From NCBI GenBank assembly GCA_020444065.1, contig JAHLLQ010000007.1, positions 62,001-126,000 on the forward strand: DNA of 64,000 nt, read 5' to 3'. Position numbers and translations under genes: made by a program. The notes beneath the pieces are model-generated. The model saw nothing but the letters and a program-made list of their open reading frames with translations, had not been told where the DNA came from and made no database searches. This document shows, piece by piece, positions 1 through 64,000 of this stretch. This DNA is from a bacterium (GTDB lineage: Bacteria > Sumerlaeota > Sumerlaeia > SLMS01 > JAHLLQ01). Within the stretch, counting starts at the first letter, position 1; each line of letters starts with the position of its first letter.

Positions 1-892
1 GTTCTGCGACGAGCGTCGGCTCGTCCGCGTTCATGGCGGTTGCGCCGGCGGATGTCCATGCAATGCGTCGATCGACGGGAATCGGGCGGGCTTTCTCGCT
101 GCTGTAGGATTCACCCGCGCCGAGTTTTTTCACGACGCCGGCCTGGATGACTTCGACGTTTCCGCTGGCGACGGCGACTTCGGCACCGCGAAGGCCGCGG
201 ACGACACTGAAGGTTCCGCCGTCGGATTCGACGCGGAATTCGCGCGTATCGACGCGCACCGGACGGGCAGACTCTTTCGCGGCGTTATTCGCGACGAAGA
301 GTTCGCCGCGCTCGAGTTCGAACTGCGGCTTGTTCTTCGAGCCGGCAAGACGGACGAGGGAATTAGCGTTGAGCTCGACGCTGCCGGTGTTGTTGGCGAG
401 GGCCAACTGCAGGTAGCCGTCGTTGGCGGTCTTCAGGCGCTGCGTTGTGGCCGGCAGGCGATCCTCTCCGGCAAGGGAGCGAATGCCCTCGGCCTCGAAT
501 GCCTGCACGGTTCCTTGGGATGCCAGGACGCGTTCGACGGCGCCGCCGTTACCCCAGGGCAGAATCACGTATGTGCCGACGGCGATCAGAAGTGCCGCAC
601 ATGCGGCGATCGCCATCCAGCGTGAAATCGGGCGAACCTTCGCGGGTTCGCGCGTGGTGCGTGCGACGGGAAGCGCAGAGAGATCGGGCCGGTCGGCCGA
701 CTCGGCCAGCGTTTCTTCCGCGGCGCCAAAGAACGCGGCCAGTTCTCGATCCTGGCGGCGGTATTGTTCGAGCAGGTCTTTGTATTCTTCGTTGGCCTCG
801 ACTTCGGCCATGAGTTCGCGTTCCTCGTCGGGCGTGAGTTCGCCTTCGAGGAATTCGAGGATTCGGTTTTCGGCTTCGTTACGAGTCATCAT
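1..892 (-). CDS. FecR-type anti-sigma factor, partial (C-terminus off window)
   Basis: Open reading frame on the minus strand that runs off the left edge, so only about 297 residues are visible. The N-terminal ~60 residues are acidic and helical (ILEFLEGELTPDEERELM), like the sigma-binding domain of anti-sigma factors, but lack a clear HxxxCxxC zinc motif. One membrane helix lies near residues 103-125 (MAIAACAALLIAVGTYVI), followed by a FecR-like periplasmic domain (GTVQAFEAEG, GELFVANN, TREFRVESDGGTFSVVRG). ATG at 892 is chosen because a GGGGAG site sits 8 nt upstream; ATG at 889 is adjacent. It starts 26 nt after the stop of the ECF sigma gene, so it is probably the cognate cytoplasmic-membrane anti-sigma regulator. 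The signal sensed is unknown. Confidence 0.82.
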   Translation of the reverse strand, partial: MMTRNEAENRILEFLEGELTPDEERELMAEVEANEEYKDLLEQYRRQDRELAAFFGAAEETLAESADRPDLSALPVARTTREPAKVRPISRWMAIAACAALLIAVGTYVILPWGNGGAVERVLASQGTVQAFEAEGIRSLAGEDRLPATTQRLKTANDGYLQLALANNTGSVELNANSLVRLAGSKNKPQFELERGELFVANNAAKESARPVRVDTREFRVESDGGTFSVVRGLRGAEVAVASGNVEVIQAGVVKKLGAGESYSSEKARPIPVDRRIAWTSAGATAMNADEPTLVAE

Positions 893-917
893 TGGAGAAA
901 CTCCCCGGCGAGCGTCA

Positions 918-1532
918 TCACCCGCCGTTGCCTTTCTGTACGCCGCGCGTGTGTTGCGCGGGATCGGTGGCGGCCGTTCGATCGGCGGCCTCCATGCGCG
1001 CCCGCAAGACTTTGCGGGCTTCGAACAGGCGGGATTTGGCGGCTTCGAGGCCGATGTCGAGTGCATCGGCGATTTCCCGGCAGGACATGTTGTTCATGTA
1101 CTTCAGGCCAAGAACGACGCGGTGGGGCTCGGGGAGGCTGTGGAGGGCTTCTTCGAGCTGTCGGAGACGTTCCTTTTCCACGAGCATCTCTGGCACGGAG
1201 ATGACCTCCGGCGCGGGCTGATTGGCCAGGGCGCGGCGGCCGCGTTCGGCTTTGCGCAGGTGCTCGTGGGCGATGTTGCGGGCCATGGAGTAGAGCCAAC
1301 TGGAAAGGCGCGATTCGGATCGCAGATTTCCCAGAGTCGAGAAGGCGCGGACGAAGGTGTCATGCGCGATGTCTCGGGTCATCTCCGGATCCCCGGTAAC
1401 GCCGTATGCGACCGCGTGAATGGTGCGTTCGCAGGGGCGGACGAGCTTCCAGAAGGCTTTGGTGTCGCCTTCGACGGCGCGGGCCAGGAGCTGCTTCCGG
1501 CTTTGCTCGTCCGTTGTTGGGGATTTGGCCAT
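918..1532 (-). CDS. ECF-subfamily RNA polymerase sigma factor
   Basis: 204 residues, the usual size for an ECF sigma-70 factor. Region 2 is clear (ARDIAHDTFVRAF-like segment around residues 53-70, then SRLSSWLYSMARNIAHEHLR), and region 4 carries a helix-turn-helix (SCREIADALDIGLEAAKSRL, residues ~150-170) after LHSLPEPHRVVLGLKY. It would direct core RNA polymerase to a small regulon, probably including its own operon. It is the first gene of a two-gene operon with the FecR-type anti-sigma gene 26 nt downstream. The start ATG at 1532 follows a CAGGA-like site. Trigger and targets cannot be read from the sequence. Confidence 0.93.
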   Translation of the reverse strand: MAKSPTTDEQSRKQLLARAVEGDTKAFWKLVRPCERTIHAVAYGVTGDPEMTRDIAHDTFVRAFSTLGNLRSESRLSSWLYSMARNIAHEHLRKAERGRRALANQPAPEVISVPEMLVEKERLRQLEEALHSLPEPHRVVLGLKYMNNMSCREIADALDIGLEAAKSRLFEARKVLRARMEAADRTAATDPAQHTRGVQKGNGG

Positions 1533-1922
1533 GGTACGGTGTCCTGTTTCGGGACTTCTGCCGCTATTTTTGTCCCGTTCACCATGTAAGTGTTCGAGCG
1601 GGACGTTTGGTTGGAAAGTTTCTCCGTTTTTTTTACGAGGAACCGAGCGGAGCCTTCATGAGGGCAGAAGGTCGAGAAGAAACAGCGGCCCGTCGTGGTG
1701 ACGGGCCGCTCCATTGATATTAGGGGAATTGCGAGTTTACTGTATGGCCAGTCAAGGAAGCCAATTCCGGGCCTGATCCGGGCATTATTGCACATTTTCT
1801 GTGACAGAAGTGCCGCCGTCCGCCGAGCACAAGGATTGACAACCAACACCGAAGCGTCTTGAGTGGAACGTAGGGAGACCGAATGGGGAAGCACGACACT
1901 TCTACCGAGGCGGCGGACGATC
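1533..1922. other. Divergent intergenic region with a strong hairpin
   Basis: 390 bases between the divergent ECF sigma gene and the receiver-domain gene. It should hold both promoters, but I could not assign convincing -35/-10 boxes. Its one clear element is the perfect inverted repeat at 1684-1710 (separate entry). Short open frames here have no ribosome-binding site or recognisable product. Confidence 0.5.
1684..1710. terminator. Perfect 11-bp hairpin upstream of the ECF sigma gene
   Basis: Arms 1684-1694 and 1700-1710 (AGCGGCCCGTC / GACGGGCCGCT) pair perfectly around a 5-nt loop. On the minus strand it is followed by GTTTCTTCTC, a weak U-rich tract, so it could terminate or attenuate transcripts entering the sigma leader, about 150 nt before the sigma start. 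No gene end lies next to it, so terminator is only the nearest label. Confidence 0.4.
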
Positions 1923-2486
1923 ATGGCGCAGCGCTATCGCATTCTGGCCGTTGATGATAACGAAGACACCCTCGAACTGATCCGACTGACGTTGATGGAG
2001 GAGTACGATGTTCTGACTCTCTCCAACCCGATGGACATCTATGAACTTCTGGAAGTGTTTGAGCCGGATTTGCTGATCCTCGACGTGATGATGCCGAAGA
2101 TCACAGGCTTCCAGCTTGTTGAAATGCTGCAGAAGAGCAACGCGACGCGCAATTTGCCCATCATTATTCTTTCTGCAAAGAATAGCGCGCGGGAAATCAA
2201 GCACGGCTACAAGTTGGGTGCGAGCCTGTACCTGACGAAGCCTTTCCAGCCGGAGCGGCTGGCGAAGAATGTGAAGACGCAATTCGAGGTGCATCCTCCG
2301 GCGTCGGCGCGCAAGTCGCTGAATCTGGAGCAAGTCCTGGCGCAACTGCAGCTCAAGGTGAGCTACCGGCAGGGCTACGCGCAGATCGCTTCGGCGGACC
2401 TGCGTGTGGATGAGGAGGAAGCGCGAGCCGTGCAGCAGGAGCGCGAGCGGCGCTTGCGGCAACGGTTCGATCGACATCCGACGTGA
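1923..2486 (+). CDS. Stand-alone response-regulator receiver protein
   Basis: 187 residues. The receiver domain spans about residues 5-120: acidic pair D11/D12, phospho-acceptor D54 in LLILDVMMPK, conserved S84 and K106 in LTKPF. There is no DNA-binding or enzymatic output domain. The C-terminal ~65 residues are charged and helical and end in an Arg-rich tail (ERERRLRQRFDRH). It therefore probably acts by protein-protein contact after phosphorylation by an unlinked histidine kinase. ATG at 1923 is chosen over an upstream in-frame ATG at 1863 because the receiver fold begins immediately after it. No kinase gene is adjacent. Confidence 0.9.
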   Translation: MAQRYRILAVDDNEDTLELIRLTLMEEYDVLTLSNPMDIYELLEVFEPDLLILDVMMPKITGFQLVEMLQKSNATRNLPIIILSAKNSAREIKHGYKLGASLYLTKPFQPERLAKNVKTQFEVHPPASARKSLNLEQVLAQLQLKVSYRQGYAQIASADLRVDEEEARAVQQERERRLRQRFDRHPT

Positions 2487-2554
2487 CGGTGGGTGGCAAT
2501 CTCTTGGATTTGTCTGCATTCGCGGGCGGGTGATTCACCCGCCCGTTCTTGTTG

Positions 2555-3020
2555 GGGGGGATGGACCGCGCTTTCAGCGCTTGGTGGGGGCGCGCGGAAA
2601 TCCCAGGGCTTGCGCCCTGGGCTGGTATAGGACAGGGCGTTGCCCCTTTTTTGGGGCAAGATCGAGTGGGAGTGCGCGAGGGTTGCGGGACGGCTCTTGG
2701 GCAGGGATGCCCAAGTCACCTCGAATTGGTCTCCTGCGTACTCGTACTCAGCGGAGCGGTGCTCGTAATCGTTCTCGAATTGTTGGGATGGGAGTTTCGA
2801 GTAGGAGTACGAAGGGGGGCTCTGCGGTAGCTTGAGCATCTTTGCTCAAGCCCAGCGGTGTGTGGATTTCTGCGAGGGTTGCGGGCCGGCTCTTGGGCAG
2901 GGATGCCCAAGTCACCTCGAATTGGTCTCCTGCGTACTCGTACTCAGCGGAGCGGTGCTCGAACTCGTTATCGTCTTTTGGAGGGGTTGCCGGCTGGAAG
3001 CCGGCGGTCCCGGCGGTCCC
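2555..3020. repeat. Dispersed modular palindromic repeat, copies A and B
   Basis: Fills the convergent gap between the receiver gene and the thioesterase gene. 2676-2764 and 2872-2960 are the same 89-nt sequence with one mismatch, spaced 196 nt apart. Modules: a GGGCTTGCGCCCTGGG palindrome (~2607), a TTGGGCAGGGATGCCCAA hairpin (~2697 and ~2893), an ACTCGTACTCAGCGGAG stretch, a CTTGAGCAT..TGCTCAAG hairpin (2831-2850) and a GCCGGCTGGAAGCCGGC palindrome (~2989). The same modules recur near 4583-4745, 30826-31395 and 44473-44560. No credible gene is present; apparent open frames are translations of the repeat. Confidence 0.85.
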
Positions 3021-3032
3021 AGGGACACGATT

Positions 3033-3464
3033 TCAACTCGATGCGTTCGGCGGGCCGAGGAGGGTGTCGATGACTTCCTGGGGGCAGCGGCGGGGGCGGC
3101 CGTCGGGGCTCATGAAGGCGTGGCGCGTACTGCCGGTGGCGATGTGTTCGTTGCGGGCGTCACAGTAGACTTCGTAGTGCAGGTTGAGGCGAACGCGGGT
3201 TGCCTGTTCGACGGAGGTGCGAATGCGCAGCAGGTCGTCATAGCGCCCGGGGCGGTGATAGTCGCAGGAGGCGTGCAGCACGGGAAGAAGCAGGCCTCTC
3301 TCTTCGAGCTGGACGTAGGGAAGGCCGCGAACACGCAGGTACTCGGTACGGCCGATCTCCATGTAGGTGAAGTAGTTCCCGTAATAGGAGAAACCCATCT
3401 GATCGGTGTCACGATAGGTGACGCGGATCAGATGGTCGTGAAAGGCGGGGTTTTCTGAGGTCAT
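3033..3464 (-). CDS. 4HBT-superfamily acyl-CoA thioesterase (YbgC-like)
   Basis: 143 residues, typical for single hot-dog-domain thioesterases. It has the hallmark YRDTDQMG...YGNYFTYMEIGRTEYLR segment near residues 15-42, where the Asp after YR is the usual catalytic residue and the tyrosine-rich loop precedes the long hot-dog helix. It would hydrolyse acyl-CoA or aromatic acyl-CoA thioesters in the cytoplasm; the substrate cannot be inferred. Its start lies 18 nt after the stop of the upstream unknown gene on the same strand, so the two are probably co-transcribed. No Tol-Pal genes are nearby, unlike the classic ybgC setting. Confidence 0.88.
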   Translation of the reverse strand: MTSENPAFHDHLIRVTYRDTDQMGFSYYGNYFTYMEIGRTEYLRVRGLPYVQLEERGLLLPVLHASCDYHRPGRYDDLLRIRTSVEQATRVRLNLHYEVYCDARNEHIATGSTRHAFMSPDGRPRRCPQEVIDTLLGPPNASS

Positions 3465-3482
3465 TGTGCTCGTGGGCGCGGG

Positions 3483-4355
3483 TTATTCCGCGGACGCGAT
3501 GTCCTCGGCAATCTGAGCGTAGGTCTCTTCGTCGACGGCATCGCCGATAACGAGGCTGTCGCGGAAGCGATTCAGATCGAGGTGCATGAGCGCCCAGTGC
3601 TGGTGGGTGTTGTGCGCGACGACGGGGCCGAGTTCGTCCTGGCCCCAGTAGACGGCGTGCCACTCCTGGTTGCCGAAGTTGATGCGCACGCGGCGTCCGC
3701 GGACAAGTTTCTTTTCTTCCTGGGCAGCACCGGCCGCCGGAGCAGGCATCTTTGGCACCGTGGTGCTGGAGCCGGTCTGTGTGTCGGATGCCGTGTCGAC
3801 GATGTACGGAACGAGCTGGCAGTAGTCGAAGTGGTCGAGGTGGAAGACGACTTCGTCACGCTGCCACCGCATGCGACGCTGCAGACGGAGAACGAATTCC
3901 GGGGGCAGTTGGCCGATGGCTTTGACTTCGTATTCATGCAGGGGAACGCCCTGGGGCTTGATGCGGCCGTCGGGGCGCATTTGGTAGACGATTTCGTAGT
4001 CTTTGTCGTGCCGGTGGTCTTTGAAGAATCCGATGGCTCCATCCTCGAAGTAGAGGATGGTGCCGACGGGGAAGGTTCCATCGGTGCCCAGGACGCCGCG
4101 GCCGACGCTGGAGCCGCTCTGGGTCTCCTCGCGGGCGGGGGCGGGTTGGCTCGGGGCCGGCGGGACCGGTCCGGGGCGATTGGTTTCGCCCGGCACGACG
4201 GGTCGGCGCTCGGAGCCTTTGACGCGGTCCTTGTAAGGGAATTCCTTTTTCTTCAGGACGGAGTTCGCCAGTTTGCTGAGGTATTCGTCCTCAGCGGCCC
4301 GCTCTTTGGGGTCCTCGGGGATGAGTTCGTCCTGATCTTGGTACTTGTCCGGCAT
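3483..4355 (-). CDS. Hypothetical cytoplasmic protein, co-transcribed with thioesterase
   Basis: 290 residues, family not recognised. The ATG at 4355 (MPDKYQDQDELIPEDPKER) is preferred: the frame extends to 4451, but the upstream residues look like noncoding read-through (SDYPIRTRSHHHLG). The N-terminal ~60 residues are charged and predicted helical. A Pro-rich linker (~residues 65-85) follows, then two globular parts of beta-strand character, each with many aromatics (VGTILYFEDGAIGFF; VRINFGNQEWHAVYWGQ). There is no signal peptide or membrane helix. It is the first gene of a pair with the thioesterase 18 nt downstream. Confidence 0.75.
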   Translation of the reverse strand: MPDKYQDQDELIPEDPKERAAEDEYLSKLANSVLKKKEFPYKDRVKGSERRPVVPGETNRPGPVPPAPSQPAPAREETQSGSSVGRGVLGTDGTFPVGTILYFEDGAIGFFKDHRHDKDYEIVYQMRPDGRIKPQGVPLHEYEVKAIGQLPPEFVLRLQRRMRWQRDEVVFHLDHFDYCQLVPYIVDTASDTQTGSSTTVPKMPAPAAGAAQEEKKLVRGRRVRINFGNQEWHAVYWGQDELGPVVAHNTHQHWALMHLDLNRFRDSLVIGDAVDEETYAQIAEDIASAE

Positions 4356-4582
4356 GTCGATTCGGTTCTCGGTTCCTAAGTGGTGATGTGACCGCGTTCT
4401 AATCGGGTAATCACTCGTCAAGAGCGCATGGAGTCTAGAGCCGCCTGACAAACGATGTCAACGCCGATGGGCCCTGGGCCCCAGGGGGACAAACGTGGTT
4501 CTGGAGGAGTTCTTGGGGCGCGAGGGAAAAAGTGTCAACCCTGAGGGCGAGGGGCAGTACGAGGCGCGATTGGCGGACTCGA

Positions 4583-4745
4583 TTGAGGTGACTTGAGCAT
4601 CCCTGCTCAAGCCCCGAGGCTTTGGCCGTATGGTGAGCTTGCCGGCTGGGACGTGGTGGGCAGGTTGGCTTTTGGGCAGGATGCCCAAGTCACCTCGTGG
4701 ACGGTGGCGGATCGATCACGATTACGAGCACGAGCACGAAACAGG
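4583..4745. repeat. Dispersed modular palindromic repeat, copy C
   Basis: Lies in the 492-base divergent gap (4356-4847) between the unknown gene and the globin gene. It contains GAGGTGACTTGAGCAT..TGCTCAAGCCC (4585-4614), a GGGCAGGATGCCCAAGTCACC module (4674-4694) and a trailing ACGAGCACGAGCACGA tract (~4726-4741). The rest of the gap (4356-4582, 4746-4830) holds no gene I can support; promoters for both flanking genes must lie there. Confidence 0.8.
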
Positions 4746-4847
4746 GAGGTCGGCTGTCCCAGGGGTCGGCAAGGGTTATGCTGCGACTTTAGGAAAACAT
4801 CGGAATCGGCTGATAACAGCCTTCGATGTGCAGAGGAGGTGCGTAAA

Positions 4848-5213
4848 ATGTCCACAGTTTACGAACAACTCGGCGGCGAGCCTGTGATGGAGGAACTGGC
4901 GCGTCATCTTTATCGCAAGATGCTGAGCGATGTGCGGGTTGCGCATTTCTTTGAGGGCATGGATGTCGAGGCGCAGATCGCGAAGCAGAAGGCGTTTCTT
5001 TCGATGGTGACGGGCGGGCCGAATGGCTATTCGGGGCGCGATATGCGATCCAGCCACGCGCATTTGATGGAGCGTGGGCTGAACGATCGACATGTGGACT
5101 TGTTGATCCGGTACCTGGGCGAGATTCTGCAGGAAATGGGAATGCGCAAGGATCTGATCCTGCAGGTGCAGGAGAAGGCGAACACGGTGCGGGACGATGT
5201 TCTGAACAGGTAG
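4848..5213 (+). CDS. Truncated haemoglobin (group I / GlbN-like)
   Basis: 121 residues, the size of a group I 2/2 haemoglobin. Matching features are the N-terminal YEQLGGEP motif, the KQKAFLSMVTGGPNGYSGRDM segment, the likely proximal haem-ligand H70 in RSSHAHL, and a C-terminal helix (LLIRYLGEILQEMG). It would bind haem and O2 or NO in the cytoplasm, usually for NO detoxification or oxygen handling. ATG at 4848 has a strong AGAGGAGGT site 7-8 nt upstream; longer in-frame starts run into repeat DNA. Its TAG stop directly abuts the stop of the convergent glycosyltransferase gene, with no base between. Confidence 0.93.
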   Translation: MSTVYEQLGGEPVMEELARHLYRKMLSDVRVAHFFEGMDVEAQIAKQKAFLSMVTGGPNGYSGRDMRSSHAHLMERGLNDRHVDLLIRYLGEILQEMGMRKDLILQVQEKANTVRDDVLNR

Positions 5214-6761
5214 TCAGTTGGTCGACTGGACGCGGAAGGGCCGGACGGCAGTGCTGCCGTAGATGTAAAGGTCGTCGAGCGGGACGTAGACGTCGGGGGT
5301 CTCTTCGGGGACCTCGGTGGCACGGGAGTCTTCCCAATCGCCGTAGTAGACGATCCAGAGCGTACCATCCTTCGGCGCATTCGCGCGCAACCACTGATCC
5401 ATTGCTTCGTCGGAATCGCGGGCCTCGTAGGCTTCGGCGTCAGGCCTGCCCGGCAGGCCGTAGTACTCGAAGGCGCGGCTGCGGGCGCGTGTGCGGGAGG
5501 TGACCACGACATCGCCATCCTCGATGTGTTCGGCAAGATGTTGAACGACTTCGCGAAGGCCCGAGCCGGGATCGCGGAGGTAGAAGAAGGTGGCCGCCAG
5601 CGTGATGAGGACAAACCAGGTTCCGACGGCGGTGGCGAGTCGACGGTGGTTCTGGGCGGCGAGGACGCGGACGGCTTCGGTGAAAAGCAGGACGGCAGCC
5701 GGGGCGATGGAGATGAAGTAGCGTTCGGGGCCGATGAGGTCTTGTTTGTTGGTCATGCTGGCGAGAGTGATTCCGATCGGCGGAACGAGGAACCAGATCC
5801 ACAGCAGCGGGAAGTGCGTGGTCGGTCGATCGATTGGCGCGAGGCGGCCTTTGCGCTTCCAGACAATGCGCGCGATCCAGATAGCGATGAAGCTGAGCGC
5901 CGCGATCACGAAGGCCGTATCCAGCACGTCCGTATGTGCGTAGCCATAATCGCCGAGGGAGAGTTTAGCGGCCTGGCGGAGCGCGGCGTAGAGTTTGAAA
6001 CCACCCCACTCCATGATGCCGACCTTGGTTTGCTCCTTCTCCCAACCAACGATGAGCGGGGTCCAGATGATGAGCGGCGCGATGAGCCCCGCGGCGGCTC
6101 CGATCAGTCGATCGCGGAAGGTTTTCCACCGCGCGGCGACGTAGATGGCTCCGGCTCCGATGGCAAAGACGTGCAGCAGGTGGAGGGCGATTCCGAGGAT
6201 TCCCGCCAGCGCCAGGTACACGGCGTAGCGTTTCTTTCCGGTGTCGAGATATCGAATCAGCGCAGAGAGGGAGCACGCGACGGTGAAGTACAGGCCGCTG
6301 TACATGCGGACATTGGTGCCCATCTGAAGAACGAACTGGTTGAAGCCGGCGAGCGCGAGGACGAGGAGGCCAAGGCGTTCGCCGAAGAGGTAGGCGCCCA
6401 GGCGCCAGACGACGAGGATGCCGAGGAAGGCGAAGACGGCGCTGGGAAAGCGAAGGGCGGTTTCGCTGGTGCCGGCAAGGTGGCTCCAGGCCTGGAGACC
6501 GAGGAAGTACCCGGGAACGTGGTTGCTGGCGAGGCGCTCGGCGATGACCTCGCGCGGCGTCTGGCCGATGACGCGGAGTGTAATGAACTCGTCGTTCCAC
6601 AGGGAGCGATGGCTCAGGAAACCAAACTGAAATCCAGCGATGAGCAGCAACAACAAGCCGGCCACGGCCGCGAACCTTCGCCTGTCGGCCAGAAGTGAAT
6701 CCCACACGTTCTCGACTCCTATGCCCTCGATTCTCTCTTTCAAGCGGCAACGACGCGCCAT
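5214..6761 (-). CDS. GT-C type membrane glycosyltransferase (PMT/ArnT-like, GT39/GT83 type)
   Basis: 515 residues, polytopic, with about nine or ten hydrophobic helices starting at residues ~32-52 (FAAVAGLLLLLIAGFQFGFL). After the first helix comes the WNDEF motif, the acidic loop typical of GT-C enzymes using polyprenyl-phosphate sugars, then NHVPGYFLGLQAWSHL, which matches the conserved His/Pro loop. The C-terminal ~120 residues are soluble and probably periplasmic. It probably transfers a sugar from a lipid-linked donor to lipid A, protein or another glycan in the inner membrane. The substrate is unknown, and no arn or glycan cluster is adjacent. Confidence 0.83.
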   Translation of the reverse strand: MARRCRLKERIEGIGVENVWDSLLADRRRFAAVAGLLLLLIAGFQFGFLSHRSLWNDEFITLRVIGQTPREVIAERLASNHVPGYFLGLQAWSHLAGTSETALRFPSAVFAFLGILVVWRLGAYLFGERLGLLVLALAGFNQFVLQMGTNVRMYSGLYFTVACSLSALIRYLDTGKKRYAVYLALAGILGIALHLLHVFAIGAGAIYVAARWKTFRDRLIGAAAGLIAPLIIWTPLIVGWEKEQTKVGIMEWGGFKLYAALRQAAKLSLGDYGYAHTDVLDTAFVIAALSFIAIWIARIVWKRKGRLAPIDRPTTHFPLLWIWFLVPPIGITLASMTNKQDLIGPERYFISIAPAAVLLFTEAVRVLAAQNHRRLATAVGTWFVLITLAATFFYLRDPGSGLREVVQHLAEHIEDGDVVVTSRTRARSRAFEYYGLPGRPDAEAYEARDSDEAMDQWLRANAPKDGTLWIVYYGDWEDSRATEVPEETPDVYVPLDDLYIYGSTAVRPFRVQSTN

Positions 6762-7048
6762 TCCGTCGCGAAAGAGGCGACCCTATTGGGGCCATTCGCA
6801 GAAAGTCAATTGGACGTGGGTGTGTATGATGCGGCCAGCGGCATCTCAACACCGCTGCCTACCGTTGAGCCTGGCTCAACTCCCTCTGCGCACTCCCCGC
6901 GGGTTGTCGAACATCAAATTGAGTGGTCTCGAATTTGTGTTGCGTTTGCCATCGCTGGCGACAAGTGTCTTTCTGTCGGGAAGGGGGAGGAAGCTGGAAG
7001 CAGTACCGGCGTCTCCTCCTTCGCGATTCTCTCGGGAGGGGGAGTTTC

Positions 7049-9664
7049 ATGAAACAAGCACATTATCTTCACTGCGCTCTGCTGGGCGCGACGGTTCTCT
7101 TGGCGCCGGTTGTCCCGGCGATACCGCCTGATGTTGTCATTCAGGCGGATGGCGTCTCCCAATCAACTTTAGGCATGAGCGGGTGCAATCTGGGAGACGT
7201 CGATGGGGACGGGATCGACGATCTGGCCCTTGGGGCAAGCTCGGATGACATCTATCCAGAGAGCCTGGTCGGCCGCGCGTACGTCTTCTCCGGTGCCGAC
7301 GGGTCACTCATCCATGAGTTCACATCGCCCAATCCGGTGGCCTCCGGTCAGTTCGGCCTTGTGGCGACCGCTGGAGACCTGAATGGGGACACCAAGTCGG
7401 ACCTGATCATTGGGGCCGTCGGCGAGCAGGGAAATGGAATCACAAAGGGCGGCCGTGTTTATGTCTATTCGGGTTCCGATTGGTCGCTTCTCTACACGAT
7501 TGAGGCCCCAACGCCCCAGGACACGTGGTACTTCGGGACCGCCGTGGGCTTACCCGATGTGACGGGGGATTCGGTGCCCGACATTATGGTGGGCTCCCAT
7601 GGAACCGAATCGACACCTCCGCGCCTCTACGTGTTCTCCGGAACCGACGGCTCCTGGGTGCGCACGATCGACTCTCCGAACGCGGAAAACTACACCCGCC
7701 TGGACCCGCTGGACTGGATCGGTGACCTGAACAGTGATACCTATCCAGAGATCATCGTCTTTGCGAATGAGCACGTTCAAGAAGTTCCGGATACAGGAAG
7801 AGTCTACGTCTTCTCTCCCGCCGACGGCGCGCTTCTCTACACGTTCGAATGTCCAAGCGCCGACAATGTGGATGACTTCGGACTTCGCTCCATTGCCGTG
7901 CCGGACATGAACTCGGATACAGTACCGGACATCCTGATCGGCTCCGACGATGAAGAACCTACGGGGACGGGCGGACGAGGAATCCTGCGTTTCTACTCGG
8001 GAGCGGACGGTTCGCTGATTGACTCGTTGGAGAATCCGGATCCGGACAACATCCGATATTTCGGTCAGACCTACGCAGACATCGGCGACTTCGACGGCGA
8101 TGGCTCCGAGGATCTCGTCGTCTCCGTCCATCACGACGGCAGTCCGGAGTTGAAGGAGGTATATCTCTATTCGACTCCGGATCTGACGCATTTCCTGACC
8201 ATCGATGCTCCCTTCAACATTGACGGTTATGTCAGTCCGATGGGCATTCGGATCGATACGAACGAGGACAACAAGGCCGACCTGGTGGCGAGGTACTCTC
8301 CGTACACCGGTGGCACCGTCTGGATTTATCGCGAGAAGATTCCGCGCGCGGCGGTTTCGCCGGCGGCCATCGACTACGGGTCTCGGGATCCGGGCGAAGG
8401 CCCGGCCGCACCGGTCGACGTGACAATTCTGAATGACGGTCTTAAAGCCCTGACGTTTACGGGCAATGAAGTCGAGATTACTGGGGCCGATGCGGGAGAG
8501 TTCGCTCTGACTTTGAACGACCCCGTGGCACCGCTCGAGCCCTTGCAGCAGATCGGTGCAACCGTGACCTTCGACCCAAATGTGTCTGGCGCAAAGTCGG
8601 CGTCTCTTCAAGTTACGACGGATGATCCGAATGCGCCTCTCATCAGCGTGCCACTCACTGGCACTGGAGCCCATCCGCCGGACGAGATCGGCGGCGTCAT
8701 CTACTTAACGACTGATTCCGGTGTCCTGCAAATCGATCCCGACACCGGAGACCGTTTCTATCTCGTAGGTGCCGAGCCCGGCAGCCCATCAGAGAATATC
8801 GGCTATACGGACGTCGTCATCGAAAACGAATCGAGCCTGCTGATCGCCTTTCCCGATTGGATGGCGAGGGCAGATCGCACCTCGGGGGAAGTGAACTACA
8901 TCTACGGGGAGCCATTGGTCATCTTGCGCGCCCCCATCTCCGTCTACATCCGCCCCAACTCACTAGTTCTCGAATCTCCGACATCTGCACTGTTTTCCGG
9001 TACCGAGGCCGGCTACTGGATCACTGGAATGTATCGGCTCGACCTGACGGACAACACTCTTGAAGAGGTTTACACATATCAGACGGGCTTTATTCCCGAA
9101 GTCAGCGAGTACACCGGTATGATCCTTGTGGAAGGGGATGCGTATTACGCCAAGGGAGTCGGTGAAGAGTATCTTGTGCGACTCGATCTTGCGACTGGGA
9201 CCGAGACGGTTCTGAGTAGCCAGGAGATAGGTTTCGGAAGCAGCGGACTTGTGCTGATCACAAAACTCGTCTACTCCACCCAGGATGGCAACTTCTATGC
9301 GGGAGCCGAAGACTATAGTTCCTCTCCCATCGAGGAAAACCTGATCGTGCAGATTAACCCTTCGACTGGTAATCGCATTGTTGTCGCCACGATGCCCTTG
9401 GGACCGGAGCCGAATACGTCGACATTGACGGCGCTGGCGCTTGCCGACAACGGCGACCTGCTTGCACTGACTGAAGGCAATAACGACGTGCTCTACCGGG
9501 TCGACCCGGCGACGGGTGCGTACACGGTGATTTCTCGATCCGGGATCGACCCAGTGGGGAGCGGTCCAGCTCTGAATGACTCGACATCGCTGTATGTAGG
9601 ACTGGTGCAGGACATCACCACCTTGGCCCCAACCAAGGCCGCCGGCTGGCTGTTTTACGAGTAG
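7049..9664 (+). CDS. Secreted FG-GAP propeller protein with ASH-type domain and C-terminal second propeller
   Basis: 871 residues. ATG at 7049 is chosen for its strong GGGAGGGGGAG site and because a signal peptide starts at once (MKQAHYLHCALLGATVLLAPVVPA). Residues ~40-430 hold seven FG-GAP-like repeats with Ca-binding DxDGDGxDD-type loops (GDVDGDGIDDLA, GDLNGDTKSDL, GDFDGDGSEDL and degenerate forms), enough for one seven-bladed propeller. A choice-of-anchor/ASH-like beta-sandwich follows (AAVSPAAIDYG..., ~430-545), then repeats of the type QIDPDTGDRFYLV / RVDPATGAYTVIS. The last part resembles the next gene's product. The C-terminus is AGWLFYE. Likely surface-exposed or extracellular; function not known. 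Confidence 0.82.
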   Translation: MKQAHYLHCALLGATVLLAPVVPAIPPDVVIQADGVSQSTLGMSGCNLGDVDGDGIDDLALGASSDDIYPESLVGRAYVFSGADGSLIHEFTSPNPVASGQFGLVATAGDLNGDTKSDLIIGAVGEQGNGITKGGRVYVYSGSDWSLLYTIEAPTPQDTWYFGTAVGLPDVTGDSVPDIMVGSHGTESTPPRLYVFSGTDGSWVRTIDSPNAENYTRLDPLDWIGDLNSDTYPEIIVFANEHVQEVPDTGRVYVFSPADGALLYTFECPSADNVDDFGLRSIAVPDMNSDTVPDILIGSDDEEPTGTGGRGILRFYSGADGSLIDSLENPDPDNIRYFGQTYADIGDFDGDGSEDLVVSVHHDGSPELKEVYLYSTPDLTHFLTIDAPFNIDGYVSPMGIRIDTNEDNKADLVARYSPYTGGTVWIYREKIPRAAVSPAAIDYGSRDPGEGPAAPVDVTILNDGLKALTFTGNEVEITGADAGEFALTLNDPVAPLEPLQQIGATVTFDPNVSGAKSASLQVTTDDPNAPLISVPLTGTGAHPPDEIGGVIYLTTDSGVLQIDPDTGDRFYLVGAEPGSPSENIGYTDVVIENESSLLIAFPDWMARADRTSGEVNYIYGEPLVILRAPISVYIRPNSLVLESPTSALFSGTEAGYWITGMYRLDLTDNTLEEVYTYQTGFIPEVSEYTGMILVEGDAYYAKGVGEEYLVRLDLATGTETVLSSQEIGFGSSGLVLITKLVYSTQDGNFYAGAEDYSSSPIEENLIVQINPSTGNRIVVATMPLGPEPNTSTLTALALADNGDLLALTEGNNDVLYRVDPATGAYTVISRSGIDPVGSGPALNDSTSLYVGLVQDITTLAPTKAAGWLFYE

Positions 9665-9853
9665 CATTTCCGAAAGCGCAGCACCCAATCCGTGAGGCCA
9701 GGGGATCTGTCGCGGCAGGGGTCGGGATATACGAATGTCGCACTTTGTGCTTGCGGCGCTCTACTCCTGTCTGTTTGGCTCTTGTCAAAATGACATGGGG
9801 AAGCGGGCAGGCTGCTTTGGTCAGTCGCCACGATCAATTCAGGGAGGAGTGAG

Positions 9854-10858
9854 ATGTTCACTCGAACCAGTATCTTTGTTGCTGCAGTGCTGCTTGGCGG
9901 GACAGTCGCCTCGCAGGCCGCCACACCGCCGGACTATGCCATTTACATCGCCCACCAGGACTACGTTCTGATGGTCGATCCCGCGACGGGCAATCGCACC
10001 ACGATTGCGTCCACGAGCGTTGGGAGTGGAGATGTTGTTTCCGGGCTCCGGGCCGTGTACCTGGAGGACAATGACAACCTGATCGGTCTGATGGAGTCGG
10101 GCATCTATCGGTTCGACACGGATACCGGCGATCGAGTGGAACTGATCGACTTCGCCACGGCTTCCTACTTCATGACTCAGAAAGGCGGTTTGGCGAAGGA
10201 GCAAGACGGGTCACTCCTGTTCACTGGGACCTACGACACTCCGACCAACCGCGGACTGCTGCGGGGCGATTTGACGGCCGGGACGTTCGTTGAGCTCTCG
10301 ACCCCAAACACAGGGAGCGGAGAAACCCTCTACTATCCATACGGTGTTGTCTGCACATCGGCGGGAAACATCTATCTCGCAGATCCAGGTTCGGGCGTCA
10401 TTCAAGTGAATCCTTCGACCGGCGAACGTACGATGATCGCATCATCGAGTGTCGGAACCGGAACGTTCCGCGGCTCCTACGGGATGGATTACTCGGAGAT
10501 AGATGGCCTGCTCTATATCACGTCGGCTGATGAGTACGTCCAGAGCGTGGATCCGAACACCGGCGCATGTGTGGATGTCGCTAACAATTCCGTGGGAACC
10601 GGCCCAACGCTCAGCTATCCGCGCGGGATCACGGTCTCTCACGATGGCAGTCTGCTGGTGCTCGATGGGGGCGAGGAGACTCTGTTCCGCATTGATCCGG
10701 CGACGGGGAACCGCACGGTGATCTCCAGCACTGGCACGAGTCCGGTCGGTACGGGTCCGGATTTCTTCCTCACCTTCGGTAGCTTTGACTCCTACCTCTC
10801 GCTTGATGAAGGCGGCTCGATGGGTGGCTCTGACGTCTCCGATTGGGCGCTGTATTGA
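9854..10858 (+). CDS. Secreted beta-propeller protein
   Basis: 334 residues. There is a clear signal peptide (MFTRTSIFVAAVLLGGTVASQA), then repeated blades built around VDPATGNRTTIAS / QVNPSTGERTMIAS / RIDPATGNRTVISS, each followed by a VGxG segment. This SMP-30/NHL-like beta-propeller is clearly related to the C-terminal part of the preceding gene, 190 nt upstream, so the pair probably arose by duplication. AGGGAGGAG precedes the ATG. The C-terminus is DVSDWALY, a short Trp-containing tail shared in kind with other exported proteins here. Ligand or activity unknown. Confidence 0.8.
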   Translation: MFTRTSIFVAAVLLGGTVASQAATPPDYAIYIAHQDYVLMVDPATGNRTTIASTSVGSGDVVSGLRAVYLEDNDNLIGLMESGIYRFDTDTGDRVELIDFATASYFMTQKGGLAKEQDGSLLFTGTYDTPTNRGLLRGDLTAGTFVELSTPNTGSGETLYYPYGVVCTSAGNIYLADPGSGVIQVNPSTGERTMIASSSVGTGTFRGSYGMDYSEIDGLLYITSADEYVQSVDPNTGACVDVANNSVGTGPTLSYPRGITVSHDGSLLVLDGGEETLFRIDPATGNRTVISSTGTSPVGTGPDFFLTFGSFDSYLSLDEGGSMGGSDVSDWALY

Positions 10859-10891
10859 TGATCATGGTTCGTTGTTAGAGTGACCTGCAAG

Positions 10892-10921
10892 AAAGGCCCG
10901 CCGGTTTCGCGGCGGGCCTTT
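10892..10921. terminator. Bidirectional intrinsic terminator
   Basis: Perfect 11-bp stem: AAAGGCCCGCC (10892-10902) pairs with GGCGGGCCTTT (10911-10921) around an 8-nt loop. It lies between the convergent propeller gene (end 10858) and leuA (end 10950), and a T-rich tract follows on the plus strand. Confidence 0.85.
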
Positions 10922-10949
10922 GGTTTCTTGTGAAACGGATGGGACAGGA

Positions 10950-12545
10950 TCAGGGCGTCATGGCGGGTTCTTCGTCTTGTCTCTCTTCGCCGCGTTGGGC
11001 GGCGAGGCTTTCCTGGACGTGCAGGCTGTTGAGGGCGTTGATGTAGGCCTTTGCGGAGGCCAGGACGACGTCTGTGCTGACGGCGCGGCCGCGGACCTGG
11101 CGTTGGCCTTCGCGTTCGATAACGACTGTGACACGGCCGAGGGCATCGCGTCCGCCGGTGACGGCTTCCAGCGAGTAGTCGACGAGCTTCACGTCGTTAT
11201 CGGTGATGCGATCGATGGCCTGGAAGGTCGCATCGACGGGGCCGTCGCCCATGGCGGCATCACAACGTTCGTCGCCATCGAAGTTCACGCACACGGTGGC
11301 CGTTGCAATCTTGCCGGTGCCAGACATGACGTTCAGCGATGAGAGTTCCCACTTCGCAGAGCCCTTGTAGAGGACTTCGTCGACGAGCGCGATCAGGTCG
11401 TCCTCGTAGACTTCCTTCTTCTTGTCGCAGACCTCCTTGAAGCGCTCGAAGGCGGATTCGAATTCCGCCTCTTCGAGATGATAGCCGAGGCCCTGGACGC
11501 GCATGCGGAAGGCGTGGCGGCCGGAGTGCTTGCCCATGACGAGGCCTTCGCCGGTCCAGCCGACGGATTCGGGCGTCATGATTTCGTAGGTCTGCGCGTG
11601 CTTCAGGACGCCGTCCTGGTGAATGCCGGCTTCGTGCGCGAAGGCATTGGCGCCGACGATGGCCTTGTTCGGTTGGACGCGCGAACCGGTCATGTCCGAT
11701 ACGAGGCGGGACGTGCGGTAGATCTCTTCGGTGTTCACCTTCGTATCGATTCCGAAGGAGTCGTGGCGCGTCTTGAAGTTCATGACGATTTCTTCGAGCG
11801 ATGCGTTGCCGGCGCGTTCGCCGATGCCGTTGATGGTGCATTCGATCTGGCGTGCGCCTTCGGCGACGGCGGCCAGTGAGTTGGCAACCGCCAGTCCGAG
11901 GTCGTTGTGGCAGTGCACGCTGATGATAGCCTGATCGATGTTCGGGCAGTTTTCGCGCAGGTAGCGAATCTGCTCGGCGAACTGATGCGGCTGGCAGTAG
12001 CCGACGGTGTCAGGAACGTTGATCGTCGTCGCGCCGGCTTCGATGGCGGCCTGGGTGATCTCGACCATGAAGGGCCACTCGGTGCGGCCGGCGTCCTCGA
12101 GGGAGAACTCGACATCTTCGCACAGGGAGCGGGCGAGGGCGACCATCTCGGCGGCGGCCTTGATCACGGCGGCGGGCTCCATGCGCAGCTTGTACTCCAT
12201 ATGAATCGGCGACGTGGCGATGAACGTATGGATGCGGGGTTTGTTTGCGGGCGCGACGGCTTCCCAGCAGCGCTCGATGTCTTTGGGGCGAGCGCGCGCC
12301 AGGCCGGCGATGGTCGGAGCGTTGTCCTGAACGCCGACGGTCTTGGCGATCTGGTGGACGGATTCAAAGTCGCCGGGCGAGCTGATCGGGAAGCCGGCTT
12401 CCATGACGTCGACGCCGAGGCGTGCGAGCTGATGCGCAACGGCCAGTTTCTCGCGCAGGTTCATGCTACAGCCGGGAGACTGTTCGCCGTCGCGCAAGGT
12501 TGTATCGAAAATGATGATGCGATCTTCGGAGCTATTCTTCGACAT
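10950..12545 (-). CDS. leuA: 2-isopropylmalate synthase
   Basis: 531 residues, the normal length for LeuA type 1. It catalyses condensation of acetyl-CoA with 2-oxoisovalerate, the first committed step of leucine synthesis. The TIM-barrel domain begins [13 protein letters not shown] (substrate/metal motif). It has [18 protein letters not shown] with metal-ligand histidines, [13 protein letters not shown], and [13 protein letters not shown] at the end of the catalytic part. The C-terminal ~130 residues match the LeuA regulatory (allosteric leucine) domain. It is preceded by a leucine-type T-box leader, which supports LeuA rather than homocitrate or citramalate synthase. The start ATG at 12545 follows GAGAGG. 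No other leu gene is adjacent. Confidence 0.95.
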
Positions 12546-12726
12546 GATTCAAGCCTCTCTTCGGTGGTTTTCCGGGGGGCGATTGTTTGTGTCTGTGAAT
12601 GGGGTGTTGGTGATTTTGGCCGTGGTCGCGTCCGCGCAAACGCTACTCACGGCCGGCCGAGTCGCAGGCCGCCAAGGAGCAGGTGAAGCAGGTTGAGGGT
12701 CGATTCTCTCATCATTCTCTCAAACG

Positions 12727-12989
12727 AAAACGCCCCCGACAGTCGTGTGACCGTCGGGGGCGCGAAGTTTGCGCGGTACCACCCCGAATTCGTTTCCCCG
12801 CATGTGCGGTGGGAAACCTTCGTTACTCCTCTAACGGGGGAGCCAATCCCGGCCGGAACTAGTAGCTTCGTTTTGAAACGTTCGCGCCGACGGCTCGGAG
12901 GCCAGTTCGGAAGCGGGGCGGCAGGAACCTCACAGCCAAGGGTTCCTTCTCTCGTGCTCTGACCCGCGTCTTCCTACTCTTCCTCGTCG
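12727..12989 (-). promoter_or_regulatory. Leucine T-box riboswitch leader with CUG specifier
   Basis: Read on the minus strand. Stem I closes with CGACG (12989-12985) and CGTCG (12892-12888). A GAGGAAGAGTAGG segment of AGUA-bulge type follows the first strand. The specifier context GAA-CUG-GCC places CUG (Leu) at 12905-12903. The T-box core GGGGTGGTACCGCG is at about 12785-12772; its UGGU can pair with ACCA of a tRNA with discriminator A73, as in tRNA-Leu. A terminator stem CGCCCCCGAC/GTCGGGGGCG (12731-12762) ends in UUUU. Uncharged tRNA-Leu would favour antitermination into leuA, which starts 181 nt further on. A TTGACA at 13072-13067 could be the -35, but the nearest -10-like box (13045-13040) is spaced 21 nt. 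Confidence 0.92.
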
Positions 12990-13102
12990 CAGCCTTTGGT
13001 TGCTTTGTCCCATCGGGCCGAAGCCTGCAGGGTTCGGGAATTAGGAAGGGGGGAGAAGCGGGACTCTGTCAAAGGGGAATCGGGCGGCGGGTTTGTCATA
13101 AA

Positions 13103-13138
13103 TTCACCACGAAGGCAGGAAGAGCACGAAGAAAGAGC
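13103..13138. repeat. Left inverted repeat of GxxExxY element 1
   Basis: 36-nt sequence beginning TTCACCACGAAGGCAGGAAG. Its imperfect inverted partner lies at 13573-13607 (minus strand TTCACCACGAAGGCACGAAG...). The pair brackets a GxxExxY gene whose stop codon is 2 nt inside this arm. Confidence 0.85.
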
Positions 13139-13140
13139 AA

Positions 13141-13512
13141 TCAAAGAACGCGCCTCTTGATCCCATCTTTAAGGACTTCTGAGTTGAAGTTTATGAGGAG
13201 ACCAGTCCGCATCTTGGCTAGTTTCAAGTATGTGAGGAGCTGCGCTTCGTGGATCGGAAGGAGCGCTTCCACGGACTTGAGTTCGAGAACAAGCTCGTCC
13301 TCCACAAGAATGTCTATTCGATAGGCACAGTCGATATCGACGCCTTTGTAGCGAACGGGCAGGGCAAGTTGGTGCTTGGCCGAAATCCCCGCCAGTTCGA
13401 ACTCTCGCATCAGGCAGTTTTCGTATGTATTTTCGAGCAACCCCGGACCCAACTCACGATGTACTTCAATCGCACAACCTATGACTCTGCGGGAAAGCGG
13501 ATCGAACTGCAT
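13141..13512 (-). CDS. GxxExxY family protein (element 1)
   Basis: 123 residues. It carries the family signature GPGLLENTYENCLMREF (residues ~22-38), then DIDCAYRIDILVEDELVLELK, a PD-(D/E)xK-nuclease-like D-x(n)-ExK arrangement, and a C-terminal LTYLKLAKMRTGLLINF segment. Family function is not established; a nuclease fold is an inference from the ExK motif. ATG at 13512 is chosen for its GGAGGAAGG site; the longer frame to 13623 only translates the palindromic flank (HHEGTKDTKK). The gene is bracketed by a ~35-bp inverted repeat and sits between the leuA leader and the 3' end of thiD. Confidence 0.85.
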   Translation of the reverse strand: MQFDPLSRRVIGCAIEVHRELGPGLLENTYENCLMREFELAGISAKHQLALPVRYKGVDIDCAYRIDILVEDELVLELKSVEALLPIHEAQLLTYLKLAKMRTGLLINFNSEVLKDGIKRRVL

Positions 13513-13572
13513 GGTTCCTTCCTCCCAATTCTTGTTACTCACTGCAACACGCGGAGCAGATGGTATCTCCAC

Positions 13573-13607
13573 GCTCTTCTTCGTGTCCTTCGTGCCTTCG
13601 TGGTGAA
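13573..13607. repeat. Right inverted repeat of GxxExxY element 1
   Basis: Inverted partner of 13103-13138, matching over about 35 nt with few mismatches. It ends 2 nt before the last base of the thiD stop codon at 13610, so the element sits flush against the thiD 3' end. Confidence 0.85.
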
Positions 13608-13609
13608 CT

Positions 13610-14428
13610 CTATACACCCGCATCCCCCGAGCGGATGTTCCACAAGTGGTTGACGGGGCTGATGCCGCCGCCGACTTCGTAGGCGTTCTTTATTGCTCCG
13701 ATGAGGTAATCGCGGGCGCGTTCGACGGCGGTGGAGAGTTCGAGGCCCATTCCGAGGCCGCAGGCGATGGCGGAGCTGAGGGTGCAGCCGGTGCCGTGCG
13801 TGTGGCGCGCATCAAGGCGAGCGCCGACGAATTCGCGGATGCCGGACGGCTCCCACAAGACATCGACCATTTCGTCGCGGTCGGAAATGTGTCCGCCTTT
13901 GACGAGGACAGCGCGCGGGCCGAGTTTCGCCAAAGCCGTCGCGGCGCGGCGGGCGTCTTCGACGGTTTCGACGGGAAAGCCGACGAGTTCGGCGGCTTCG
14001 GGTGCGTTCGGTGTGATCACGCGCGCCATCGGAATCAGGCGCGACTTCAATGCGCCGATCGCGTCGGGCTGGAGCAGGCGATGGCCGCTCTTTGAAATCA
14101 TCACGGGGTCGACGACGAGTTTCGTGACTCCGAAGGTTGCCAGGCGATCGGCGACTTCCTCGATCACGCCGGGTTGTGAAAGCATGCCGGTCTTTGCAGC
14201 GTCGCAGCCGATGTCGCTGAGCACAGCATCGAGTTGTTCGCGCACGAACTCGCGCGGGACGTCGTGGACGCTCTGCACGCCGCGTGTGTTCTGCGCTGTG
14301 AGAGCCGTGATGACGCTGAGGCCGTAGCAGCGATGCGCATCAATCGTCTTGAGGTCGGCCTGGATACCGGCGCCGCCGCCACTGTCACTGCCGGCGATGG
14401 TGAGGATCTTGGGGGGGGATGACGTCAT
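13610..14428 (-). CDS. thiD: Hydroxymethylpyrimidine/phosphomethylpyrimidine kinase
   Basis: 272 residues, normal for ThiD. It phosphorylates HMP and HMP-P to HMP-PP in thiamine synthesis (ribokinase fold, cytoplasmic). Diagnostic segments are [21 protein letters not shown] at the N-terminus, [49 protein letters not shown] and the anion-hole/catalytic [19 protein letters not shown] at 14428 (MTSSPPK) is preferred; the frame continues to 14491 but that extension is not conserved in kind. The gene stands alone between two GxxExxY elements, without other thi genes, and no TPP riboswitch was recognised upstream. Confidence 0.94.
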
Positions 14429-14444
14429 GGGGAACCTCTTTGTT

Positions 14445-14470
14445 GCCACAGATGGGGACACACAGATGAG
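14445..14470. repeat. GCCACAGATGG repeat left of GxxExxY element 2
   Basis: Begins GCCACAGATGGGGACACACAGATGAG. A related copy in the same orientation lies at 14894-14922, on the other side of the second GxxExxY gene, and an inverted copy at 14991-15019. It lies 17 nt upstream of the thiD start codon. Confidence 0.7.
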
Positions 14471-14506
14471 AAGCGGATCTGATCTGTGCATATCTTTTAA
14501 GCCCGT

Positions 14507-14884
14507 CTAGAGGCTTACTCGTTTCACTTCGACTTTCGCTTTGTTGAAGTTGAGCAGCAAGCAGGTCTTGAGGCCGGTTGCCTTCAGGTAGTTTAGGCAT
14601 TGGGCGGTGTGGATGTTGGCGAGTTCACTGACACACTTCAGTTCCAGAATGACGCCGTCTTCAACAAGTATGTCCGCGGCGAACTGTCCGACGAGAAAGT
14701 CTTCATAATACACGTCGATGGGCTTCTGTTGCTCGGCTTTCAGATTTGCCTTTTCGAGGGCGATCATGAGCGCATTCTCGTAGACCTTCTCAAGGAATCC
14801 GCTCCCGAGTGTGTTGGAAACATGGTACGCGCACCCGATGATTCTCTGGGTCAAGTCAGCGTTGGGAGCGTCGTATTGTTTCAT
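14507..14884 (-). CDS. GxxExxY family protein (element 2)
   Basis: 125 residues. Signature [24 protein letters not shown] at residues ~27-50, then [21 protein letters not shown] with the D..ExK pattern, and [19 protein letters not shown] near the end. It is paralogous to the 13141-13512 product but clearly diverged. ATG at 14884 ([11 protein letters not shown]) is chosen: GGAGG-like sequence is absent, but the frame above it translates the repeat flank. Function unestablished. It is the second element of this kind within 1.5 kb, one on each side of thiD. Confidence 0.83.
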
Positions 14885-14893
14885 GGAGGATTT

Positions 14894-15019
14894 AGCCACA
14901 GATGGATGGGATGAACTCAGATACAATAAGACAAGAAGAAAAGCGCATTGCTATGAATGTTGGATTTGGGAGAACGGAAGTTATGGATTGATCTGAGTTC
15001 ATCCTGATAATCTGTGGCA
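14894..15019. repeat. Inverted repeat pair right of GxxExxY element 2
   Basis: 14894-14922 (AGCCACAGATGGATGGGATGAACTCAGAT) and 14991-15019, whose reverse strand begins GCCACAGATTATCAGGATGA, form an imperfect inverted repeat around a 68-nt spacer. The right arm ends 2 nt before the stop codon of the metallo-hydrolase gene (15022-15024), mirroring the way element 1 abuts thiD. Confidence 0.78.
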
Positions 15020-15021
15020 AA

Positions 15022-15801
15022 TCACTCGCACTCGAATTCAAATTCTACGCCGTCCCATGCGAGGTTCATCCCTTCGGGGAGCTCGGCGTCAGTTTCGGCG
15101 TGTTTGAGTTGGTGAGCCATGTGAATGAACCAGGTTTGTTTCGCGCCGATTTCTCGAGCGATTTCGACGGCTTCGTCGAAGCAGAAGTGCGTGGAGTGCG
15201 GTTTGCGCCGCAGCATGTTCAGGACGAGCGTTTTGCAGCCACGCATCAGGTCCATGGTCTCGGGAGGCAGGTAGCTGGCATCGGTCATGTAAACGAAATC
15301 GCCAAAGCGGAATCCGACGATGTCGAGGATGCCGTGCTTCGCGGGCAGGGGGATGATGCGCATTCCGAGAAATGTAAATGGGCCGACAATGGGGATCAGG
15401 TCGAGGGAGGCGACGCCGCCACCCTTCTGAGGCGGATGGAAAATATAATCGTAGCGTCGCGACAGGTCCTGCAGCGTGTTTTCGAGCGCGTACACGGGCA
15501 GCATTTGTTTCTGCCGGAAATTATAAATCCGCAAATCGTCGATGCCCGCGATATGATCGAAGTGCGAGTGCGTGAGCAGCAATCCGTCGAGGCGCTGGAT
15601 TTTGTAATGCAATGCCTGTTGGCGAAAATCCGGACCGCAATCGACAAGGAACGCGCGCGGATTTTCGCCTTCGGTATCGCGGATTAGCAATCCCGCGCGC
15701 AGTCGTTTGTCACGCGGGTCGTCGGACGTACACGTGGGACAATCGCAACCGATCGACGGCACTCCCGTCGATGTCCCCGTCCCCATCAATGTTGCTTTCA
15801 T
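15022..15801 (-). CDS. PhnP-like metallo-beta-lactamase-fold phosphodiesterase
   Basis: 259 residues. The N-terminus MGTGTSTGVPSIGCDCPTC has the Cys-rich zinc loop found in PhnP and related RNase Z-like hydrolases. The metal motif THSHFDH gives H78, H80, D82 and H83, followed by AGIDDLR. Later ligands appear in LPAKHGILDIVGFR and MTDASYL. The family hydrolyses cyclic phosphates or phosphodiesters, but no phn genes are near, so a housekeeping nucleotide-phosphodiesterase role is possible. It starts 22 nt after glnS ends on the same strand, so they probably share a transcript. ATG at 15801 is chosen because the fold begins there. Confidence 0.86.
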   Translation of the reverse strand: MKATLMGTGTSTGVPSIGCDCPTCTSDDPRDKRLRAGLLIRDTEGENPRAFLVDCGPDFRQQALHYKIQRLDGLLLTHSHFDHIAGIDDLRIYNFRQKQMLPVYALENTLQDLSRRYDYIFHPPQKGGGVASLDLIPIVGPFTFLGMRIIPLPAKHGILDIVGFRFGDFVYMTDASYLPPETMDLMRGCKTLVLNMLRRKPHSTHFCFDEAVEIAREIGAKQTWFIHMAHQLKHAETDAELPEGMNLAWDGVEFEFECE

Positions 15802-15823
15802 CGTCACGCGGTGGTCGGTTTCC

Positions 15824-17533
15824 TTACTTCTTCGATTTCTGAGCCTTGGCCCACGAATCGCGCAGCGGCACAGTGCGGTTGAAGACTGCGCAATCGGACG
15901 AGGTGTCGGCGTCGACGCAGAAATAGCCAAGACGTTCGAACTGATAAATCGTCTCTGGCTCCGCGCCTGCGACGCTCGGTTCGATGTAACACTCCTTCAC
16001 GACTTCGAGTGAGTCGGGATTGAGGTTGTCGCGCCAATCGCCGTCTTCGGGAACGTCGTTCGGATCTTCGGTCATGAAGAGTTTGTCGTACATGCGCACT
16101 TCCGCAGGCAGGGCGTGTCGCGCGGAGACCCAGTGGAGGGTTGCCTTCACGCGGCGCCCGTCGGGCGCATCGCCGCCGCGGGTTTCCGGATCGTACGTGC
16201 AGCGCAGTTCGACGACTTCGCCGTTTTCGTCCTTCACGACTTCGTTGCAGGTGATGAAGTACGCATAGCGCAGGCGCACTTCGCGGCCGGGCGCGAGCCG
16301 GAAGAATTTCTTCGGCGGATCTTCCATGAAGTCCTCGCGTTCGAGGTAGAGAATCCGCGAGAATGGAACGCCGCGCTTGCCCGCCGATTCGTCTTCGGGG
16401 TTGTTGACGGCTTCCAGGAACTCCTCCTTGTCCTCGGGGTAGTTCTCAATGACGACACGCAGCGGTCGCGTAACCGCCATGATGCGCGGCGCGACTTTGT
16501 TCAGGTGCTCGCGCACGCAATGCTCAAGCAGTTGAATGTCGACGACGCTGTTTGCTTTGGCGACGCCAATACGATCGCAGAAATTGCGAATCGACTCGGA
16601 GGGATAGCCGCGGCGGCGCATTCCGGAGATGGTTGGCATGCGCGGATCGTCCCAACCGTTGACGTGACCTTCGCGGACGAGCTCGAGCAGTTTGCGTTTG
16701 CTCATTACGGTGTAGGTCAGGTTGAGGCGTGCAAATTCCGTCTGCTCGGGATGATAAATCTCGAGCGTTTCGAGGAACCAGTTATAGAGCGGCCGGTGAT
16801 CGGCGAACTCGAGCGTGCAGATGGAGTGTGTGATCTCTTCGATCGAATCGGACTGTCCGTGGGCGAAGTCGTACATCGGATAGATGGACCACTTGTCGCC
16901 CGTGCGGTGATGCGATGCGTGCAGAATGCGATAGAGCACCGGATCGCGCATGTTGAGGTTCGGATGGGCCATGTCGATCTTCGCGCGGAGAGTGCGCGTG
17001 CCATCGGGGAACTCGCCGTTCCGCATGCGAGCGAACAGGTCGAGGTTTTCCTCGACGCTGCGATCGCGGTGCGGGCTCGGGCGGCCGGGCTCTTTCAGGG
17101 TGCCGCGGTGCTCGCGGATTTCCTCGGCGGAAAGATCGTCGACGTAGGCTTTGCCCATCTCGATGAGTTTGACGGCCCACTCGTAGAGCTGCTCGAAGTA
17201 GTCGGAGGCGTAATGGAGGTGTTCGCCCCAGTCCCAGCCCAGCCACTTGATATCGCGGATGATGGATTCGACGTAGGCGGATTCTTCCTTGGTCGGGTTC
17301 GTGTCATCGAAGCGCAGGTGGCAGCGGCCGCCGTACTCGGCGGCGATTCCAAAGTTGAGGCAGATGGACTTGGCGTGTCCGATGTGCAGGAAGCCGTTGG
17401 GCTCGGGCGGGAAGCGGGTGACGACCCGGCCGTCCCATTTGCCGGCGCGGCGGTCTTCTTCGACCTTTGTGCGGACGAAGTCTTTGCCGCTCGATTTTGT
17501 TTCGGCAGCTTCCGAATTGCTGGGCGTACTCAT
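15824..17533 (-). CDS. glnS: Glutaminyl-tRNA synthetase
   Basis: 569 residues, matching bacterial GlnRS (~550-560). It charges tRNA-Gln directly with glutamine. Class I signatures are [17 protein letters not shown] (HIGH at residues 50-53) and MSKRK at 277-281. The family-typical [24 protein letters not shown] and the C-terminal anticodon-binding beta-barrels ([23 protein letters not shown]-like) are present. GlnRS rather than GluRS is supported by the length, the MSKRK variant and the C-terminal barrels. The start ATG at 17533 leads into a ~25-residue Ser/Thr-rich extension. It is the first gene of a pair with the metallo-hydrolase 22 nt downstream. Confidence 0.95.
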
Positions 17534-17889
17534 GGCAGCTCATCCTCGATAAATGCTCCGGGCGGGATTGTGTCCCGGCGGAGGAAAAACCCTGCGGAAT
17601 CGCCCCCCGTGCCGTCAAGAGGGGCGGCGGGTTAGAGCCCGTTCTCAATGTCCCAGGCTCTTCGTTGGGCTGCGGTCGGCCGCCGCCTTGCGCGCCTCGA
17701 TCCTGGCAGTTCATGCTGGGCTTATCGGTCTCCGGGAATCGAATTGACAGATTCAGCTACGGGGCTCAACGCTGAAGCAAAATACGAATCCTATTTTTCC
17801 TTGGTTGGGCCGCGGTCCAAGCGAATATCTGCGGGAAGTGGGTGGGGACACGACATGGCCAGGGCACTCTCTTTGGTTGGGGGCCCTCG
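17534..17889. other. Divergent intergenic region
   Basis: 356 bases between divergent glnS and the FG-GAP gene. A TTGACA lies at about 17745-17750 on the plus strand, but without a convincing -10. Short open frames here overlap on both strands and lack ribosome-binding sites. I see no RNA gene, repeat module or hairpin in it. Confidence 0.45.
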
Positions 17890-19761
17890 ATGAATATTCT
17901 TCGATGTGCATTCTTGGGGGGATGCCTTGTCATCCTCTTGATGTCCACTTCGCAGGCAGGGGCGCAGGACTGGCGAGGCTTTTCGTCTTTCTCCTCCTAC
18001 AGCGCGGGGACCGTTCCCTATGATGTCGTGGTCGGGGATTTCAACGGCGACAACATCGCGGATCTGGCTGTCGCGAACGCCACATCGCATGATCTCTCGA
18101 TCTTGCTTGGAAATGGGATCGGAGGCGTTGGAAATGGGACGTTCTCGACTGCGGTGAACTACGGGGCGGACAATCGTCCTGTCGCCCTGGTGACCGGAGA
18201 TTTCGATGGGGACGGCATCCCGGATCTGGCCGCAGCAAACGGGAATTCGAGCAATGTGTCCGTGCTGTTGGGCAACGGTAGCGGTGGGATTGGCGACGGG
18301 ACATTTGGGTCGGCCGTCAATTACGCCGTAGGGAATGGCCCAGCGGGAATTGCAACCGGAGATTTCGACAGCGATGATATTATCGATCTCGTCGTGACAA
18401 ACAGCGGGGCAAACAGTCTGTCCGTATTGCTCGGTGACGGCAGCGGGGGCGTGGGAGATGGGACCTTCACCTCCAGCGGTACATATGGGACTGGCACGAG
18501 TCCGACGACTGTTGCCACCGGGGACTTCAATGGCGACGACATCACCGACCTCGTGGTCTCAAACTCGAACTCAAGCAATGTTTCCGTTCTGTTGGGAGAT
18601 GGCGCTTCCGGCACTGGAGATGGGACATTCGCCCTGGCTGCGAATTACGCTGCCGGCAGCGGCGCGTTCGATGTCATCACAGGAGACTTCAACGACGACG
18701 GTATCGCGGACCTGGCCGTTTCTAATTCTCTGGCAGCAGGCATTTCTGTACTGCTGGGAAATGGCTCTGGAGGAATTGGAGATGGGACCTTCGCCAGCCA
18801 AGTCATTTATGGTGTGGGGCCTTCGCCGTATTGCGTGGTTGCTGGGGACTTCGATAGCGATGGGATCGTCGACTTGGCAGCGGCCAATTTCAACTCGGAT
18901 GACGTCTCTATTCTGTTCGGAAACGGGAGCGGCGGAGTCGGCGATGGGACGTTTGCGGCCATGGTGAACTACGCTGTCGATTCCGGACCTTACGGCTTGG
19001 CAACGGGCGACTTCAATGGCGACGGATTTGTGGATCTGGTTGTGCCGAGCGTTGATTCGGATGTTGTCTCTATTCTGCTGAATCTTGGACTGACCATGCC
19101 TGTGCTTGGGTTGAATCCGCCGTCATTGAACTTCGGAGACATCGAGCTCGGAGGTTCGAGCGCATCTCTCGCGACTGTTCTGGGGAACACCGGCGACGCC
19201 GATCTTCTTTCCACGGCAACGCTTTCCGATGATGGGGGCGGGGCCTTTGCGCTCAGCGTCTCGCCGATAAGCCCACTGACAGCAGGCACAACGACGAGCC
19301 TGGAGGTTGAGTTCATGCCCCCCGGCCTCGGCCCCTATTCGGGCGAGGTTTCCCTCGCGACCAACACGAGCAGCGGGACCGTACTTGTGGCACTGGCAGG
19401 GACCGGGGTGGATACCCAGGCACCTACAAGTGCGGCGACCGGCCCGACAGGCTCTCTGGTTCAGGCGTCGGCGATCATCGAGGTGACATTCGCCGCATCC
19501 GATAATGCGGGAGGAAGCGGTGTGGCGAGCGTAGAGCTGTTCTACTCCAGGAATGCTTCCGCATTCTCGAGTGCAGGGACGTTTTCCAGTTCTCCGGTTG
19601 CCTTTGACTCTGCGAGCGCGGGGGGCGATGGGACCTATGAGTTTTACACGGTGGCGTCTGATGTTGCCGGGAATACGGAGATTGCGCCAGCGTCGGCAGA
19701 CATTTCCGTGATTTTCAGCGATACCACGGCGGTGTTGGATTGGAAGGTCCTGGATCGTTAG
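17890..19761 (+). CDS. Secreted seven-repeat FG-GAP propeller protein with ASH and Ig-like domains
   Basis: 623 residues. The signal peptide is MNILRCAFLGGCLVILLMSTSQAGA. Residues ~40-400 are seven near-perfect 54-residue repeats (GDFDGDGIPDLA...NVSVLLGNGSGGIGDGTF...), each with a Ca-binding DxDxDGxxD-type loop, giving one complete seven-bladed propeller. Next is a choice-of-anchor/ASH-like sandwich (LNPPSLNFGDIELGGSS), then an Ig-like domain (ASDNAGGSGVASVELFY) and the tail AVLDWKVLDR. ATG at 17890 is used because the signal peptide starts there, though the ribosome-binding site is weak. The high repeat identity suggests recent internal amplification. Likely extracellular; activity unknown. 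Confidence 0.83.
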   Translation: MNILRCAFLGGCLVILLMSTSQAGAQDWRGFSSFSSYSAGTVPYDVVVGDFNGDNIADLAVANATSHDLSILLGNGIGGVGNGTFSTAVNYGADNRPVALVTGDFDGDGIPDLAAANGNSSNVSVLLGNGSGGIGDGTFGSAVNYAVGNGPAGIATGDFDSDDIIDLVVTNSGANSLSVLLGDGSGGVGDGTFTSSGTYGTGTSPTTVATGDFNGDDITDLVVSNSNSSNVSVLLGDGASGTGDGTFALAANYAAGSGAFDVITGDFNDDGIADLAVSNSLAAGISVLLGNGSGGIGDGTFASQVIYGVGPSPYCVVAGDFDSDGIVDLAAANFNSDDVSILFGNGSGGVGDGTFAAMVNYAVDSGPYGLATGDFNGDGFVDLVVPSVDSDVVSILLNLGLTMPVLGLNPPSLNFGDIELGGSSASLATVLGNTGDADLLSTATLSDDGGGAFALSVSPISPLTAGTTTSLEVEFMPPGLGPYSGEVSLATNTSSGTVLVALAGTGVDTQAPTSAATGPTGSLVQASAIIEVTFAASDNAGGSGVASVELFYSRNASAFSSAGTFSSSPVAFDSASAGGDGTYEFYTVASDVAGNTEIAPASADISVIFSDTTAVLDWKVLDR

Positions 19762-19911
19762 GGAGCGATGGGCTCGACGACGAGCACGAGGGGGGCTGGG
19801 GACTTTCAGATTGCCTGCGACGGTGAGATTCGGCACAAAGAGTCAGGAGTGACGGAATTTCGATATTCTTTTCCCCAGCCCGGGGGGGCGGGGGACCCAA
19901 GGAGCGTTCTT

Positions 19912-20241
19912 ATGCGACGTTGGATTTTGGCGCTTGTTTGCGCCTGTACACTGTTCTGCACCGGATGCGTGGGGTATTTCGCCCCCGTGATGCCGCCCCA
20001 GGGCGGTCTGTTCACGGCCGTGTCGGCTCCGCTGGATACGGACGTTGACGAGACGCCGGTGGGTTACGCGATGGGCAAGTCCACCGCGGTCTGCATTTTC
20101 GGCCTGTTTGCGTTCGGCGATGCGAGCGTGACGTCGGCGGCCCGCAACGGTGGGTTGGAGCAGATCGATCACGTGGATTATTCGTATCTGAATATTCTGT
20201 TCATCTACCAGGGCTTCACGACGAAAGCTTACGGGGAATGA
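19912..20241 (+). CDS. TRL-like lipoprotein 1
   Basis: 109 residues with a lipoprotein signal (LVCACTLFCTGC; lipobox Cys at residue 18). The mature part matches the TRL-like family layout: GYFAPVMPPQGGLFTAVSAPLD, then GKSTAVCIFGLFAFGDASVTSAARNGG and a short hydrophobic C-terminal strand. TRL-like proteins are small lipoproteins of unknown function. The start follows AAGGAG by 7-8 nt. The stop overlaps the next start (ATGA), so the three related lipoproteins are translationally coupled. Confidence 0.85.
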   Translation: MRRWILALVCACTLFCTGCVGYFAPVMPPQGGLFTAVSAPLDTDVDETPVGYAMGKSTAVCIFGLFAFGDASVTSAARNGGLEQIDHVDYSYLNILFIYQGFTTKAYGE

Positions 20242-20630
20242 TGATGAAAGCGCGCCTGCTCCTCCATCGAACGCGGGGGCTTGCGACGTTGGCTGCGCTG
20301 GTCTTCGTGGCTGTCTTTGGCACATCGTGCGCCTTTTATACGGCGCCGGTGGTTCCGCCGAACGGCCTGCTGTTCACCAACATCAAAGCCCCTCTCACCG
20401 TCCACTACGACAAGACGCCCGTTGGCCGGGATTCGAAGAAGTACTCTGCGCGCAGCACGAAGTACTTCCGGGACTTCCTGATCACTGGGCTCGGGTTTGC
20501 GTGGGATGAGGCTGCGGTCTCGACGATCGTCCGCGAGGGCGGGATCGAGAAGGTGGCCTATGCGGATTATGAGGCGCTGTGTATCCTGGGGATTTATGCC
20601 GAATTCACCGTGGAGGTGTACGGCCAATGA
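20238..20630 (+). CDS. TRL-like lipoprotein 2
   Basis: 130 residues. Three consecutive Met codons open the frame, the first overlapping the upstream stop. Lipobox VFVAVFGTSC, then AFYTAPVVPPNGLLFTNIKAPL, the same opening as its neighbours. The central GDASV..AARNG motif of lipoproteins 1 and 3 is changed to DEAAVSTIVREGG, so this copy is the most diverged of the three. Probably anchored in the outer or inner membrane facing the periplasm. Function unknown. Confidence 0.84.
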   Translation: MMMKARLLLHRTRGLATLAALVFVAVFGTSCAFYTAPVVPPNGLLFTNIKAPLTVHYDKTPVGRDSKKYSARSTKYFRDFLITGLGFAWDEAAVSTIVREGGIEKVAYADYEALCILGIYAEFTVEVYGQ

Positions 20631-21109
20631 TTCCTAGAGACAAACACACCGCGCTTCGAGCGGTCGCCCTGCGGGGAGGCTTGCTCGCCCTGTGTGTCCT
20701 GATGCTGAACGGTTGCGTGTTCTACAACACGCCCGTCCGGCCCTACTGGGGCACCGGTTTCAATCATACAACCTTCCCTGTCGATATCGAGTTCCACGGC
20801 ACGCAGATGGGCAACCGGATCGGTCGCTCGTCGAGCGTGGCGGTTCTGTTCGGGTTCATCAGCTTTGGCGATGCCAGCGTGATGTCCGCCGCCCGGAATG
20901 GCCAGATTGTCGAGATCAGCCATATCGACGCGGAAATGACCAATGTGCTGGGTCTGTACGTCAGCTACGAGACGATTGTCTCGGGGTTCGACGAGAGAGG
21001 CATGGCCAGGAAGAAACCCACCTACGACCACGAAGACGAAGAAGAGGACGTGACTGAGCCGGAGGCGACCGAAACGCCGCCGGAGAGACGTCTGAGGGCC
21101 ATCGAGTAG
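20627..21109 (+). CDS. TRL-like lipoprotein 3 with acidic tail
   Basis: 160 residues, overlapping the previous stop by ATGA. Lipobox LCVLMLNGC, then VFYNTPVRPYWGTGF and the family motif FGFISFGDASVMSAARNGQI. Unlike the other two copies it has a ~45-residue hydrophilic C-terminal extension rich in Glu/Asp (DHEDEEEDVTEPEATETPPERR). This could bind cations or a basic partner, which is inference only. It is the last gene of the coupled trio and is followed by a strong terminator. Confidence 0.84.
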   Translation: MIPRDKHTALRAVALRGGLLALCVLMLNGCVFYNTPVRPYWGTGFNHTTFPVDIEFHGTQMGNRIGRSSSVAVLFGFISFGDASVMSAARNGQIVEISHIDAEMTNVLGLYVSYETIVSGFDERGMARKKPTYDHEDEEEDVTEPEATETPPERRLRAIE

Positions 21110-21134
21110 ATGGCCCGGACCCGCGATTGTCGGA

Positions 21135-21167
21135 CGGCGCCCTCCATGCGGGGGGCGCCGTTTTTTT
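21135..21167 (+). terminator. Intrinsic terminator after the TRL-like trio
   Basis: Stem CGGCGCCC (21135-21142) / GGGCGCCG (21153-21160), extended by one more G-C possibility, followed by seven T residues (21161-21167). It ends the three-lipoprotein operon 26 nt after its stop. Confidence 0.9.
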
Positions 21168-21243
21168 GCCTGGGGGCGAAAAAGCGTGAAAAAATCCGGC
21201 GCGCCACGGCAAGTATAGTTGAACGCTGCCCGAAAGGACCGCC

Positions 21244-21855
21244 GTGAGCGATTCTCCAACACGACACGCCAAGGAACCGAGTTCGGAACTCCGCGCGGCG
21301 TTCCACGACGGCGATCCAGAGGCAATGGATGCCCTGGCGGTGGCGTTCTACCGGGATCTGCTGCGGTTCTGTGCGTCGATGCTGGGCGATGCAGAAGCGG
21401 CCGCGGAGGCGACGCAGGAGACGTTGCTGCGGATTCTGGAGAATCACCGGACTTTCCGGCCGGATCGGCCGTTTCGGCCCTGGCTGTTTGCGATCTGCCG
21501 GCGGGTTTGTCTGGAGGTTCGCCGAGGCGGGCGCAAGCCGGCGGCGATCGTGGATCTGGCCGGGACGGAGGATGGGCTGGATGTTCTGCCGTCGGACGAT
21601 GCGGGGCCGCTGGAGGAGCTGATTCGGCGCGAGGGCGAGCAGGCGGCCCTGGCGGAGCTGGGTCGGCTGGAGGAGCGCGACCGCGAGGTGATTCTGCTGC
21701 ACGTGTTCGAAGGTTTGACATTTCGCGAAATCGGCGAGGCGCTGGATCGGCCCGCCAACACCGCCGCCACACAGTACTATCGCGCGCTGAAGAAGCTGCG
21801 CGAATCGCTGGCGGAAGACCATCGCCCCCGAAGGAAGAACGGCAATGTTTCCTGA
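21244..21855 (+). CDS. ECF-subfamily RNA polymerase sigma factor
   Basis: 203 residues. Region 2 runs ALAVAFYRDLLRFCASMLGDAEAAAEATQETLLRI...RPFRPWLFAICRRV. Region 4 has the HTH LTFREIGEALDRPANTAATQYYRAL after LEERDREVILLHVFEG. The GTG start at 21244 is supported by the GAAAGGACC site just upstream, with no ATG in a better place. It overlaps the following FecR-domain gene by 11 nt, so sigma and regulator are translationally linked. It differs clearly from the other ECF factor in this window, so it likely serves a separate regulon. Confidence 0.92.
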   Translation: MSDSPTRHAKEPSSELRAAFHDGDPEAMDALAVAFYRDLLRFCASMLGDAEAAAEATQETLLRILENHRTFRPDRPFRPWLFAICRRVCLEVRRGGRKPAAIVDLAGTEDGLDVLPSDDAGPLEELIRREGEQAALAELGRLEERDREVILLHVFEGLTFREIGEALDRPANTAATQYYRALKKLRESLAEDHRPRRKNGNVS

Positions 21856-23209
21856 CGTTGATGCGCTGACCAAGGATTTCGAGAACCGCCGGCTGGCGGA
21901 CGTGCGCAAGATGCTGCGGCGTCGGGCGGAGTCGTTGACCGCGACGGTGATTCTGCTGTCGGGCGAGGCGACGGCGATCGATCCGGAGACGGGGCGGAGT
22001 CACTCGATCGATGAGCGGGCGCGGCTGGCAACCGGGACGAAGATTACGATCGATCGCGGCCGGATGCTGCTGCGGTTCGACGATGGAAGCGATGTCTGGC
22101 TGGCGGAGGGCGCGGAGTTGGAGCTGTGCGCCTGGACGAAGGCAGAGCGGCTGCTGCGGTTGGTTGCGGGGCGGGCATTGGCCCTGGTGGCCGAGCATGC
22201 CGAGCGAGCCTTCCGGACGCTGACGCCGCATGGCGAGGTGATCGTCACGGGGACGGCGTTTGAACTGAATATTCACGACAGCGAACTCGACGTGGCGGTG
22301 TTGCACGGCGGGGTTCGTCTTCAGACTGCCGGTGGCGAGTGCCGCGTGACGCGCGGCCGAAAGGCCACCGCTGCGCCGGGCAAGGCGCCTGCCCTGCGCA
22401 CGATGAGTCGCTCCGATGACAGCGCCCGTTGGGTGCGGGACTGGAGCGCTTGCGATTCCAACGGTGCCGTGCGGCCTGCGCTGCGCGGCGTGCACCAAAC
22501 CCTCGACCAGGTATCACGAACCCGAAAGGAAATCGGAATCATGTACAAAGCACTGATTGCACTGGCTGTTCTCGCTCTCGCGGGCGGAGCGGCGTTCTTT
22601 ATGTTCAAGTCGTCCGATCAGTCGGCGTCGAGTTCCGCCGCCTCGGAGGGCGCACAGCGGCACGTTCAGGCGATGGCGCCGGGCGACGGCGGCGGCGAAG
22701 AGAAGGAGATGGCCTTCGCCACGTTGGACTTCCCGGGGTCAGGAAAGAAGCTGCTGGTCAATTTGAACGACCCGAATGGGCTGGATGAGGCTTTGAGCGA
22801 ATTGCCGGCGGAGCAGGCGGCGGCGTTGAGCCGGATCCTGACGCTCAAGGATGGCGAGATTCAGACGAAGCCCATCGACCAGATGACGGATGCAGACCGC
22901 GCCGTACTCAATGAGCTGGGCGGGCTGAGCGTCGATGTTTCGAAGCGCATCGGTGACGGCGAAGAGCCGCCGTTGAACAATAAGCAGATGGAGCAGTTCC
23001 AGCGTGAGGCGCAGAATAGCATCGATGCCCTGCGCGACATGATCAAGAACGGCGTCGACCCCGAGGTCGCGAAGGCTCAGGTGGAGGCGGCGCTGACGGA
23101 TTCCTATCATCGGCACATCGGCGACGACGCGGATGTGAAGGTGGACCTGAATGTCGACCCGAATTCGGATGGCGCACAGATCGGCATCCGAATCGAGAAG
23201 GGACAGTAA
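21845..23209 (+). CDS. FecR-domain protein with a central membrane helix (possible anti-sigma regulator; possible two-protein locus)
   Basis: 454 residues if read from ATG at 21845. Residues ~30-190 are a FecR-like domain (LLSGEATAIDPETG, GRMLLRFDDGSDVWLAEGAELELC, HGEVIVTGTAFELNIHDS). A low-complexity, intergenic-looking stretch precedes M233 (VHQTLDQVSRTRKEIGI), and then comes a membrane helix (YKALIALAVLALAGGAAFFMF) and a ~200-residue acidic soluble part. This order is unusual: FecR-type anti-sigmas normally place the helix before the FecR domain. An in-frame ATG at 22541 has an AAAGGA site about 9 nt upstream and could make a separate 222-residue membrane-anchored protein. It overlaps the sigma gene by 11 nt and precedes a pseudopilin gene by 5 nt. 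Confidence 0.75.
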   Translation: MFPDVDALTKDFENRRLADVRKMLRRRAESLTATVILLSGEATAIDPETGRSHSIDERARLATGTKITIDRGRMLLRFDDGSDVWLAEGAELELCAWTKAERLLRLVAGRALALVAEHAERAFRTLTPHGEVIVTGTAFELNIHDSELDVAVLHGGVRLQTAGGECRVTRGRKATAAPGKAPALRTMSRSDDSARWVRDWSACDSNGAVRPALRGVHQTLDQVSRTRKEIGIMYKALIALAVLALAGGAAFFMFKSSDQSASSSAASEGAQRHVQAMAPGDGGGEEKEMAFATLDFPGSGKKLLVNLNDPNGLDEALSELPAEQAAALSRILTLKDGEIQTKPIDQMTDADRAVLNELGGLSVDVSKRIGDGEEPPLNNKQMEQFQREAQNSIDALRDMIKNGVDPEVAKAQVEAALTDSYHRHIGDDADVKVDLNVDPNSDGAQIGIRIEKGQ

Positions 23210-23214
23210 GAGTC

Positions 23215-23781
23215 ATGTTGTTTCGAAACGTCACCATCGCGAGGGGCGGGTGGCGCTTGGAGAATCGAGCGGCAGGGCGGGGTTTCACCCTGATCGAGCT
23301 GCTGGTCGTTGTGGCAGTCATTGCAATCCTTGCGGCCATCGCGGTGCCGAACCTGCTCGAGGCGCAGACGCGATCGAAGGTCTCTCGCGCGAAGGCCGAT
23401 ATGAGGAGTCTGCAGACGGCGCTCGAGAGTTTTGCGGTCGACAACAATCGGTATCCTTCCGCGCCGAACGGAATCGGGTTCTCGGGGCACCTGTTGGATC
23501 TGACGAAGCCCGTAGCGTATATTACCAGCTTGCCGGAAGACATCTTCGGCAAACCGCTCGTGTACAATTACCTTGCAGGGGGTAATCTGACCGCGATCCA
23601 GGCGGACAAATTCGGCAGCTATTCGCTGGCGAGTGTCGGCCCGGACGGGAAGCTGAACACGACGCTGATCGACACGACGGTGTACGATCCGACGAACGGC
23701 ACTGTCAGCGAGGGCGACATTGTGTTCTCGCACAAAACGAAAGACCCGGCGACGTTGACTCGTCTCGCCGCCGGGTCTTGA
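23215..23781 (+). CDS. Type II/IV pseudopilin-like protein
   Basis: 188 residues. A prepilin leader ends at G23 and is followed by the methylation/assembly motif FTLIELLVVVAVIAILAAIAV with the conserved E5 of the mature protein (E28). The helix continues into LLEAQTRSKVSRAKADMRSLQTALESFAVDNNRYP, the typical major-pseudopilin (GspG-like) spine. It would be processed by a prepilin peptidase and inserted in the inner membrane as part of a type II secretion-like pseudopilus. No gsp or pil genes are nearby. It is the third gene of the ECF sigma operon, 5 nt after the FecR-domain gene, which suggests sigma-controlled expression. Confidence 0.88.
   Translation: MLFRNVTIARGGWRLENRAAGRGFTLIELLVVVAVIAILAAIAVPNLLEAQTRSKVSRAKADMRSLQTALESFAVDNNRYPSAPNGIGFSGHLLDLTKPVAYITSLPEDIFGKPLVYNYLAGGNLTAIQADKFGSYSLASVGPDGKLNTTLIDTTVYDPTNGTVSEGDIVFSHKTKDPATLTRLAAGS
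23741..23779. terminator. Terminator hairpin overlapping the pseudopilin 3' end
   Basis: Arms AAGACCCGGC (23741-23750) and GCCGGGTCTT (23770-23779) pair perfectly. The hairpin lies inside the last codons of the pseudopilin gene; its right arm reaches the first base of the TGA. The U-rich side (TTTCGTTTTG) is on the minus strand, so it should mainly end transcripts of the convergent secreted-protein gene. Confidence 0.7.
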
Positions 23782-23803
23782 TCTCGAGCGATCCTTACGG
23801 CAA

Positions 23804-25096
23804 TCAGGGAATGGATACTGTGTCGTAAGACGTGATCGTGACGCGGTGAATGTTGATGATTCCGGATTTGAAGGTGGGTTGGAATTCGAAGCGGTACGGA
23901 TCGGCCAGATCGACTCGGATGAGCGCGTTGAATCCGGCGGTCGTTCCGTCGGGGATCTGGGGATCCATGACGACGCGATAGTGCTTTGCGAGCTTCTCCA
24001 AGGCCATGTCGTTCTCGCCGGTCTTGGCAGAATCGAATCGCACCGTGGAGAACCGGCGCGGGTCGGCGGAGGTGTTGGAATCGCTGATCAGTGCCACTTC
24101 GACGTACGGCATGATGTCGGGGAGATCGTCAGCGAGCGGAGAAGAAAGCCAGAAATCTGCGACGAGCAGCTTTCCCGGTGGAAGATTCTGGATCAGGGGA
24201 GCAGAGCCGCCGTCGGAAATCCAGGTCGCGAAGCTCTGGGCTTCCAGGTCGATCGTAGGGGCGATGACCAGTTTGTCGCCTCCGGAGCCGCGTATTCCAA
24301 TAACCCGCTCGGTCTGCAGATTGACGAAACGCCATTGGTTTTCGAGATCGAATGGAGTGGGCACGGGATCAGCCACAGGTGTCGGTTCACCGGTTCCCCG
24401 ACTGAAGACTCCGCCTCCGTTGTAGAGGACGGTTTTGCCCGGCAGACTCTCCAGGTCGACCTTGAGTACGTCGATCTCCCACAGGGTTGTGTCGATCCCT
24501 CGCGTTGCATCGGTATCCAGAGTATAGAATGCAAGGATGGCACCGGCGGGGGAGCGGGAGTAGACGTACTGCGTCATCGGGCGCGTGTTCGTATTCGGGC
24601 CGATTGGGCTGCCTAGCCCCCATTGTTCGGAGGCCCGCCAGACCTGAGGAACGAGGCCATGGAAGTTCAGCCAGAGATCCGTCTGGCTCGACTCCGTGCC
24701 CGGGGGGGCATCGCTGCTGAGATGCCAGCGGTAGGCGTAGAGCGTGTCCGCCTCTGTCTGAAACTCGTACGCTGTCGGATTCTGTGGCTCCGTGACCGGA
24801 GGCGAAGAGGCCCATGCGGCGAGCATCCAGGTGTTCTCGTCCGAGGAGGCGATACGAAGTTCTTCGGTGCCGGCGGGCGAGGGCGATTCGGGTTCCAGGA
24901 TTACCCCGTTCGAGTTGGGCATCGGGAAGGCGGTCGGTGGGACGGTTGTGTAGTTGAAGAGGCGCCCGGCCCACGACGACGACCAGCCTTCAAATTGCTC
25001 GGTAGTCTGCACCGGCGTGTATTGCGCTGAAGCGATTGCGGTGGCCAGAATCGTTGCCGACAGGGCAATCCCAAGTCGGAAATGCGGAAGTTTCAT
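23804..25096 (-). CDS. Secreted protein of unknown function
   Basis: 430 residues with a clear signal peptide (MKLPHFRLGIALSATILATAIASA) and a GGAGAGAGGAA site before the ATG. The mature protein is mostly beta-strand and aromatic-rich: EGWSSSWAGRLFNYTT, WMLAAWASSPP, YAYRWHLSSDAP, LWLNFHGLVPQVWRAS. That suggests one or two jelly-roll or sugar-binding-like sandwiches, but I do not recognise a family. There are no catalytic motifs, no lipobox and no C-terminal Trp tail of the type seen in other exported proteins here. It converges with the pseudopilin gene. Confidence 0.75.
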   Translation of the reverse strand: MKLPHFRLGIALSATILATAIASAQYTPVQTTEQFEGWSSSWAGRLFNYTTVPPTAFPMPNSNGVILEPESPSPAGTEELRIASSDENTWMLAAWASSPPVTEPQNPTAYEFQTEADTLYAYRWHLSSDAPPGTESSQTDLWLNFHGLVPQVWRASEQWGLGSPIGPNTNTRPMTQYVYSRSPAGAILAFYTLDTDATRGIDTTLWEIDVLKVDLESLPGKTVLYNGGGVFSRGTGEPTPVADPVPTPFDLENQWRFVNLQTERVIGIRGSGGDKLVIAPTIDLEAQSFATWISDGGSAPLIQNLPPGKLLVADFWLSSPLADDLPDIMPYVEVALISDSNTSADPRRFSTVRFDSAKTGENDMALEKLAKHYRVVMDPQIPDGTTAGFNALIRVDLADPYRFEFQPTFKSGIINIHRVTITSYDTVSIP

Positions 25097-25311
25097 TTCC
25101 TCTCTCCTTACCTTGATTGATCCTCGGAGAGACGTAAATCGGGATCGGCGTTCGAGACTTATTCAACTCATCCGAGGGCAACATGAACAGTAGTGCAAGC
25201 GCGGCGGGCCTGGCAACAAAAACAATGGCGTAAAACCACTAAAAACGATGGTCGATTGATATGTGTGGAATATGTTGGGGAGAATTGTCCCCGGTTGGGT
25301 AATTCACTGCC

Positions 25312-26310
25312 CTATTCGGGGGCTGATTCCTCAGCGAGCCAACTGACGGTCTTCTTGATGAAGGGCTGGATAAACTGCTCCCAGGTGTCGAGGAAGTAGT
25401 CCTGGAGGGCGGGGACGTAGGCACGGTCGGCGTTGAGGGGGTCGCCGAGGGCGTCCCAACTGAGGGCGGCGACGATGTGTGAGCCGAAGTCGTCGGGGCC
25501 TTCGGGGCGAACAGTGGACAGAACGGCGAGGGCTTCGCGGTGCTCGCCGGCTTCGTGCAGGCACCAGGCCCACTGCACGACGATCTGGGGGTGGGGAAGT
25601 GCGGTGGTGCGGCGCTCGGTGCGGTAGCGTTCCGCGCCGTCGCGCACGAGGGGTTCGATCAGTTCGCGGGATTGTTCGTGGAAACCGAACCCGAGCAGGC
25701 ACCAGGAGTATCCGGCGCGGATGATCTCGTCTTCGGGATCGAGCTCCCAGGCGGCTTCGTAGATTCGGCACGCGGTGGCATGGGCGCCGCGGTGATAGAT
25801 GTTCATGCCGTGCCGTTCGAGATCGCGGGCGAGACGCCGACGTGCCGCGGGTGAGAAGCTCTCGGGGCTTTCGCGGAAGGCCTGGACCTTTGCTTTGTGC
25901 GGCCAATCTTGCTGGACGTCGTCGAATCCGCGGGCGAGGAGCTCGCGATTCTCGAAGTGAAGGGGCCAGAAGCGTCGCAGAAATCGCTTCAGAAATCCGG
26001 GCGATGGGAAGATAGGGCCGGCGGAGAAATCCTTTGCCGCGTCGGCGTTTCGTCCAAGTCCATGGAGGGCGAGGCCGCGGTTGAGTCGAGCGACGGCGTT
26101 CTCGGGCTGGCGCTTCAGGATGGCGTCGAATTCGGCGACAGCTTCCTCGTGGCGGCCTTGTTCTTCCAGGGCGATGGCGCGAAGCGTATGTGCGGCGGTG
26201 GTCTCGTAATGGTCCTCCTGGAGCGCTTCAAGGACGGCTTCGGGCTTCTCTTCGTCGAGGTTAGCCCATGCGCGATCGATCTGGAGAGGGGTGATTTTGT
26301 CCTGTGGCAT
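25312..26310 (-). CDS. Cytoplasmic tetratricopeptide-repeat protein
   Basis: 332 residues, no signal peptide. TPR-like helix pairs are visible at residues ~40-90 (AHTLRAIALEEQGRHEEAVAEFDAILKRQPENAVARLNRGLALHGLGRNADAAKDF), ~180-215 (GMNIYHRGAHATACRIYEAAWELDPEDEIIRAGYSWCLLGFG) and ~240-265 (VQWAWCLHEAGEHREALAVL). It is probably a scaffold for protein-protein contacts; partners are unknown. It is transcribed away from the PCD gene 96 nt upstream and is not in an operon. Confidence 0.8.
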   Translation of the reverse strand: MPQDKITPLQIDRAWANLDEEKPEAVLEALQEDHYETTAAHTLRAIALEEQGRHEEAVAEFDAILKRQPENAVARLNRGLALHGLGRNADAAKDFSAGPIFPSPGFLKRFLRRFWPLHFENRELLARGFDDVQQDWPHKAKVQAFRESPESFSPAARRRLARDLERHGMNIYHRGAHATACRIYEAAWELDPEDEIIRAGYSWCLLGFGFHEQSRELIEPLVRDGAERYRTERRTTALPHPQIVVQWAWCLHEAGEHREALAVLSTVRPEGPDDFGSHIVAALSWDALGDPLNADRAYVPALQDYFLDTWEQFIQPFIKKTVSWLAEESAPE

Positions 26311-26406
26311 GTTCAGTTGACCTTGCGTGGGGCGCGTGCGGCCGCGTAGCGTGTTCCGTGCATCGTCTCAAACCACCCAACGACCTGTTCATGCAAGGAG
26401 CAAGTA

Positions 26407-26721
26407 ATGACGACCGCAAGCGAGAAGGATATTCTCAACGAGGTCCAAATCGAGGAGGCACTGACGGAACTGCCCGGATGGGAATACCAGGGGAAGCGAC
26501 TGGTGAAGCGATTTCGGCTGAAAACGTTCCAGGATGCGATGGAGTTCGTGAACGACATCGCACCGGTAGCCGAGGAGATGAACCACCACCCGGATATTCT
26601 GATCAGTTTCACCAAGGTCAAGCTTCAGCTCTGGACGCACAAGTTCGAGAGCGTGACGACCCTCGACGTGACACTCGCCAAGCGGATCAACGACGTGGGG
26701 GTGACACACGGTTTGCCCTGA
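26407..26721 (+). CDS. Pterin-4a-carbinolamine dehydratase (PCD/DCoH family)
   Basis: 104 residues, standard PCD length. The family motif is intact: EEMNHHPDI (H60, H61, P62, D63) and LWTH with H78, the residues that form the pterin site. It dehydrates 4a-hydroxytetrahydropterin, recycling the cofactor of aromatic amino acid hydroxylases, though many bacterial PCDs act outside that pathway. No phenylalanine hydroxylase gene is adjacent. AAGGAGCAAGTA precedes the ATG, a good site. Confidence 0.93.
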   Translation: MTTASEKDILNEVQIEEALTELPGWEYQGKRLVKRFRLKTFQDAMEFVNDIAPVAEEMNHHPDILISFTKVKLQLWTHKFESVTTLDVTLAKRINDVGVTHGLP

Positions 26722-26759
26722 TTGATGTCGGGGCCTGTGGAGACGCAGGTCCCGTTTCC

Positions 26760-27293
26760 CTAATCTAACTCCAAGAACGGTTTCAGGACTTCCTGCCAGC
26801 GGTTCTGTGAGCGCAGGATCAGTTCGGCGACTTCGCGCACGGCGCCGTAGCCTCCGGCCGCGTGCGTGACGATGTCGGCCTGGTTTCGCACGTCCACGCA
26901 GGCGTTCGCGGGCGCTGCGCCGACGCCGACCCAGCGCATCGGGCGCAGGTCGACGAGGTCGTCGCCCATGTACATGATCTGCGCGGGCTCCAGCCCGAGT
27001 TCGACGGCGAGTTCCTTGATGGTATCGAGCTTGTCGTGCCGGCCCTGGTAGAGGTGGGTGATCTTGAGTTCCCCCGCGCGGCGTTCGACGGCGCGGCTCT
27101 CGCGGGCGGTGATGATCGCGACGGCGATGCCCGCGCGCTGCAGCAGGGAGATTCCCATGCCGTCCTGCGTTGTGAATCGTTTCATTTCCTCCGACTCGCC
27201 CAGGTAGATCCCGGAGTCGGTCAGTACGCCGTCGACGTCCAGCACAAGGAGTCGCACGGGCATCAGTTTGCCGACCAATCGAACGTCGTCCAT
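26760..27293 (-). CDS. kdsC: 3-deoxy-D-manno-octulosonate 8-phosphate phosphatase
   Basis: 177 residues, the usual KdsC size. HAD-superfamily phosphatase without a large cap: motif I LLVLDVDGVLTDSG, then TTQDGMGISLLQRAGI (the KdsC/YrbI segment), motif II IITARES and motif III GDDLVDLRPM. It hydrolyses Kdo-8-P to Kdo, the sugar joining lipid A to the LPS core. kdsB, the next enzyme, is in the same window (31402-32175) on the same strand but separated by the subtilase gene. The first ~11 residues before VRLLVLDV may be dispensable; an internal ATG gives a shorter alternative. Confidence 0.92.
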   Translation of the reverse strand: MDDVRLVGKLMPVRLLVLDVDGVLTDSGIYLGESEEMKRFTTQDGMGISLLQRAGIAVAIITARESRAVERRAGELKITHLYQGRHDKLDTIKELAVELGLEPAQIMYMGDDLVDLRPMRWVGVGAAPANACVDVRNQADIVTHAAGGYGAVREVAELILRSQNRWQEVLKPFLELD

Positions 27294-27315
27294 AAGAACC
27301 CCTTTCTTCCAAAAC

Positions 27316-27344
27316 GAGGAGCGCCGCGGATGACGGCGCCCCTC
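27316..27344 (-). terminator. Terminator after the subtilase gene
   Basis: GAGG-bulge-GCGCCG (27316-27326) pairs with CGGCGC-bulge-CCTC (27334-27344). On the minus strand it is followed by GTTTTGG. It lies 28 nt past the subtilase stop and upstream of kdsC. Confidence 0.65.
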
Positions 27345-27371
27345 TGAGATAATGCAGTCGGTGACCTGCTG

Positions 27372-30300
27372 CTACTCAAACGTTGTCCAGGACTCCATGC
27401 CGGAGGCGACGTGGCCGAACTGGTAGACGTTGGTCTGGAGGCCCGTGAAGCCGCCGGGGCCGCCTCCCGCGCCGTAGGCATTGAGTTCGAAGTCCGGTTT
27501 CAGCACGGCGATTCCACCGCCGAGATCGGAGGCGGAACTGGTCGGCCCAAGCACCTGATTCGTGTAGAAGCCGGTGTTGGCATCGCCCGCGGCGATCATG
27601 AAGCGGACCTCCTGCTGCGGAGTGATCGGCGTCAGAGGCGCCGTGAAGCCAAGGGCCGTAAGCGGAATGGCGAGTTCCCATCCTGTGTTCACGATGCTGG
27701 TGTCGCCCGGGACGCTGAAACCGCCGGCATTGTCGAACTGCATCGTGAAGCCGACGGGTTCGAATCCAGTCGGCGTGTAGGTGCCGACTCCGAGGTCGAT
27801 ATCGCACCAGACGTCACTGGTCGCCAGGTCGTAGTTCAGGACCGAGAGTGCGTAGATGTCGTGGTTGGCCGTGGTGCCGTTCTCGAGCCAGAAGAGGTAG
27901 TCGGCCTCCATGGTGGGCTCGAGGGTGACGCCGTTCTGGCCGTCGGTGGCACCGACGGGGCCCTGGCCGCCATTATCCGTGACCGGGTTTACGCCAGCGT
28001 TCGGGCCGTCGAAGAAGATCCAAAGCGCGGCGTTCTGCGGCGAGGGCTCGGTTGGGACGACGGCGCCGATGTGCAGGTACAGGAAGTCGTTGTCGTGCGC
28101 GACGCGGAGGTTTGCGATCTGCAGCGCCGTAGTTGACGGCGCGGAGTCGTTTTGAACGACGATCGGGTCCAGATCCGTTCCGTCGCCATCGATATCGGGC
28201 GGCGTCAGAGGATCGATGCCGTTTTGCGGAATCGGTGTGTTCGTCGGGAACGGCGACGGTGTGGGTGACGGCGTCGGAGTGGGCGTGTCGCTGGGCGTCG
28301 GCGTCGGAGTATCCGTCGGAGTCGCGGTTGGCGTGTCCGTCGGTGTCGGCGTCGGGGACGGGGTGGGGGAAGGTGTCGGCGTAGGCGGAACGCCTTCCGT
28401 CAGCGTCAATGTGCCGTCGCCGGCAACCCACTTGGCAACCAGGGCGCCGTCTTCGGTCGCGGATGGTTCGTAGATGATGACTTCATCCGTATCGAGCCCG
28501 GCGCTTGCGCTGTATGCGAGCAGAACGGGCTGGCCTTCGCCGTCGGGCGTGCCGCTGAAGAGGTAAAGGTCGTAGTCGGCTGTCGTCGGGACGGCGAGGT
28601 TGTACTGCACGGTGTTCGAGGTGACGAGAGCGACCTGGCGGGCGAGGGCGCGGCGATCGGTCGGGTTGGAGCCGAGGGTCGCGCTGAGCGGCGAGACGAA
28701 GACCTCGGTGCCGGCTTCGATGGCGGCGTCGGGATTGATCATTCCAAAGCCTTCCTGCGAATCCCACATGCCACTGCGATCGAGTGTCGGGTTGCTGCCA
28801 CCGCCCTCGCGGGTCTGGTTGGACTCGGTGGCGGTCATCAGCAGGAGGTTCTTGACATAGAGGGGGCCAGAGTCGCTGAGGAAGGACCAGGCCATGCCGT
28901 TGTCCTGCAGGGCGTCGATGACGAGCGCGACGGCACCGGCGGTGAACGGCGCAGCCATCGAAGTGCCCTTGAGGCTCTGATAGTCGTCGGCACGGACGTC
29001 GGCGATGCCCAAGTCCCCCGCGTCAGCCGCATCTGAATCGTTGGAGTCGACGGAGGTGATGTAACTCTGGTCGTCAGAGCCGCCGGGAGCCATGAGGTCC
29101 GGCTTGTGGCCCATGCCGAGAAGTTCTTCTGCGGCGGAGGGTGTGAAGCCTTCGCTGGAGTAATCAGTGAGCTGATTAGTGTCGCTGGACGCGGCGACGG
29201 TGATGGCCTTTGCGGCGCGGGCGGGGTCGCCCATCGTGTTCGAGCCCAATGCCGATGCGTCGTTCCCGGCGGAGACAACCACCACGACACCGTTCGCAAC
29301 GAGCGTATTGACCTTGTCTCGGGTGGTCTGGTCGAGGACGCCGGCGCCTGTGCCGAGGCTGAGGTTGGCGACCTTGATGTCCTGGCCGCTGCCATTGAGA
29401 GTGACGATGCGGTCGAGAGCGGCCTGGGTCCAGGCGCTGTTGCCGGATCCGTCATTGGAGAAGACCTTGAAGGCGGCCAGTTCGGCGCCGGCGGCGACGC
29501 CGCGGAACAGATCAAATGCATCGCCGACACCGAAGTCTTCGCCGCCGTTGATGGCGGTCAGCGTGCTGATGTTCGAGTAGTGTGTCGATGTGCCGAATGT
29601 GGTGTCGTTGTTCTTCCACGTAGCGGGTTGCCAGATATTCGTCGGCGAGCCGAATGCCGAAATCGGGTTCGGGAGGCCGATCGAGCTGAAGGTCTGAGGG
29701 CTGGTCGTGACGGCGCTGTCCGATCCGACCAGGGCGTATCCTGAGCCCGGCTGATAGGCGAGAAGGCCGAGGGTAACCTCACGGCCGCCGCCGCCCTCCC
29801 AAGACAGGGTCTCCACCCAGTCCATTGCCGTGGCGTTTGTCGGGACATCGAGGGTGCCAACGCTGAAAGCGTTGATGTTGCCCGGATCGGGGGGATAGAT
29901 ACCGGAATTCGTAACTTCGATGGTCGTGGGGTTTGCCCCCCCGCTGGCTCCGGAGCCGGCCGCGATACCGGCGACGTGGGAGCCGTGCTGCTGGACGTCG
30001 ATGGGATTGGCCTCCGCATCGGTGGTCATGTCTTCCCAGTAGGTCAGGTTGGCGAAGTCGGTGTGGGTGTTGCCGGCCGTGCTGCCCGTTGTTCCGCCGG
30101 AAATGCCCGTATCGATAATCGCGATGCCGATCGTGTCGGTGCTGCCGCCATCGAGACCGGTGGTCCAGATGTCCTGGCGCACGCGGCCGGTGCGGGTCGC
30201 GGTGTGGATGTGCATCTTCATGGGAACGGGCTGTTGGACGAGCAGAAGATCGCTGCCCATCTGCTTGGGCAGGCGCTCGATACTCTTCATCGGCAAGGTA

Positions 30301-30683
30301 CCCTGCCATCCGTAGCCCAGGTTTTGATAAATATAGGTAATTTCGCCGCCCAGATCGACGAATTGCTTCATCTGATCGCGTGTGATCTGGCGATCGAAGA
30401 CCATGTTGACCGGGATCGTGGATTCCCATTGGGCCAATGCGGCTTTCTTCTCGGGAATCGTGGTGGAGCGCGAGGCAATCTGCATCTTCACGGCAGCCAC
30501 GGTTTCCATCAGTCGATCGTCAATGCGGTCGCTGTTGCGATCTTGCTGGGCGGGCGCGGTGATGACCGGTTTGACAGCCGGTTCCGGCGGAACCACGAGG
30601 GGGACTCCGGCCAGGGCCGCCACAGGCGACAATATGATCAATCCAGCGAGAAACTTCCGGGCAGTGGTCTGCTTCCAGATCAT
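27372..30683 (-). CDS. Large secreted subtilisin-like serine protease (S8)
   Basis: 1103 residues from ATG at 30683 ([26 protein letters not shown] signal peptide); the frame extends to 30725 without support. After a ~150-residue propeptide-like region, the S8 triad is intact: D191 in [10 protein letters not shown]233 in [12 protein letters not shown] and S575 in [14 protein letters not shown]. The spacing between H and S is long because of an insert around residues 240-400. A pre-peptidase-like C-terminal beta domain follows (~650-760), then a 55-residue Pro/Thr/Ser linker and a final ~230-residue DOMON/carbohydrate-binding-like domain ([28 protein letters not shown]). The tail is GMESWTTFE. 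Extracellular protein degradation is likely. Confidence 0.9.
28236..28390. repeat. Pro-Thr linker-coding low-complexity repeat
   Basis: Degenerate short tandem repeats (GGCGTCGG/GTGTCGG type) inside the subtilase gene encode its PTPTPS/TDTPT linker between the protease part and the C-terminal binding domain. Prone to length change; the frame is intact here. Confidence 0.85.
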
Positions 30684-30825
30684 CGAAATTCTCCTGTCAG
30701 TGGTCCGCGCTGCGGACGCGGACAAACCGGCTTGAGGGCGAACAAAGGCACAGAGGCCCCCGGCCCTCGCTGCTGGGGACTTTGTTTGATAATGTGGTCC
30801 CGAGTTCGGGCATCGTCAACGCAAA

Positions 30826-31395
30826 GGAGCGGTGGGTCGCGCCTTCAGCGCTCCCTGGGCCTGGACGCTGGGGACCCAGGGCTTGCGCCCTGGGCTGGTA
30901 TGGGGCGGGGCGTTGCCCCTTGAGGGGCGAAGATTGGCGGGTGGGCTCTTGGGCAGGATGCCCAAATCACCTCGAGGGGGCGTACTCGTACTCAGCGGAG
31001 CGGTACTCGTACTCGTACTCGGTTCTTGGGGTTTCGAGTACGAGCAGGAGCACGAGGGGGGCAAAGCGCGGGGGTGAGGTGACTTGAGCATCCTTGCTCA
31101 AGCCCAGTGATGTTGGAGAGCCCGCTGGGGTTGGGGGGGGCGATGGGTCGCGCCTCCCGCCTTCGCAAGGGCTACGGCGGACGAGTCAGGACTCCCTGGG
31201 CTGGTATGGGGTGGGGCGTTGCGCCTTGAGGGGCGATTCGAAGGGCGAGGATTGGCGGGTGGGCTCTTGGGCAGGATGCCCAAGTCACCTCGTGGGGGCG
31301 TACTCGTACTCAGCGGAGCGGTACTCGTACTCGCACTCGGTTTTCGAGATTTCGATTACGCGCACGAGCACGAGCACGTGACGCAAGCGGTCCCA
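30826..31395. repeat. Dispersed modular palindromic repeat, copies D and E
   Basis: Occupies most of the 718-base gap between the subtilase start and the kdsB stop. Copy D holds CAGGGCTTGCGCCCTGGG (~30879), a GGCGTTGCCCC module (~30909), TTGGGCAGGATGCCCAAATC (~30949), GTACTCGTACTCAGCGGAGC (~30982) and a TGACTTGAGCAT..TGCTCAAG hairpin (31083-31102). Copy E (31195-31395) repeats the GGCGTTGCGCC, GGGCAGGATGCCCAAGTCACC and GTACTCGTACTCAGCGGAGC modules and ends in a CGAGCACGAGCACG tract. No protein-coding gene is supported; long open frames are repeat translations. Confidence 0.85.
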
Positions 31396-31401
31396 GGGGT
31401 C

Positions 31402-32175
31402 TCAGACTCCGCGCCCCATGGCGCGGAGGGCTTCTTCGGCGCGCGGGATGTCGTTGGGGGTGTCGACGCCGGCGGAGTCGCTGGTGGTTTCACCGCAGTA
31501 AATCCGGTATCCGGCTTCCATGAAGCGGAGTTGCTCGAGGCGCTCGATGCGTTCGAGCGGGGTGGGGGACATGTGGACGAAGGCTTCGAGGGCTTTGCGG
31601 CGATAGGTGTAGATGCCGATGTGTTTGTAGCCGTAGACGAAGTAGGGCTTTTCGAGCTCGGCCAGCGGGATGCGACCGACGAACGGGATGGGCGAGCGGC
31701 TGAAGTAGAGGGCTTTGCCATCGGCGGCGCGGGCGACTTTGACGACGTTGGGATCGCGGAAACGCTCGCGGTCTTTGATGGCGATGCAGGCGGTTCCGAC
31801 ATCGGCGTCGTCGTGATCGAGCAGCGCGTAGAGCGCGGTTTCGATGGTCGCGACGGGCATGGCGGGTTCGTCGCCCTGGACGTTGACGATGATGTCGGCG
31901 CCGCGGCCTTCGAGGGCCGCCATGACGCGATCGCTGCCGGAGGGACAGTCTTTGGAGGTCATGACGGCGGTTCCACCGAAGCTCTCGACGGCTTCCTTGA
32001 TGCGGTCGTCGTCGGTCGCGACAAGGACTTCGTCAAAGGCCTCGACAGCGCAGGCGGATTCGTAGACCCACTGGATCATGGGGCGCCCCATGATCTGGAC
32101 GAGTGGTTTGCCGGGGAGTCGTTCGGCGGCATACCGGGAGGGAATCACGCAAATAATCCGTTGCTTGTCAGGCAC
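31402..32175 (-). CDS. kdsB: 3-deoxy-manno-octulosonate cytidylyltransferase (CMP-Kdo synthetase)
   Basis: 257 residues from a GTG start at 32175, which has a GGAG site upstream and places IICVIPSRYAAERLPGKPL, the nucleotide-binding motif, at the N-terminus as in KdsB (~250 residues). Other family segments are VATDDDRI, SGSDRVMAA, VNVQGDEP (metal-binding Asp) and the Kdo-site YGYKHIGIYTYRRK, LEQLRFMEAGYRI. It activates Kdo with CTP for transfer to lipid A, so the organism makes Kdo-containing LPS or a related glycolipid. The frame extends to 32376, but that part overlaps the divergent lipoprotein gene and is not conserved in kind. Confidence 0.93.
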   Translation of the reverse strand: MPDKQRIICVIPSRYAAERLPGKPLVQIMGRPMIQWVYESACAVEAFDEVLVATDDDRIKEAVESFGGTAVMTSKDCPSGSDRVMAALEGRGADIIVNVQGDEPAMPVATIETALYALLDHDDADVGTACIAIKDRERFRDPNVVKVARAADGKALYFSRSPIPFVGRIPLAELEKPYFVYGYKHIGIYTYRRKALEAFVHMSPTPLERIERLEQLRFMEAGYRIYCGETTSDSAGVDTPNDIPRAEEALRAMGRGV

Positions 32176-32261
32176 CTGGCTCCATCCTTTGGAGTGCCGG
32201 GAAGGCGGGCGGCCCGCTTTCTGCGTTCGAAGGGAAGTCCAATTCGCCTCGGAGGTTTCCC

Positions 32262-33071
32262 ATGCTTCGATATCGCATGCCCCTGCACTCGATGATTCTG
32301 ATTCTGACGCTGGCGCTGGCCGGATGTGCCGGCGACGGCGCAAACGTCGATCTGGACGACGCCGCGAAGGCGTCACGTCCGTTCTCCATCAAATCCGGTG
32401 AGATTTCTTACTCGTCGTCGGTCGGGACCCACAATGCGTATTTGTGCCGTCCGGCCACAAGCGACCCGGTGCCGGCGATCGTGGTGATTCACGAGTGGTG
32501 GGGCTTGAATGAGCACATCAAGTCGGAGGCGGAGCGGTTGGCGCGATTGGGCTACGTGACACTGGCGGTGGATCTGTACAACGGCCGGGTTGCGACCAGT
32601 CCGGCGGACGCGGCGGCGCTGAAGGGCGAGGTGGATGACGCGGCTGCCGTGGCAACAATGCGCGGCGCGGTGGATTTCCTGGCCAAGCTGCCCCAGACGA
32701 AGGGGCAGCCGATCGGCTGTATCGGGTGGTGCTTTGGCGGGACGAAGAGCCTGCAGTTGGCGATCGCGGAGCCGCGGATCGATGCGTGTGTGCTGTACTA
32801 TGGGACGCCGATCACCGATCCGGAGGAACTGGGTCGGATCCAGGGCCGCGTGTTGGGGATTTTCGGCGAGGCGGACTCGCACATTCCGCTGAAAGAGGTC
32901 GACGCCCTGGCGGACGGTTTGGCTCTATCGGGTGTGCCCTATCGCATCGAGACTTTCCCGGATGTCGGCCACGCGTTTGCCAATCCTTCCAATCAAGGCG
33001 GCTATGCCCCGAAGGCGGCCGAGGACGCGCGGCGGATTTCCGACGAGTTCCTGAAAGAGACGCTGAGGTAG
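32262..33071 (+). CDS. Dienelactone hydrolase-family lipoprotein
   Basis: 269 residues with a lipoprotein signal (ILILTLALAGC), so it is membrane-anchored outside the cytoplasm, unusual for this mostly cytoplasmic family. The alpha/beta-hydrolase core matches DLH: VVIHEWWGLNEHIK, a cysteine nucleophile in GWCFGG (C157), likely acid D205 in FGEADSHIP and H237 in DVGHAFANP. It would cleave ester or lactone bonds; substrate unknown. CGGAGG lies 9 nt before the ATG. The next gene starts 7 nt downstream, suggesting an operon. Confidence 0.88.
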   Translation: MLRYRMPLHSMILILTLALAGCAGDGANVDLDDAAKASRPFSIKSGEISYSSSVGTHNAYLCRPATSDPVPAIVVIHEWWGLNEHIKSEAERLARLGYVTLAVDLYNGRVATSPADAAALKGEVDDAAAVATMRGAVDFLAKLPQTKGQPIGCIGWCFGGTKSLQLAIAEPRIDACVLYYGTPITDPEELGRIQGRVLGIFGEADSHIPLKEVDALADGLALSGVPYRIETFPDVGHAFANPSNQGGYAPKAAEDARRISDEFLKETLR

Positions 33072-33078
33072 ACGATTC

Positions 33079-34821
33079 GTGGCGATCGGCAAGCGGCGAG
33101 CGACGAGAGGAAGGGCGATCGGTGACCGCCGGTCGCTTGTTGCCTGGGGTCTGCTGATGGCCAGTCTTGCCGTTGTGACGGTGGCTCCGGCGCAGAATGT
33201 CCTGAGGCGTGCCCGCGGCGAGCGCACAATGCTGGCCGCGGACATCACGATGACGGATTACATGCGCACGACGAACGACGGGCGGTTGGAGGCGCAACTG
33301 CTTCGCGTGGACCTGGCGGCGCGCAACGCGACGCTGGAGGCGATCCTGCCGGAGCGCGGTCCGTGGAGCGGCGAGCACCTGGAGGAGATGGCGAAGGAGT
33401 CCGAGGCCAAGGCGATCCTGGCCTGGGAACTGGAGCCCGATCTGTCGGGCGCCCAGTGGATGCAGGGTCTGCTCTTTGTTCGCGGCGAGCTGTTGAGCTG
33501 GCCCGCGACGGGTCCGGTGGCGGCGGTTCTGCCGGAAGGCGCGGTTCGCCTGATGGAGCCGGCAGAGTTATCAGGCACAATCATTACCAGCGATGATGCA
33601 GAGATTCCGCTCGGGTCGATTAACGGCGCGCCATCGGCGGATTTGCCGGCGTTGTACTCCGGAGCGTTCAGCGGAAGTTCCGTGGCGGGGGCCTCGTGGC
33701 CGGAGGGGACGCTGGCGGTGCCGCTGCAGCCCGCCCCCGGAAATGCGCATCCTGCGATTTCAATCTGGAACGACGCGGTGCCGACGTCGCACCGGCGATG
33801 GCTGGCCGGAACGCCCAAGCCGCTCGACCGGTATTCGCTGAACGAGGACGACTGGGCGCTGATTATTCCGCTGGGGCTCTCGCCGGAGCATCGCCAGGCG
33901 CTGATGCAGGCGCGGACGTTGTACTTCGATGTCGAGCTGCCGGGCGCGGTGAAGCTGTCGGTGCTGACGCTGCAGGGAGAGAATCTGCTGATGCGCGGCG
34001 GTGAGTTCGACGGCGAGGTCGGCGAGCAGGCGATTCGCACGGCGCTGGCGACGGACCGCTCGGGTTCGTGGGTGATGCTGAGCCAGGCGGGGCGTATCGG
34101 GCGGCGCGAGGTGGCCGTGACGCGCCGCGAGATGGCGGACTTCCTGGCCGAGCAGGGCGCGACGGAGGCGATTGAGTTGGCGGCGGATCGCCGGCGGATG
34201 ATTGCGGACATGGAGAATGAAGAGTGGACGCGCGAGCTGGGGATGCTTTCGACGCGCGTGGCGGTGGCGGCGGTACCGCGCGAGGCGACAATGGTCGGGC
34301 GCGACGGCGAGATGCTGCGCCCGATTTCGATCGGCGTCGTGCGCGCTTCGAACGAGGGCGTGATGCGAAACGGGCCGGGCGCGTTGATCGACGGGCAGGC
34401 GGCCTGGAGCCGTGGCCTGGGTCAGTTCTGGGCCGCGGGACCACGCGATGCGCACATGGTGCTGTCCGATGCGAGTTTCCGCTCGGGTGAAGACGAATCT
34501 GCGGGGGCGGGGAATCACTGGGTGGAGCTGAAGTTCTACAGTCCGGCACGCATCCGTGCCGTGGATATTGTGCATGCGGAAAGCTGCGGGTTCTCGCCAC
34601 AGTTCGATGTAAAGAGCTTCGCTCTCTCCGGGCAAGATCAGAATGGTCACGGCTGGAAGCCTCTGGCGGTGGTGCAGCACGACGAGCCCGTGGCGCGCGA
34701 ACGCATCTGGATCGATTCGGACGCGATGTTGGATTCGATTCGGCTGGAGGTTCTGGAGCCGAATTTCCTCTCAAGATCCCCGACGGTCCGAATCGCTGAG
34801 ATCGTTGTTTGGGGTGAGTAG
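33079..34821 (+). CDS. Exported protein with degenerate phosphodiester-glycosidase-like and discoidin-like domains
   Basis: 580 residues from a GTG at 33079, 7 nt after the DLH-like gene. The N-terminal signal-like helix is VAWGLLMASLAVVTVAPAQ. Residues ~60-130 (RVDLAARNATLEAILP...EEMAKESEAKAILAWE) and ~350-380 (REVAVTRREMADFLAEQGATEAIELA) resemble the start and end of NAGPA-type phosphodiester glycosidase domains, but the usual LDGGGSS active-site motif is replaced by LAADRRRM. The C-terminal ~150 residues look like an F5/8-type-C/discoidin sandwich (HWVELKFYSPARIRAVDIVHA). It is probably a non-catalytic sugar-binding protein in the periplasm or on the surface. Family match is from memory of motifs, not a search. 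Confidence 0.65.
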   Translation: MAIGKRRATRGRAIGDRRSLVAWGLLMASLAVVTVAPAQNVLRRARGERTMLAADITMTDYMRTTNDGRLEAQLLRVDLAARNATLEAILPERGPWSGEHLEEMAKESEAKAILAWELEPDLSGAQWMQGLLFVRGELLSWPATGPVAAVLPEGAVRLMEPAELSGTIITSDDAEIPLGSINGAPSADLPALYSGAFSGSSVAGASWPEGTLAVPLQPAPGNAHPAISIWNDAVPTSHRRWLAGTPKPLDRYSLNEDDWALIIPLGLSPEHRQALMQARTLYFDVELPGAVKLSVLTLQGENLLMRGGEFDGEVGEQAIRTALATDRSGSWVMLSQAGRIGRREVAVTRREMADFLAEQGATEAIELAADRRRMIADMENEEWTRELGMLSTRVAVAAVPREATMVGRDGEMLRPISIGVVRASNEGVMRNGPGALIDGQAAWSRGLGQFWAAGPRDAHMVLSDASFRSGEDESAGAGNHWVELKFYSPARIRAVDIVHAESCGFSPQFDVKSFALSGQDQNGHGWKPLAVVQHDEPVARERIWIDSDAMLDSIRLEVLEPNFLSRSPTVRIAEIVVWGE

Positions 34822-35466
34822 CGAGCCGTTCGGCGAAGATTTCTTCAACTGGCGCCGTTGCAATCGCGCGAAGACGAAACAAATCAGACCCAGAACCAAG
34901 TAAGTGATTTCAGGGACGAGCGACTCGCCTGGACGGATCCACACGTCCGCGACTCCGATCATGATCGAAGATGCGCCGGTCCAAGTGCTGAACAGTGGAT
35001 TCCCCTCACGCGGATTGCTCAGCACAATGATCGTGGCGAAGAAGATGAGGCTGTGCGGCGAGAGGGTGTTGGCGCTGCCCAAGGCCTTCAAGATTCCTGC
35101 GAAGCTGATCGGTGAGCCGGCCGCGGCGAAAATCTGTGGAAACGGGAAACCGACCAGATAGATTGCGAGCAGGAAGAAGCAGAAAGTGATTAGCGGATTC
35201 AGCCCCGGGTCGCCCGACGGGATCAGGTACCACTCTCCGCGCGGCCGAAAGAACGCAGTCGCTACACCAACGAGGTGAAAGAGCGCGATCGCTGCGAAGA
35301 CGGTTCCGAAGGCCGGTGTGCGGAGGATCCAGAAGGCGCTCGCGGCAAGCTGACAGGCGAGCGACCCCAGGAGGATGCGAGGCTTCAATGCATTCCCGAA
35401 CGGCCAAAGCCCGATGAGAATGAGCCAGAACTTCAGGCCGAGGAAGATAAGCGCTCGCAGGAGCAT
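34771..35466 (-). CDS. Polytopic membrane protein of unknown function
   Basis: 231 residues with about five or six hydrophobic helices: ALIFLGLKFWLILIGLW, ILLGSLACQLAASAFWIL, FGTVFAAIALFHLVGVATAFF, LITFCFFLLAIYLVGF, SLIFFATIIVLS and ITYLVLGLICFVFARLQ. The tail is basic and hydrophilic. No family recognised. Its last 51 nt overlap the 3' end of the convergent exported-protein gene (34771-34821) in opposite orientation; the C-terminal tail encoded there may be the non-conserved part. No clear operon partner. Confidence 0.75.
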   Translation of the reverse strand: MLLRALIFLGLKFWLILIGLWPFGNALKPRILLGSLACQLAASAFWILRTPAFGTVFAAIALFHLVGVATAFFRPRGEWYLIPSGDPGLNPLITFCFFLLAIYLVGFPFPQIFAAAGSPISFAGILKALGSANTLSPHSLIFFATIIVLSNPREGNPLFSTWTGASSIMIGVADVWIRPGESLVPEITYLVLGLICFVFARLQRRQLKKSSPNGSLLTPNNDLSDSDRRGS

Positions 35467-35676
35467 CGGAGTCTGCCTCCAGGATGGTTCAGAGTTGCTT
35501 TGAGTGGGCGGGGAGGCAAGCCCCTACATCATTACGACAATTTTTATCGCTTTTATCCACGTTGGGGTGCAGATTTAGCTGGAGTCCCGCCATTTGCCTC
35601 GGGTTGACTGGCGCCAACCGGGAGGGACATTACTGGATTCGTGCGCCCTTCCCCCAGCCCTGGAGCGAGGTTTCCT

Positions 35677-37176
35677 ATGATTGAGAAGTATGCGGTCCTT
35701 ACACCCGAGGAGGCCGCGGAACAAGTCCATGACGGCATGACGGTGGCCATGAGCTGCTTTACTGCCGCCGGCGCAGTAAAGGTCATCCCCGCAGCCATCG
35801 CAAAACGAGCTGACGCCTTTCACGAGGACGGCAAACCGTTCAAGATCAACTTGATCACCGGTGCGTCGAGTGGCGATAGCTTGGACGGTTCGCTTGCCGC
35901 GGCCGATGCGATCAAGTTCCGTTGCCCGTATCAGAGCGATGCCGGCGAGCGGAAGAAGATCAACAATGGCGAGATCGATTTCTTCGATCTCCATCTTTCC
36001 CACGTCCCGCAGTATTTGGAGTATGGCTTCCTGGGCGACATCGATATCGCTGTTGTGGAAGCCACGGCGGTTACCCCCGAAGGTCACGTTTATCTGACCA
36101 CCTCCCAGGGGGCTTCGTCGACGTTTCTGCGCAAGGCGAAGAAGGTTCTGATCGAGGTGAATCGCTATCACAATCCGCGGTTGCGCGAGATGCACGATGT
36201 GTATGAGCCGCCGCCGCCGCCGCGTCGCCGCGCGCTGCAGATCTTCCATCCGCTCGACAAAATCGGCACACCGTTCTGTCTGATCGATCCGAAGAAGGTC
36301 ATCGGCGTGGTCGAGACGAACCTGGAGGACGAGGCCGGTACATGGAAGCCGTTCGACGATGCCAGCGCGAACATCGGTCGGCACGTTGTGGACTTCCTGG
36401 TGCGCGAACAGATCGCGGGGCGTGTGCCGTACGGACTGCTGCCGTTGCAGGCGGGCGTCGGTAACGTCGCGAACGCCGTGATGGCAACGCTGGGCCAGGA
36501 TGCGCGTATCCCGCCGTTCTACTTCTACACGGAAGTGGCGATGGATTCGATGATCGATCTGATCGCGGAGGGCAAGTGCCTCGGCGCGTCGACGTGTTCG
36601 CTGACCGTGACGAAGGAGAAGTTGCGCTACGTTTACGACAACTTCGATACGTTCGCGGACAAGATTGTAATTCGCCCGCAGGTGATCACGAATAACCCGG
36701 AGGCGATTCGTCGCCTGGGTGTGATTTCGATGAACACGGCGCTCGAGGCGGACATTTACGGCAACGTGAACTCGACGAACGTCTGTGGCAGCAAGATGAT
36801 GAACGGCATCGGCGGGTCGGGTGACTTTACGCGTAACGCGTACATCTCGATGTTCATGACGCCGTCGATTGCAAAGGGTGGCGCGATCAGCGCGATCGTT
36901 CCGTTTGTAAGCCACGTTGATCACAACGAGCATTCGGTGCAGGTGCTGGTAACGGATCAAGGGCTCGCGGACTTGCGCGGAAAGACACCGCGCCAGCGTG
37001 CCGAACTGGTGATCGAGAACTGTGCGCACCCGGATTACCGTCCGTTGCTGCGCGAGTACCTGGCGGGCGCCTCGAAGGGGCACATCCCCCACGATCTGCG
37101 CCACGCGTTCGATTTCCACCTGCGCCTGATGGAAAGCGGCTCGATGATGCCGGCAAAGGAAACAGCCGGCGTGTGA
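35677..37176 (+). CDS. Acetyl-CoA hydrolase/succinyl-CoA:acetate CoA-transferase family
   Basis: 499 residues, matching the class I acetate CoA-transferases (AarC/Cat1/Ach1). It has the GMTVAMSCFTAAGAVKVIP N-terminal segment, DIAVVEATAVTPEGHVYLTTSQGASSTF, VGNVANAV and the catalytic glutamate E286 in FYFYTEVAMDSMID, followed by GGSGDFTRNAYISMFMTPS and HSVQVLVTDQGLADLRG. It moves CoA between acyl-CoA and acetate or succinate in the cytoplasm, linking acetate metabolism to the TCA cycle. Transferase versus hydrolase cannot be decided. ATG at 35677 has a GGAGCGAGG site upstream. Confidence 0.92.
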   Translation: MIEKYAVLTPEEAAEQVHDGMTVAMSCFTAAGAVKVIPAAIAKRADAFHEDGKPFKINLITGASSGDSLDGSLAAADAIKFRCPYQSDAGERKKINNGEIDFFDLHLSHVPQYLEYGFLGDIDIAVVEATAVTPEGHVYLTTSQGASSTFLRKAKKVLIEVNRYHNPRLREMHDVYEPPPPPRRRALQIFHPLDKIGTPFCLIDPKKVIGVVETNLEDEAGTWKPFDDASANIGRHVVDFLVREQIAGRVPYGLLPLQAGVGNVANAVMATLGQDARIPPFYFYTEVAMDSMIDLIAEGKCLGASTCSLTVTKEKLRYVYDNFDTFADKIVIRPQVITNNPEAIRRLGVISMNTALEADIYGNVNSTNVCGSKMMNGIGGSGDFTRNAYISMFMTPSIAKGGAISAIVPFVSHVDHNEHSVQVLVTDQGLADLRGKTPRQRAELVIENCAHPDYRPLLREYLAGASKGHIPHDLRHAFDFHLRLMESGSMMPAKETAGV

Positions 37177-37210
37177 CGTTGGGTAGTTTTTGAATAGAGA
37201 AGGACATGAA

Positions 37211-37241
37211 TCCGCCCCCGGTAAAGCATGCCGGGGGCGGA
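37211..37241. terminator. Bidirectional terminator hairpin
   Basis: Perfect 11-bp stem TCCGCCCCCGG (37211-37221) / CCGGGGGCGGA (37231-37241) between the convergent CoA-transferase gene and the first VCBS gene. T-rich sequence follows on the plus strand (GTGTCTTCTATTT). Confidence 0.82.
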
Positions 37242-37248
37242 GTGTCTT

Positions 37249-39516
37249 CTATTTGGCCATCCAGCCGACGATTGGGAGTGTTTGGCCGAAGGTGAGATTG
37301 TAAAGGATGGAGAGTCCGTCATCAGTGGTGAAGACGAGATCCGGGTCGCCATCGGAGTCGAAGTCGGCGGTGGAAAATCCGACGCCTCCCGGTTCAAGGG
37401 GAAGAACCACAGGGGCCTCGAAGGTTGCATCTCCACGGCCAGGATAGATGGCAAAAAAACCAGGGCCATGCAAGTACTTGATCATATCGAGCCTGGCATC
37501 ACCGTTCACGTCTCTCAGCAGGAGTTGGAGTGGGCTACTCCACAGATCCACGTGGGTTGCATGAAGTGTGAAGTTCCCCGTTCCATCATTGACATAGACG
37601 TAGGTTGTTGGGGGGGCAAAAATCTGATCGCGTAAACCCGCGACGACCAGGTCTTTATCGCCATCTCCATCGAGGTCACCACCGGCGATGCTGAACGGCT
37701 TGAACGTCCCTGAGTAGATGGTTGGAACCCCGAAAAGGCCGGCTCCCTTGCCGAAATATACACGCCATTCACTGACATTTGGGACTGCAATGTCTGGGAT
37801 ATTGTCTCCATTCAAGTCTTCGATCCAACCGGGCAACGAGTCGGTTCCGCCGGTTAAGAGTGGTAGTAGTTCAGTGAATGTGCCGTCTCCCTCTCCGAGA
37901 AGGGCCTCGATTTTGGTCTCCGATGTACAGAGAACAAGATCAGGGATTCCATCTCCGTTCAGGTCTTCAGTTTGGATATCCTCAGACTGGACCATCAGGT
38001 CGGTCGGCAGCGATTCTTGGAAAGTTCCATCGCCCTTTCCCAGATAGCAGTTCAGCGTGGAGGAGCGGTGACCGCTCGCCACGAGATCGAGGATTTCATC
38101 GCCGTTGAAGTCCTCGATGGCGACATAGGCGATCTGTTTTCCAACGATGATCGTGGTGGGCGTCGAGAATGAATCGTCAGAGTTTCCGAGCAGGATCGTC
38201 AGAGTGGCGTCTACATCCGTATCTGGGTAGAGAGCCCGGCTTGTCACGACGACATCCGGAACTCCATCGCGATTCAGATCCGCACTTTGCGCAGATCCCG
38301 GTCTGTCGCCTGCCGGGATCGAGGAGAGGGCCATCATGAATGTCCCATCACCATTCCCGAATGAAATGCGTGGAGTTTTCCAAAAGGAGGAGTGCAGCAG
38401 ATCAGTGTTCTTGTCTCCATCAATGTCTTCAAGGATGAGCCTTGCCGTTTGATCTCCAATACCGAGGTCGGCGCCTTCCTTGAACGAGCCATCACCATTC
38501 CCCAAGAAGAGCAGAATGGCGACACTGCTCTGAGGGGTATCGATTGCAGTAGTACACACAAGATCCGGGAACCCGTCGTTGTTGACGTCACCGACGGCGA
38601 GGCGCCTCGGTTCGTCCTCGATCTCTACTTCCTGACTGAGCGTGAATCTCCCTTCGCCATTTCCCAAATGTACACGGAGTCGAAATGGTGAATCCTCAAC
38701 CAGTTGCACGAAATCGAGATGGCCATCGGCATTGCAATCGAACGCAAGGCAGTCAGCTAGCTCCAATCGGTCGCTCAGATCGGCATGCCATGTGAATGAG
38801 CCGGTCCCATCGCCGTAGAATAGCGACCTGCCATCAATCATCATGTCGAGATGACCGTCCTCGACAAAGTCGCCAAGTACAAGTAAATCGGCATTCAGAG
38901 AGGGCGGAACAGGAAAGGAAATGGGCTCTTGAAATGTTCCGTCCCCATTCCCAAACACGAAATCGATGTACTCGGAAAAGACATACGACGTGCCCAATAC
39001 AAGATCGAGGTGTTGGTCGCCATTGATGTCGCCAATGGCGTGACATGGTGGGGCCTGCTGGTAGAGATGAAGCGTGAATGATGTGCCCTCGTCGAGAAAC
39101 TTGGATTCGTGTCCGACGAAAACGGATACAGTATTGCTTGAGCCGTAGCTGACGAGGAGATCATCAAGACCATCTTCGTTAAAATCGGCAGTACTGAATA
39201 TCTCCGAAGCGGTTCGCGTGGGGACGGATATCCCGGGTCTTGGATAACCGATTTCTCTGCCGAGGAAGATCGCGATGCCATAGTCCATCTGCTCTGGGCC
39301 CGTATCGCCCCAGTATGTTTCGGAGGAAACGATATCGAGGAATCCGTCTCCATCGAAATCACCAGTCGCCATTGCCGAGCTCCATGAATTGTGCAGAGAC
39401 GGCGCCTGCGCGGGGGATTCAAACCATGGAGCACATGTGGCTGAAGTTGCAAGTAGGCAAAGGAATGCTGCGAAGGCTGTCGCCCAGTGTCTTTGGTGAG
39501 TTCCGCTCTTCTTCAT
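37249..39516 (-). CDS. Secreted VCBS/FG-GAP propeller protein, tandem paralogue 1
   Basis: 755 residues. Signal peptide (HWATAFAAFLCLLATSATCA), then about twelve VCBS/FG-GAP repeats through most of the protein, each with a DFDGDGFLDIV / DINGDQHLDLV / DLNGDGIPDLVL loop that should bind Ca, and a GNGDGTF blade strand. This is enough for two propellers. The tail is LPIVGWMAK. Its leader (GAGGGAAGAACGAATGAA) closely matches that of the next paralogue upstream, supporting the start at 39516. It is the last of three tandem same-strand genes, 23 nt after the previous stop. Probably extracellular, with a binding or adhesion role not proven. Confidence 0.83.
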   Translation of the reverse strand: MKKSGTHQRHWATAFAAFLCLLATSATCAPWFESPAQAPSLHNSWSSAMATGDFDGDGFLDIVSSETYWGDTGPEQMDYGIAIFLGREIGYPRPGISVPTRTASEIFSTADFNEDGLDDLLVSYGSSNTVSVFVGHESKFLDEGTSFTLHLYQQAPPCHAIGDINGDQHLDLVLGTSYVFSEYIDFVFGNGDGTFQEPISFPVPPSLNADLLVLGDFVEDGHLDMMIDGRSLFYGDGTGSFTWHADLSDRLELADCLAFDCNADGHLDFVQLVEDSPFRLRVHLGNGEGRFTLSQEVEIEDEPRRLAVGDVNNDGFPDLVCTTAIDTPQSSVAILLFLGNGDGSFKEGADLGIGDQTARLILEDIDGDKNTDLLHSSFWKTPRISFGNGDGTFMMALSSIPAGDRPGSAQSADLNRDGVPDVVVTSRALYPDTDVDATLTILLGNSDDSFSTPTTIIVGKQIAYVAIEDFNGDEILDLVASGHRSSTLNCYLGKGDGTFQESLPTDLMVQSEDIQTEDLNGDGIPDLVLCTSETKIEALLGEGDGTFTELLPLLTGGTDSLPGWIEDLNGDNIPDIAVPNVSEWRVYFGKGAGLFGVPTIYSGTFKPFSIAGGDLDGDGDKDLVVAGLRDQIFAPPTTYVYVNDGTGNFTLHATHVDLWSSPLQLLLRDVNGDARLDMIKYLHGPGFFAIYPGRGDATFEAPVVLPLEPGGVGFSTADFDSDGDPDLVFTTDDGLSILYNLTFGQTLPIVGWMAK

Positions 39517-39539
39517 TCGTTCTTCCCTCTCATGATTTT

Positions 39540-41831
39540 CTATTTAGCCATCCAGCCAATGGGTACTGGGCCTGCGCGTTGGATGATGTTGTTTTCAATG
39601 AGTGCCATTGAGTTTTCCTTCTCCAATGGAACGAAGACGTCAAGGTCTCCATCGTCATCGAAATCAAGAAGCGTCGCGGCGGTTGATCCGGGAAGATCGA
39701 CCCAGAGAGAAGATGGAGGTTCGAGCGTGCCATCGGCATTGCCGGCATAGAAGCGGGCGCTTCCACCTTGAAGCGTGAGAAAGACGTCGGGGATTTCATC
39801 TTCGTTTAGATCACCCACCGAGGCGCGGCTTGCCCAACCTCCTTCCGCCGAGTAGTTTGTACCTGGCTGGAAGGTTCCATTGCCATTTCCGAGCAATACG
39901 GTTATGAGACCGAGGGGGCTGGGAGCAATTGACACGGCACTGACGATCAAGATATCCAGATTCCCATCGCCGTTGAAATCAGTCAGTTCGATATCCTCTC
40001 CACTGGCAAGATCAGCAGGGATGGTGGAGTAGGTAAAACCACCCTGCCCATCGCCGAGCAGAATCCGGACCGTGGACCATTCGGAAGAGAGTACAAGATC
40101 TGTATGGGCGTCCCCATTGAGATCTCCGGCGGCAAGGGCCTTGGGATAGGATATCGGAGCAAAGAGTGTCTCTGGTTCAAAGAGTTCATTCTCTGCGCCA
40201 AAGTAGATAGTCATTCTGTGGCCGTTGATGCTGAGGATGGCGACATCCAACCACGGATCTTCATTCAGATCGGCACAGGCGAAATCGATGGGATACTCTG
40301 GAACCGCCTCCTTAAGCGCCATCGTGAATGTACCGTCGCCGGCCCCGAGCAGAACGGAGAATGTGTCTTCTTCACTATCGATCCAGAGTATATCGAGGTT
40401 ATCATCACGATTAATATCGACGACCTCCATCTCTCGGGGGCTTGGTCCGACGACCAATTCTGTCGCGGGAGAGTAGGCTCCATCGCTCTGGGCGAACGTG
40501 ATTGAGAGTCCAGGCGTTGTGGTATCGGAGGATTTCTTTGCTATCGAGACGATATCAGACATGCCGTCATTGTTGAAGTCTCCGGTCGCCAGCCGAGTTG
40601 CTTTATCGCGGGAGGGGATGCTGCGCGGCTCGGTCATGAATGTTCCATCTCCATTTCCAAAAAGGACCGGGGCGGTATTTTGGTAGCCCGTCCAGATCAG
40701 ATCGAGAATCCCATCCCCGTCTAAGTCTCCCACTGTGGTATGAATATGCCAGGTGTACGAGATTGGAAGTGGGGGTAATTCCTCAAATGTACCATCTCCC
40801 TCTCCCAAGAAAACCTGGATACCATCAGAGTCAGAAGAGATGTGACGATCACAGACGAAGTCCAGGTGGCCGTCCCGGTTGAAGTCCTCGGATGCCAGTC
40901 CCAAGGCTTCGCCCACCAGGGGATAAGAACTGTCCACTGTGAATGTGCCGTCACCGTTGCCTAGTAGAATTGTCAGTTCTCTCGGTGAGCCGGTAGATGG
41001 CATGTTGACCACGGCAACATCCTGGTTGCCATCGTGATCATAATCTCCAGTCTCCATTCCAGCAATCCAAGCCATCGAGGTGACAGGGGCTTCGTGGGTT
41101 TCAAGTGTGCCATCCCCGTTTCCAAGAACAAGCTGTGTATAGCCTGAGCCATAGAAGAAGTCGATCTTCCCATCGTTATTGAAGTCGGAAACGACGGAAT
41201 ACTCTGACGGCGAACCAATGGTGGTTGTAATCGACTCCTGAAAGGTTCCGTCGCCATTTCCGAGCAGGATGTGCAAACGGAGGGCGGAGAGCAGAAGGTC
41301 TTGGTTTCCGTCGCCATTCATGTCTGCTACAGAGATCTTCTCGACCGCCGAACTCAAAGAAGTGAACTGGAGCGACGTAGGATCGTGGAATCCCCCGAGG
41401 CCATCTGCAAGGAACATGAGGACGGAGGTGGATCCGATTAATCCGATGACAAGATCAGGCATGCCATCTTTGTTCAAATCGGCCGTGCATGAAGTTTCGA
41501 TTTGGCTAGACCCAAGATCGAGAATCTTCGGATCGCGAAAGAATCCGGAGGACTGTCCGGGGTAGACGTAGACCTTATCATCCTGCCGTTGCGTCACGAC
41601 ACAATCCGCGTATCCATCTGAGTCGAGGTGGACGATGTGTGACAGAACAGGTTGGAACTCCATATTGTCGGGAAGAACTACTGCGACAGGTGCTTCTAAA
41701 GGTCTCGATGTCCTATTCGCAGGCGAGAGGGAGGGAAGTAAGAGGACCATCCCGAGAAGGATTCGCTTCAGCCATTCCCTGTGATTGCGCATGCTACTCT
41801 TCTCTCTGTTGCAAATCTCGCTCTTGTTCAT
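39540..41831 (-). CDS. Secreted VCBS/FG-GAP propeller protein, tandem paralogue 2
   Basis: 763 residues from ATG at 41831, chosen because a GGGAGG site lies 9 nt upstream and because the region around it (GGAAGATGGAATGAACAAGAG) matches the leader of paralogue 1. An internal ATG at 41792 with the signal-like WLKRILLGMVLLLPSLSPA immediately after is the alternative. About twelve VCBS repeats follow (DLNKDGMPDLVIG, DFNNDGKIDFFYG, DLDGDGILDLIW, DFNGDGNLDIL). The tail is VPIGWMAK. It is the middle gene of the tandem trio. No catalytic domain seen. Confidence 0.82.
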   Translation of the reverse strand: MNKSEICNREKSSMRNHREWLKRILLGMVLLLPSLSPANRTSRPLEAPVAVVLPDNMEFQPVLSHIVHLDSDGYADCVVTQRQDDKVYVYPGQSSGFFRDPKILDLGSSQIETSCTADLNKDGMPDLVIGLIGSTSVLMFLADGLGGFHDPTSLQFTSLSSAVEKISVADMNGDGNQDLLLSALRLHILLGNGDGTFQESITTTIGSPSEYSVVSDFNNDGKIDFFYGSGYTQLVLGNGDGTLETHEAPVTSMAWIAGMETGDYDHDGNQDVAVVNMPSTGSPRELTILLGNGDGTFTVDSSYPLVGEALGLASEDFNRDGHLDFVCDRHISSDSDGIQVFLGEGDGTFEELPPLPISYTWHIHTTVGDLDGDGILDLIWTGYQNTAPVLFGNGDGTFMTEPRSIPSRDKATRLATGDFNNDGMSDIVSIAKKSSDTTTPGLSITFAQSDGAYSPATELVVGPSPREMEVVDINRDDNLDILWIDSEEDTFSVLLGAGDGTFTMALKEAVPEYPIDFACADLNEDPWLDVAILSINGHRMTIYFGAENELFEPETLFAPISYPKALAAGDLNGDAHTDLVLSSEWSTVRILLGDGQGGFTYSTIPADLASGEDIELTDFNGDGNLDILIVSAVSIAPSPLGLITVLLGNGNGTFQPGTNYSAEGGWASRASVGDLNEDEIPDVFLTLQGGSARFYAGNADGTLEPPSSLWVDLPGSTAATLLDFDDDGDLDVFVPLEKENSMALIENNIIQRAGPVPIGWMAK

Positions 41832-41862
41832 TCCATCTTCCCTCCCACAGTATTCCGATTTG

Positions 41863-44112
41863 CTATTTCGCCATCCACCCATCGATGGGGAGTTGTGCCG
41901 TCCTTTGGCTCAGGAGGATGGAAATGCCAAGGCTATCGCTGTTTGTTGCGAGGATATCTGCGACTCCATCATTGTCGAGATCGCCAGTGGCAAGGCTGGT
42001 TGGGGTGTTTCCGACGAAGTAGTGAACGGCGTCGCCGAAGATTCCATCTCCACGACCGGGAAGCACCGCCAGTCTGTTTGTGCCACCAGAGATGGCCGCG
42101 ACGTCGACGAACCCATCGCCGTTGAAGTCTGCACAAACAGGAGGGGCGAAGCTCGCCCAGATGGGGTACCCTGAACCGGCGAACGAATAAGTGACAGCAG
42201 CGGAGAAGTCTCCATTTTCCTGCCCAAGAAGGACGCAGAATTCATCCGATGTCGAATTCGTTAGCAGCAGGTCCGGAGCTTGATCGGCGTTGAGATCTGT
42301 GATAACAAAATCGCGTCCCCAGAATGGCATTGGTAGTGACCTGGGGTCCTGAAATCCGCCCTGTCCAACTCCGAAGTGGAGGGTGAGTGTACAGGTTGTG
42401 GAGCTCGATGCCACGAGATCGAAGATGTGGTCTCCGTTGAGCTCTCCGGCGACGAATTCATCTGCGTCCTCAAGTTTCAGCGTGGGCGTTGTGGCGAGGG
42501 TTCCATCTCCGTTGCTCAGATAGATCTCGAGTCCATCTCCGCACCCCACCACCAGGTCGTCGGTGCCATTTCGATCGAAGTCCGCCGCATCGAGCGAGAG
42601 GATCGAGCAATTCGCACTGTTGGCGAGTACAGGGATTCGCTGCCCGACCATGAATGTTCCATCGCCTGCGCCGATGGCAACTGCGACGCTCTGCTCCGCA
42701 TCGCCCCACAGCATCGCATCCGGAAACGCATCGCCATTCAGATTTGCCGCCGCCAGGGCGCAACGACCTTGCCAGTTTCCATCGATTGCGTTGGTGAGAA
42801 TCGGTTCTTCAAAGGCCCCACTGGAGTCACGAAGCAGGAACATCAGGGCAATTCCGCCGCTGCTCAGGGTGATGGCGTCCTCTCGGCCATCTCCGTTCAC
42901 GTCTTCGAGAATCACCTGCGCCGGCCCGGATCGATGAATAGTGCTTTCTTCGATCTGCTCGCGGCAGGCTGGGATCATGTACGGGATCTGGAGCGTGCCA
43001 TCGCTGCTGCCTCGGATAATGTAGATGTCGGAGCTGCCATATCTCCACAGAGCGAGGTCTGCGTTCGAATCGCCATCGAAGTCGCCAATAAGGAGGCCTC
43101 GAATCATATCGGGTCCCAAGTACGTTGATTCCGGTTCGAAGTTTCCACCGCCGGTCCCAATCATCATGGTCAGATTATTGATTCCCGATAAGATCATGTC
43201 GGGATGACCGTCGTTGTTGATGTCGTTCGTGTACGCGTATGGGGACGGCATTGAGATCGGAACAAAGAGCGGATCCTCCAATGCACCTGTCCCATCTCCG
43301 AACATCAAGCCAATCTGGGGCGTGCCGACATCAGAAACAACGGCATCCAAGTAGCCATCTTCGTTCATATCTGCAAGGTCGAATCGGTAGGGGCGGATGT
43401 CGGTTGGGAAATCGGAGACGGGCGCAAACTGCTCATCGCCGAGGTTTAGAAGGATGTGAATGGAGTTCTGTTGTGTATCGAGCCCGACGATATCGGCCCG
43501 GCCATCTCGATTCATGTCCACGATCTCGAGGTTCCAGAATCCCGATGGAGCCAGCGAGATGGGACTCATGCGCGAGAAGTCTAGACCTCCTCCGTTCCAG
43601 AGAATAAGATTCGGTGCCACAATTTCGGGGAGACCATCGGAGTTGAGATCGCCAACCGCCAATCGATTGGAGGCGGTGCAGGGGAAGGCCTTCGCTTTGG
43701 CGAATGTTCCATCGCCGTTCCCAGCAAGCACCAGGACGCCGCTGGTTTCATATTCGGAGACGGCAATGTCGAGGTGACGATCTCCATCCAGATCTGCCGC
43801 AATAAGATCGTAGGTCACTCCACCCTGGTGCAGAATCCCGGGAGTCAAGAACGTCCCGTCGCCACGGCCCAGGCTGAGAAGAGTCTTCCCCGTGCCTTTG
43901 ATGGAATTGGCCATGTCCAGATGGCCGTCTTCGTTGAAATCGCCGACGACGCCTGTCTGCGACCCGCCGCCGATGCCGCCGTCAAGGACGTGCAGATTCA
44001 CGTCGTAGAAGACGCCTTCGGACGAAGGCGAATCGGCGGGCACCGAAGCGGCCAACGAAGCGAGAATGGCGACTATTCCAACGAATACGCGATTCCAGGG
44101 CCGTGTCTGCAT
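41863..44112 (-). CDS. Secreted VCBS/FG-GAP propeller protein, tandem paralogue 3
   Basis: 749 residues from ATG at 44112, which has a GGAGGGGGGAG site. The signal peptide is MQTRPWNRVFVGIVAILASLAASVPA. VCBS repeats fill the rest (DFNEDGHLDMA, DLDGDRHLDIA, DMNRDGRADIV, DFNGDGFVDVA). The tail LPIDGWMAK matches the other two genes. The open frame continues upstream to 44421, but that part covers the separate 60-codon gene and carries no conserved sequence. It is first in the tandem trio; the others follow with short gaps, so the three are probably one operon. Confidence 0.83.
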   Translation of the reverse strand: MQTRPWNRVFVGIVAILASLAASVPADSPSSEGVFYDVNLHVLDGGIGGGSQTGVVGDFNEDGHLDMANSIKGTGKTLLSLGRGDGTFLTPGILHQGGVTYDLIAADLDGDRHLDIAVSEYETSGVLVLAGNGDGTFAKAKAFPCTASNRLAVGDLNSDGLPEIVAPNLILWNGGGLDFSRMSPISLAPSGFWNLEIVDMNRDGRADIVGLDTQQNSIHILLNLGDEQFAPVSDFPTDIRPYRFDLADMNEDGYLDAVVSDVGTPQIGLMFGDGTGALEDPLFVPISMPSPYAYTNDINNDGHPDMILSGINNLTMMIGTGGGNFEPESTYLGPDMIRGLLIGDFDGDSNADLALWRYGSSDIYIIRGSSDGTLQIPYMIPACREQIEESTIHRSGPAQVILEDVNGDGREDAITLSSGGIALMFLLRDSSGAFEEPILTNAIDGNWQGRCALAAANLNGDAFPDAMLWGDAEQSVAVAIGAGDGTFMVGQRIPVLANSANCSILSLDAADFDRNGTDDLVVGCGDGLEIYLSNGDGTLATTPTLKLEDADEFVAGELNGDHIFDLVASSSTTCTLTLHFGVGQGGFQDPRSLPMPFWGRDFVITDLNADQAPDLLLTNSTSDEFCVLLGQENGDFSAAVTYSFAGSGYPIWASFAPPVCADFNGDGFVDVAAISGGTNRLAVLPGRGDGIFGDAVHYFVGNTPTSLATGDLDNDGVADILATNSDSLGISILLSQRTAQLPIDGWMAK

Positions 44113-44207
44113 TGCTCCCCCCCTCCACAAAACGCAGATGCGTTTGACGCATGTTTGTGGAGGGCGTGGGTCGTGGCAACGGAAGAATGGAGGGATGTCG
44201 CTGGCGG

Positions 44208-44390
44208 TTAGTACAGTCCGGCGCCTTTGCCGGCGAGGAGGATGACGACGACGCCGACGGCGAGGACGAGCCAGCCCCATTTGCTGTCGGCTTTGAAGGC
44301 GACGAGGCCGCCGACAACGACGAGGACGACGCCGGCAATGCAGGAGTACATGAAGTTGTTGCTGATCAGGCTCATCAGGCTGCGTAGCAT
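44208..44390 (-). CDS. Small two-helix membrane protein
   Basis: 60 residues with two hydrophobic helices, FMYSCIAGVVLVVVGGLVAF and WGWLVLAVGVVVILLAGKGAGLY, joined by a short charged loop (KADSK). ATG at 44390 follows GAGGACC. Very small inner-membrane proteins like this are often stress or partner-regulating peptides, but nothing here fixes a role. It precedes the VCBS trio by 95 nt on the same strand. Confidence 0.6.
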   Translation of the reverse strand: MLRSLMSLISNNFMYSCIAGVVLVVVGGLVAFKADSKWGWLVLAVGVVVILLAGKGAGLY

Positions 44391-44472
44391 GGCAAGGTCC
44401 TCGCGTGGGTGATTGAGGCATGGTGATTGTTCGGAAGCGAGAGCTTCAATGGGATTTTAGTGCGGGGTGGGG

Positions 44473-44560
44473 GATTGCGAGGGGTGTTGGATCGGCTCTT
44501 GGGCAGGGATGCCCAAGCCACCTCAAGGGGCTGGCCGGCTGGAAGCCGGCGGTCCCAGGG
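44473..44560. repeat. Dispersed modular palindromic repeat, copy F
   Basis: Short copy in the 301-base divergent gap between the 60-residue protein gene and the SH3-like gene. It contains GCTCTTGGGCAGGGATGCCC (~44495-44514), CAAGCCACCTCAAGG, and a GCCGGCTGGAAGCCGGC palindrome followed by GGTCCCAGGG, the same modules as in copies A/B. Confidence 0.8.
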
Positions 44561-44691
44561 GGGATTCCGGCGGTGAACCTTTGCGGGGGATGGATTGTCT
44601 GATTGACCGGAGGGCGATTGAGGGAAATCCTGGGGCATCAACCAGGTACAGCGATCTTGGTGAGTCTTTGGGACTTGAAAGGAGTGGGTTT

Positions 44692-45198
44692 ATGAAGAGA
44701 TTGCGCTGGTCTGCCGCGGCGATTATGGCGGCCGCTCTGTGGGCGACTGCCCCGGGGCCGGTGGCGGCCGATGAAATCGTGTACGCGAAGACGTACGAGA
44801 CGGAGTTGCGCGAGGGCACTGGGCTGGCCGGTCCGGTGGTTGTGACGGTGGAGCAGGGAACGGCTCTGACGGTGCTGAAGAAGACGCGCATGCGTTACCT
44901 GGTGCGCACGCCGTCGGGGGAAAAGGGCTGGGTTTCGAAGCTGAAGATCAGTGAGGATCCGCCGGATGCGGATCGCGGTTTCGGCGGCCTGATCCGCGGG
45001 ACGGATGGGCCGGAGGAAATGCGCACGGCAGCGTCCGGACGCGGGCTGTCGGAGAATGCAGAGAACCTGGCGGGCGGAAACGGCGGCCTGGTCGATATGG
45101 CCGTGATCAATGCAGTGCAGCAGATGGAAGAGCGCGCCGCGGATATCACGGAGACCGAGGTGGATGAGTTCTTGCGCGAAGGAGGGATCAACTCATGA
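44692..45198 (+). CDS. Exported SH3-like domain protein, first gene of CHAT operon
   Basis: 168 residues with a signal peptide (MKRLRWSAAAIMAAALWATAPGPVAA) and AAAGGAGT before the ATG. Residues ~30-90 form a bacterial SH3-type barrel (AKTYETELREGTGLAGPVVVTVEQGTALTVLKKTRMRYLVRT, then SGEKGWVSKLKI), usually a peptidoglycan- or peptide-binding module. The C-terminal ~75 residues are polar and end in an acidic helix (MEERAADITETEVDEFLREGG). Its stop overlaps the next start (ATGA), making it the first member of a five-gene coupled unit. Confidence 0.85.
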   Translation: MKRLRWSAAAIMAAALWATAPGPVAADEIVYAKTYETELREGTGLAGPVVVTVEQGTALTVLKKTRMRYLVRTPSGEKGWVSKLKISEDPPDADRGFGGLIRGTDGPEEMRTAASGRGLSENAENLAGGNGGLVDMAVINAVQQMEERAADITETEVDEFLREGGINS

Positions 45199-46136
45199 GG
45201 TGGAGTGACTTGATTCGTTTCCGTGCGATTGCGCCGGCGATGTTGCTGGTGGGTGTTGCGTTGTGGAGTGCGGCGTGTTCCGGCGAGGAGTTCGGTAGCC
45301 TGGTCGAGGCGAGCTATGTGGCGTACAAGGCGAGCGAAGGCGAGCTGACGCCGGAGGAAGAGGCGCGGGCTCGTCAGTTGGGTCAGGCAGCGGGCTCGGT
45401 GCACCAGGCGGCGCAGGGCATCAATCTGGAGACGGAGCGTTCGTTGGGTGGCGGTCTGGCCGTTCGCACATTCAGTCAGTACGGCAAGCCGCATCCGAGC
45501 GAAGAACTGCAGCGTTACGTGAACCTGGTTGGTCGCGCGGTGGCGCGTCAGGGTGGCCGCGAGGATTTGCCGTCGAGCGCTTACTACTTCGCGGTGATCG
45601 ACAATCCGGATCCGAACGCGTTTGCCGGTCCGGGCGGGTATATTTTTGTGACGTCCGGTGCGCTGGAGCTGATGGAAACCGAGGCGGAACTGGCGGGCGT
45701 TCTGGCGCACGAGGTGGCGCACGTGAACGAGAAGCATCTGCTGAAGATGTATAAGCGCCAGCAGGTTCTGCAGGCGGGTCAGGAGCTGGCCGTTGCGCTG
45801 GAAGAAGACATGGCGCAGTACACGCAGGCGGTGGATTTCTTCTCTACAACGGTGTTCGATCACGGCATCGACAAGGGATTCGAGTACGACGCGGACCTCG
45901 TGGGGACGGAGATCACGGCATTCACCGGTTACGATCCGGCGGGGCTGCGCGATTTCCTGAAGCATCTGCGGGCGACGACGACCAAACAGGGCGGGTGGTT
46001 TTCGACGCATCCGGACACGGGTGCGCGCATCGGGAAGCTGAACGCGATGCTGGCGACGGAGCTGCAGGGCGTCGACGGTGTGCAGCAGCGCGAGCGCTTC
46101 CAAAACACAATGGGACGTACATTGCATAGCCGATGA
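45195..46136 (+). CDS. M48-family metalloprotease lipoprotein
   Basis: 313 residues. Lipoprotein signal (LLVGVALWSAAC), then an M48 zinc-peptidase domain: LAHEVAHVNEKH with H172, E173 and H176, a downstream FEYDADLVG acidic zinc ligand segment (E/D in the third-ligand position), and STHPDTGARIGKLNAML, the usual M48C C-terminal HP motif. E. coli relatives (LoiP, BepA) cut or chaperone misfolded outer-membrane proteins from the periplasm, so envelope quality control is a fair inference. It overlaps both neighbours by ATGA, so its synthesis is tied to the SH3 protein before it and the AsmA-like protein after it. Confidence 0.92.
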   Translation: MRWSDLIRFRAIAPAMLLVGVALWSAACSGEEFGSLVEASYVAYKASEGELTPEEEARARQLGQAAGSVHQAAQGINLETERSLGGGLAVRTFSQYGKPHPSEELQRYVNLVGRAVARQGGREDLPSSAYYFAVIDNPDPNAFAGPGGYIFVTSGALELMETEAELAGVLAHEVAHVNEKHLLKMYKRQQVLQAGQELAVALEEDMAQYTQAVDFFSTTVFDHGIDKGFEYDADLVGTEITAFTGYDPAGLRDFLKHLRATTTKQGGWFSTHPDTGARIGKLNAMLATELQGVDGVQQRERFQNTMGRTLHSR

Positions 46137-49100
46137 CCTCTTCCGAGCAATCGCCGAAACCGCATGTTCCGTCGCTTGAAAAAGAGGGACGGAGTAAGAA
46201 GCCGCGACGATGGTTGCGGCGATTGCTCTTTATTGCGGGTGGGTTGATTCTGTTGCTGCTGATCGTCGTGTTGGTGACTCCGGCGATTTTGACCAGTGGT
46301 TGGGCCGAGCAGAAAGCCTCTGCGACGGCGAGCGAGATCCTTGGTCGACCCGTTACGATCGAGGGAATCGCATTCGGTTGGCGCACGCCGTTGACGTTGG
46401 ATCGCATAGAGATTCCGGCGATTGAGGGCGAAGACGACCGGCCGTTGTTCGACCTGGAGGGCGTAGAGGTTCCGCTGACGCTGACCGGCGTTTTGCGCAT
46501 GCCGCCATATGCTCTCGACGAGATTCGCGTGCATCGTGTGGAAGTGAACGCGGTGCGGCTCGAAGACGGCGAGTGGAACGTTATCAAGATCGCCGACGGC
46601 ATGAAGAAGGAGCCGGAGGCGCCAGAGCCGCCGAAGGAAGAGAAACCGTCGGAAGCGGCGCCGTTGCCGATTTCTTCGCTGAAGATTGCCGTGGATGAAA
46701 TCGATCTGCGGGCGGTGGACTTGACGCGCGATTACGTCGCCGGATGGGAAGGCGGTTCCTTGTCCGTTCTATGGCCGGGCGACGTGGCGCCGGTGACGAT
46801 CGATGTGGATGGTACGCTGCGTTCGGGCGAAGAGACGATGCCGTGGGATGTGCGCGCGAAGATCGAGCACTGGATCGATTCGGACGGCATGTTGACTCCG
46901 ATGACGACGGTTGCGACGACGGCGAGCGACGGGATGGTTCACGCGGGACAGATCGCTGCGGGCGGGTTCTTCCTGCATGCGGACGCGACGGGCGCAGAGC
47001 CGATCGTGGCGCGTATTGTGATTCCGCTCCGGCGATGGGCGGAACTTGCGCAGCCGGGCCTGCCGCCGGACGCATTTGTGCCACGGATGGATGGCGAGCT
47101 GGAGTTGGCGCTGAATGCGCGGCACGCGAAGGACTTCCAGAAGTGGGACGTCGAAGCGAGCGTTGCCACGCATGATGTCGTGGCGGCGGGTGCGCCTCTG
47201 GGGCCGGCGCCGCAGACAATTCCGAACCTGACGGCTTCGCTTTCTGCGGCAATGGACCTGTCGGAACGACGAGTAGATGAATTGAGTGCGACATTCGATT
47301 CGCCTGCGCTTCAGATGTTGGCGGAAGGGGGCGACCTGGCGTTCGACGATCCGGCGCATCCGGGGCGCTTCGAGGCCCACGCGCACGCGGATTTTGAGAA
47401 GCTGTGGATGCTGGGCGCGTCGTTCATCAGTGCAACGAACGATGCCGGGTTGACGGGGACGATGGATTTCACGGCGCGCCTTCTGCCGCCGGGCGACGCG
47501 GAGCATCGCGTGTTCGTTTCGCTGGATGTTTCACCCGGCGCACTGACGACGCTGGCTCCGTTCGCAGAGACGCCGACTGCGTTGCCCTTTCCGCTCGATC
47601 TGTCGCCGTTTGCGACAAAGACGTCGGCCACATTGGCGCTGAATCCTGCAGAGAAGCTCTTCTCCGTCCCGACTTTTGGTGTCGCGGCGCCGTTGTACTA
47701 TGTGGACGGGTCGGCCGAGGCGAATCTTGCCGGCGAGACGCCAGTGTGGAAGACTGCGTTGGCGGCTGGGTTCGATCTGGATGCTCTGAACGACTCGTAC
47801 AACGCGATCCTTGCGCAGCATAATGTGCACGAACTGCAGGGGCGGATCGTCGCGGATGTTTCGGCGAACGGCGCGGCAGATGGTTCGATTTCGACCAAGG
47901 GCTCCGTGACGAGCAGGGACATCGGCGCCGCGATTCCGCGCGAGAACGGTCTGCTGCCGATTCGGCAATCGGAGGTTGTCGCGAATTGGGATCTGACGGC
48001 CGACCCGGCCGCGAAGGCGATTGAGATTCGGAACGCTGCCCTGCGCAGTCCGCTGGCATCGCTGGATGTGAAAGGCAACGCCTCGCCGACGGCGATCGAT
48101 CTGGCGGGCAAATCGAAGACGTCGCTTGGGCCGATCATGGCGCTGGCGCAGCAGTTCAAGGAGTTGCCAATCGACTTGGCGGGTCGACTCGAAATGGACT
48201 TCGACGCCAAGGGTGAGATTGGGCGCGACCTGCAGGCTCATGTGTCGCTGTTTTCCTTTGGTCCCGTGCGCTACACGCAGATGGGAACCGATGTATTCAG
48301 CGAGGATCTGCATTTCGAAACGGGAACGCGGGTACGTTGGAACGATGGCGAACTTGAAAGTGTCGATATCGACGGGCTGCATGCTCTGCTCGGCGATGCG
48401 ATGTCGGCGTCGCTGGATTCGACCGTGAATCTGGGCGATGGAACCGGCGCAACGGCGAGCGGGCATTTTGCCGGTACGATGCCGTTCCTGATAGCGTTTG
48501 TTCCCCCGGAGAAGATGGAATCGATGGAGATGGCGCTGGATGCGACGGGGATGACGACGGCCACGGTGACGATCGATGCGCCGCTGGCGTTGGGCGATGA
48601 TGGTCTCAAGATGGGCGAGCGCTGGGTCGTGAAGGGGAATCTCTCCACCGATGTTCCGGAGATGGAATGGTACAAGGGCGATATGGGCGAGTACCTGGCC
48701 GGTACGCGTGACGATCGCGATTTCACGGTGACGCTGAATCCGAACGATCCGATGGGCTTTGTGTATGAGGACAGTGCTGTGACCGCGACGAGCGAAGTCA
48801 TGGGCCCGATGGATATCCAAATGGGCGAGGTTCGCATCGAAAACTCGACGCGCTTCGAGATGAACAAGCCGATTCTTGTGAACATTCCTGCGAGTCGTAT
48901 TGGTGCGTTTGTTTTCCCGACGGAAACGATGGAGATGCGGCTTCCTCCGACGACGTTTGCCGGTAAGTTGAAGATCGAAATGGAGCGGAGTGACTTCATT
49001 GCGAACGATGTCGTTGCGGTGATCGAAGGCGTTGGAAACGGCGGTGGCTCCGGCAATTTCAACTGGGGCGACTTCTCGTGGAGCATGGATTCCACGGTCG

Positions 49101-50596
49101 ATGTTTCCGATATTCGGAATCTGACACAGTTGGTCCAGTTGGATGAGGAGATGATGGGGCGCTTGCCGGAGCTGCACGGCAAGGCGCAGGCGACGACGAA
49201 GTTGCGGGGCTCCGATCCGCGGCCTCCGTACGATCTGGCAAGGGGCCTGCCCGTGCGCGGCAGTGCGACGCTCGATTGGGGGGAGGTCGCCGTGCGCAGT
49301 GGAGAGGCCTGGTGGGTCGAGGGCATTGCAGGCAATGCCTCGTTCGATGCTTCCGACGATGGGAAGAACGCGGCGCTTGCGTGGAATCTTGGAATTGATG
49401 AAATCGGTGCGGACGCGATCGAGCAAAAACCCGTGCGCGATTTTGCGGTGAACGGAAGTCTGGAACTCGACGATTTCGATGTGCTGCAATTGACTGTGCC
49501 GGAAACAAGCGTCGGGAATTACGAGATGCTCGCCGGCGCGAATTTCCGCGCGGAAGGTCTGAAGCCTTATCTGCTCGAAGGCGCGGGGACAGATATCGAG
49601 TCGTGGTTGCGTGGGCCGAGGTTGCTTGGCGACGCGAAGTTCCACCTGGATCTGGATGGGCTGAACGAGACGCATCCTCTGCTGACCGCCGGTGGCACGA
49701 TTGATTGGAGTGGAAAGCTCTCCAACACGCCGGGGCGTTTGCTGGAATTCAATTCGTTGCTTTCGACGGATTCCGTCGATGTGGCCTTTGCGGATCTGTT
49801 TGCGTTGAATGGACTGAATGGCAGTTGGGATGCGTTGAAGACGTATCGTCTCGACAGTTCCGTACGCATTCCGACAAAGCCAACGGAAGGCAAGTTCACG
49901 GTCGATCGCATTGCGTTCAAAAAGCCGCCAGCCGAGGGCGAGATCTTGGATTCGGTCGTGACGGTGCAGGGATTCGAGCGTGGCCTGCGCATGTCGGCAG
50001 GAATTCGCGACTTCCTCGGCGGACCGGCGACGGCATCGGCTTCTTTGACTGAAGAGGGCAGCGATCCCGTTCTGCGGGCGGAGATGGAATTGACGGGTTT
50101 GCGCGGCGGCAAGCTCTCGCCCTACCTGCGAGACCTGGGTGGGTGTCAGGATGAGATCAGCGGCGTCGCGACGATGACGTGGCGCATTCCGGAATCGAGC
50201 GAAGGCAACGTGCTGGATACGCTTCTTGTGCGGCTGCGTTCGACGCAGATCGGCAAGAAGGCGCTCGCGCGATTGCTGCAGGCGCTGGATGCGAACCAGG
50301 ACGATCCGCGCTTCCAGAATGCCATCACGGCGTTGAACTTCGGTGCGCCGGTTGGCGGGCAGTTTGTGCTTGAGAATTCACTCGTAACAATGGCCGCGCA
50401 ACTTCGATTACCGGTTGGCGTGATTGTTCCACTTCCAATCCTCGACCGCGCGCCACTGGGCGAGATCTTCGCCGTGTACGGCATGCAGCAGCAGGCCGGC
50501 GCGATCAGTCGTGCGCACGATCCGCTGCTGATGTTACTGCGGTCGGATCTGTTTATCGATGCATCACAATCCACAGAGGCAGGAACGCTACCATGA
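46133..50596 (+). CDS. AsmA/YdbH-like intermembrane bridge protein
   Basis: 1487 residues. A basic N-terminus, then one membrane anchor (LLFIAGGLILLLLIVVLVTPAIL, ~residues 31-53), then the AsmA-type opening: SATASEILGRPVTIEGIAFGWRTPLTLDRIEIPAI, and EVNAVRLEDGEWNVIKI. The remaining ~1300 residues are repetitive beta-strand, as expected for a repeating-beta-groove lipid conduit spanning the periplasm. TamB, AsmA and YdbH are the reference proteins. YdbH is favoured by the DUF1318/YdbL-like gene immediately after it. Overlaps both neighbours by ATGA. A Pro/Glu-rich loop (EPEAPEPPKEEKPSEAAP) sits near residue 165. Confidence 0.83.
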   Translation: MTSSEQSPKPHVPSLEKEGRSKKPRRWLRRLLFIAGGLILLLLIVVLVTPAILTSGWAEQKASATASEILGRPVTIEGIAFGWRTPLTLDRIEIPAIEGEDDRPLFDLEGVEVPLTLTGVLRMPPYALDEIRVHRVEVNAVRLEDGEWNVIKIADGMKKEPEAPEPPKEEKPSEAAPLPISSLKIAVDEIDLRAVDLTRDYVAGWEGGSLSVLWPGDVAPVTIDVDGTLRSGEETMPWDVRAKIEHWIDSDGMLTPMTTVATTASDGMVHAGQIAAGGFFLHADATGAEPIVARIVIPLRRWAELAQPGLPPDAFVPRMDGELELALNARHAKDFQKWDVEASVATHDVVAAGAPLGPAPQTIPNLTASLSAAMDLSERRVDELSATFDSPALQMLAEGGDLAFDDPAHPGRFEAHAHADFEKLWMLGASFISATNDAGLTGTMDFTARLLPPGDAEHRVFVSLDVSPGALTTLAPFAETPTALPFPLDLSPFATKTSATLALNPAEKLFSVPTFGVAAPLYYVDGSAEANLAGETPVWKTALAAGFDLDALNDSYNAILAQHNVHELQGRIVADVSANGAADGSISTKGSVTSRDIGAAIPRENGLLPIRQSEVVANWDLTADPAAKAIEIRNAALRSPLASLDVKGNASPTAIDLAGKSKTSLGPIMALAQQFKELPIDLAGRLEMDFDAKGEIGRDLQAHVSLFSFGPVRYTQMGTDVFSEDLHFETGTRVRWNDGELESVDIDGLHALLGDAMSASLDSTVNLGDGTGATASGHFAGTMPFLIAFVPPEKMESMEMALDATGMTTATVTIDAPLALGDDGLKMGERWVVKGNLSTDVPEMEWYKGDMGEYLAGTRDDRDFTVTLNPNDPMGFVYEDSAVTATSEVMGPMDIQMGEVRIENSTRFEMNKPILVNIPASRIGAFVFPTETMEMRLPPTTFAGKLKIEMERSDFIANDVVAVIEGVGNGGGSGNFNWGDFSWSMDSTVDVSDIRNLTQLVQLDEEMMGRLPELHGKAQATTKLRGSDPRPPYDLARGLPVRGSATLDWGEVAVRSGEAWWVEGIAGNASFDASDDGKNAALAWNLGIDEIGADAIEQKPVRDFAVNGSLELDDFDVLQLTVPETSVGNYEMLAGANFRAEGLKPYLLEGAGTDIESWLRGPRLLGDAKFHLDLDGLNETHPLLTAGGTIDWSGKLSNTPGRLLEFNSLLSTDSVDVAFADLFALNGLNGSWDALKTYRLDSSVRIPTKPTEGKFTVDRIAFKKPPAEGEILDSVVTVQGFERGLRMSAGIRDFLGGPATASASLTEEGSDPVLRAEMELTGLRGGKLSPYLRDLGGCQDEISGVATMTWRIPESSEGNVLDTLLVRLRSTQIGKKALARLLQALDANQDDPRFQNAITALNFGAPVGGQFVLENSLVTMAAQLRLPVGVIVPLPILDRAPLGEIFAVYGMQQQAGAISRAHDPLLMLLRSDLFIDASQSTEAGTLP

Positions 50597-51183
50597 GAAC
50601 CCTACCGAAACTCTTGCTTGGAATCGTGATCCTCGGAGCCGTGTCGTTTGCGACGACCGGTTGCGGGGGCAGCCTCTTCAATGTCGACCTGTTCGTGGTC
50701 GGCGAGCAAACGTCGCTGGAGAAACAGGTTCTCGGGACGTACGATTCGTTGGGCGAGAATCTGCTGATCTACAGCAGCGTGCGCGGCGTTTCGGAGGACG
50801 GTTCACTGAAGACGCCGCCGCCATCGACGGAAAGTCAGCAGGCGACGTACATGGCGATGCGTAATCGCGAGTACAACCGCGGCGACATCGAGGGGATCCT
50901 GCGCGAAGGCATTGCGGGCGAAGCGAATGACGGCTTGCTGGCGCTGCGTGATGAAGAAGCGGGGGCGGTCATTGCCGATCTGACGCGCGATGAAGTCGAG
51001 CGCGTCGTGGACGAAGAGAACGCCGATCGGCAGACGATTCTGGATCGCCTGGTGCAGACAACGCCGGGAGTGGATGAGTCGTCACGCGGCGAGGTCGCCT
51101 GGATCTTCGCCGGATTGAATCACGATCTGGCTCCGGACGGTTCGTGGGTGCAGTCCCGCGACGGGGAGTGGGTGAGAAAATGA
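50593..51183 (+). CDS. DUF1318 (YdbL-like) lipoprotein
   Basis: 196 residues. Lipoprotein signal ending in SFATTGC, then FVVGEQTSLEKQVLGTYDSLGENLLIYSSVRGV, a segment typical of DUF1318 lipoproteins. Middle part: NREYNRGDIEGILREGIAGEANDGLLAL. The C-terminus DGSWVQSRDGEWVRK resembles the end of E. coli YdbL. In E. coli YdbL works with YdbH and YnbE in phospholipid transport between the membranes. YdbH-like is the gene before; no YnbE-like small lipoprotein is seen. Overlaps both neighbours by ATGA. Confidence 0.83.
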   Translation: MRTLPKLLLGIVILGAVSFATTGCGGSLFNVDLFVVGEQTSLEKQVLGTYDSLGENLLIYSSVRGVSEDGSLKTPPPSTESQQATYMAMRNREYNRGDIEGILREGIAGEANDGLLALRDEEAGAVIADLTRDEVERVVDEENADRQTILDRLVQTTPGVDESSRGEVAWIFAGLNHDLAPDGSWVQSRDGEWVRK

Positions 51184-54100
51184 AAACGACTCGGAAAACA
51201 CTTCTGGCGATCGGAGCGGCGTTGCTCTCGACGGCGGCCAGTGGGCGCGATCCGGCGCCTTACTTGCGCTTGCTGACATCCGATCCTTCCGCGGACTACT
51301 CGCCGACGGTTTCTCAAGACGGCAAGCACCTCGTGTTTGTTTCAGAGCGCGATGGAGGCCAGGAACTCTACACGACACGGTTGGATGCGGAGTTCCCCGA
51401 TCAACCAACGGCGATTGCGCCCAGCGCGGCGTCGGATTCGCAACCTGCACTGTCGCCCAATGGGAAGTGGCTCGCCTGGACATCGACGCGCGAGGATGCG
51501 TTTGGCGACGTGATGGTGATGGCATTCCCGAATGGCGAGCCACGGGCGCTTTCCGAGCGAGGCATTCGCGACGATTCACCGCAGTGGGTGCAGCGCAGTG
51601 GCAAACTAGCTCTTCGTTTTCGCTCCACGCCATTGAACGGCGAGCCCGAGTGGCATGAAGTCGCCGCGCGGCGCTGGGATGACGTGCGCCCGTCGGAGGC
51701 GCGGATGGAGATGCCAGATTTTCCATACGGCGCGACGATGGCGGCAGAGCCTGTGGATGAAGAGGGGCCGTGGTTGCTTTTTGCAGACGATACAAATGGG
51801 GATGGAGTCTTCGGCGATGGTGATCGCCCCAGCGCGTGGCGATTCGATGCACGCGATGGATCGTGGCAACAATTGACACCTCCGCTGGAGGGATTGGATG
51901 CGCCACGGCTCTCTGATGGGGAACTTGTTTTCGGCGTGAACCTGCGCGGGAATCTGGATGTTGCGTTGGTGACGCAGCCGTTTGCGGTTGCCGGGATTTC
52001 TTCGGCGCGGGCGGGGATGGAGCAGGCGACCGATGCGTGGGGTGCCGATCCGTTCGATCCGTACACGCCGGTTGCGCTTTGCCGGCAAGGAGCTCTGCAC
52101 GAGGCGGGCTCTGAAGTAGCCGGTGAGGCAATCGCGGAGGCGTTGGACGTCTTGCGCGAAGCCAATCGGCCCGAGCAGGGACTGGCGATGCTCGACTGGT
52201 CGTCGGCGAATGGCGTGGTGGCTTCGCCGCTGGATGCGGAGCTACTGTTTCGGCGTATCGTGTTGACGGCGGCTGCGCAGCGACGCGCCGGGGCGCTGCG
52301 TGCTGAAACGCGTGCGGCGCAGGCGAGTGCTTCGCGTGAATTGGAAGAGTTGGCGAAGGCAAATGCGAGCGATGCCGCGTTGCATTCCCACTTGCTGTTG
52401 GAAGCCGCACGGCTGGCGTTGCATGCGGAAGATTCTGCGCGGGCGATTGAGTTGGCCCTAGAAGCAGAGCAGGCGACCGATGCGCCGCATCGTGTGCGCG
52501 CGGAGGCGGCGCTGTTTCGCGCAAAGACGTATGAGTCGTTAAACCTGCCGGACCAGGTGGTGGCGGCTTACGAGATGGTGTTGATGGAATTCAGCGATGT
52601 ATCGGACGTTGTGGAGAAGGCGGCGCTGCAACTGACGGATATCGCGGCAAAGAATCCGCCTGAGGGCGCGTCGGCTTATGCGTCGGTTCGCCGTTCGGCA
52701 GATCTCGTGCCGGATTCACCGACGCTGCAGGCCGCGGCGTTCTATCGTTCGGGACTCTTGTTGGCTGATGCGGGCAATTCCGGTCAGGCAAAGGACGCGT
52801 GGGGCGAGGCGATCGCGATGGAGGAACAGGCTCCACGGCTGGCGGCGCGTTCGTCGTTCGCACTGGCGGAGCTCCTCGCGCGCGAGGGCAAGTACATTGA
52901 GTCGATCGACACGTACGAGTCGGTTGAAGAAAATACGCGTGCGCAGTTCTTCCCGGGCGCTCCGGCGTTTTATGAACAGGCGCGCGAAGGTCTCGTTCGC
53001 GAGTATCTGAACAAGGGCAATTTCGAATTGCGAGTGGGCGATGCGGCGCTTGCGGCGAATACGTTCCGCGAGTTGATCGATCGGCGTCCGGAGCTTGTCG
53101 AGGCGTGGCGGGGTTACCTCGACGCGCGCTATCGTAGCGGGACGTTGGATAAGGCGTTGCTGAAGGAATACAAGACCGCGGCAAAGGCTGAACCGCGCAA
53201 TGCGCTGGTACAGTATCGGTACGGCCTGGCGCTGACGTATTTCCTGCCGATCGAGAAGGAAGCGGTGCGACGTTTGAAAGCGGCGATCGTGCTCGACGGT
53301 TCGGTTCCGTATTATCACCAGACGCTCGGCTTTGTTGATGAGCATTACGGCCGGACGCGCGACGATCGCGGTTTCACTGCGGATGCGCTTGTGGAGTACC
53401 AGCGTGCGTTGGCATTGGTGGATCCGGCGGCGCGGCCGACCGACTATGCGCGGCTGCTGATGAATGTCGGCAATGCGGCGATGGGGTTGGATAATTACTC
53501 GCGCGCGGCGGAATCGTACCGTCGACGCATTCAGACGGGTGAGCCATTCGGCGACGAGCGGACCGAGTTCCTGATGTATCGTTCGTACGGCATGGCGTTG
53601 TTCCGTACGGCGAAGCCTCGGGAAGCGGCAGCGGCATTCCAGTCGGCGATGGATGTGATTCCCGCGATGGTGAACTACGACATGGTCACCAACGAGCGGG
53701 GGTATGAACTGGAGACGGAGTTGCTCGATCGCCAAGCGTTGGCGTTTATGGAAGCCGGCGCACACGACCGGGCGGCTCAGCAGTTTGCGCGCGTTGCGGA
53801 CCGGCACGAGGCGAATTCGTTGTCGCGCGTGCGGGCGTTGCGGAATCGCGGATTTGTGCTGCATCGCCAGGCGCTTGGTGCACTTGGCTTTGAGAGGGAG
53901 CAGTTGCTGCGCGAGGCGGAGGAGGCCATTCGCGGTTCGATGGCACTGGCGACGAGTTCCAAGCTGGTTGATGACCGCGAACCGGCCGGAGGCGGCGGGT
54001 TGTTCTCGATCGAGAAGACCGTTGCAGCGTCGGAAGAAGGCGGAGCGCGGCAGGGGTTCGCGCCGGACGAGGAAGTGCGACTGCTGCAATCGGCGCTGGC

Positions 54101-57100
54101 GAAAATCCTGCAGGATCGAGGCCGGACGGATGAGGCGATCGATGCGTTGCGGGCGGAACTGAACGTGCAGCCGAAGCTGGACGAGGGCAACACGACGTAC
54201 TATCTGACGATTCGGCTCGTGACATTGGATCGGCTTGCTTCGGAGTTGATCCGTGCGGGCCGTCCAGAGGAAGCGGCGGAGGCGTTGATCGAGGCGATCG
54301 ATGTGGCGCGATTCTCTGTCGGCGATGAAGTGCAAACGAATGGCAATGGCCTTTCGGTTGTACTGGCGCGATTGACGGAACTGGCACTGGCGGGCGACGA
54401 CGTTCCGTTTAGCGAGGGCGACCTTGAGGGCACCTGGTTGCTGGAAAACAAAAGTGGGGACGGAGATGTTTTGGCGGCGTTGGATCGAGCGCTGACGGTG
54501 GCATTGGAGCTCCGCACGACTGATGGCGCGGAGCACGTGCTTTCTCCGCCGCTGCAGCGAGTTCGCCTGTTGCTGGCGCGGGCGCTTGTTGCCGAGCGAA
54601 GAGCGGAAACAGCAGATAGTAATGGATTGGATCTGATCCGAGCGGCGACTGAACGGATGCGTTTGGAAGGCTTGGCACGCCGCGTGGCAGAGATGCCAAG
54701 TCAGAGTGCCGAGGGCGGGGAAGTGAAGCGGCTTGGAATTATGGCGCGCGGCCTGTTGATTCGGAGTGCCCTGCAACGTGGAGACAACGACGAAGCGCAG
54801 GCGGAGTTGGACGATGCCTTGGAGTTCGCGACGACATCCGGATTCGCTTCATGGCGTTGGTGGCTGGAGGCGCAGGTCGCGTTGATTGCCGACGACTCGG
54901 ATGCGGCGGAGCGTGCGTTGGTAGAAATGGAAGGCCTGCAGCCCGGGACGATGATCGAGCCGGAGCGCATCCCGTGGGCACTGCTGGAGCACTGCGAAGA
55001 TCTGACGATCCGGCCGCTGGCGGAATCGGGCGACTGGGAAACAGCGTGGGAAGAGACGGCGCGTTGGCGCTGCGTTCGGTTGCGGCTGGCGTTTGACCGC
55101 GCCGTGCCGCAGATTCGCGTGGAGTCGTCGGATGAATTGGCTTGGCTGAAGGAGACAATTCGTTTGCGCGAGCGTTTGCGTGCGGCGATCGAGACATTGC
55201 AGTCGCAGCCGGCCGGTGCGGAGACGAAAGCTGCCCGCGCAGCGATGGAGACAGCCGCCGATGAACTGAGTTTACACATAGATGCGGGCCGAGCGAACGG
55301 CGCAACGGGGCTTGGGTTGATTGCACCGGAGCCGTTGCCGGTTGCCGATGCGGCGATCTTCCTCGAGGAAGGTCTGCCTCTGCCGGCGCCCGCGGCGCTT
55401 GTGCTGTCGACGCGATTCGGGACGGTCGCGTGGACCATGGATGGGATGCATGCTATTGCGTCCGATTCGGATCGGGAAGCGCTGGCCCGGAATGCGGGTG
55501 TGTGGTTTGTGATGGGCGACCCGATCGCGTTTGATGGCGCGACGGTCATTAACATGCCGACTGTCGAGTCGACTTACCTTGCGATTGAGAATCTGTGGCT
55601 GGATCTCGATGCTGAGGCGATTCGTTTCCCGAAGTCGGACAATGCATCGGCAGAGGATCTTCTGCAGACGATGAAGAACGACCTGCAGTTCGCATCGAGC
55701 GTGATGATTGCGGAGCCGCTGCATGTCGAGGGGCCGAACCCGCTGGGATGGCAGATCGGCAATACGCCGATGCCGCTGGGGCGCTTGCTGGAATCGTTGC
55801 CGCCTCCGTCGGACATCCGGGCGGACCTGGATGCAAGTGGGACGATTGATGCAGCGACGCGTCGGGCGCAGGAAGTTGCCCTGGCGGCGGCGTTCTCGTT
55901 TGTCGGTGCGGGCGAAGCGCAGATCGATGGCCATCGTTGGGTGGGGGCGAATTTCTCGCCGAACGACTTGTCGGATTACGCCGAAGCGGAAATCGATTCG
56001 TTGTTCGGGCTGGTTGCCGGGCGTTATCGTCGCGGCGAACTGGCTCGGGCCGTGGTTCCGGCACAGCAGCTTCTGCAGTTGCTGCGCGTGATGAATAAAC
56101 CGACCGGACAAGTTATGCAGGCGGGATTCATGCTGGCGCAGATTCAGGGCGATCTGGGTCGTGATGTGGAGGCCGCGCGCACAGCGGAGGAGCTTGTCGG
56201 CATCGCGCGAGAAGCAGATAATGCCGAGTTCCTGATCGAGACATTGAAGTCCTTTGGCAACTACGCGAATTCCGCGCGGCGGTTCGACGATTCCCATGCG
56301 GCCTACGCGGAAGCTGCGGATCTGCAGGGCGCGGCGGGGAACGTAGCGGAGCAGTTGAAGCTGGTCGCTTCGTCGGGCGTTGCATTGGAGAATGGCGGCC
56401 GCTATCCGGAAGCGCTGGAGGCGTTCCACCGTGCCCTGGAATTGGCGGAATCGCAGAACGATGCGGCGCTTCAAATTGCACAGTGGCAGCGCATCGGGCG
56501 GATCTACTTGCTGCGCCAGAATCGTTACGAGGAAGCGGGCGATGCGTTTGCGCAGGCGCTGGAGATTGCGCGCGAGTCTGGCGATGTGGAGTCGGAAATC
56601 GCGGCGACGCTTGATCTGGCGCGCGTCGATGAGCGGCTTGCGCGTTACGATTCGGCGGTTGAGCGAGCGGAAGCGATGGAGCAGCGCGCGCTGGAGTTGG
56701 ATTTGCCGTTGCAGGAAACGGACGCGATTCTGCTGCGCGCGTTTGTTGAATGGGCGCGGGCTTCGTATCTCGATGCGTTCCGTGCTGAGCGCCAGGGGTT
56801 GGAACTGGCGCGTCAACTGAACGATCGACCGTTCCAGATTATTGCACACAACACGGCAGGGCTGACGCATTGGTCGCTGAACGATACAAGGCAGGCGATC
56901 ACCGAGTTTGAGAATGCGCTGGATCTTGCGGACCAGGGCCTGTTCCGCAGCGAGGTCGCGAGCAGTCACAACAACCTTGGACTCGTGAAGCGTTCGATGG
57001 AGCAGTTCGACGAAGCGCTGGAGGACTTCAGGGCTGCGCTGAAGATCGATCGCGAAGAAGGGAATCGTTGGGGCATTGCGTACGCTCAGAAGAACATTGG

Positions 57101-58820
57101 CATCACGCACATTCAAAGTGGGCAGCCGGACAAAGCGATCTCTCCTTTGGGAGAGGCGATTTCGTTGTCCGAGGAGATCGGCGATCGGACGAACAACACG
57201 AAATCACTCGTCGCGATGGGCGACGCGCATCGTGATTTGAACGAAAACATTAAGGCGCGCGTGGCCTACACGACGGCGCTCGATCAGGCGCGGGACATTC
57301 CGCTGCCGGAAATGGAATGGCGAGCGCTCTATGGGCTGGCCGTCCTGGATCGGCGTGCGGGGAATCTGCAGTCGACGCGGGAGAACCTGGCGGCGGCGAT
57401 CAGTGTCGTCGAGGGACTGCGCGCGCGGATCAAGGTGGAGGAGTTCCAGGACGGGTTCCTCCTCGACAAGCAGCAATTGTACGACGAGATGATCGCGCTT
57501 CTGCTCGATCAGGGCGAAGTGCGCGAGGCGTTCAATTACTCTGAACGTTCACGCGGGCGTAACTTCATCGATCTGCTGGGCAACCGACGGATCGACTTTG
57601 CGTCGGCCGAGGATCGCGATGCGATGCAACGCGATCGTCGCCTCCGCCTGCAGGTCGAATCGCTGCAGCGGCGGCTCTCTTCTGCGCCGGAGGACCAGCG
57701 GGATGAGCTGCGTGCGGAACTCGATGAAGCGAAGCAGGAGTATTCGAATTTCCTTGTGGAGATTCGCGCATCGAATCCGCAGCTCTCGACATTCGTCGAG
57801 GTGCAGCCGGTGGATGTGGCCGAGATTCAGTCGCTACTGGATCCAGACACGCGGCTGGTTGTCTATCACGTGTTGCCGGAGGAGTTGGTTGCGTGGGTGA
57901 TCGGTCCGGCGAGTTTCAACGTGGTTCGCACGCCGGTGTCACGGGACGAGTTGGCCGTGCGAATCGAGGGGTTGCGGGATCGGCTGCAGGAGTTCGCGCC
58001 GGTCGACGGGGAGTTGGCGACGTTGTCGGCGTGGTTGATGACTCCGATTGCCGGCTTGATCGAACCGGCAGCGCGGGTTGGTATCGTGCCACATCGTGAG
58101 TTGCATCTGCTGCCGTTCGCGGCCATCCGACTGGACGGTACACCTTTGATCGAACACGTTTCGTTGTTCCATGCGCCGAGTGCGAGTGTGTTACGTTACA
58201 CGTTTGGACGACGCGGACAGATCGCCGGGAACTTGCGGGTATTGGCCGTGGGGAATCCACGGTTCGAGCGTGCGGAGATGAACCTGCCGTTTGCGGAGAA
58301 GGAAGTGGAGCGCATTTCTTGGACGTTCCCCGATGCAGAGGTTGTGAAGGGCGAGGAGGCGACCGAGTCGTGGGTTGTGGATCACATCGGAGATTACGGG
58401 ATTATTCACCTCGCAACGCACGGCCAGTACGATCCGAAGCTGCCATTGCTTTCCGGAATTCAATTGGCAACGGACCAGCATACGGACGGAGAGCTTACAG
58501 CTCGCGAGGTGTTTGGGCTCAGTCTTCGTGCAGACCTCGTGGCGTTATCTGCCTGCCAGACAGGCCTTGGTCGGATCAGCAGCGGCGACGAAGTTGTGGG
58601 TTTGAATCGCGCGTTTGTGTATGCGGGAACGCGGCAGATTCTCTCGAGTCTTTGGCGGGTGGACGATGTGTCCACGGCAGTGATGGTGAAGCACTTCTAC
58701 AGAAATGTACGAACAATGAATCGTGCGGAAGCACTTAGGAACGCGCAGTTGGAAGTGCGAACTCGTTATCCTCATCCTGCTCATTGGTCAGGGCTGTTTC
58801 TGACCGGCGATTGGCAGTAG
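51180..58820 (+). CDS. Giant exported propeller-TPR-CHAT peptidase
   Basis: 2546 residues. ATG at 51180 overlaps the previous stop (ATGA) and starts a signal peptide (MKTTRKTLLAIGAALLSTAASG). Residues ~25-300 are a TolB/PD40-like propeller (YSPTVSQDGKHLVFVSERDGGQELY; QPALSPNGKWLAWTSTREDAF). Long TPR arrays follow at ~330-1330 and ~1650-2110 (HNNLGLVKRSMEQFDEALEDFRAALKI; FNYSERSRGRNFIDLLG). The C-terminal ~300 residues are a CHAT (caspase-like clan CD) protease with H2414 in HLATHG and C2459 in LSACQTG, and the RQILSSLWRVDD motif. A middle segment (~1390-1600) is a second, degenerate CHAT-like region lacking the dyad. Likely periplasmic or surface protease; target unknown. Confidence 0.92.
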   Translation: MKTTRKTLLAIGAALLSTAASGRDPAPYLRLLTSDPSADYSPTVSQDGKHLVFVSERDGGQELYTTRLDAEFPDQPTAIAPSAASDSQPALSPNGKWLAWTSTREDAFGDVMVMAFPNGEPRALSERGIRDDSPQWVQRSGKLALRFRSTPLNGEPEWHEVAARRWDDVRPSEARMEMPDFPYGATMAAEPVDEEGPWLLFADDTNGDGVFGDGDRPSAWRFDARDGSWQQLTPPLEGLDAPRLSDGELVFGVNLRGNLDVALVTQPFAVAGISSARAGMEQATDAWGADPFDPYTPVALCRQGALHEAGSEVAGEAIAEALDVLREANRPEQGLAMLDWSSANGVVASPLDAELLFRRIVLTAAAQRRAGALRAETRAAQASASRELEELAKANASDAALHSHLLLEAARLALHAEDSARAIELALEAEQATDAPHRVRAEAALFRAKTYESLNLPDQVVAAYEMVLMEFSDVSDVVEKAALQLTDIAAKNPPEGASAYASVRRSADLVPDSPTLQAAAFYRSGLLLADAGNSGQAKDAWGEAIAMEEQAPRLAARSSFALAELLAREGKYIESIDTYESVEENTRAQFFPGAPAFYEQAREGLVREYLNKGNFELRVGDAALAANTFRELIDRRPELVEAWRGYLDARYRSGTLDKALLKEYKTAAKAEPRNALVQYRYGLALTYFLPIEKEAVRRLKAAIVLDGSVPYYHQTLGFVDEHYGRTRDDRGFTADALVEYQRALALVDPAARPTDYARLLMNVGNAAMGLDNYSRAAESYRRRIQTGEPFGDERTEFLMYRSYGMALFRTAKPREAAAAFQSAMDVIPAMVNYDMVTNERGYELETELLDRQALAFMEAGAHDRAAQQFARVADRHEANSLSRVRALRNRGFVLHRQALGALGFEREQLLREAEEAIRGSMALATSSKLVDDREPAGGGGLFSIEKTVAASEEGGARQGFAPDEEVRLLQSALAKILQDRGRTDEAIDALRAELNVQPKLDEGNTTYYLTIRLVTLDRLASELIRAGRPEEAAEALIEAIDVARFSVGDEVQTNGNGLSVVLARLTELALAGDDVPFSEGDLEGTWLLENKSGDGDVLAALDRALTVALELRTTDGAEHVLSPPLQRVRLLLARALVAERRAETADSNGLDLIRAATERMRLEGLARRVAEMPSQSAEGGEVKRLGIMARGLLIRSALQRGDNDEAQAELDDALEFATTSGFASWRWWLEAQVALIADDSDAAERALVEMEGLQPGTMIEPERIPWALLEHCEDLTIRPLAESGDWETAWEETARWRCVRLRLAFDRAVPQIRVESSDELAWLKETIRLRERLRAAIETLQSQPAGAETKAARAAMETAADELSLHIDAGRANGATGLGLIAPEPLPVADAAIFLEEGLPLPAPAALVLSTRFGTVAWTMDGMHAIASDSDREALARNAGVWFVMGDPIAFDGATVINMPTVESTYLAIENLWLDLDAEAIRFPKSDNASAEDLLQTMKNDLQFASSVMIAEPLHVEGPNPLGWQIGNTPMPLGRLLESLPPPSDIRADLDASGTIDAATRRAQEVALAAAFSFVGAGEAQIDGHRWVGANFSPNDLSDYAEAEIDSLFGLVAGRYRRGELARAVVPAQQLLQLLRVMNKPTGQVMQAGFMLAQIQGDLGRDVEAARTAEELVGIAREADNAEFLIETLKSFGNYANSARRFDDSHAAYAEAADLQGAAGNVAEQLKLVASSGVALENGGRYPEALEAFHRALELAESQNDAALQIAQWQRIGRIYLLRQNRYEEAGDAFAQALEIARESGDVESEIAATLDLARVDERLARYDSAVERAEAMEQRALELDLPLQETDAILLRAFVEWARASYLDAFRAERQGLELARQLNDRPFQIIAHNTAGLTHWSLNDTRQAITEFENALDLADQGLFRSEVASSHNNLGLVKRSMEQFDEALEDFRAALKIDREEGNRWGIAYAQKNIGITHIQSGQPDKAISPLGEAISLSEEIGDRTNNTKSLVAMGDAHRDLNENIKARVAYTTALDQARDIPLPEMEWRALYGLAVLDRRAGNLQSTRENLAAAISVVEGLRARIKVEEFQDGFLLDKQQLYDEMIALLLDQGEVREAFNYSERSRGRNFIDLLGNRRIDFASAEDRDAMQRDRRLRLQVESLQRRLSSAPEDQRDELRAELDEAKQEYSNFLVEIRASNPQLSTFVEVQPVDVAEIQSLLDPDTRLVVYHVLPEELVAWVIGPASFNVVRTPVSRDELAVRIEGLRDRLQEFAPVDGELATLSAWLMTPIAGLIEPAARVGIVPHRELHLLPFAAIRLDGTPLIEHVSLFHAPSASVLRYTFGRRGQIAGNLRVLAVGNPRFERAEMNLPFAEKEVERISWTFPDAEVVKGEEATESWVVDHIGDYGIIHLATHGQYDPKLPLLSGIQLATDQHTDGELTAREVFGLSLRADLVALSACQTGLGRISSGDEVVGLNRAFVYAGTRQILSSLWRVDDVSTAVMVKHFYRNVRTMNRAEALRNAQLEVRTRYPHPAHWSGLFLTGDWQ

Positions 58821-58972
58821 TGGGTTCAGTGAGAGCATTGAAACCTGGACAAATCTCAGGAATGTTCACCCTTTTTATTGCCAATTCAGACGCATATGAT
58901 CTATAAGCAAGAGTAAATGTGTGTGGCTGGTAAAAAAAGTCCAGGTGCTTGCGATTTAACGCAGTTGACGGG

Positions 58973-59002
58973 TTGACACGATTCAAAGCGAAGGATTTTA
59001 CT
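58973..59002 (+). promoter_or_regulatory. Sigma-70-type promoter of the XRE/S24-like gene
   Basis: TTGACA at 58973-58978 matches the -35 consensus. TTTACT at 58997-59002 (4 of 6) is an acceptable -10 at 18-nt spacing. The start codon of the regulator is 85 nt downstream. The -10 overlaps a small palindrome, see next entry. Confidence 0.6.
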
Positions 59003-59012
59003 TTATCGTAAA
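58997..59012. promoter_or_regulatory. Candidate operator (palindrome over the -10)
   Basis: TTTAC (58997-59001) and GTAAA (59008-59012) form an inverted repeat with a 6-nt spacer, placed over the -10 of the XRE gene promoter. This is the expected position for autorepression by the XRE protein. Palindrome is seen; repressor binding is inferred. Confidence 0.45.
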
Positions 59013-59086
59013 CTAACGACGCAGGCAACGGCGTCGCTCATAAAATCGACCGATCTCCCAATTATAGAAACGGCAGGTACATACAC

Positions 59087-59863
59087 ATGAATTTCTTCTC
59101 CAGTGCGCTCCGCAAAGGTATGGAGGAACGTCGCTTCAACCAGGCGCAGTTGGCTGAGTTTCTGAAAGTCGACCCCGCTTACGTGTCCCGTTGGTTGAAG
59201 GGCGCCCATCCGCGTATCGATCAAATGTCGCGCGTGTTGACAGCTCTCGGTTGGGACCTGGATCGCGCACATCCGGATTACGATCCCGTCGCCGATGCAC
59301 TGACGCGCGTGAGCCAAGATCCCACCGGCGTCGATTCCGGCGCTGTCAAAGAGGCCGCTGCCGATTACGGCGCTCCCGCTTCACTGAAACGAGTCTTGGA
59401 GAAGGCTTCTCGTCGCGCCGCCGATGCCAAGTCCGGCGTTATCTTCGCGGGTCGTGTCGATGCATCCAACGGCTCTGTGAAGTTCGAAGAGTTTGAACTT
59501 CCTGTCCCGAATTTCCTGTCGCCGGCTTTTTCGACCATGCTGACGGACAAGGAAGACATCGTGTTGTTCCTGCTCGAGGGCAGCGGGCTGGCGCCTCACT
59601 TCCAGGATGGAACTTGGCTTTTTGCCCAACAGGTGAACAGCATTTCCGAACTGAAGACTGGCGACGATGTGATGTTCAAGACCGGTGCGAAGGGCAAGAA
59701 TTGCGATCTTCGCCGCTTCGTCCGCATGACCAATGCGTCCAGTGGCCGCACGGAAGTGATCGTGGGTGCGCCGCTGACAATGCACGGTTCCTATCTGACG
59801 TGCAAAGTGCGCGAGGCCAAGTGCCCCTACAAGATCGTGGGGACTTTCCGCCAGCGCGACTGA
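59087..59863 (+). CDS. XRE-family regulator with degenerate LexA/S24-like domain
   Basis: 258 residues. The N-terminal helix-turn-helix (FNQAQLAEFLKVDPAYVSRWLKG, residues ~17-39) is of XRE/Cro type. A helical linker follows, then a LexA/CI-like peptidase fold (~160-255): VLFLLEGSGLAPHFQDGTWLFAQQ, GDDVMFKTG, LRRFVRM. In active S24 proteases this segment reads GxSMxP with a catalytic Ser; here G167-L168 sits at that position, so self-cleavage is probably lost. It may bind a ligand or simply dimerise. It lies between the CHAT operon and the Fn3-like operon, with its own promoter, and is followed by a strong terminator. Confidence 0.82.
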   Translation: MNFFSSALRKGMEERRFNQAQLAEFLKVDPAYVSRWLKGAHPRIDQMSRVLTALGWDLDRAHPDYDPVADALTRVSQDPTGVDSGAVKEAAADYGAPASLKRVLEKASRRAADAKSGVIFAGRVDASNGSVKFEEFELPVPNFLSPAFSTMLTDKEDIVLFLLEGSGLAPHFQDGTWLFAQQVNSISELKTGDDVMFKTGAKGKNCDLRRFVRMTNASSGRTEVIVGAPLTMHGSYLTCKVREAKCPYKIVGTFRQRD

Positions 59864-59890
59864 TGTGTTTCGACTGGAATGCCTGATTGA

Positions 59891-59919
59891 AACGGCCGCC
59901 GAGGTTCTCGGCGGCCGTT
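59891..59919. terminator. Strong bidirectional terminator
   Basis: Perfect 13-bp stem AACGGCCGCCGAG (59891-59903) / CTCGGCGGCCGTT (59907-59919) with a 3-nt loop, between the convergent XRE gene and the Fn3-repeat gene. Moderately T-rich on the plus side (CTGCTTTCTT). Confidence 0.88.
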
Positions 59920-59944
59920 CTGCTTTCTTGAGAGGATCATTGAA

Positions 59945-62035
59945 TCAGCGGCGAGCTGCGTTCTCCATACGGATGAAGGTTGCGGCATCGACGCCACTGC
60001 CGGGTTCGACCAGATCGCGTTCGTGATCGCTGAGGATCTGGGTGCCGAGAAGTGCGGCGATCACGTCGGTCGATTGCATCTCGTCGCGCTGGCGCGTTGT
60101 GAAGGAATACTCCCGCCGGGCAAAGCGATTTCCAGTCGGGGTGATGGCTTCGACGTTCCAGATGTACTCACGTTCGCCGTTCAAGTGAAGTTCACCGTCC
60201 AGTCGGTACGTCGTCGATTGATTGGGCGTTTCGATCACCGGCAGCATGCCGAATCCAACGGCTTCGATGTAGATGCGATAGTTCGTCGCGTCCGCAACAT
60301 ATTGCCAGTTGAGGGAAATCTCCCAGTTCACTTCGGTGGATCCATCGACTGGGGTCAGTAGCGTGAAGTCCGAAACCGATGTGGTGTAGAATCGGGTCCA
60401 GTCTCCATCATTGATGCGAATCATCGTTCCGGTGGCGTCGATCGCGACGGCCCGCCAGAAGTACTCGCTGTCCATTTGCAACTGTTCGAAGGCGCTTCGC
60501 CATTGCGTTGGCGTTGGGGGAAGCGGTTCGGAATACCACAAGGTGTTCAGGTCCGGCTCGCCGTTCAGGGAAGGCGTCAGTTGCACGCGATAGGCAGTCG
60601 CGTTTTCCGAGGCTTCCCACTCAAATGTTGGAATGGTGAGAACGCCGTGCTGCTCTGCAGCCGGGTAAATGACGGCGAATTCGCCGAGAGGATGCACGGT
60701 GAATCGACGAAGACCACCGTTGTTGATACGTTCGAAACCCTGGTCGCCGTGTGCCTTGATCTGCCACCAGTAGATCCCGCCGAGCGCGAGAGGATCCGGC
60801 CAGTCGAGAGTTGTGGTGGGCGGCGTTGTGATTTCCGATTGGTGGAACTGTGGTGAGCCATCGACATCGCGGTAGACTTCGAGCGTGTAGCTGAGTGCGT
60901 TTTGGGCCGCGGTCCAGGTGAAGGTGGGTTGCCGGACGACACCCGTAGCGTCGACCTCCGGTTGAAGGAGCGTGAAGTCACCAAGGTTTGACACATAAAA
61001 CGGACGAACGCCGTCGGTGACTTGCAATTCGTGAGATTCATTGCGGGCCGTCACGAGGACCCAGTATTTCCCCAGGTCTAATGGCGACGAAACCGTGTAC
61101 GATGTCTGGTCGGTGGCGACGTCGATCAAACCGGGTTCCTTCGGTGCGCCATTCACATCGGGGAAGATCTCGAATCGATAATCGACGACATTCGCCGAGG
61201 GCTGCCAAGTGAACGTTGGTGTTTGCGAGAGCGTCAAATCGTCTGAATTCGGTAACGTAAACGCAAAGGCGCCGAGATCGGGTGCCTCGGCCATTGTATA
61301 GTACCATTTCCCACCGGTGTTCTCGGTGGAGCCGGACGGATTCGTGGCGATGACGTGCCAGAAATACGAGGAGCCGCGACTCATGCGGTAGTCTTCTGCG
61401 GAGACGCTCGCGTCGCCGACATCCACTTGATCGAGCGTGTAAACAGGATCGACGGAGGGATTTCCGCCGACATTGTCGTAGATTCGCAGGCTGTAGGTCG
61501 TCCCGATGGGGGAGTTCTGGTTCCAGGTGAAGTGAATCGGCTGGACCAATCCCTCGGCGCCACTGGCCGGCGACCAAAGTTGGAAGGCACCCGGTTTGTC
61601 GAAGGCCTGGACCTCGAAGGCGTATGTGCCGACCTTCTTTCTGTAGAAATCGAAGTCGTAGTCGTAGATCCAGAGTTCCAGAGTCAGGGTCTCGGCGGCT
61701 CCCATCGTGTAGGGGGCGTAAAGCGAGAGTGTGAACTCCGCCGTGTCATCCCGATTGATCAGTTGGCGTTCGGTCGTGGTCGGCGTGACGGACCAGGCGT
61801 AGGGCTTTCCGGAGACGATGACCTCGAAGTAGGAGGCGACGTCTTTATTGTGAACGGTGACGGTCGCATCCTGCCAGGCCTTTGTGGGGAATTCGCGCGG
61901 GGTGACATCTTCAATATCGCCATTGCCGAAGTTGATGCCCAGATCGGCGGCTGCCCAACCGGGAAGAACAACCAGTGCCGCAAGGAGCAACAGGCCGATC
62001 CAGGCCGTGCGCGTTTCCACTCTTGTGAGTCCCAT
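59945..62035 (-). CDS. Exported protein with Fn3-like repeats
   Basis: 696 residues. Signal peptide (TAWIGLLLLAALVVLPGWAAA) after MGLTRVETR, then a ~120-residue beta-rich domain (GINFGNGDIEDVTPREFPTK) and about five tandem Fn3/Ig-like repeats of ~95 residues: IHFTWNQNSPIGTTYSLRIYD, PTFTWQPSANVVDYRFEIF, PTFTWTAAQNALSYTLEVY, PTFEWEASENATAYRVQL, ISLNWQYVADATNYRIYIE. The C-terminal ~50 residues are helical. It starts 4 nt after the small membrane-protein gene ends, so it is the last gene of a three-gene operon. Probably a surface or periplasmic binding protein; ligand unknown. Confidence 0.8.
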   Translation of the reverse strand: MGLTRVETRTAWIGLLLLAALVVLPGWAAADLGINFGNGDIEDVTPREFPTKAWQDATVTVHNKDVASYFEVIVSGKPYAWSVTPTTTERQLINRDDTAEFTLSLYAPYTMGAAETLTLELWIYDYDFDFYRKKVGTYAFEVQAFDKPGAFQLWSPASGAEGLVQPIHFTWNQNSPIGTTYSLRIYDNVGGNPSVDPVYTLDQVDVGDASVSAEDYRMSRGSSYFWHVIATNPSGSTENTGGKWYYTMAEAPDLGAFAFTLPNSDDLTLSQTPTFTWQPSANVVDYRFEIFPDVNGAPKEPGLIDVATDQTSYTVSSPLDLGKYWVLVTARNESHELQVTDGVRPFYVSNLGDFTLLQPEVDATGVVRQPTFTWTAAQNALSYTLEVYRDVDGSPQFHQSEITTPPTTTLDWPDPLALGGIYWWQIKAHGDQGFERINNGGLRRFTVHPLGEFAVIYPAAEQHGVLTIPTFEWEASENATAYRVQLTPSLNGEPDLNTLWYSEPLPPTPTQWRSAFEQLQMDSEYFWRAVAIDATGTMIRINDGDWTRFYTTSVSDFTLLTPVDGSTEVNWEISLNWQYVADATNYRIYIEAVGFGMLPVIETPNQSTTYRLDGELHLNGEREYIWNVEAITPTGNRFARREYSFTTRQRDEMQSTDVIAALLGTQILSDHERDLVEPGSGVDAATFIRMENAARR

Positions 62036-62039
62036 CCGT

Positions 62040-62366
62040 TTACTCCTCGCGCCCGGCGGCGTTTTCGGCGGATTCGACGCGTTGGCGAATCTGCGCCAGG
62101 CGAGCCTTCTCTTCTTCGGGCAAATCGAGCGCTCCGGGGCCTTCCGGTTCGGAGACGGCAGCACTCGTCCCTGCCTGACGCTGTCGTGCCGCGTCAATCT
62201 CCGCCTGGAGTTCGCGTTCGAGTTCCGACTGGCGCTCGCGCTTTTTGCGGACGGGGCGCGCGCCTTTCTGGCGACTCTGCATGAAGCGCATGACGACGTA
62301 CCCGACCGAGAGCACGAAGCCCAGAATCGCAAAGGGCAACCACTGTACGATCCCGATATCGCCCAT
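62040..62366 (-). CDS. Single-pass membrane protein with coiled coil
   Basis: 108 residues. N-terminal membrane helix (WLPFAILGFVLSVGYVVMRFM), then a strongly charged coiled-coil-like segment (RKKRERQSELERELQAEIDAARQRQ) and a second short helix (EEEKARLAQIRQRVESAE). No family recognised. It lies 12 nt after the upstream gene and 4 nt before the Fn3-repeat gene, so it may anchor or organise the operon's exported proteins at the inner membrane (inference). Confidence 0.7.
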   Translation of the reverse strand: MGDIGIVQWLPFAILGFVLSVGYVVMRFMQSRQKGARPVRKKRERQSELERELQAEIDAARQRQAGTSAAVSEPEGPGALDLPEEEKARLAQIRQRVESAENAAGREE

Positions 62367-62378
62367 GATCTAGCGCCC

Positions 62379-63272
62379 TCAGCCTCCGATGCGCCAGTAC
62401 TGACGCCGGGTGGTGTGTTTCAGCTCAAACCGGCGCCCGTCGTCGAATTCGAAGGCCAGCAGCGTGTTTGCGTCGTCGTCGGCGATGTAGAAGTTCGCGC
62501 GGCGGCCGTCGCGGGCCTCGAGGGAAACGCGCCAGACTTCTTCGGCGGCATAAGTCCCGGCGGGAACAGTGAGGTCCTCGTTCGGGTGGTCGACCATCGC
62601 CACCGCGGGAACGGGCTCGGGAATCTGCACGCGATTGGTGGTCTGCGGGGGCTGGAGCATCAGGCCGGTCTTGAGGCCCTCGCGGAACGGCAGGGCGCGG
62701 AAGAGGAGCGGGAGTTCTTCTTCGAAGTAGGTGTTGGCGGTGTGGTCGGTCAGTTGGGTGTTTCCGGTGCCTTCGCCATCCCAGTAGGAACTGTACCAGA
62801 ACACGGCGGTTTCGCGCCAGAGCTCGTACTGCTTGAAGGTCGTGCCGCACCATTCCTGGCTGCTGATCGTCATCTTCACGGCATTGTTGATGTTCGAGCG
62901 CTGATAGAAGACCGTCGTCAGGTAGTTGTACGGATAATTGGGCGTTGGGATGGACGAAATCTGGAGCTGCTTCAGGGCCGGCAGAAGCGGCTTCTGGCCG
63001 TAGGGCCATTCGGCTTTGACCATGAATTCCTTGTTGATGTCCTCGGCGACGGTGATGAGGCGCAGCTCGTGGGGACGGTCCTCGCTGTAGATGATGCGGT
63101 GGCCTTCGTAGGTGGCGACCTCGGCGCGGCTGTCATCCCAGAGACTGCCAGCCCAGTCTGGTCGGATCGTTTCGACCATCGTTCCGTTTACGGGCGCGGG
63201 ATCCTGGGCTGCGATGGCGCCGGCCCAAAGGGCGACGAGACCGATCAGCGCGGCGCGAACAAGAGACTTCAT
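62379..63272 (-). CDS. Exported protein, possibly DUF3108-like
   Basis: 297 residues with a signal peptide (MKSLVRAALIGLVALWAGAIAA). Beta-rich throughout: YEGHRIIYSEDRPHELRLITVAEDINKEF, KMTISSQEWCGTTFKQYEL, and a C-terminal VPAGTYAAEEVWRVSLEARDG...LLAFEFDDGRRFELKHTTRR that resembles the end of DUF3108-type exported proteins. The family match is weak and made by eye. First gene of the three-gene operon with 62040-62366 and 59945-62035; no enzymatic motif. Confidence 0.72.
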   Translation of the reverse strand: MKSLVRAALIGLVALWAGAIAAQDPAPVNGTMVETIRPDWAGSLWDDSRAEVATYEGHRIIYSEDRPHELRLITVAEDINKEFMVKAEWPYGQKPLLPALKQLQISSIPTPNYPYNYLTTVFYQRSNINNAVKMTISSQEWCGTTFKQYELWRETAVFWYSSYWDGEGTGNTQLTDHTANTYFEEELPLLFRALPFREGLKTGLMLQPPQTTNRVQIPEPVPAVAMVDHPNEDLTVPAGTYAAEEVWRVSLEARDGRRANFYIADDDANTLLAFEFDDGRRFELKHTTRRQYWRIGG

Positions 63273-63379
63273 GGATGACGTTCCTTATCGTGCGAAATTG
63301 CGGGATTTGCAGCCCCACACAAGGGTGGGGCTCGACTGGGAAGCCGTCCCATCAAAATCCACGCCCAGTTACACAAAAG

Positions 63380-63415
63380 GCCGGCCGGAAACCAAGGGGA
63401 AGGTTTCCGGCCGGC
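63380..63415 (-). terminator. Terminator after the DUF3568 lipoprotein gene
   Basis: 14-bp perfect stem GCCGGCCGGAAACC (63380-63393) / GGTTTCCGGCCGGC (63402-63415). On the minus strand it is followed by CTTTTGTG. It lies 33 nt past the DUF3568 gene stop and separates it from the downstream exported-protein operon. Confidence 0.85.
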
Positions 63416-63448
63416 GGCAGAGATTGCTGGTCAAAGAGGAGATTCGGG

Positions 63449-63910
63449 TCAGAGATTCTTGCGAATCTGGTCGAGAATCTTCCGCGATTGGGTTTCGTCG
63501 CCGAATGTCCCGATGCGGACATTCAAACGCGTCTGGGTCTCCGACAACTTCTGCAGCTTGACGACGACCTTCGTGTCGTCGGCATCGCGGGCGGTGAATG
63601 TGGCGGTTGCCAGAATGTCTTCGCCGAGGCCGAGGAGATCGTTTTGGCTTTCGTCGTCGCTCGGCTGGGCCTTGACCTTCTCGTAGGAGACATCGCGCTG
63701 CTCGATTTCGTAACCCAGTTGCGTCAGCGCCTTGTCGGTGGCCTTGCGTGCCTTCTCGAATTCGACGTCTTCGAGCGATTTCGTTTCGCCCGCGACGTAG
63801 GCGACTGCACCAGCTCCGGCTGCGATTCCGCCGCCGATGAGCAGCAATTCGCATCCTGCGGAGAAGACCGACAGGACGAGGACAAGGCTCAATGGTAAGA
63901 GGCGTTTCAT
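63449..63910 (-). CDS. DUF3568-family lipoprotein
   Basis: 153 residues from ATG at 63910 (MKRLLPLSLVLVLSVFSAGC lipobox). The mature part shows the DUF3568 layout: LLLIGGGIAAGAGAVAYVAGETKSLEDVEFEKARKATDKALTQLGY, then VVVKLQKLSETQTRLNVRIGTFGDETQSRKILDQI. The IRxGxFGDexxSxxIL motif is diagnostic for the family as I recall it. A membrane-anchored periplasm-facing lipoprotein of unknown function. The frame extends to 63970 without support. Followed by a strong terminator, so it is monocistronic on the visible side. Confidence 0.87.
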   Translation of the reverse strand: MKRLLPLSLVLVLSVFSAGCELLLIGGGIAAGAGAVAYVAGETKSLEDVEFEKARKATDKALTQLGYEIEQRDVSYEKVKAQPSDDESQNDLLGLGEDILATATFTARDADDTKVVVKLQKLSETQTRLNVRIGTFGDETQSRKILDQIRKNL

Positions 63911-64000
63911 GGTGACCTCCTTGGGTCGTCGGGTTTCTGAGGTGCAAGGAGGAGAGGTTGCAGGGCCCATGCCTCGGCAGGGGCGATTCGACGAGAAGAT
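63911..64000. other. Upstream edge region
   Basis: The last 90 bases hold the leader of the DUF3568 gene (GAGGTCACC precedes its ATG on the minus strand) and nothing else I can assign before the window ends. Confidence 0.5.

Follow-up and report, generated by a model that had tools for sequence, protein, structure and literature searches.

What are the palindromic repeats that recur between the genes of this bacterial DNA, and why do they keep one orientation over whole stretches of the chromosome? The window, that is the entire stretch of 64,000 nucleotides analyzed here, corresponds to C7:62001-126000 of a 5.2-Mb genome in 14 contigs. A first-pass annotation had described five hairpin-forming modules recurring in varying order in four gaps. 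All five quoted sequences are present, and the gaps lie at 2555-3020, 4583-4740, 30838-31378 and 44498-44554, but the order of the modules is near-constant (A-B-B2-C-D-D'-E ... F, with modules dropped) rather than varying. Moreover, two of the five, 'TTGGGCAGGATGCCCAAG' and 'CTTGAGCAT..TGCTCAAG', are not distinct and represent the same element inverted, with a compensated change in the stem: "TTGGGCA" and "CTTGAGCA" mark the two orientations of a single palindrome. The "ACTCGTACTCAGCGGAG" module has hexamer arms on either side of a d(GCGNAGC) core. The features of the window are the following (those marked "pattern" were assigned by pattern matching).

2564..2659, + strand: A-B-B2 element, Acido-Lenti-1-like, from its RF01687 match, its alignment to RAYT-flanking elements and a DNA fold z of -3.05
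2564-2580, + strand: hairpin A, part of A-B-B2
2602-2621, + strand: hairpin B CCCAGGGCTTGCGCCCTGGG with tail CTGGTAT, part of A-B-B2
2640-2659, + strand: hairpin B2, part of A-B-B2
2696..2722, - strand: C module, palindrome CTTGGGCAGGGATGCCCAAG with foot TCACCTC; the - strand reads GAGGTGA-hairpin
2738..2765, + strand: D module, GTACTC hexamers around the mini-hairpin GCGGAGC (2751-2757); pattern
2797..2812, + strand: D' arm, inverted hexamers TCGAGTAGGAGTACGA
2825..2851, + strand: E module, C's family in the other orientation, foot ...GGTAG then CTTGAGCATCTTTGCTCAAG
2892..2918, - strand: C module, second copy; pattern
2934..2960, + strand: D module, second copy; pattern
2989..3009, + strand: F module, GCCGGCTGGAAGCCGGC then GGTC; pattern
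4585..4696, + strand: REPIN unit of outer length 112, made of E (4585-4611) and C (4672-4696), feet pointing outward; DNA fold z -4.29
4720..4737, + strand: D' hexamer arm ACGAGCACGAGCACG; pattern
30838..30920, + strand: A-B-B2 element, of which 30875-30920 scores above the RF01687 gathering score
30948..30973, - strand: C module; pattern
30982..31056, + strand: D module with inverted D' arm; pattern, fold of 30960-31105 z -3.16
31076..31102, + strand: E module, foot GAGGTGA; pattern
31266..31292, - strand: C module; pattern
31300..31378, + strand: D module with inverted D' arm; pattern
44498..44554, + strand: C (44498-44524, - strand) then F (44534-44554); pattern

The modules are not confined to the window; they occur genome-wide, and one core is found across phyla. 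The pattern TTGGGCAN{1,5}TGCCCAA has 28 matches in the genome versus 0 for the reversed control, GAGGTGACTTGRSCATC (C foot and arm, at most 1 mismatch) has 78 versus 0, and CTCGTACTCAGCGNAGCGG (D pattern, at most 2 mismatches) has 45 versus 0; the patterns were made by hand, and those termed 'hex' and 'B2' are not independent of D and B. The modules are far above chance and form several REP-like families, not one. The C and D counts cover the whole genome, contigs besides C3, C7 and C10 having otherwise been sampled in part, and 9 of the 78 C matches and 11 of the 45 D matches (five of them at C4:24.7-25.4k) lie outside these three contigs. The earlier statement that the modules are strictly intergenic holds approximately: of the 47 composites on C3, C7 and C10, 41 either lie clear of genes or overlap one by at most 60 nt, according to home-made gene calls. 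A single transposon as the source of the composite was rejected, the modules being freely omitted and D, B and C differing in their hosts. Tandem amplification is present among the composites; at C7:246118-246921, a D/C composite of ~320 bp is repeated three times head-to-tail in nearly identical copies. The composite was not found by BLAST in same-family genomes. Further repeats, modules G and H (CGCCTTCGC..CGGCGGACAAG and GGTCACGTACTNNAGTACGCTCCC), were noted on several contigs with the polarity common to the other modules, and at 46133-58820 the window also contains two ORFs of great length (1487 aa and 2558 aa).

Read from its foot, the C/E palindrome is GAGGTGA-CTTGxxCA-TCCT-TGxxCAAG. Selection on the foot and the 5' arm alone gave 76 copies, and 66 of them have a 3' arm that pairs without mismatch, distributed over four stem classes (GAGCA 26, GGGCA 26, GGCCA 10, GGACA 4), whereas the 40-nt flanks of the copies share 28-31% identity in ungapped comparison, approximately the chance level; therefore, it is the hairpin itself that has been kept. 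The feet of 85 C hairpins are GTGA (62), GTGG (13), GTAA (3) and seven others found once each, including one GTAG, so that the canonical REP foot GT[AG]G is in the minority (14 of 85). As expected of REPINs, which are inverted pairs of defined length, 13 of 24 neighbor pairs with feet outward have outer lengths of 108-136, and C/E pairs thus form units of ~120 bp. No transposase adjoining C or F was found: no C module pattern matches near two Y1 genes on C3, and in the flanks inspected visually at four own Y1 loci, neither the C foot nor its hairpin appeared. The cognate RAYT of C/E may have been lost or may go unrecognized.

In the D family, 31 own-genome copies of the core CTCAGCGNAGCGG have G (18), A (10) or C (3) at position N, and its eight neighbors are 97-100% conserved. 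GCGNAGC is described as a GNA-loop DNA mini-hairpin of extraordinary stability (PMC4686876), and the D core, variable at N and constant elsewhere, conforms to it at the level of sequence. At least 120 stretches from public genomes contain the exact core; among the matches listed, the hosts are mainly Pirellulaceae and other Planctomycetota, together with Desulfobacteraceae and Sumerlaeota; the 80 listed public loci were picked by a pattern that fixes the neighbors, and only their N counts are informative. A detectable Y1 gene is present in 0 of these 80 cross-phylum loci (up to 8 kb each, several query frames being incorrect), which leaves mobilization of D by a neighboring Y1 gene unsupported, and conversely D lies near a Y1 gene in only 1 of 34 Y1 loci (L033). 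The ACTCGTACTC part had been taken for an unstable short tandem tract. This reading, and with it instability of a hexamer tandem repeat, is contradicted by the unit counts (exactly two hexamer units precede the hairpin in 25 of 42 matches, and one to three follow it in 33 of 42) and by Tandem Repeats Finder, which reports no array there. In genome G019 (loci L116-L132), D was noted within a unit of ~190 bp with terminal inverted repeats CTTGCTTTGTTGAAAA, and C4:24734-25415 carries five tandem D cores in steps of ~165 bp outside the skewed stretches. D and F look like orphan families of the same general kind as REPs, by analogy.

Analysis of the distribution of the modules along the genome reveals a relation with GC skew. 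The skew profile itself is unusual: judging from C3:400-800k and the sampled portions of other contigs, it is near zero across most of the genome and strong in some stretches only; the G+C content of C3:60001-80000 is 0.465 versus 0.60 for the genome. In 117 stretches of ~20 kb binned by skew alone, module density per 20 kb is 7-10 at |GC skew|>=0.08 versus 0.5-1.2 at <0.06. Orientation-informative matches, non-independent parts included, number 146 + and 10 - at |skew|>=0.08, and 33 + and 32 - below 0.06. With composites counted once and 'hex' and 'B2' omitted, 36 of 36 in the skewed stretches are on the + strand (18 of 18 on C7 alone), in 'domain' intervals that, as for the third-codon skew below, were drawn after viewing skew and repeats. 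In other genomes, the orientation of D relative to local skew is a weak trend (58 of 86, P 0.0016, the copies not being independent). The polarity does not derive from gene direction, an origin ruled out by the 44% of C7 genes on the + strand and by the third-codon skew, which in the skewed stretches has the same + strand sign for both gene strands (0.334, 0.184); at C3:400-800k it is near zero on average (0.042, -0.105). The contexts of the 41 intergenic composites are -- (13), +- (13), -+ (12) and ++ (3). Inversions as the sole cause of the zero skew were rejected on the replication part of the skew at C3:400-800k (-0.03, SD 0.11, lag-1 correlation 0.23): judging from these per-gene values, no block mosaic is obvious, and very old inversions could still underlie the zero skew.

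On C7, the skew changes sign at ~23 kb (cumulative minimum at C7:23376). ParB is encoded beside this switch (25.0-26.0k), and two perfect parS sites (C7 26759 and 26795) are the only parS-like sites in the 2.35 Mb examined; the dnaA match is on contig C4, not C7. The parAB/parS skew switch is probably the replication origin region. Taking it as the origin, the + strand to its right is leading-strand in sense, and the lagging-strand template there is the parental + strand, on which the GCGNAGC hairpin lies. The same signature of skew and polarity is found on C10 and in parts of C3, suggesting that C3 and C10 may also lie near the origin. As the skew sign is equal on all three repeat-rich contigs, the second replichore is not directly seen.

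One way to understand such a polarity is that the elements are selected as oriented sites in the origin domain, for gyrase, nucleoid proteins or fork pausing, so that position and direction are themselves functional. Intact hairpins amid random flanks, the confinement to skewed stretches with 36/36 polarity and the binding of gyrase, IHF and Pol I by REPs (PMC6006769) all agree with this idea, but the irregular spacing, the free loss of modules and the occurrence in all gene contexts do not, nor do the absence of the composite from same-family genomes and the tandem amplification, all of which resemble mobile DNA; we consider it unlikely. It is quite unlikely that the polarity was instead imposed after random insertion, by loss of, or selection against, copies with the hairpin strand on the leading-strand template. 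This would give the same polarity simultaneously in every family, also where no transposase is known, but it does not alone account for the low density elsewhere, and hairpins on the lagging-strand template are generally held to be the more deletion-prone, which counts against it.

When the A-B-B2 elements are compared with the covariance model of the Rfam family Acido-Lenti-1 (RF01687), the copy at 30875-30920 obtains 41.1 bits (E 6.8e-6) and passes the gathering score of 37, and the one at 2602-2647 obtains 33.2 bits (E 3.6e-5), below that score. By these matches A-B-B2 is Acido-Lenti-1, of which this genome contains 37 matches, intergenic by approximate gene calls. In the skewed stretches the A-B-B2 copies are single and all same-oriented. 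The first-pass annotation saw no transposase nearby, which is correct for contig C7, where no Y1_Tnp match is present; elsewhere in the genome, a profile search recovered four Y1_Tnp genes above cut-off, and one of them, a REP-type tyrosine transposase (RAYT) gene at C3:432128, has A-B-B2-homologous elements on both sides. Its product contains the HUH motif DHVHL and the tyrosine motif YIDNQEEHH, and its region has seven RF01687 matches at E<=0.01. Seventeen B elements align with three elements flanking this gene, most of them end to end, hairpin A and the CTGGTATG tail included. The A-B-B2 copies adjoining the RAYT occur in both orientations. On the - strand, the foot of A-B-B2 is CATACCAG, not GT[AG]G, and B carries CCAG; the Rfam consensus of RF01687 gives ...TTAG at the foot. 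Two further own Y1 genes, at C3:664520 and C2:632024, have, by eye only, look-alike flanks in which a CCxGGG palindrome stands between two small hairpins.

The same association was found in other genomes. Among 20 Y1 loci scanned against 4227 Rfam families at E<=0.01, RF01687 alone matched (16 matches in 6 loci), whereas 67 kb of control loci gave 0 RF01687 matches and a tRNA as the sole Rfam match. A strict signature, perfect palindrome plus CTRRTAY, occurs in 4 of 34 Y1 loci versus 12 of 410 own-genome control pieces, and the four signature-bearing genes form one clade (84/84, and 99/97 for three of them; 0/500 shuffles) in a tree of the 21 of 34 sequences with clear HUH-Y motifs. Across 12 genomes, at least 8 of 48 strong Y1 genes have RF01687 within 1 kb, where 1.14 are expected (P 2.6e-5), and at least 35 copies lie within 1 kb of those 8, both tallies having been read by hand and the expectation alone computed; for the other 40 of 48, no copy lies nearby among the matches listed. 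Besides this genome, Y1-adjacent RF01687 was found in G001, G012, Ca. Laterigemmans, Roseimaritima and a Pirellulaceae MAG, the co-localization being seen in two phyla, Sumerlaeota and Planctomycetota. Gaps in RF01687 clusters, searched subsequently, held Y1 genes in Ca. Laterigemmans (C9:28428) and Roseimaritima (C130:101810). Copies are dispersed and reach 120 per genome. A hand count in Ca. Laterigemmans baculatus (G061) gave 13 inverted, REPIN-like Acido-Lenti-1 pairs with outer spans of about 165-258 bp.

Because A-B-B2 homologues and RF01687 copies adjoin RAYT genes, Acido-Lenti-1 in these genomes is best read, from such neighborhoods, as a mobile DNA element. Rfam types RF01687 as 'Gene; sRNA', and Table 1 of Weinberg et al. 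2010 (PMC2864571) rates Acido-Lenti-1 as 'probably' an RNA and probably not cis-regulatory. That it and the other modules are structured RNAs, either sRNAs or 3' UTR elements with a post-transcriptional role, would also be compatible with the compensated stems, but appears improbable in view of the up to 120 dispersed copies per genome, their clustering around Y1 transposase genes, the inverted pairs in Ca. Laterigemmans, an orientation not tied to gene direction and a D core that fits the DNA-specific GNA mini-hairpin. Intrinsic terminators or other transcription-linked palindromes, suggested by GC-rich hairpins in intergenic gaps, are scarcely credible, and transcription terminators as such are ruled out, since the hairpins have no T-run 3' of them, occur in all gene contexts (12 of the 41 intergenic composites between divergent genes, only 3 between ++ genes) and keep a uniform orientation whatever the gene strand.

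We consider it reasonably probable, with moderate confidence, that the composites are what remains of single-strand transposition of the RAYT type, acting on the template of the lagging strand. They would comprise several REP-like families of miniature, gene-less palindromes whose copies are nested and mostly ancient, A-B-B2 being or having been mobilized by a RAYT clade of Y1 HUH enzymes. Because such enzymes use single-stranded DNA, which at the fork is mainly the template of the lagging strand, the elements would have entered or been retained in a single orientation relative to fork movement, with the d(GCGNAGC)-forming + strand as the lagging-strand template right of the apparent origin, and would have accumulated where strand asymmetry is strongest. 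RAYT mobilization predicts one fork-relative orientation because IS200/IS605 enzymes work on the lagging-strand template (PMC6006769). We thus infer past mobilization of the elements and lagging-strand targeting as the cause of their polarity. The association with a RAYT is observed for A-B-B2 only, and by analogy C/E, D and F may have been mobilized in the same manner. The least explained point is the confinement of the repeats; a greater exposure of single-stranded DNA in the skewed stretches would account for it and for the skew, although positional selection or elimination in other regions may be responsible instead.

Comparison with known systems supports the earlier assignment to REP/BIME-type composites in kind. 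Like the REPIN/RAYT systems of SBW25 (GI-GIII) and the BIMEs of E. coli, the elements are short intergenic palindromes with a conserved 5' foot and many copies, include inverted pairs of defined length and have a RAYT gene bordered on both sides by elements of its own family. On the other hand, the foot is mostly GTGA (C/E) or CCAG (B) instead of GT[AG]G, several families are nested in near-constant order, and whereas doublets in Pseudomonas fluorescens SBW25 are reported as randomly distributed in extragenic space (PMC3116915), the repeats are here confined to skewed stretches with uniform polarity. Membership in REP/REPIN is thus partial, since most feet depart from the canonical GT[AG]G and no cognate transposase was found for C/E, D and F. 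The GTAG- and CGTC-tagged REPs of Di Nocera et al. 2013 (PMC3733652) are likewise small tagged palindromes in inverted dimers, with other tags; heterodimers are common, some are without a dedicated transposase, and in the accessible part of that article an element such as D, with hexamer arms and GCGNAGC, is not met. The IS200/IS605 family (IS608, ISDra2) resembles our elements in the orientation expected relative to the fork and in the use of single-stranded DNA hairpins as substrates, and differs in that the elements here have no internal transposase gene; the orientation observed here, 18 of 18 on the + strand of C7 right of the skew switch, concerns one replichore. RF01687, described from Acidobacteria and Lentisphaerae (PMC2864571), agrees with the present element in that B-B2 exceeds the gathering score and both hairpins and the tail correspond; it is an sRNA in Rfam versus a dispersed RAYT-linked DNA element here, in Sumerlaeota and Planctomycetota. 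In the literature covered, outside of which most subscription journals fall, no paper was found linking Acido-Lenti-1 to RAYT or REP, and no report of a replication polarity of REP/REPIN like the present one. Three points, of which no description was recognized in that literature, appear to be new: that Acido-Lenti-1 is one and the same as a RAYT-linked element, that D has a GNA mini-hairpin as its core, and that the polarity is near-absolute and regional.

The identification of Acido-Lenti-1 as such an element would shift a curated RNA family to mobile DNA, together with a testable transposase clade, and D contributes palindromic elements, present in several phyla, whose core is an ultra-stable DNA mini-hairpin already known. 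This natural genome, with its almost absolute, regional REP polarity, would make the proposed link between RAYT activity and single-stranded DNA of the lagging strand directly testable. A wider generalization can be offered tentatively, at somewhat less than even confidence: unrelated REP-like families, Acido-Lenti-1 included, would accumulate only where the lagging-strand template is unusually exposed, in a domain close to the origin that is also extremely skewed, and always with the stablest single-stranded DNA hairpin on that template. If this is true, RF01687 would be a mobile DNA element and no RNA gene, and the polarity and density of the repeats would preserve, as a fossil record, how far each part of the chromosome has exposed single-stranded DNA.

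Follow-up and report, generated by a model that had tools for sequence, protein, structure and literature searches.

The locus described here raises the question of whether five adjoining genes, all with products apparently bound for the cell envelope, encode a single apparatus or several proteins with separate tasks. The genes lie on the plus strand of the window, the whole 64,000-nucleotide stretch of Ca. Sumerlaeota DNA that was analysed, each as an uninterrupted ORF: g1, an SH3 protein of 168 aa (44692-45198); g2, an M48 metalloprotease of 313 aa (45195-46136); g3, an AsmA-like protein of 1487 aa (46133-50596); g4, a DUF1318 lipoprotein of 196 aa (50593-51183); and g5, a giant PD40/TPR/CHAT protein of 2546 aa (51180-58820). 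The first-pass annotation, made from the sequence without database searches, had described a five-gene row joined by four ATGA overlaps; in ORF coordinates both the row (44692-58820) and the ATGA overlap at all four joins are exact. The claim that every product carries an export or membrane signal also holds as a prediction for all five, the signal peptides, lipoboxes and TM segment having been read by eye and by hydrophobicity scan without a trained predictor. Scans for promoters and terminators in the surroundings of the operon found nothing. The genome itself encodes an Omp85/BamA protein, which implies an outer membrane and hence a diderm cell. A search for LptD in the same genome did not find it, implying an envelope that differs from that of E. 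coli. Only one CHAT protein is encoded in this genome.

Among 61 genomes searched, a g4 gene and a g5 match occur in 12 of the 12 belonging to the window's order, and no full-length g5 was found outside that order within this set. The genes g1-g2-g3-g4 follow the same order on one strand in all 11 judgeable genomes of the order (the G002 contig, too short to judge g1-g2, was left out), and g5 comes after g4 in 10 of the 10 genomes where the contig continues, so that the conservation looked for in related genomes is present throughout. The g4 lipobox and the g5 export signal are found in every copy. Relatives keep the 4-nt overlaps at g1/g2, g3/g4 and g4/g5, while the g2/g3 overlap is confined among them to the window genome. 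Because the g3 orthologues of the order are only 18-31% identical, the arrangement owes its persistence to selection and not to recent divergence, and since three of the joins overlap in relatives as well, the linkage goes beyond chance.

The lipoprotein g4 has a C-terminal DUF1318 domain (PF07027, 38.4 bits against a cut-off of 27), and profile search thereby bears out an assignment first made from the sequence alone. Behind the lipid anchor at lipobox Cys24 stands the motif VGExTxLExQVLGxY. An alignment of 16 such proteins from several phyla (A1), all of which match DUF1318, shows Cys24, E43, Q45, G48 and W193 to be invariant. This lipoprotein type (VGEKTxLExQVLGxY) is distinct from the commoner 'CVTVNVYFPAAE' DUF1318 type. 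The DUF1318 part of g4 matches E. coli YdbL with a profile probability of 96%. Membership of g4 in the YnbE family (PF13617) was rejected, as no A1 protein matches that model and hhalign gave 4%, from the signal peptide only. AlphaFold modelling of g4 failed (pLDDT 42). DUF1318 is nearly unstudied in the literature searched. At two further loci, L069 and L075, a YnbE-like strand appears by eye to be fused to DUF1318 (e.g. KPIKIEAHITVDI), a hint only, with no PF13617 match.

A DUF1318 family search covered 291 genomes, and 35 neighbourhoods were inspected. A core triad of AsmA-like protein, DUF1318 lipoprotein and giant propeller/TPR/CHAT protein occurs in at least three other phyla, those of G061, G153 and G083, with the g4-type gene sitting between the genes for the AsmA-like protein and the giant. 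Searches with A1 returned full-length matches in 4 of 148 genomes of the G061 phylum, 3/3 of the G153 phylum and 2/2 of the G188 phylum (the giant of G188, L101, was read short of its CHAT end), and 58 of 82 genomes of the G083 phylum gave a match of any kind. In the last of these phyla, a g5 homologue lies no more than 2.6 kb after the lipoprotein gene in 37 of the 40 cases inspected, and an AsmA-like gene directly precedes it in 24 of the 36 scorable (counts made after an M1 peptidase in L118 and a spurious ORF in L112 had been set aside). The G061 phylum has three genomes, G061, G315 and G352, that possess all five parts, in the order AsmA, DUF1318, CHAT, then SH3 and M48. The earlier claim of a single machine stands in part, namely as one functional unit, on the strength of order-wide synteny and of the triad in other phyla.

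Pfam finds in g3 the AsmA-like N-terminus that had been claimed for it, with DUF748 at 54.5 bits (cut-off 50) and AsmA at 33.1 (cut-off 29.8), both matches being restricted to residues 21-192. An N-terminal TM segment followed by an AsmA N-domain places g3 in the AsmA superfamily (PF05170/PF05359) by its N-domain. It does not belong to the YdbH family. Neither g3 nor any of seven other AsmA-like proteins tested matches PF11739, a model on which E. coli YdbH scores 970 bits, and hhalign gives the g3 profile a probability of 0.2% against E. coli YdbH. Of the YdbH/YdbL-like module originally proposed, the YdbL part is therefore retained, through the DUF1318 domain of g4, and YdbH membership is withdrawn. 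An AlphaFold model of g3 residues 288-1487, built on three sequences, consists almost entirely of beta structure, with short helices spaced roughly 120 residues apart, although weak (mean pLDDT 56, pTM 0.34); as far as a model of such low confidence can be read, the periodic pattern would suit a repeating groove. A Foldseek search with this low-confidence model gave ApoB as the best matches at a TM of 0.12, which is not meaningful.

The domain order of g5, a PD40 propeller, a TPR solenoid and a C-terminal CHAT domain, is recovered by Pfam as first described; the His-Cys dyad is intact, and the protein carries a predicted export signal. The PD40/TolB-like propeller spans approximately residues 29-330 (51264-52169, its end approximate; PD40 52.7 bits, with the TolB model matching 33-144), and the CHAT domain occupies residues 2279-2544 (58014-58811; 202 bits). 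Dyad comparison places the predicted catalytic residues at His2414 (58419-58421), conserved in all order relatives that cover it, and Cys2459 (58554-58556). The CHAT score and these two residues assign g5 to the CHAT family (clan CD), its proteolytic activity being predicted. Within the window's order, no other part of g5 is as conserved as CHAT, whose dyad is intact in every copy that covers it. The giants carry an export signal throughout and are predicted lipoproteins in some lineages. When the g5 body is analysed minus its CHAT domain, the giants of the window's order group with the three from the G061 phylum at support 100; this tree is a quick LG+G4 reconstruction, midpoint rooted, with long branches and uneven composition.

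Several described systems resemble parts of this locus. In E. coli, YdbH-YnbE is described as an intermembrane phospholipid route (PMC11784454, PMC8593681). Like g3-g4, ydbH-ynbE-ydbL combines an AsmA-type protein, a lipoprotein and DUF1318 at the envelope, with a 4-nt overlap at the first join. However, g4 unites in one chain the lipid anchor and DUF1318 that are separate in YnbE and YdbL, the E. coli genes include neither a giant CHAT protein nor SH3/M48, and DUF1318 is the only family common to both sets, g3 not being of the YdbH family. We may fairly infer by analogy that the five-gene system works like ydbH-ynbE-ydbL; membership is not supported. Csx29, the TPR-CHAT protease of the type III-E CRISPR complex Craspase, is allosterically switched (PMC10028731) and, like g5, carries a TPR array ahead of a CHAT domain that has a His-Cys dyad. 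Unlike Csx29, g5 is exported, four times larger and equipped with a propeller, and it has no Cas7-11 partner. An identity of the two was rejected (33 bits against a 300-bit cut-off; neither the five genes nor their conserved neighbours include a CRISPR gene). HetF of Anabaena, a membrane-anchored CHAT protein of the divisome with a non-defence function (PMC8406250), combines CHAT and TPR at the envelope, as proposed for g5, but differs in architecture and is without an AsmA/DUF1318 partner. No paper treating CHAT and AsmA together was found in the literature searched, and no description of the combination of AsmA-like protein, DUF1318 lipoprotein and exported CHAT giant was found.

To our knowledge, phospholipid delivery to the outer membrane, and with it the docking and regulation of AsmA bridges, is an open question that has been studied almost solely in proteobacteria and Bacteroidota. 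For the present locus we tentatively favour, at somewhat less than even probability, a reading in which the five genes make up one cell-envelope apparatus: an AsmA bridge, a lipoprotein end, and an exported scaffold or sensor with a caspase-like output. The AsmA-like g3 would be fixed in the inner membrane and would span the periplasm as a hydrophobic bridge with lipid as its cargo. The g4 lipoprotein might hold or gate the outer-membrane end, combining the roles of YnbE (the lipid-anchored partner) and YdbL (DUF1318). As a periplasmic scaffold and sensor, g5 could use its propeller and TPR solenoid to dock on the bridge and, where the dyad is intact, make a regulated cut in a partner, its putative substrate, upon disturbance of the bridge or envelope, in the manner of allosterically switched TPR-CHAT proteases. 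The SH3 protein may provide wall contact and the M48 enzyme may serve as a quality-control protease. A bolder form, in which cleavage by the giant controls the outer lipoprotein end of the AsmA conduit, giving a caspase-gated intermembrane lipid bridge in several phyla with pseudo-protease versions in some lineages, is one that we regard as doubtful. The recurrence of the same partner set across phyla supplies concrete candidates for a lipoprotein end piece and a giant scaffold, and the apparatus would assign to CHAT proteins, caspase-like as they are, a conserved housekeeping role at the envelope.

A bridge of this kind might serve protein assembly rather than lipids, the AsmA-like protein being TamB-like in the assembly of OMPs or lipoproteins while M48, in the manner of BepA, and CHAT would clear or mature stalled clients. 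The solved structures nearest to g2 are indeed BepA and the Geobacter M48 structure 3c37, the five-gene form includes two protease genes, and the TolB-like propeller and the TPRs are modules that typically bind proteins. We nevertheless consider this reading unlikely, given that M48 and SH3 are absent near the triad in most lineages, that no TamA/BamA-type gene lies inside the cluster, and that the closest annotated arrangement, ydbH-ynbE-ydbL, serves lipids. The genes could also be co-transcribed for related but separate envelope jobs, without forming one complex. This would accord with the lack of conserved g2/g3 coupling, with SH3-M48 pairs that also stand alone (G061 C8), and with g4 genes that can be solitary, those of L110-L112 having no AsmA or g5 neighbours. 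The linkage of the same triad in several phyla despite low identity, with tight joins, speaks against it, and makes separate jobs distinctly unlikely.

Of 45 complete giants, 37 retain the His-Cys dyad. The other eight have lost it; all of them belong to the G083 phylum and trace to about two losses on the tree, and g4 adjoins all eight of these genes while an AsmA gene adjoins seven. No other observation points to mechanism as clearly as this loss of the dyad beside retained partners. The loss implies that protease activity cannot be the whole purpose of the giant, which, to judge from these sequences, probably has a non-proteolytic role as well, and it hints that proteolysis, a predicted activity, is an added or regulated output. 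Taken further, the same losses would make the giant essentially a structural scaffold, with CHAT as a protein-binding fold and protease activity secondary and dispensable. The dyad is intact in most giants and in every order member that covers it, and CHAT is conserved above every other part of g5 in that order; both render this rather unlikely. The natural dead-protease giants would serve as built-in controls. That the system is instead one of conflict, defence or programmed death around an exported CHAT caspase is suggested by the frequent occurrence of CHAT and TPR-CHAT proteins in systems of that kind, Csx29/Craspase being an example (PMC10028731). It is highly improbable here, where presence is vertical in every order member examined, the product is exported, the partners are of housekeeping type, PADLOC detects just a TPR, and the dyad can be lost while the partners are kept.

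Within the proposed apparatus, SH3 and M48 are an accessory part of some lineages, so called because outside the window's order and three G061-phylum genomes the triad lacks them as neighbours. The SH3_3 score of g1 (25 bits) is slightly below the 27-bit cut-off. The protein has a signal peptide, an SH3b domain, an RGL motif and a C-terminal tail of DxFxxEGG type, which is conserved within the order and in the G061 phylum; the RGL motif and a DxFxxxG tail common to both phyla define g1-type SH3 proteins as a specific family. The description of g2 as an M48 lipoprotein is upheld by an M48 score of 102 bits, by a predicted lipobox (Cys28 in SAAC) and by the zinc motif HEVAH at residues 172-176 (45708-45722). 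HExxH, as HEVAH or HEIAH, is present in 11 of 11 orthologues, and the lipobox in most orthologues of the order, being absent in the genus labelled g5. The M48 domain, HExxH and lipobox (in most orthologues) are shared with M48 lipoproteins and BepA (LoiP, 3c37), yet g2 scores far under the equivalog cut-offs of both BepA and LoiP and is without a TPR part; as a candidate BepA it was rejected at 71.7 bits against 570. In G061 the SH3 and M48 parts are fused in one 410-aa protein (L091), with the g1-type tail at the fusion junction. The M48 copy of this operon is not the best M48 match in its genome (105 against 171 bits), so SH3 and M48 may have been joined separately there. In G182, a DUF1318 gene adjoins an M48 gene in a neighbourhood without CHAT.

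An SH3-M48 gene pair also stands alone outside the operon, in locus L151 (6429-7836; G061 C8), which comes from a genome of another phylum whose operon copy has SH3 and M48 fused in one protein. The window M48 is nearer to this stand-alone pair than to the operon-linked, fused copy in G061.

Lipoproteins with a DUF1318 domain, as in g4, occur in other settings. In L060, from a different family of the same class as the window genome, a tandem pair (6494-7930, -) lies 5' of the gene for a TM-anchored protein of 1203 aa, with neither M48 nor CHAT accompanying the tandem. In the G083 phylum, where the core triad g3-g4-g5 is also found, family f302 encodes a g4-type lipoprotein without an adjoining g5 (L110, L111 and L112), followed on the 3' side in L112 by a TM-anchored protein of 857 aa. 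Short AsmA-like genes precede the DUF1318 lipoproteins of L069 (9576-10181) and L075 (9531-10130), whose N-terminal part reads by eye as similar to YnbE, the lipid-anchored partner encoded with YdbL at the E. coli ydbH-ynbE-ydbL locus; these two proteins are possibly natural YnbE-YdbL fusions. Two G083-phylum genomes have M1 peptidases in the AsmA position 5' of g4-g5 (L118, 4245-7250, with a sorting-type tail; L133, 4010-6997).

Upstream of the operon in sister family f2, five loci (L050, L051, L052, L054 and L058) encode a second large protein 5' of g1, AsmA-like by eye. Also in this upstream region are an alpha-oxoamine-synthase-like gene and one for a small protein (~144 aa) that is conserved. 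In the window, three large FG-GAP repeat proteins are encoded side by side 5' of the operon on the opposite strand (37249-44421, -), with further FG-GAP proteins at 6923-9664 and 17842-19761. Immediately 3' of g5 is a helix-turn-helix regulator gene (59087-59863, +), a neighbour position not kept in the relatives compared. The window also contains a full-length match to the Acido-Lenti-1 RNA family (30875-30920, +; 41 bits versus a cut-off of 37).
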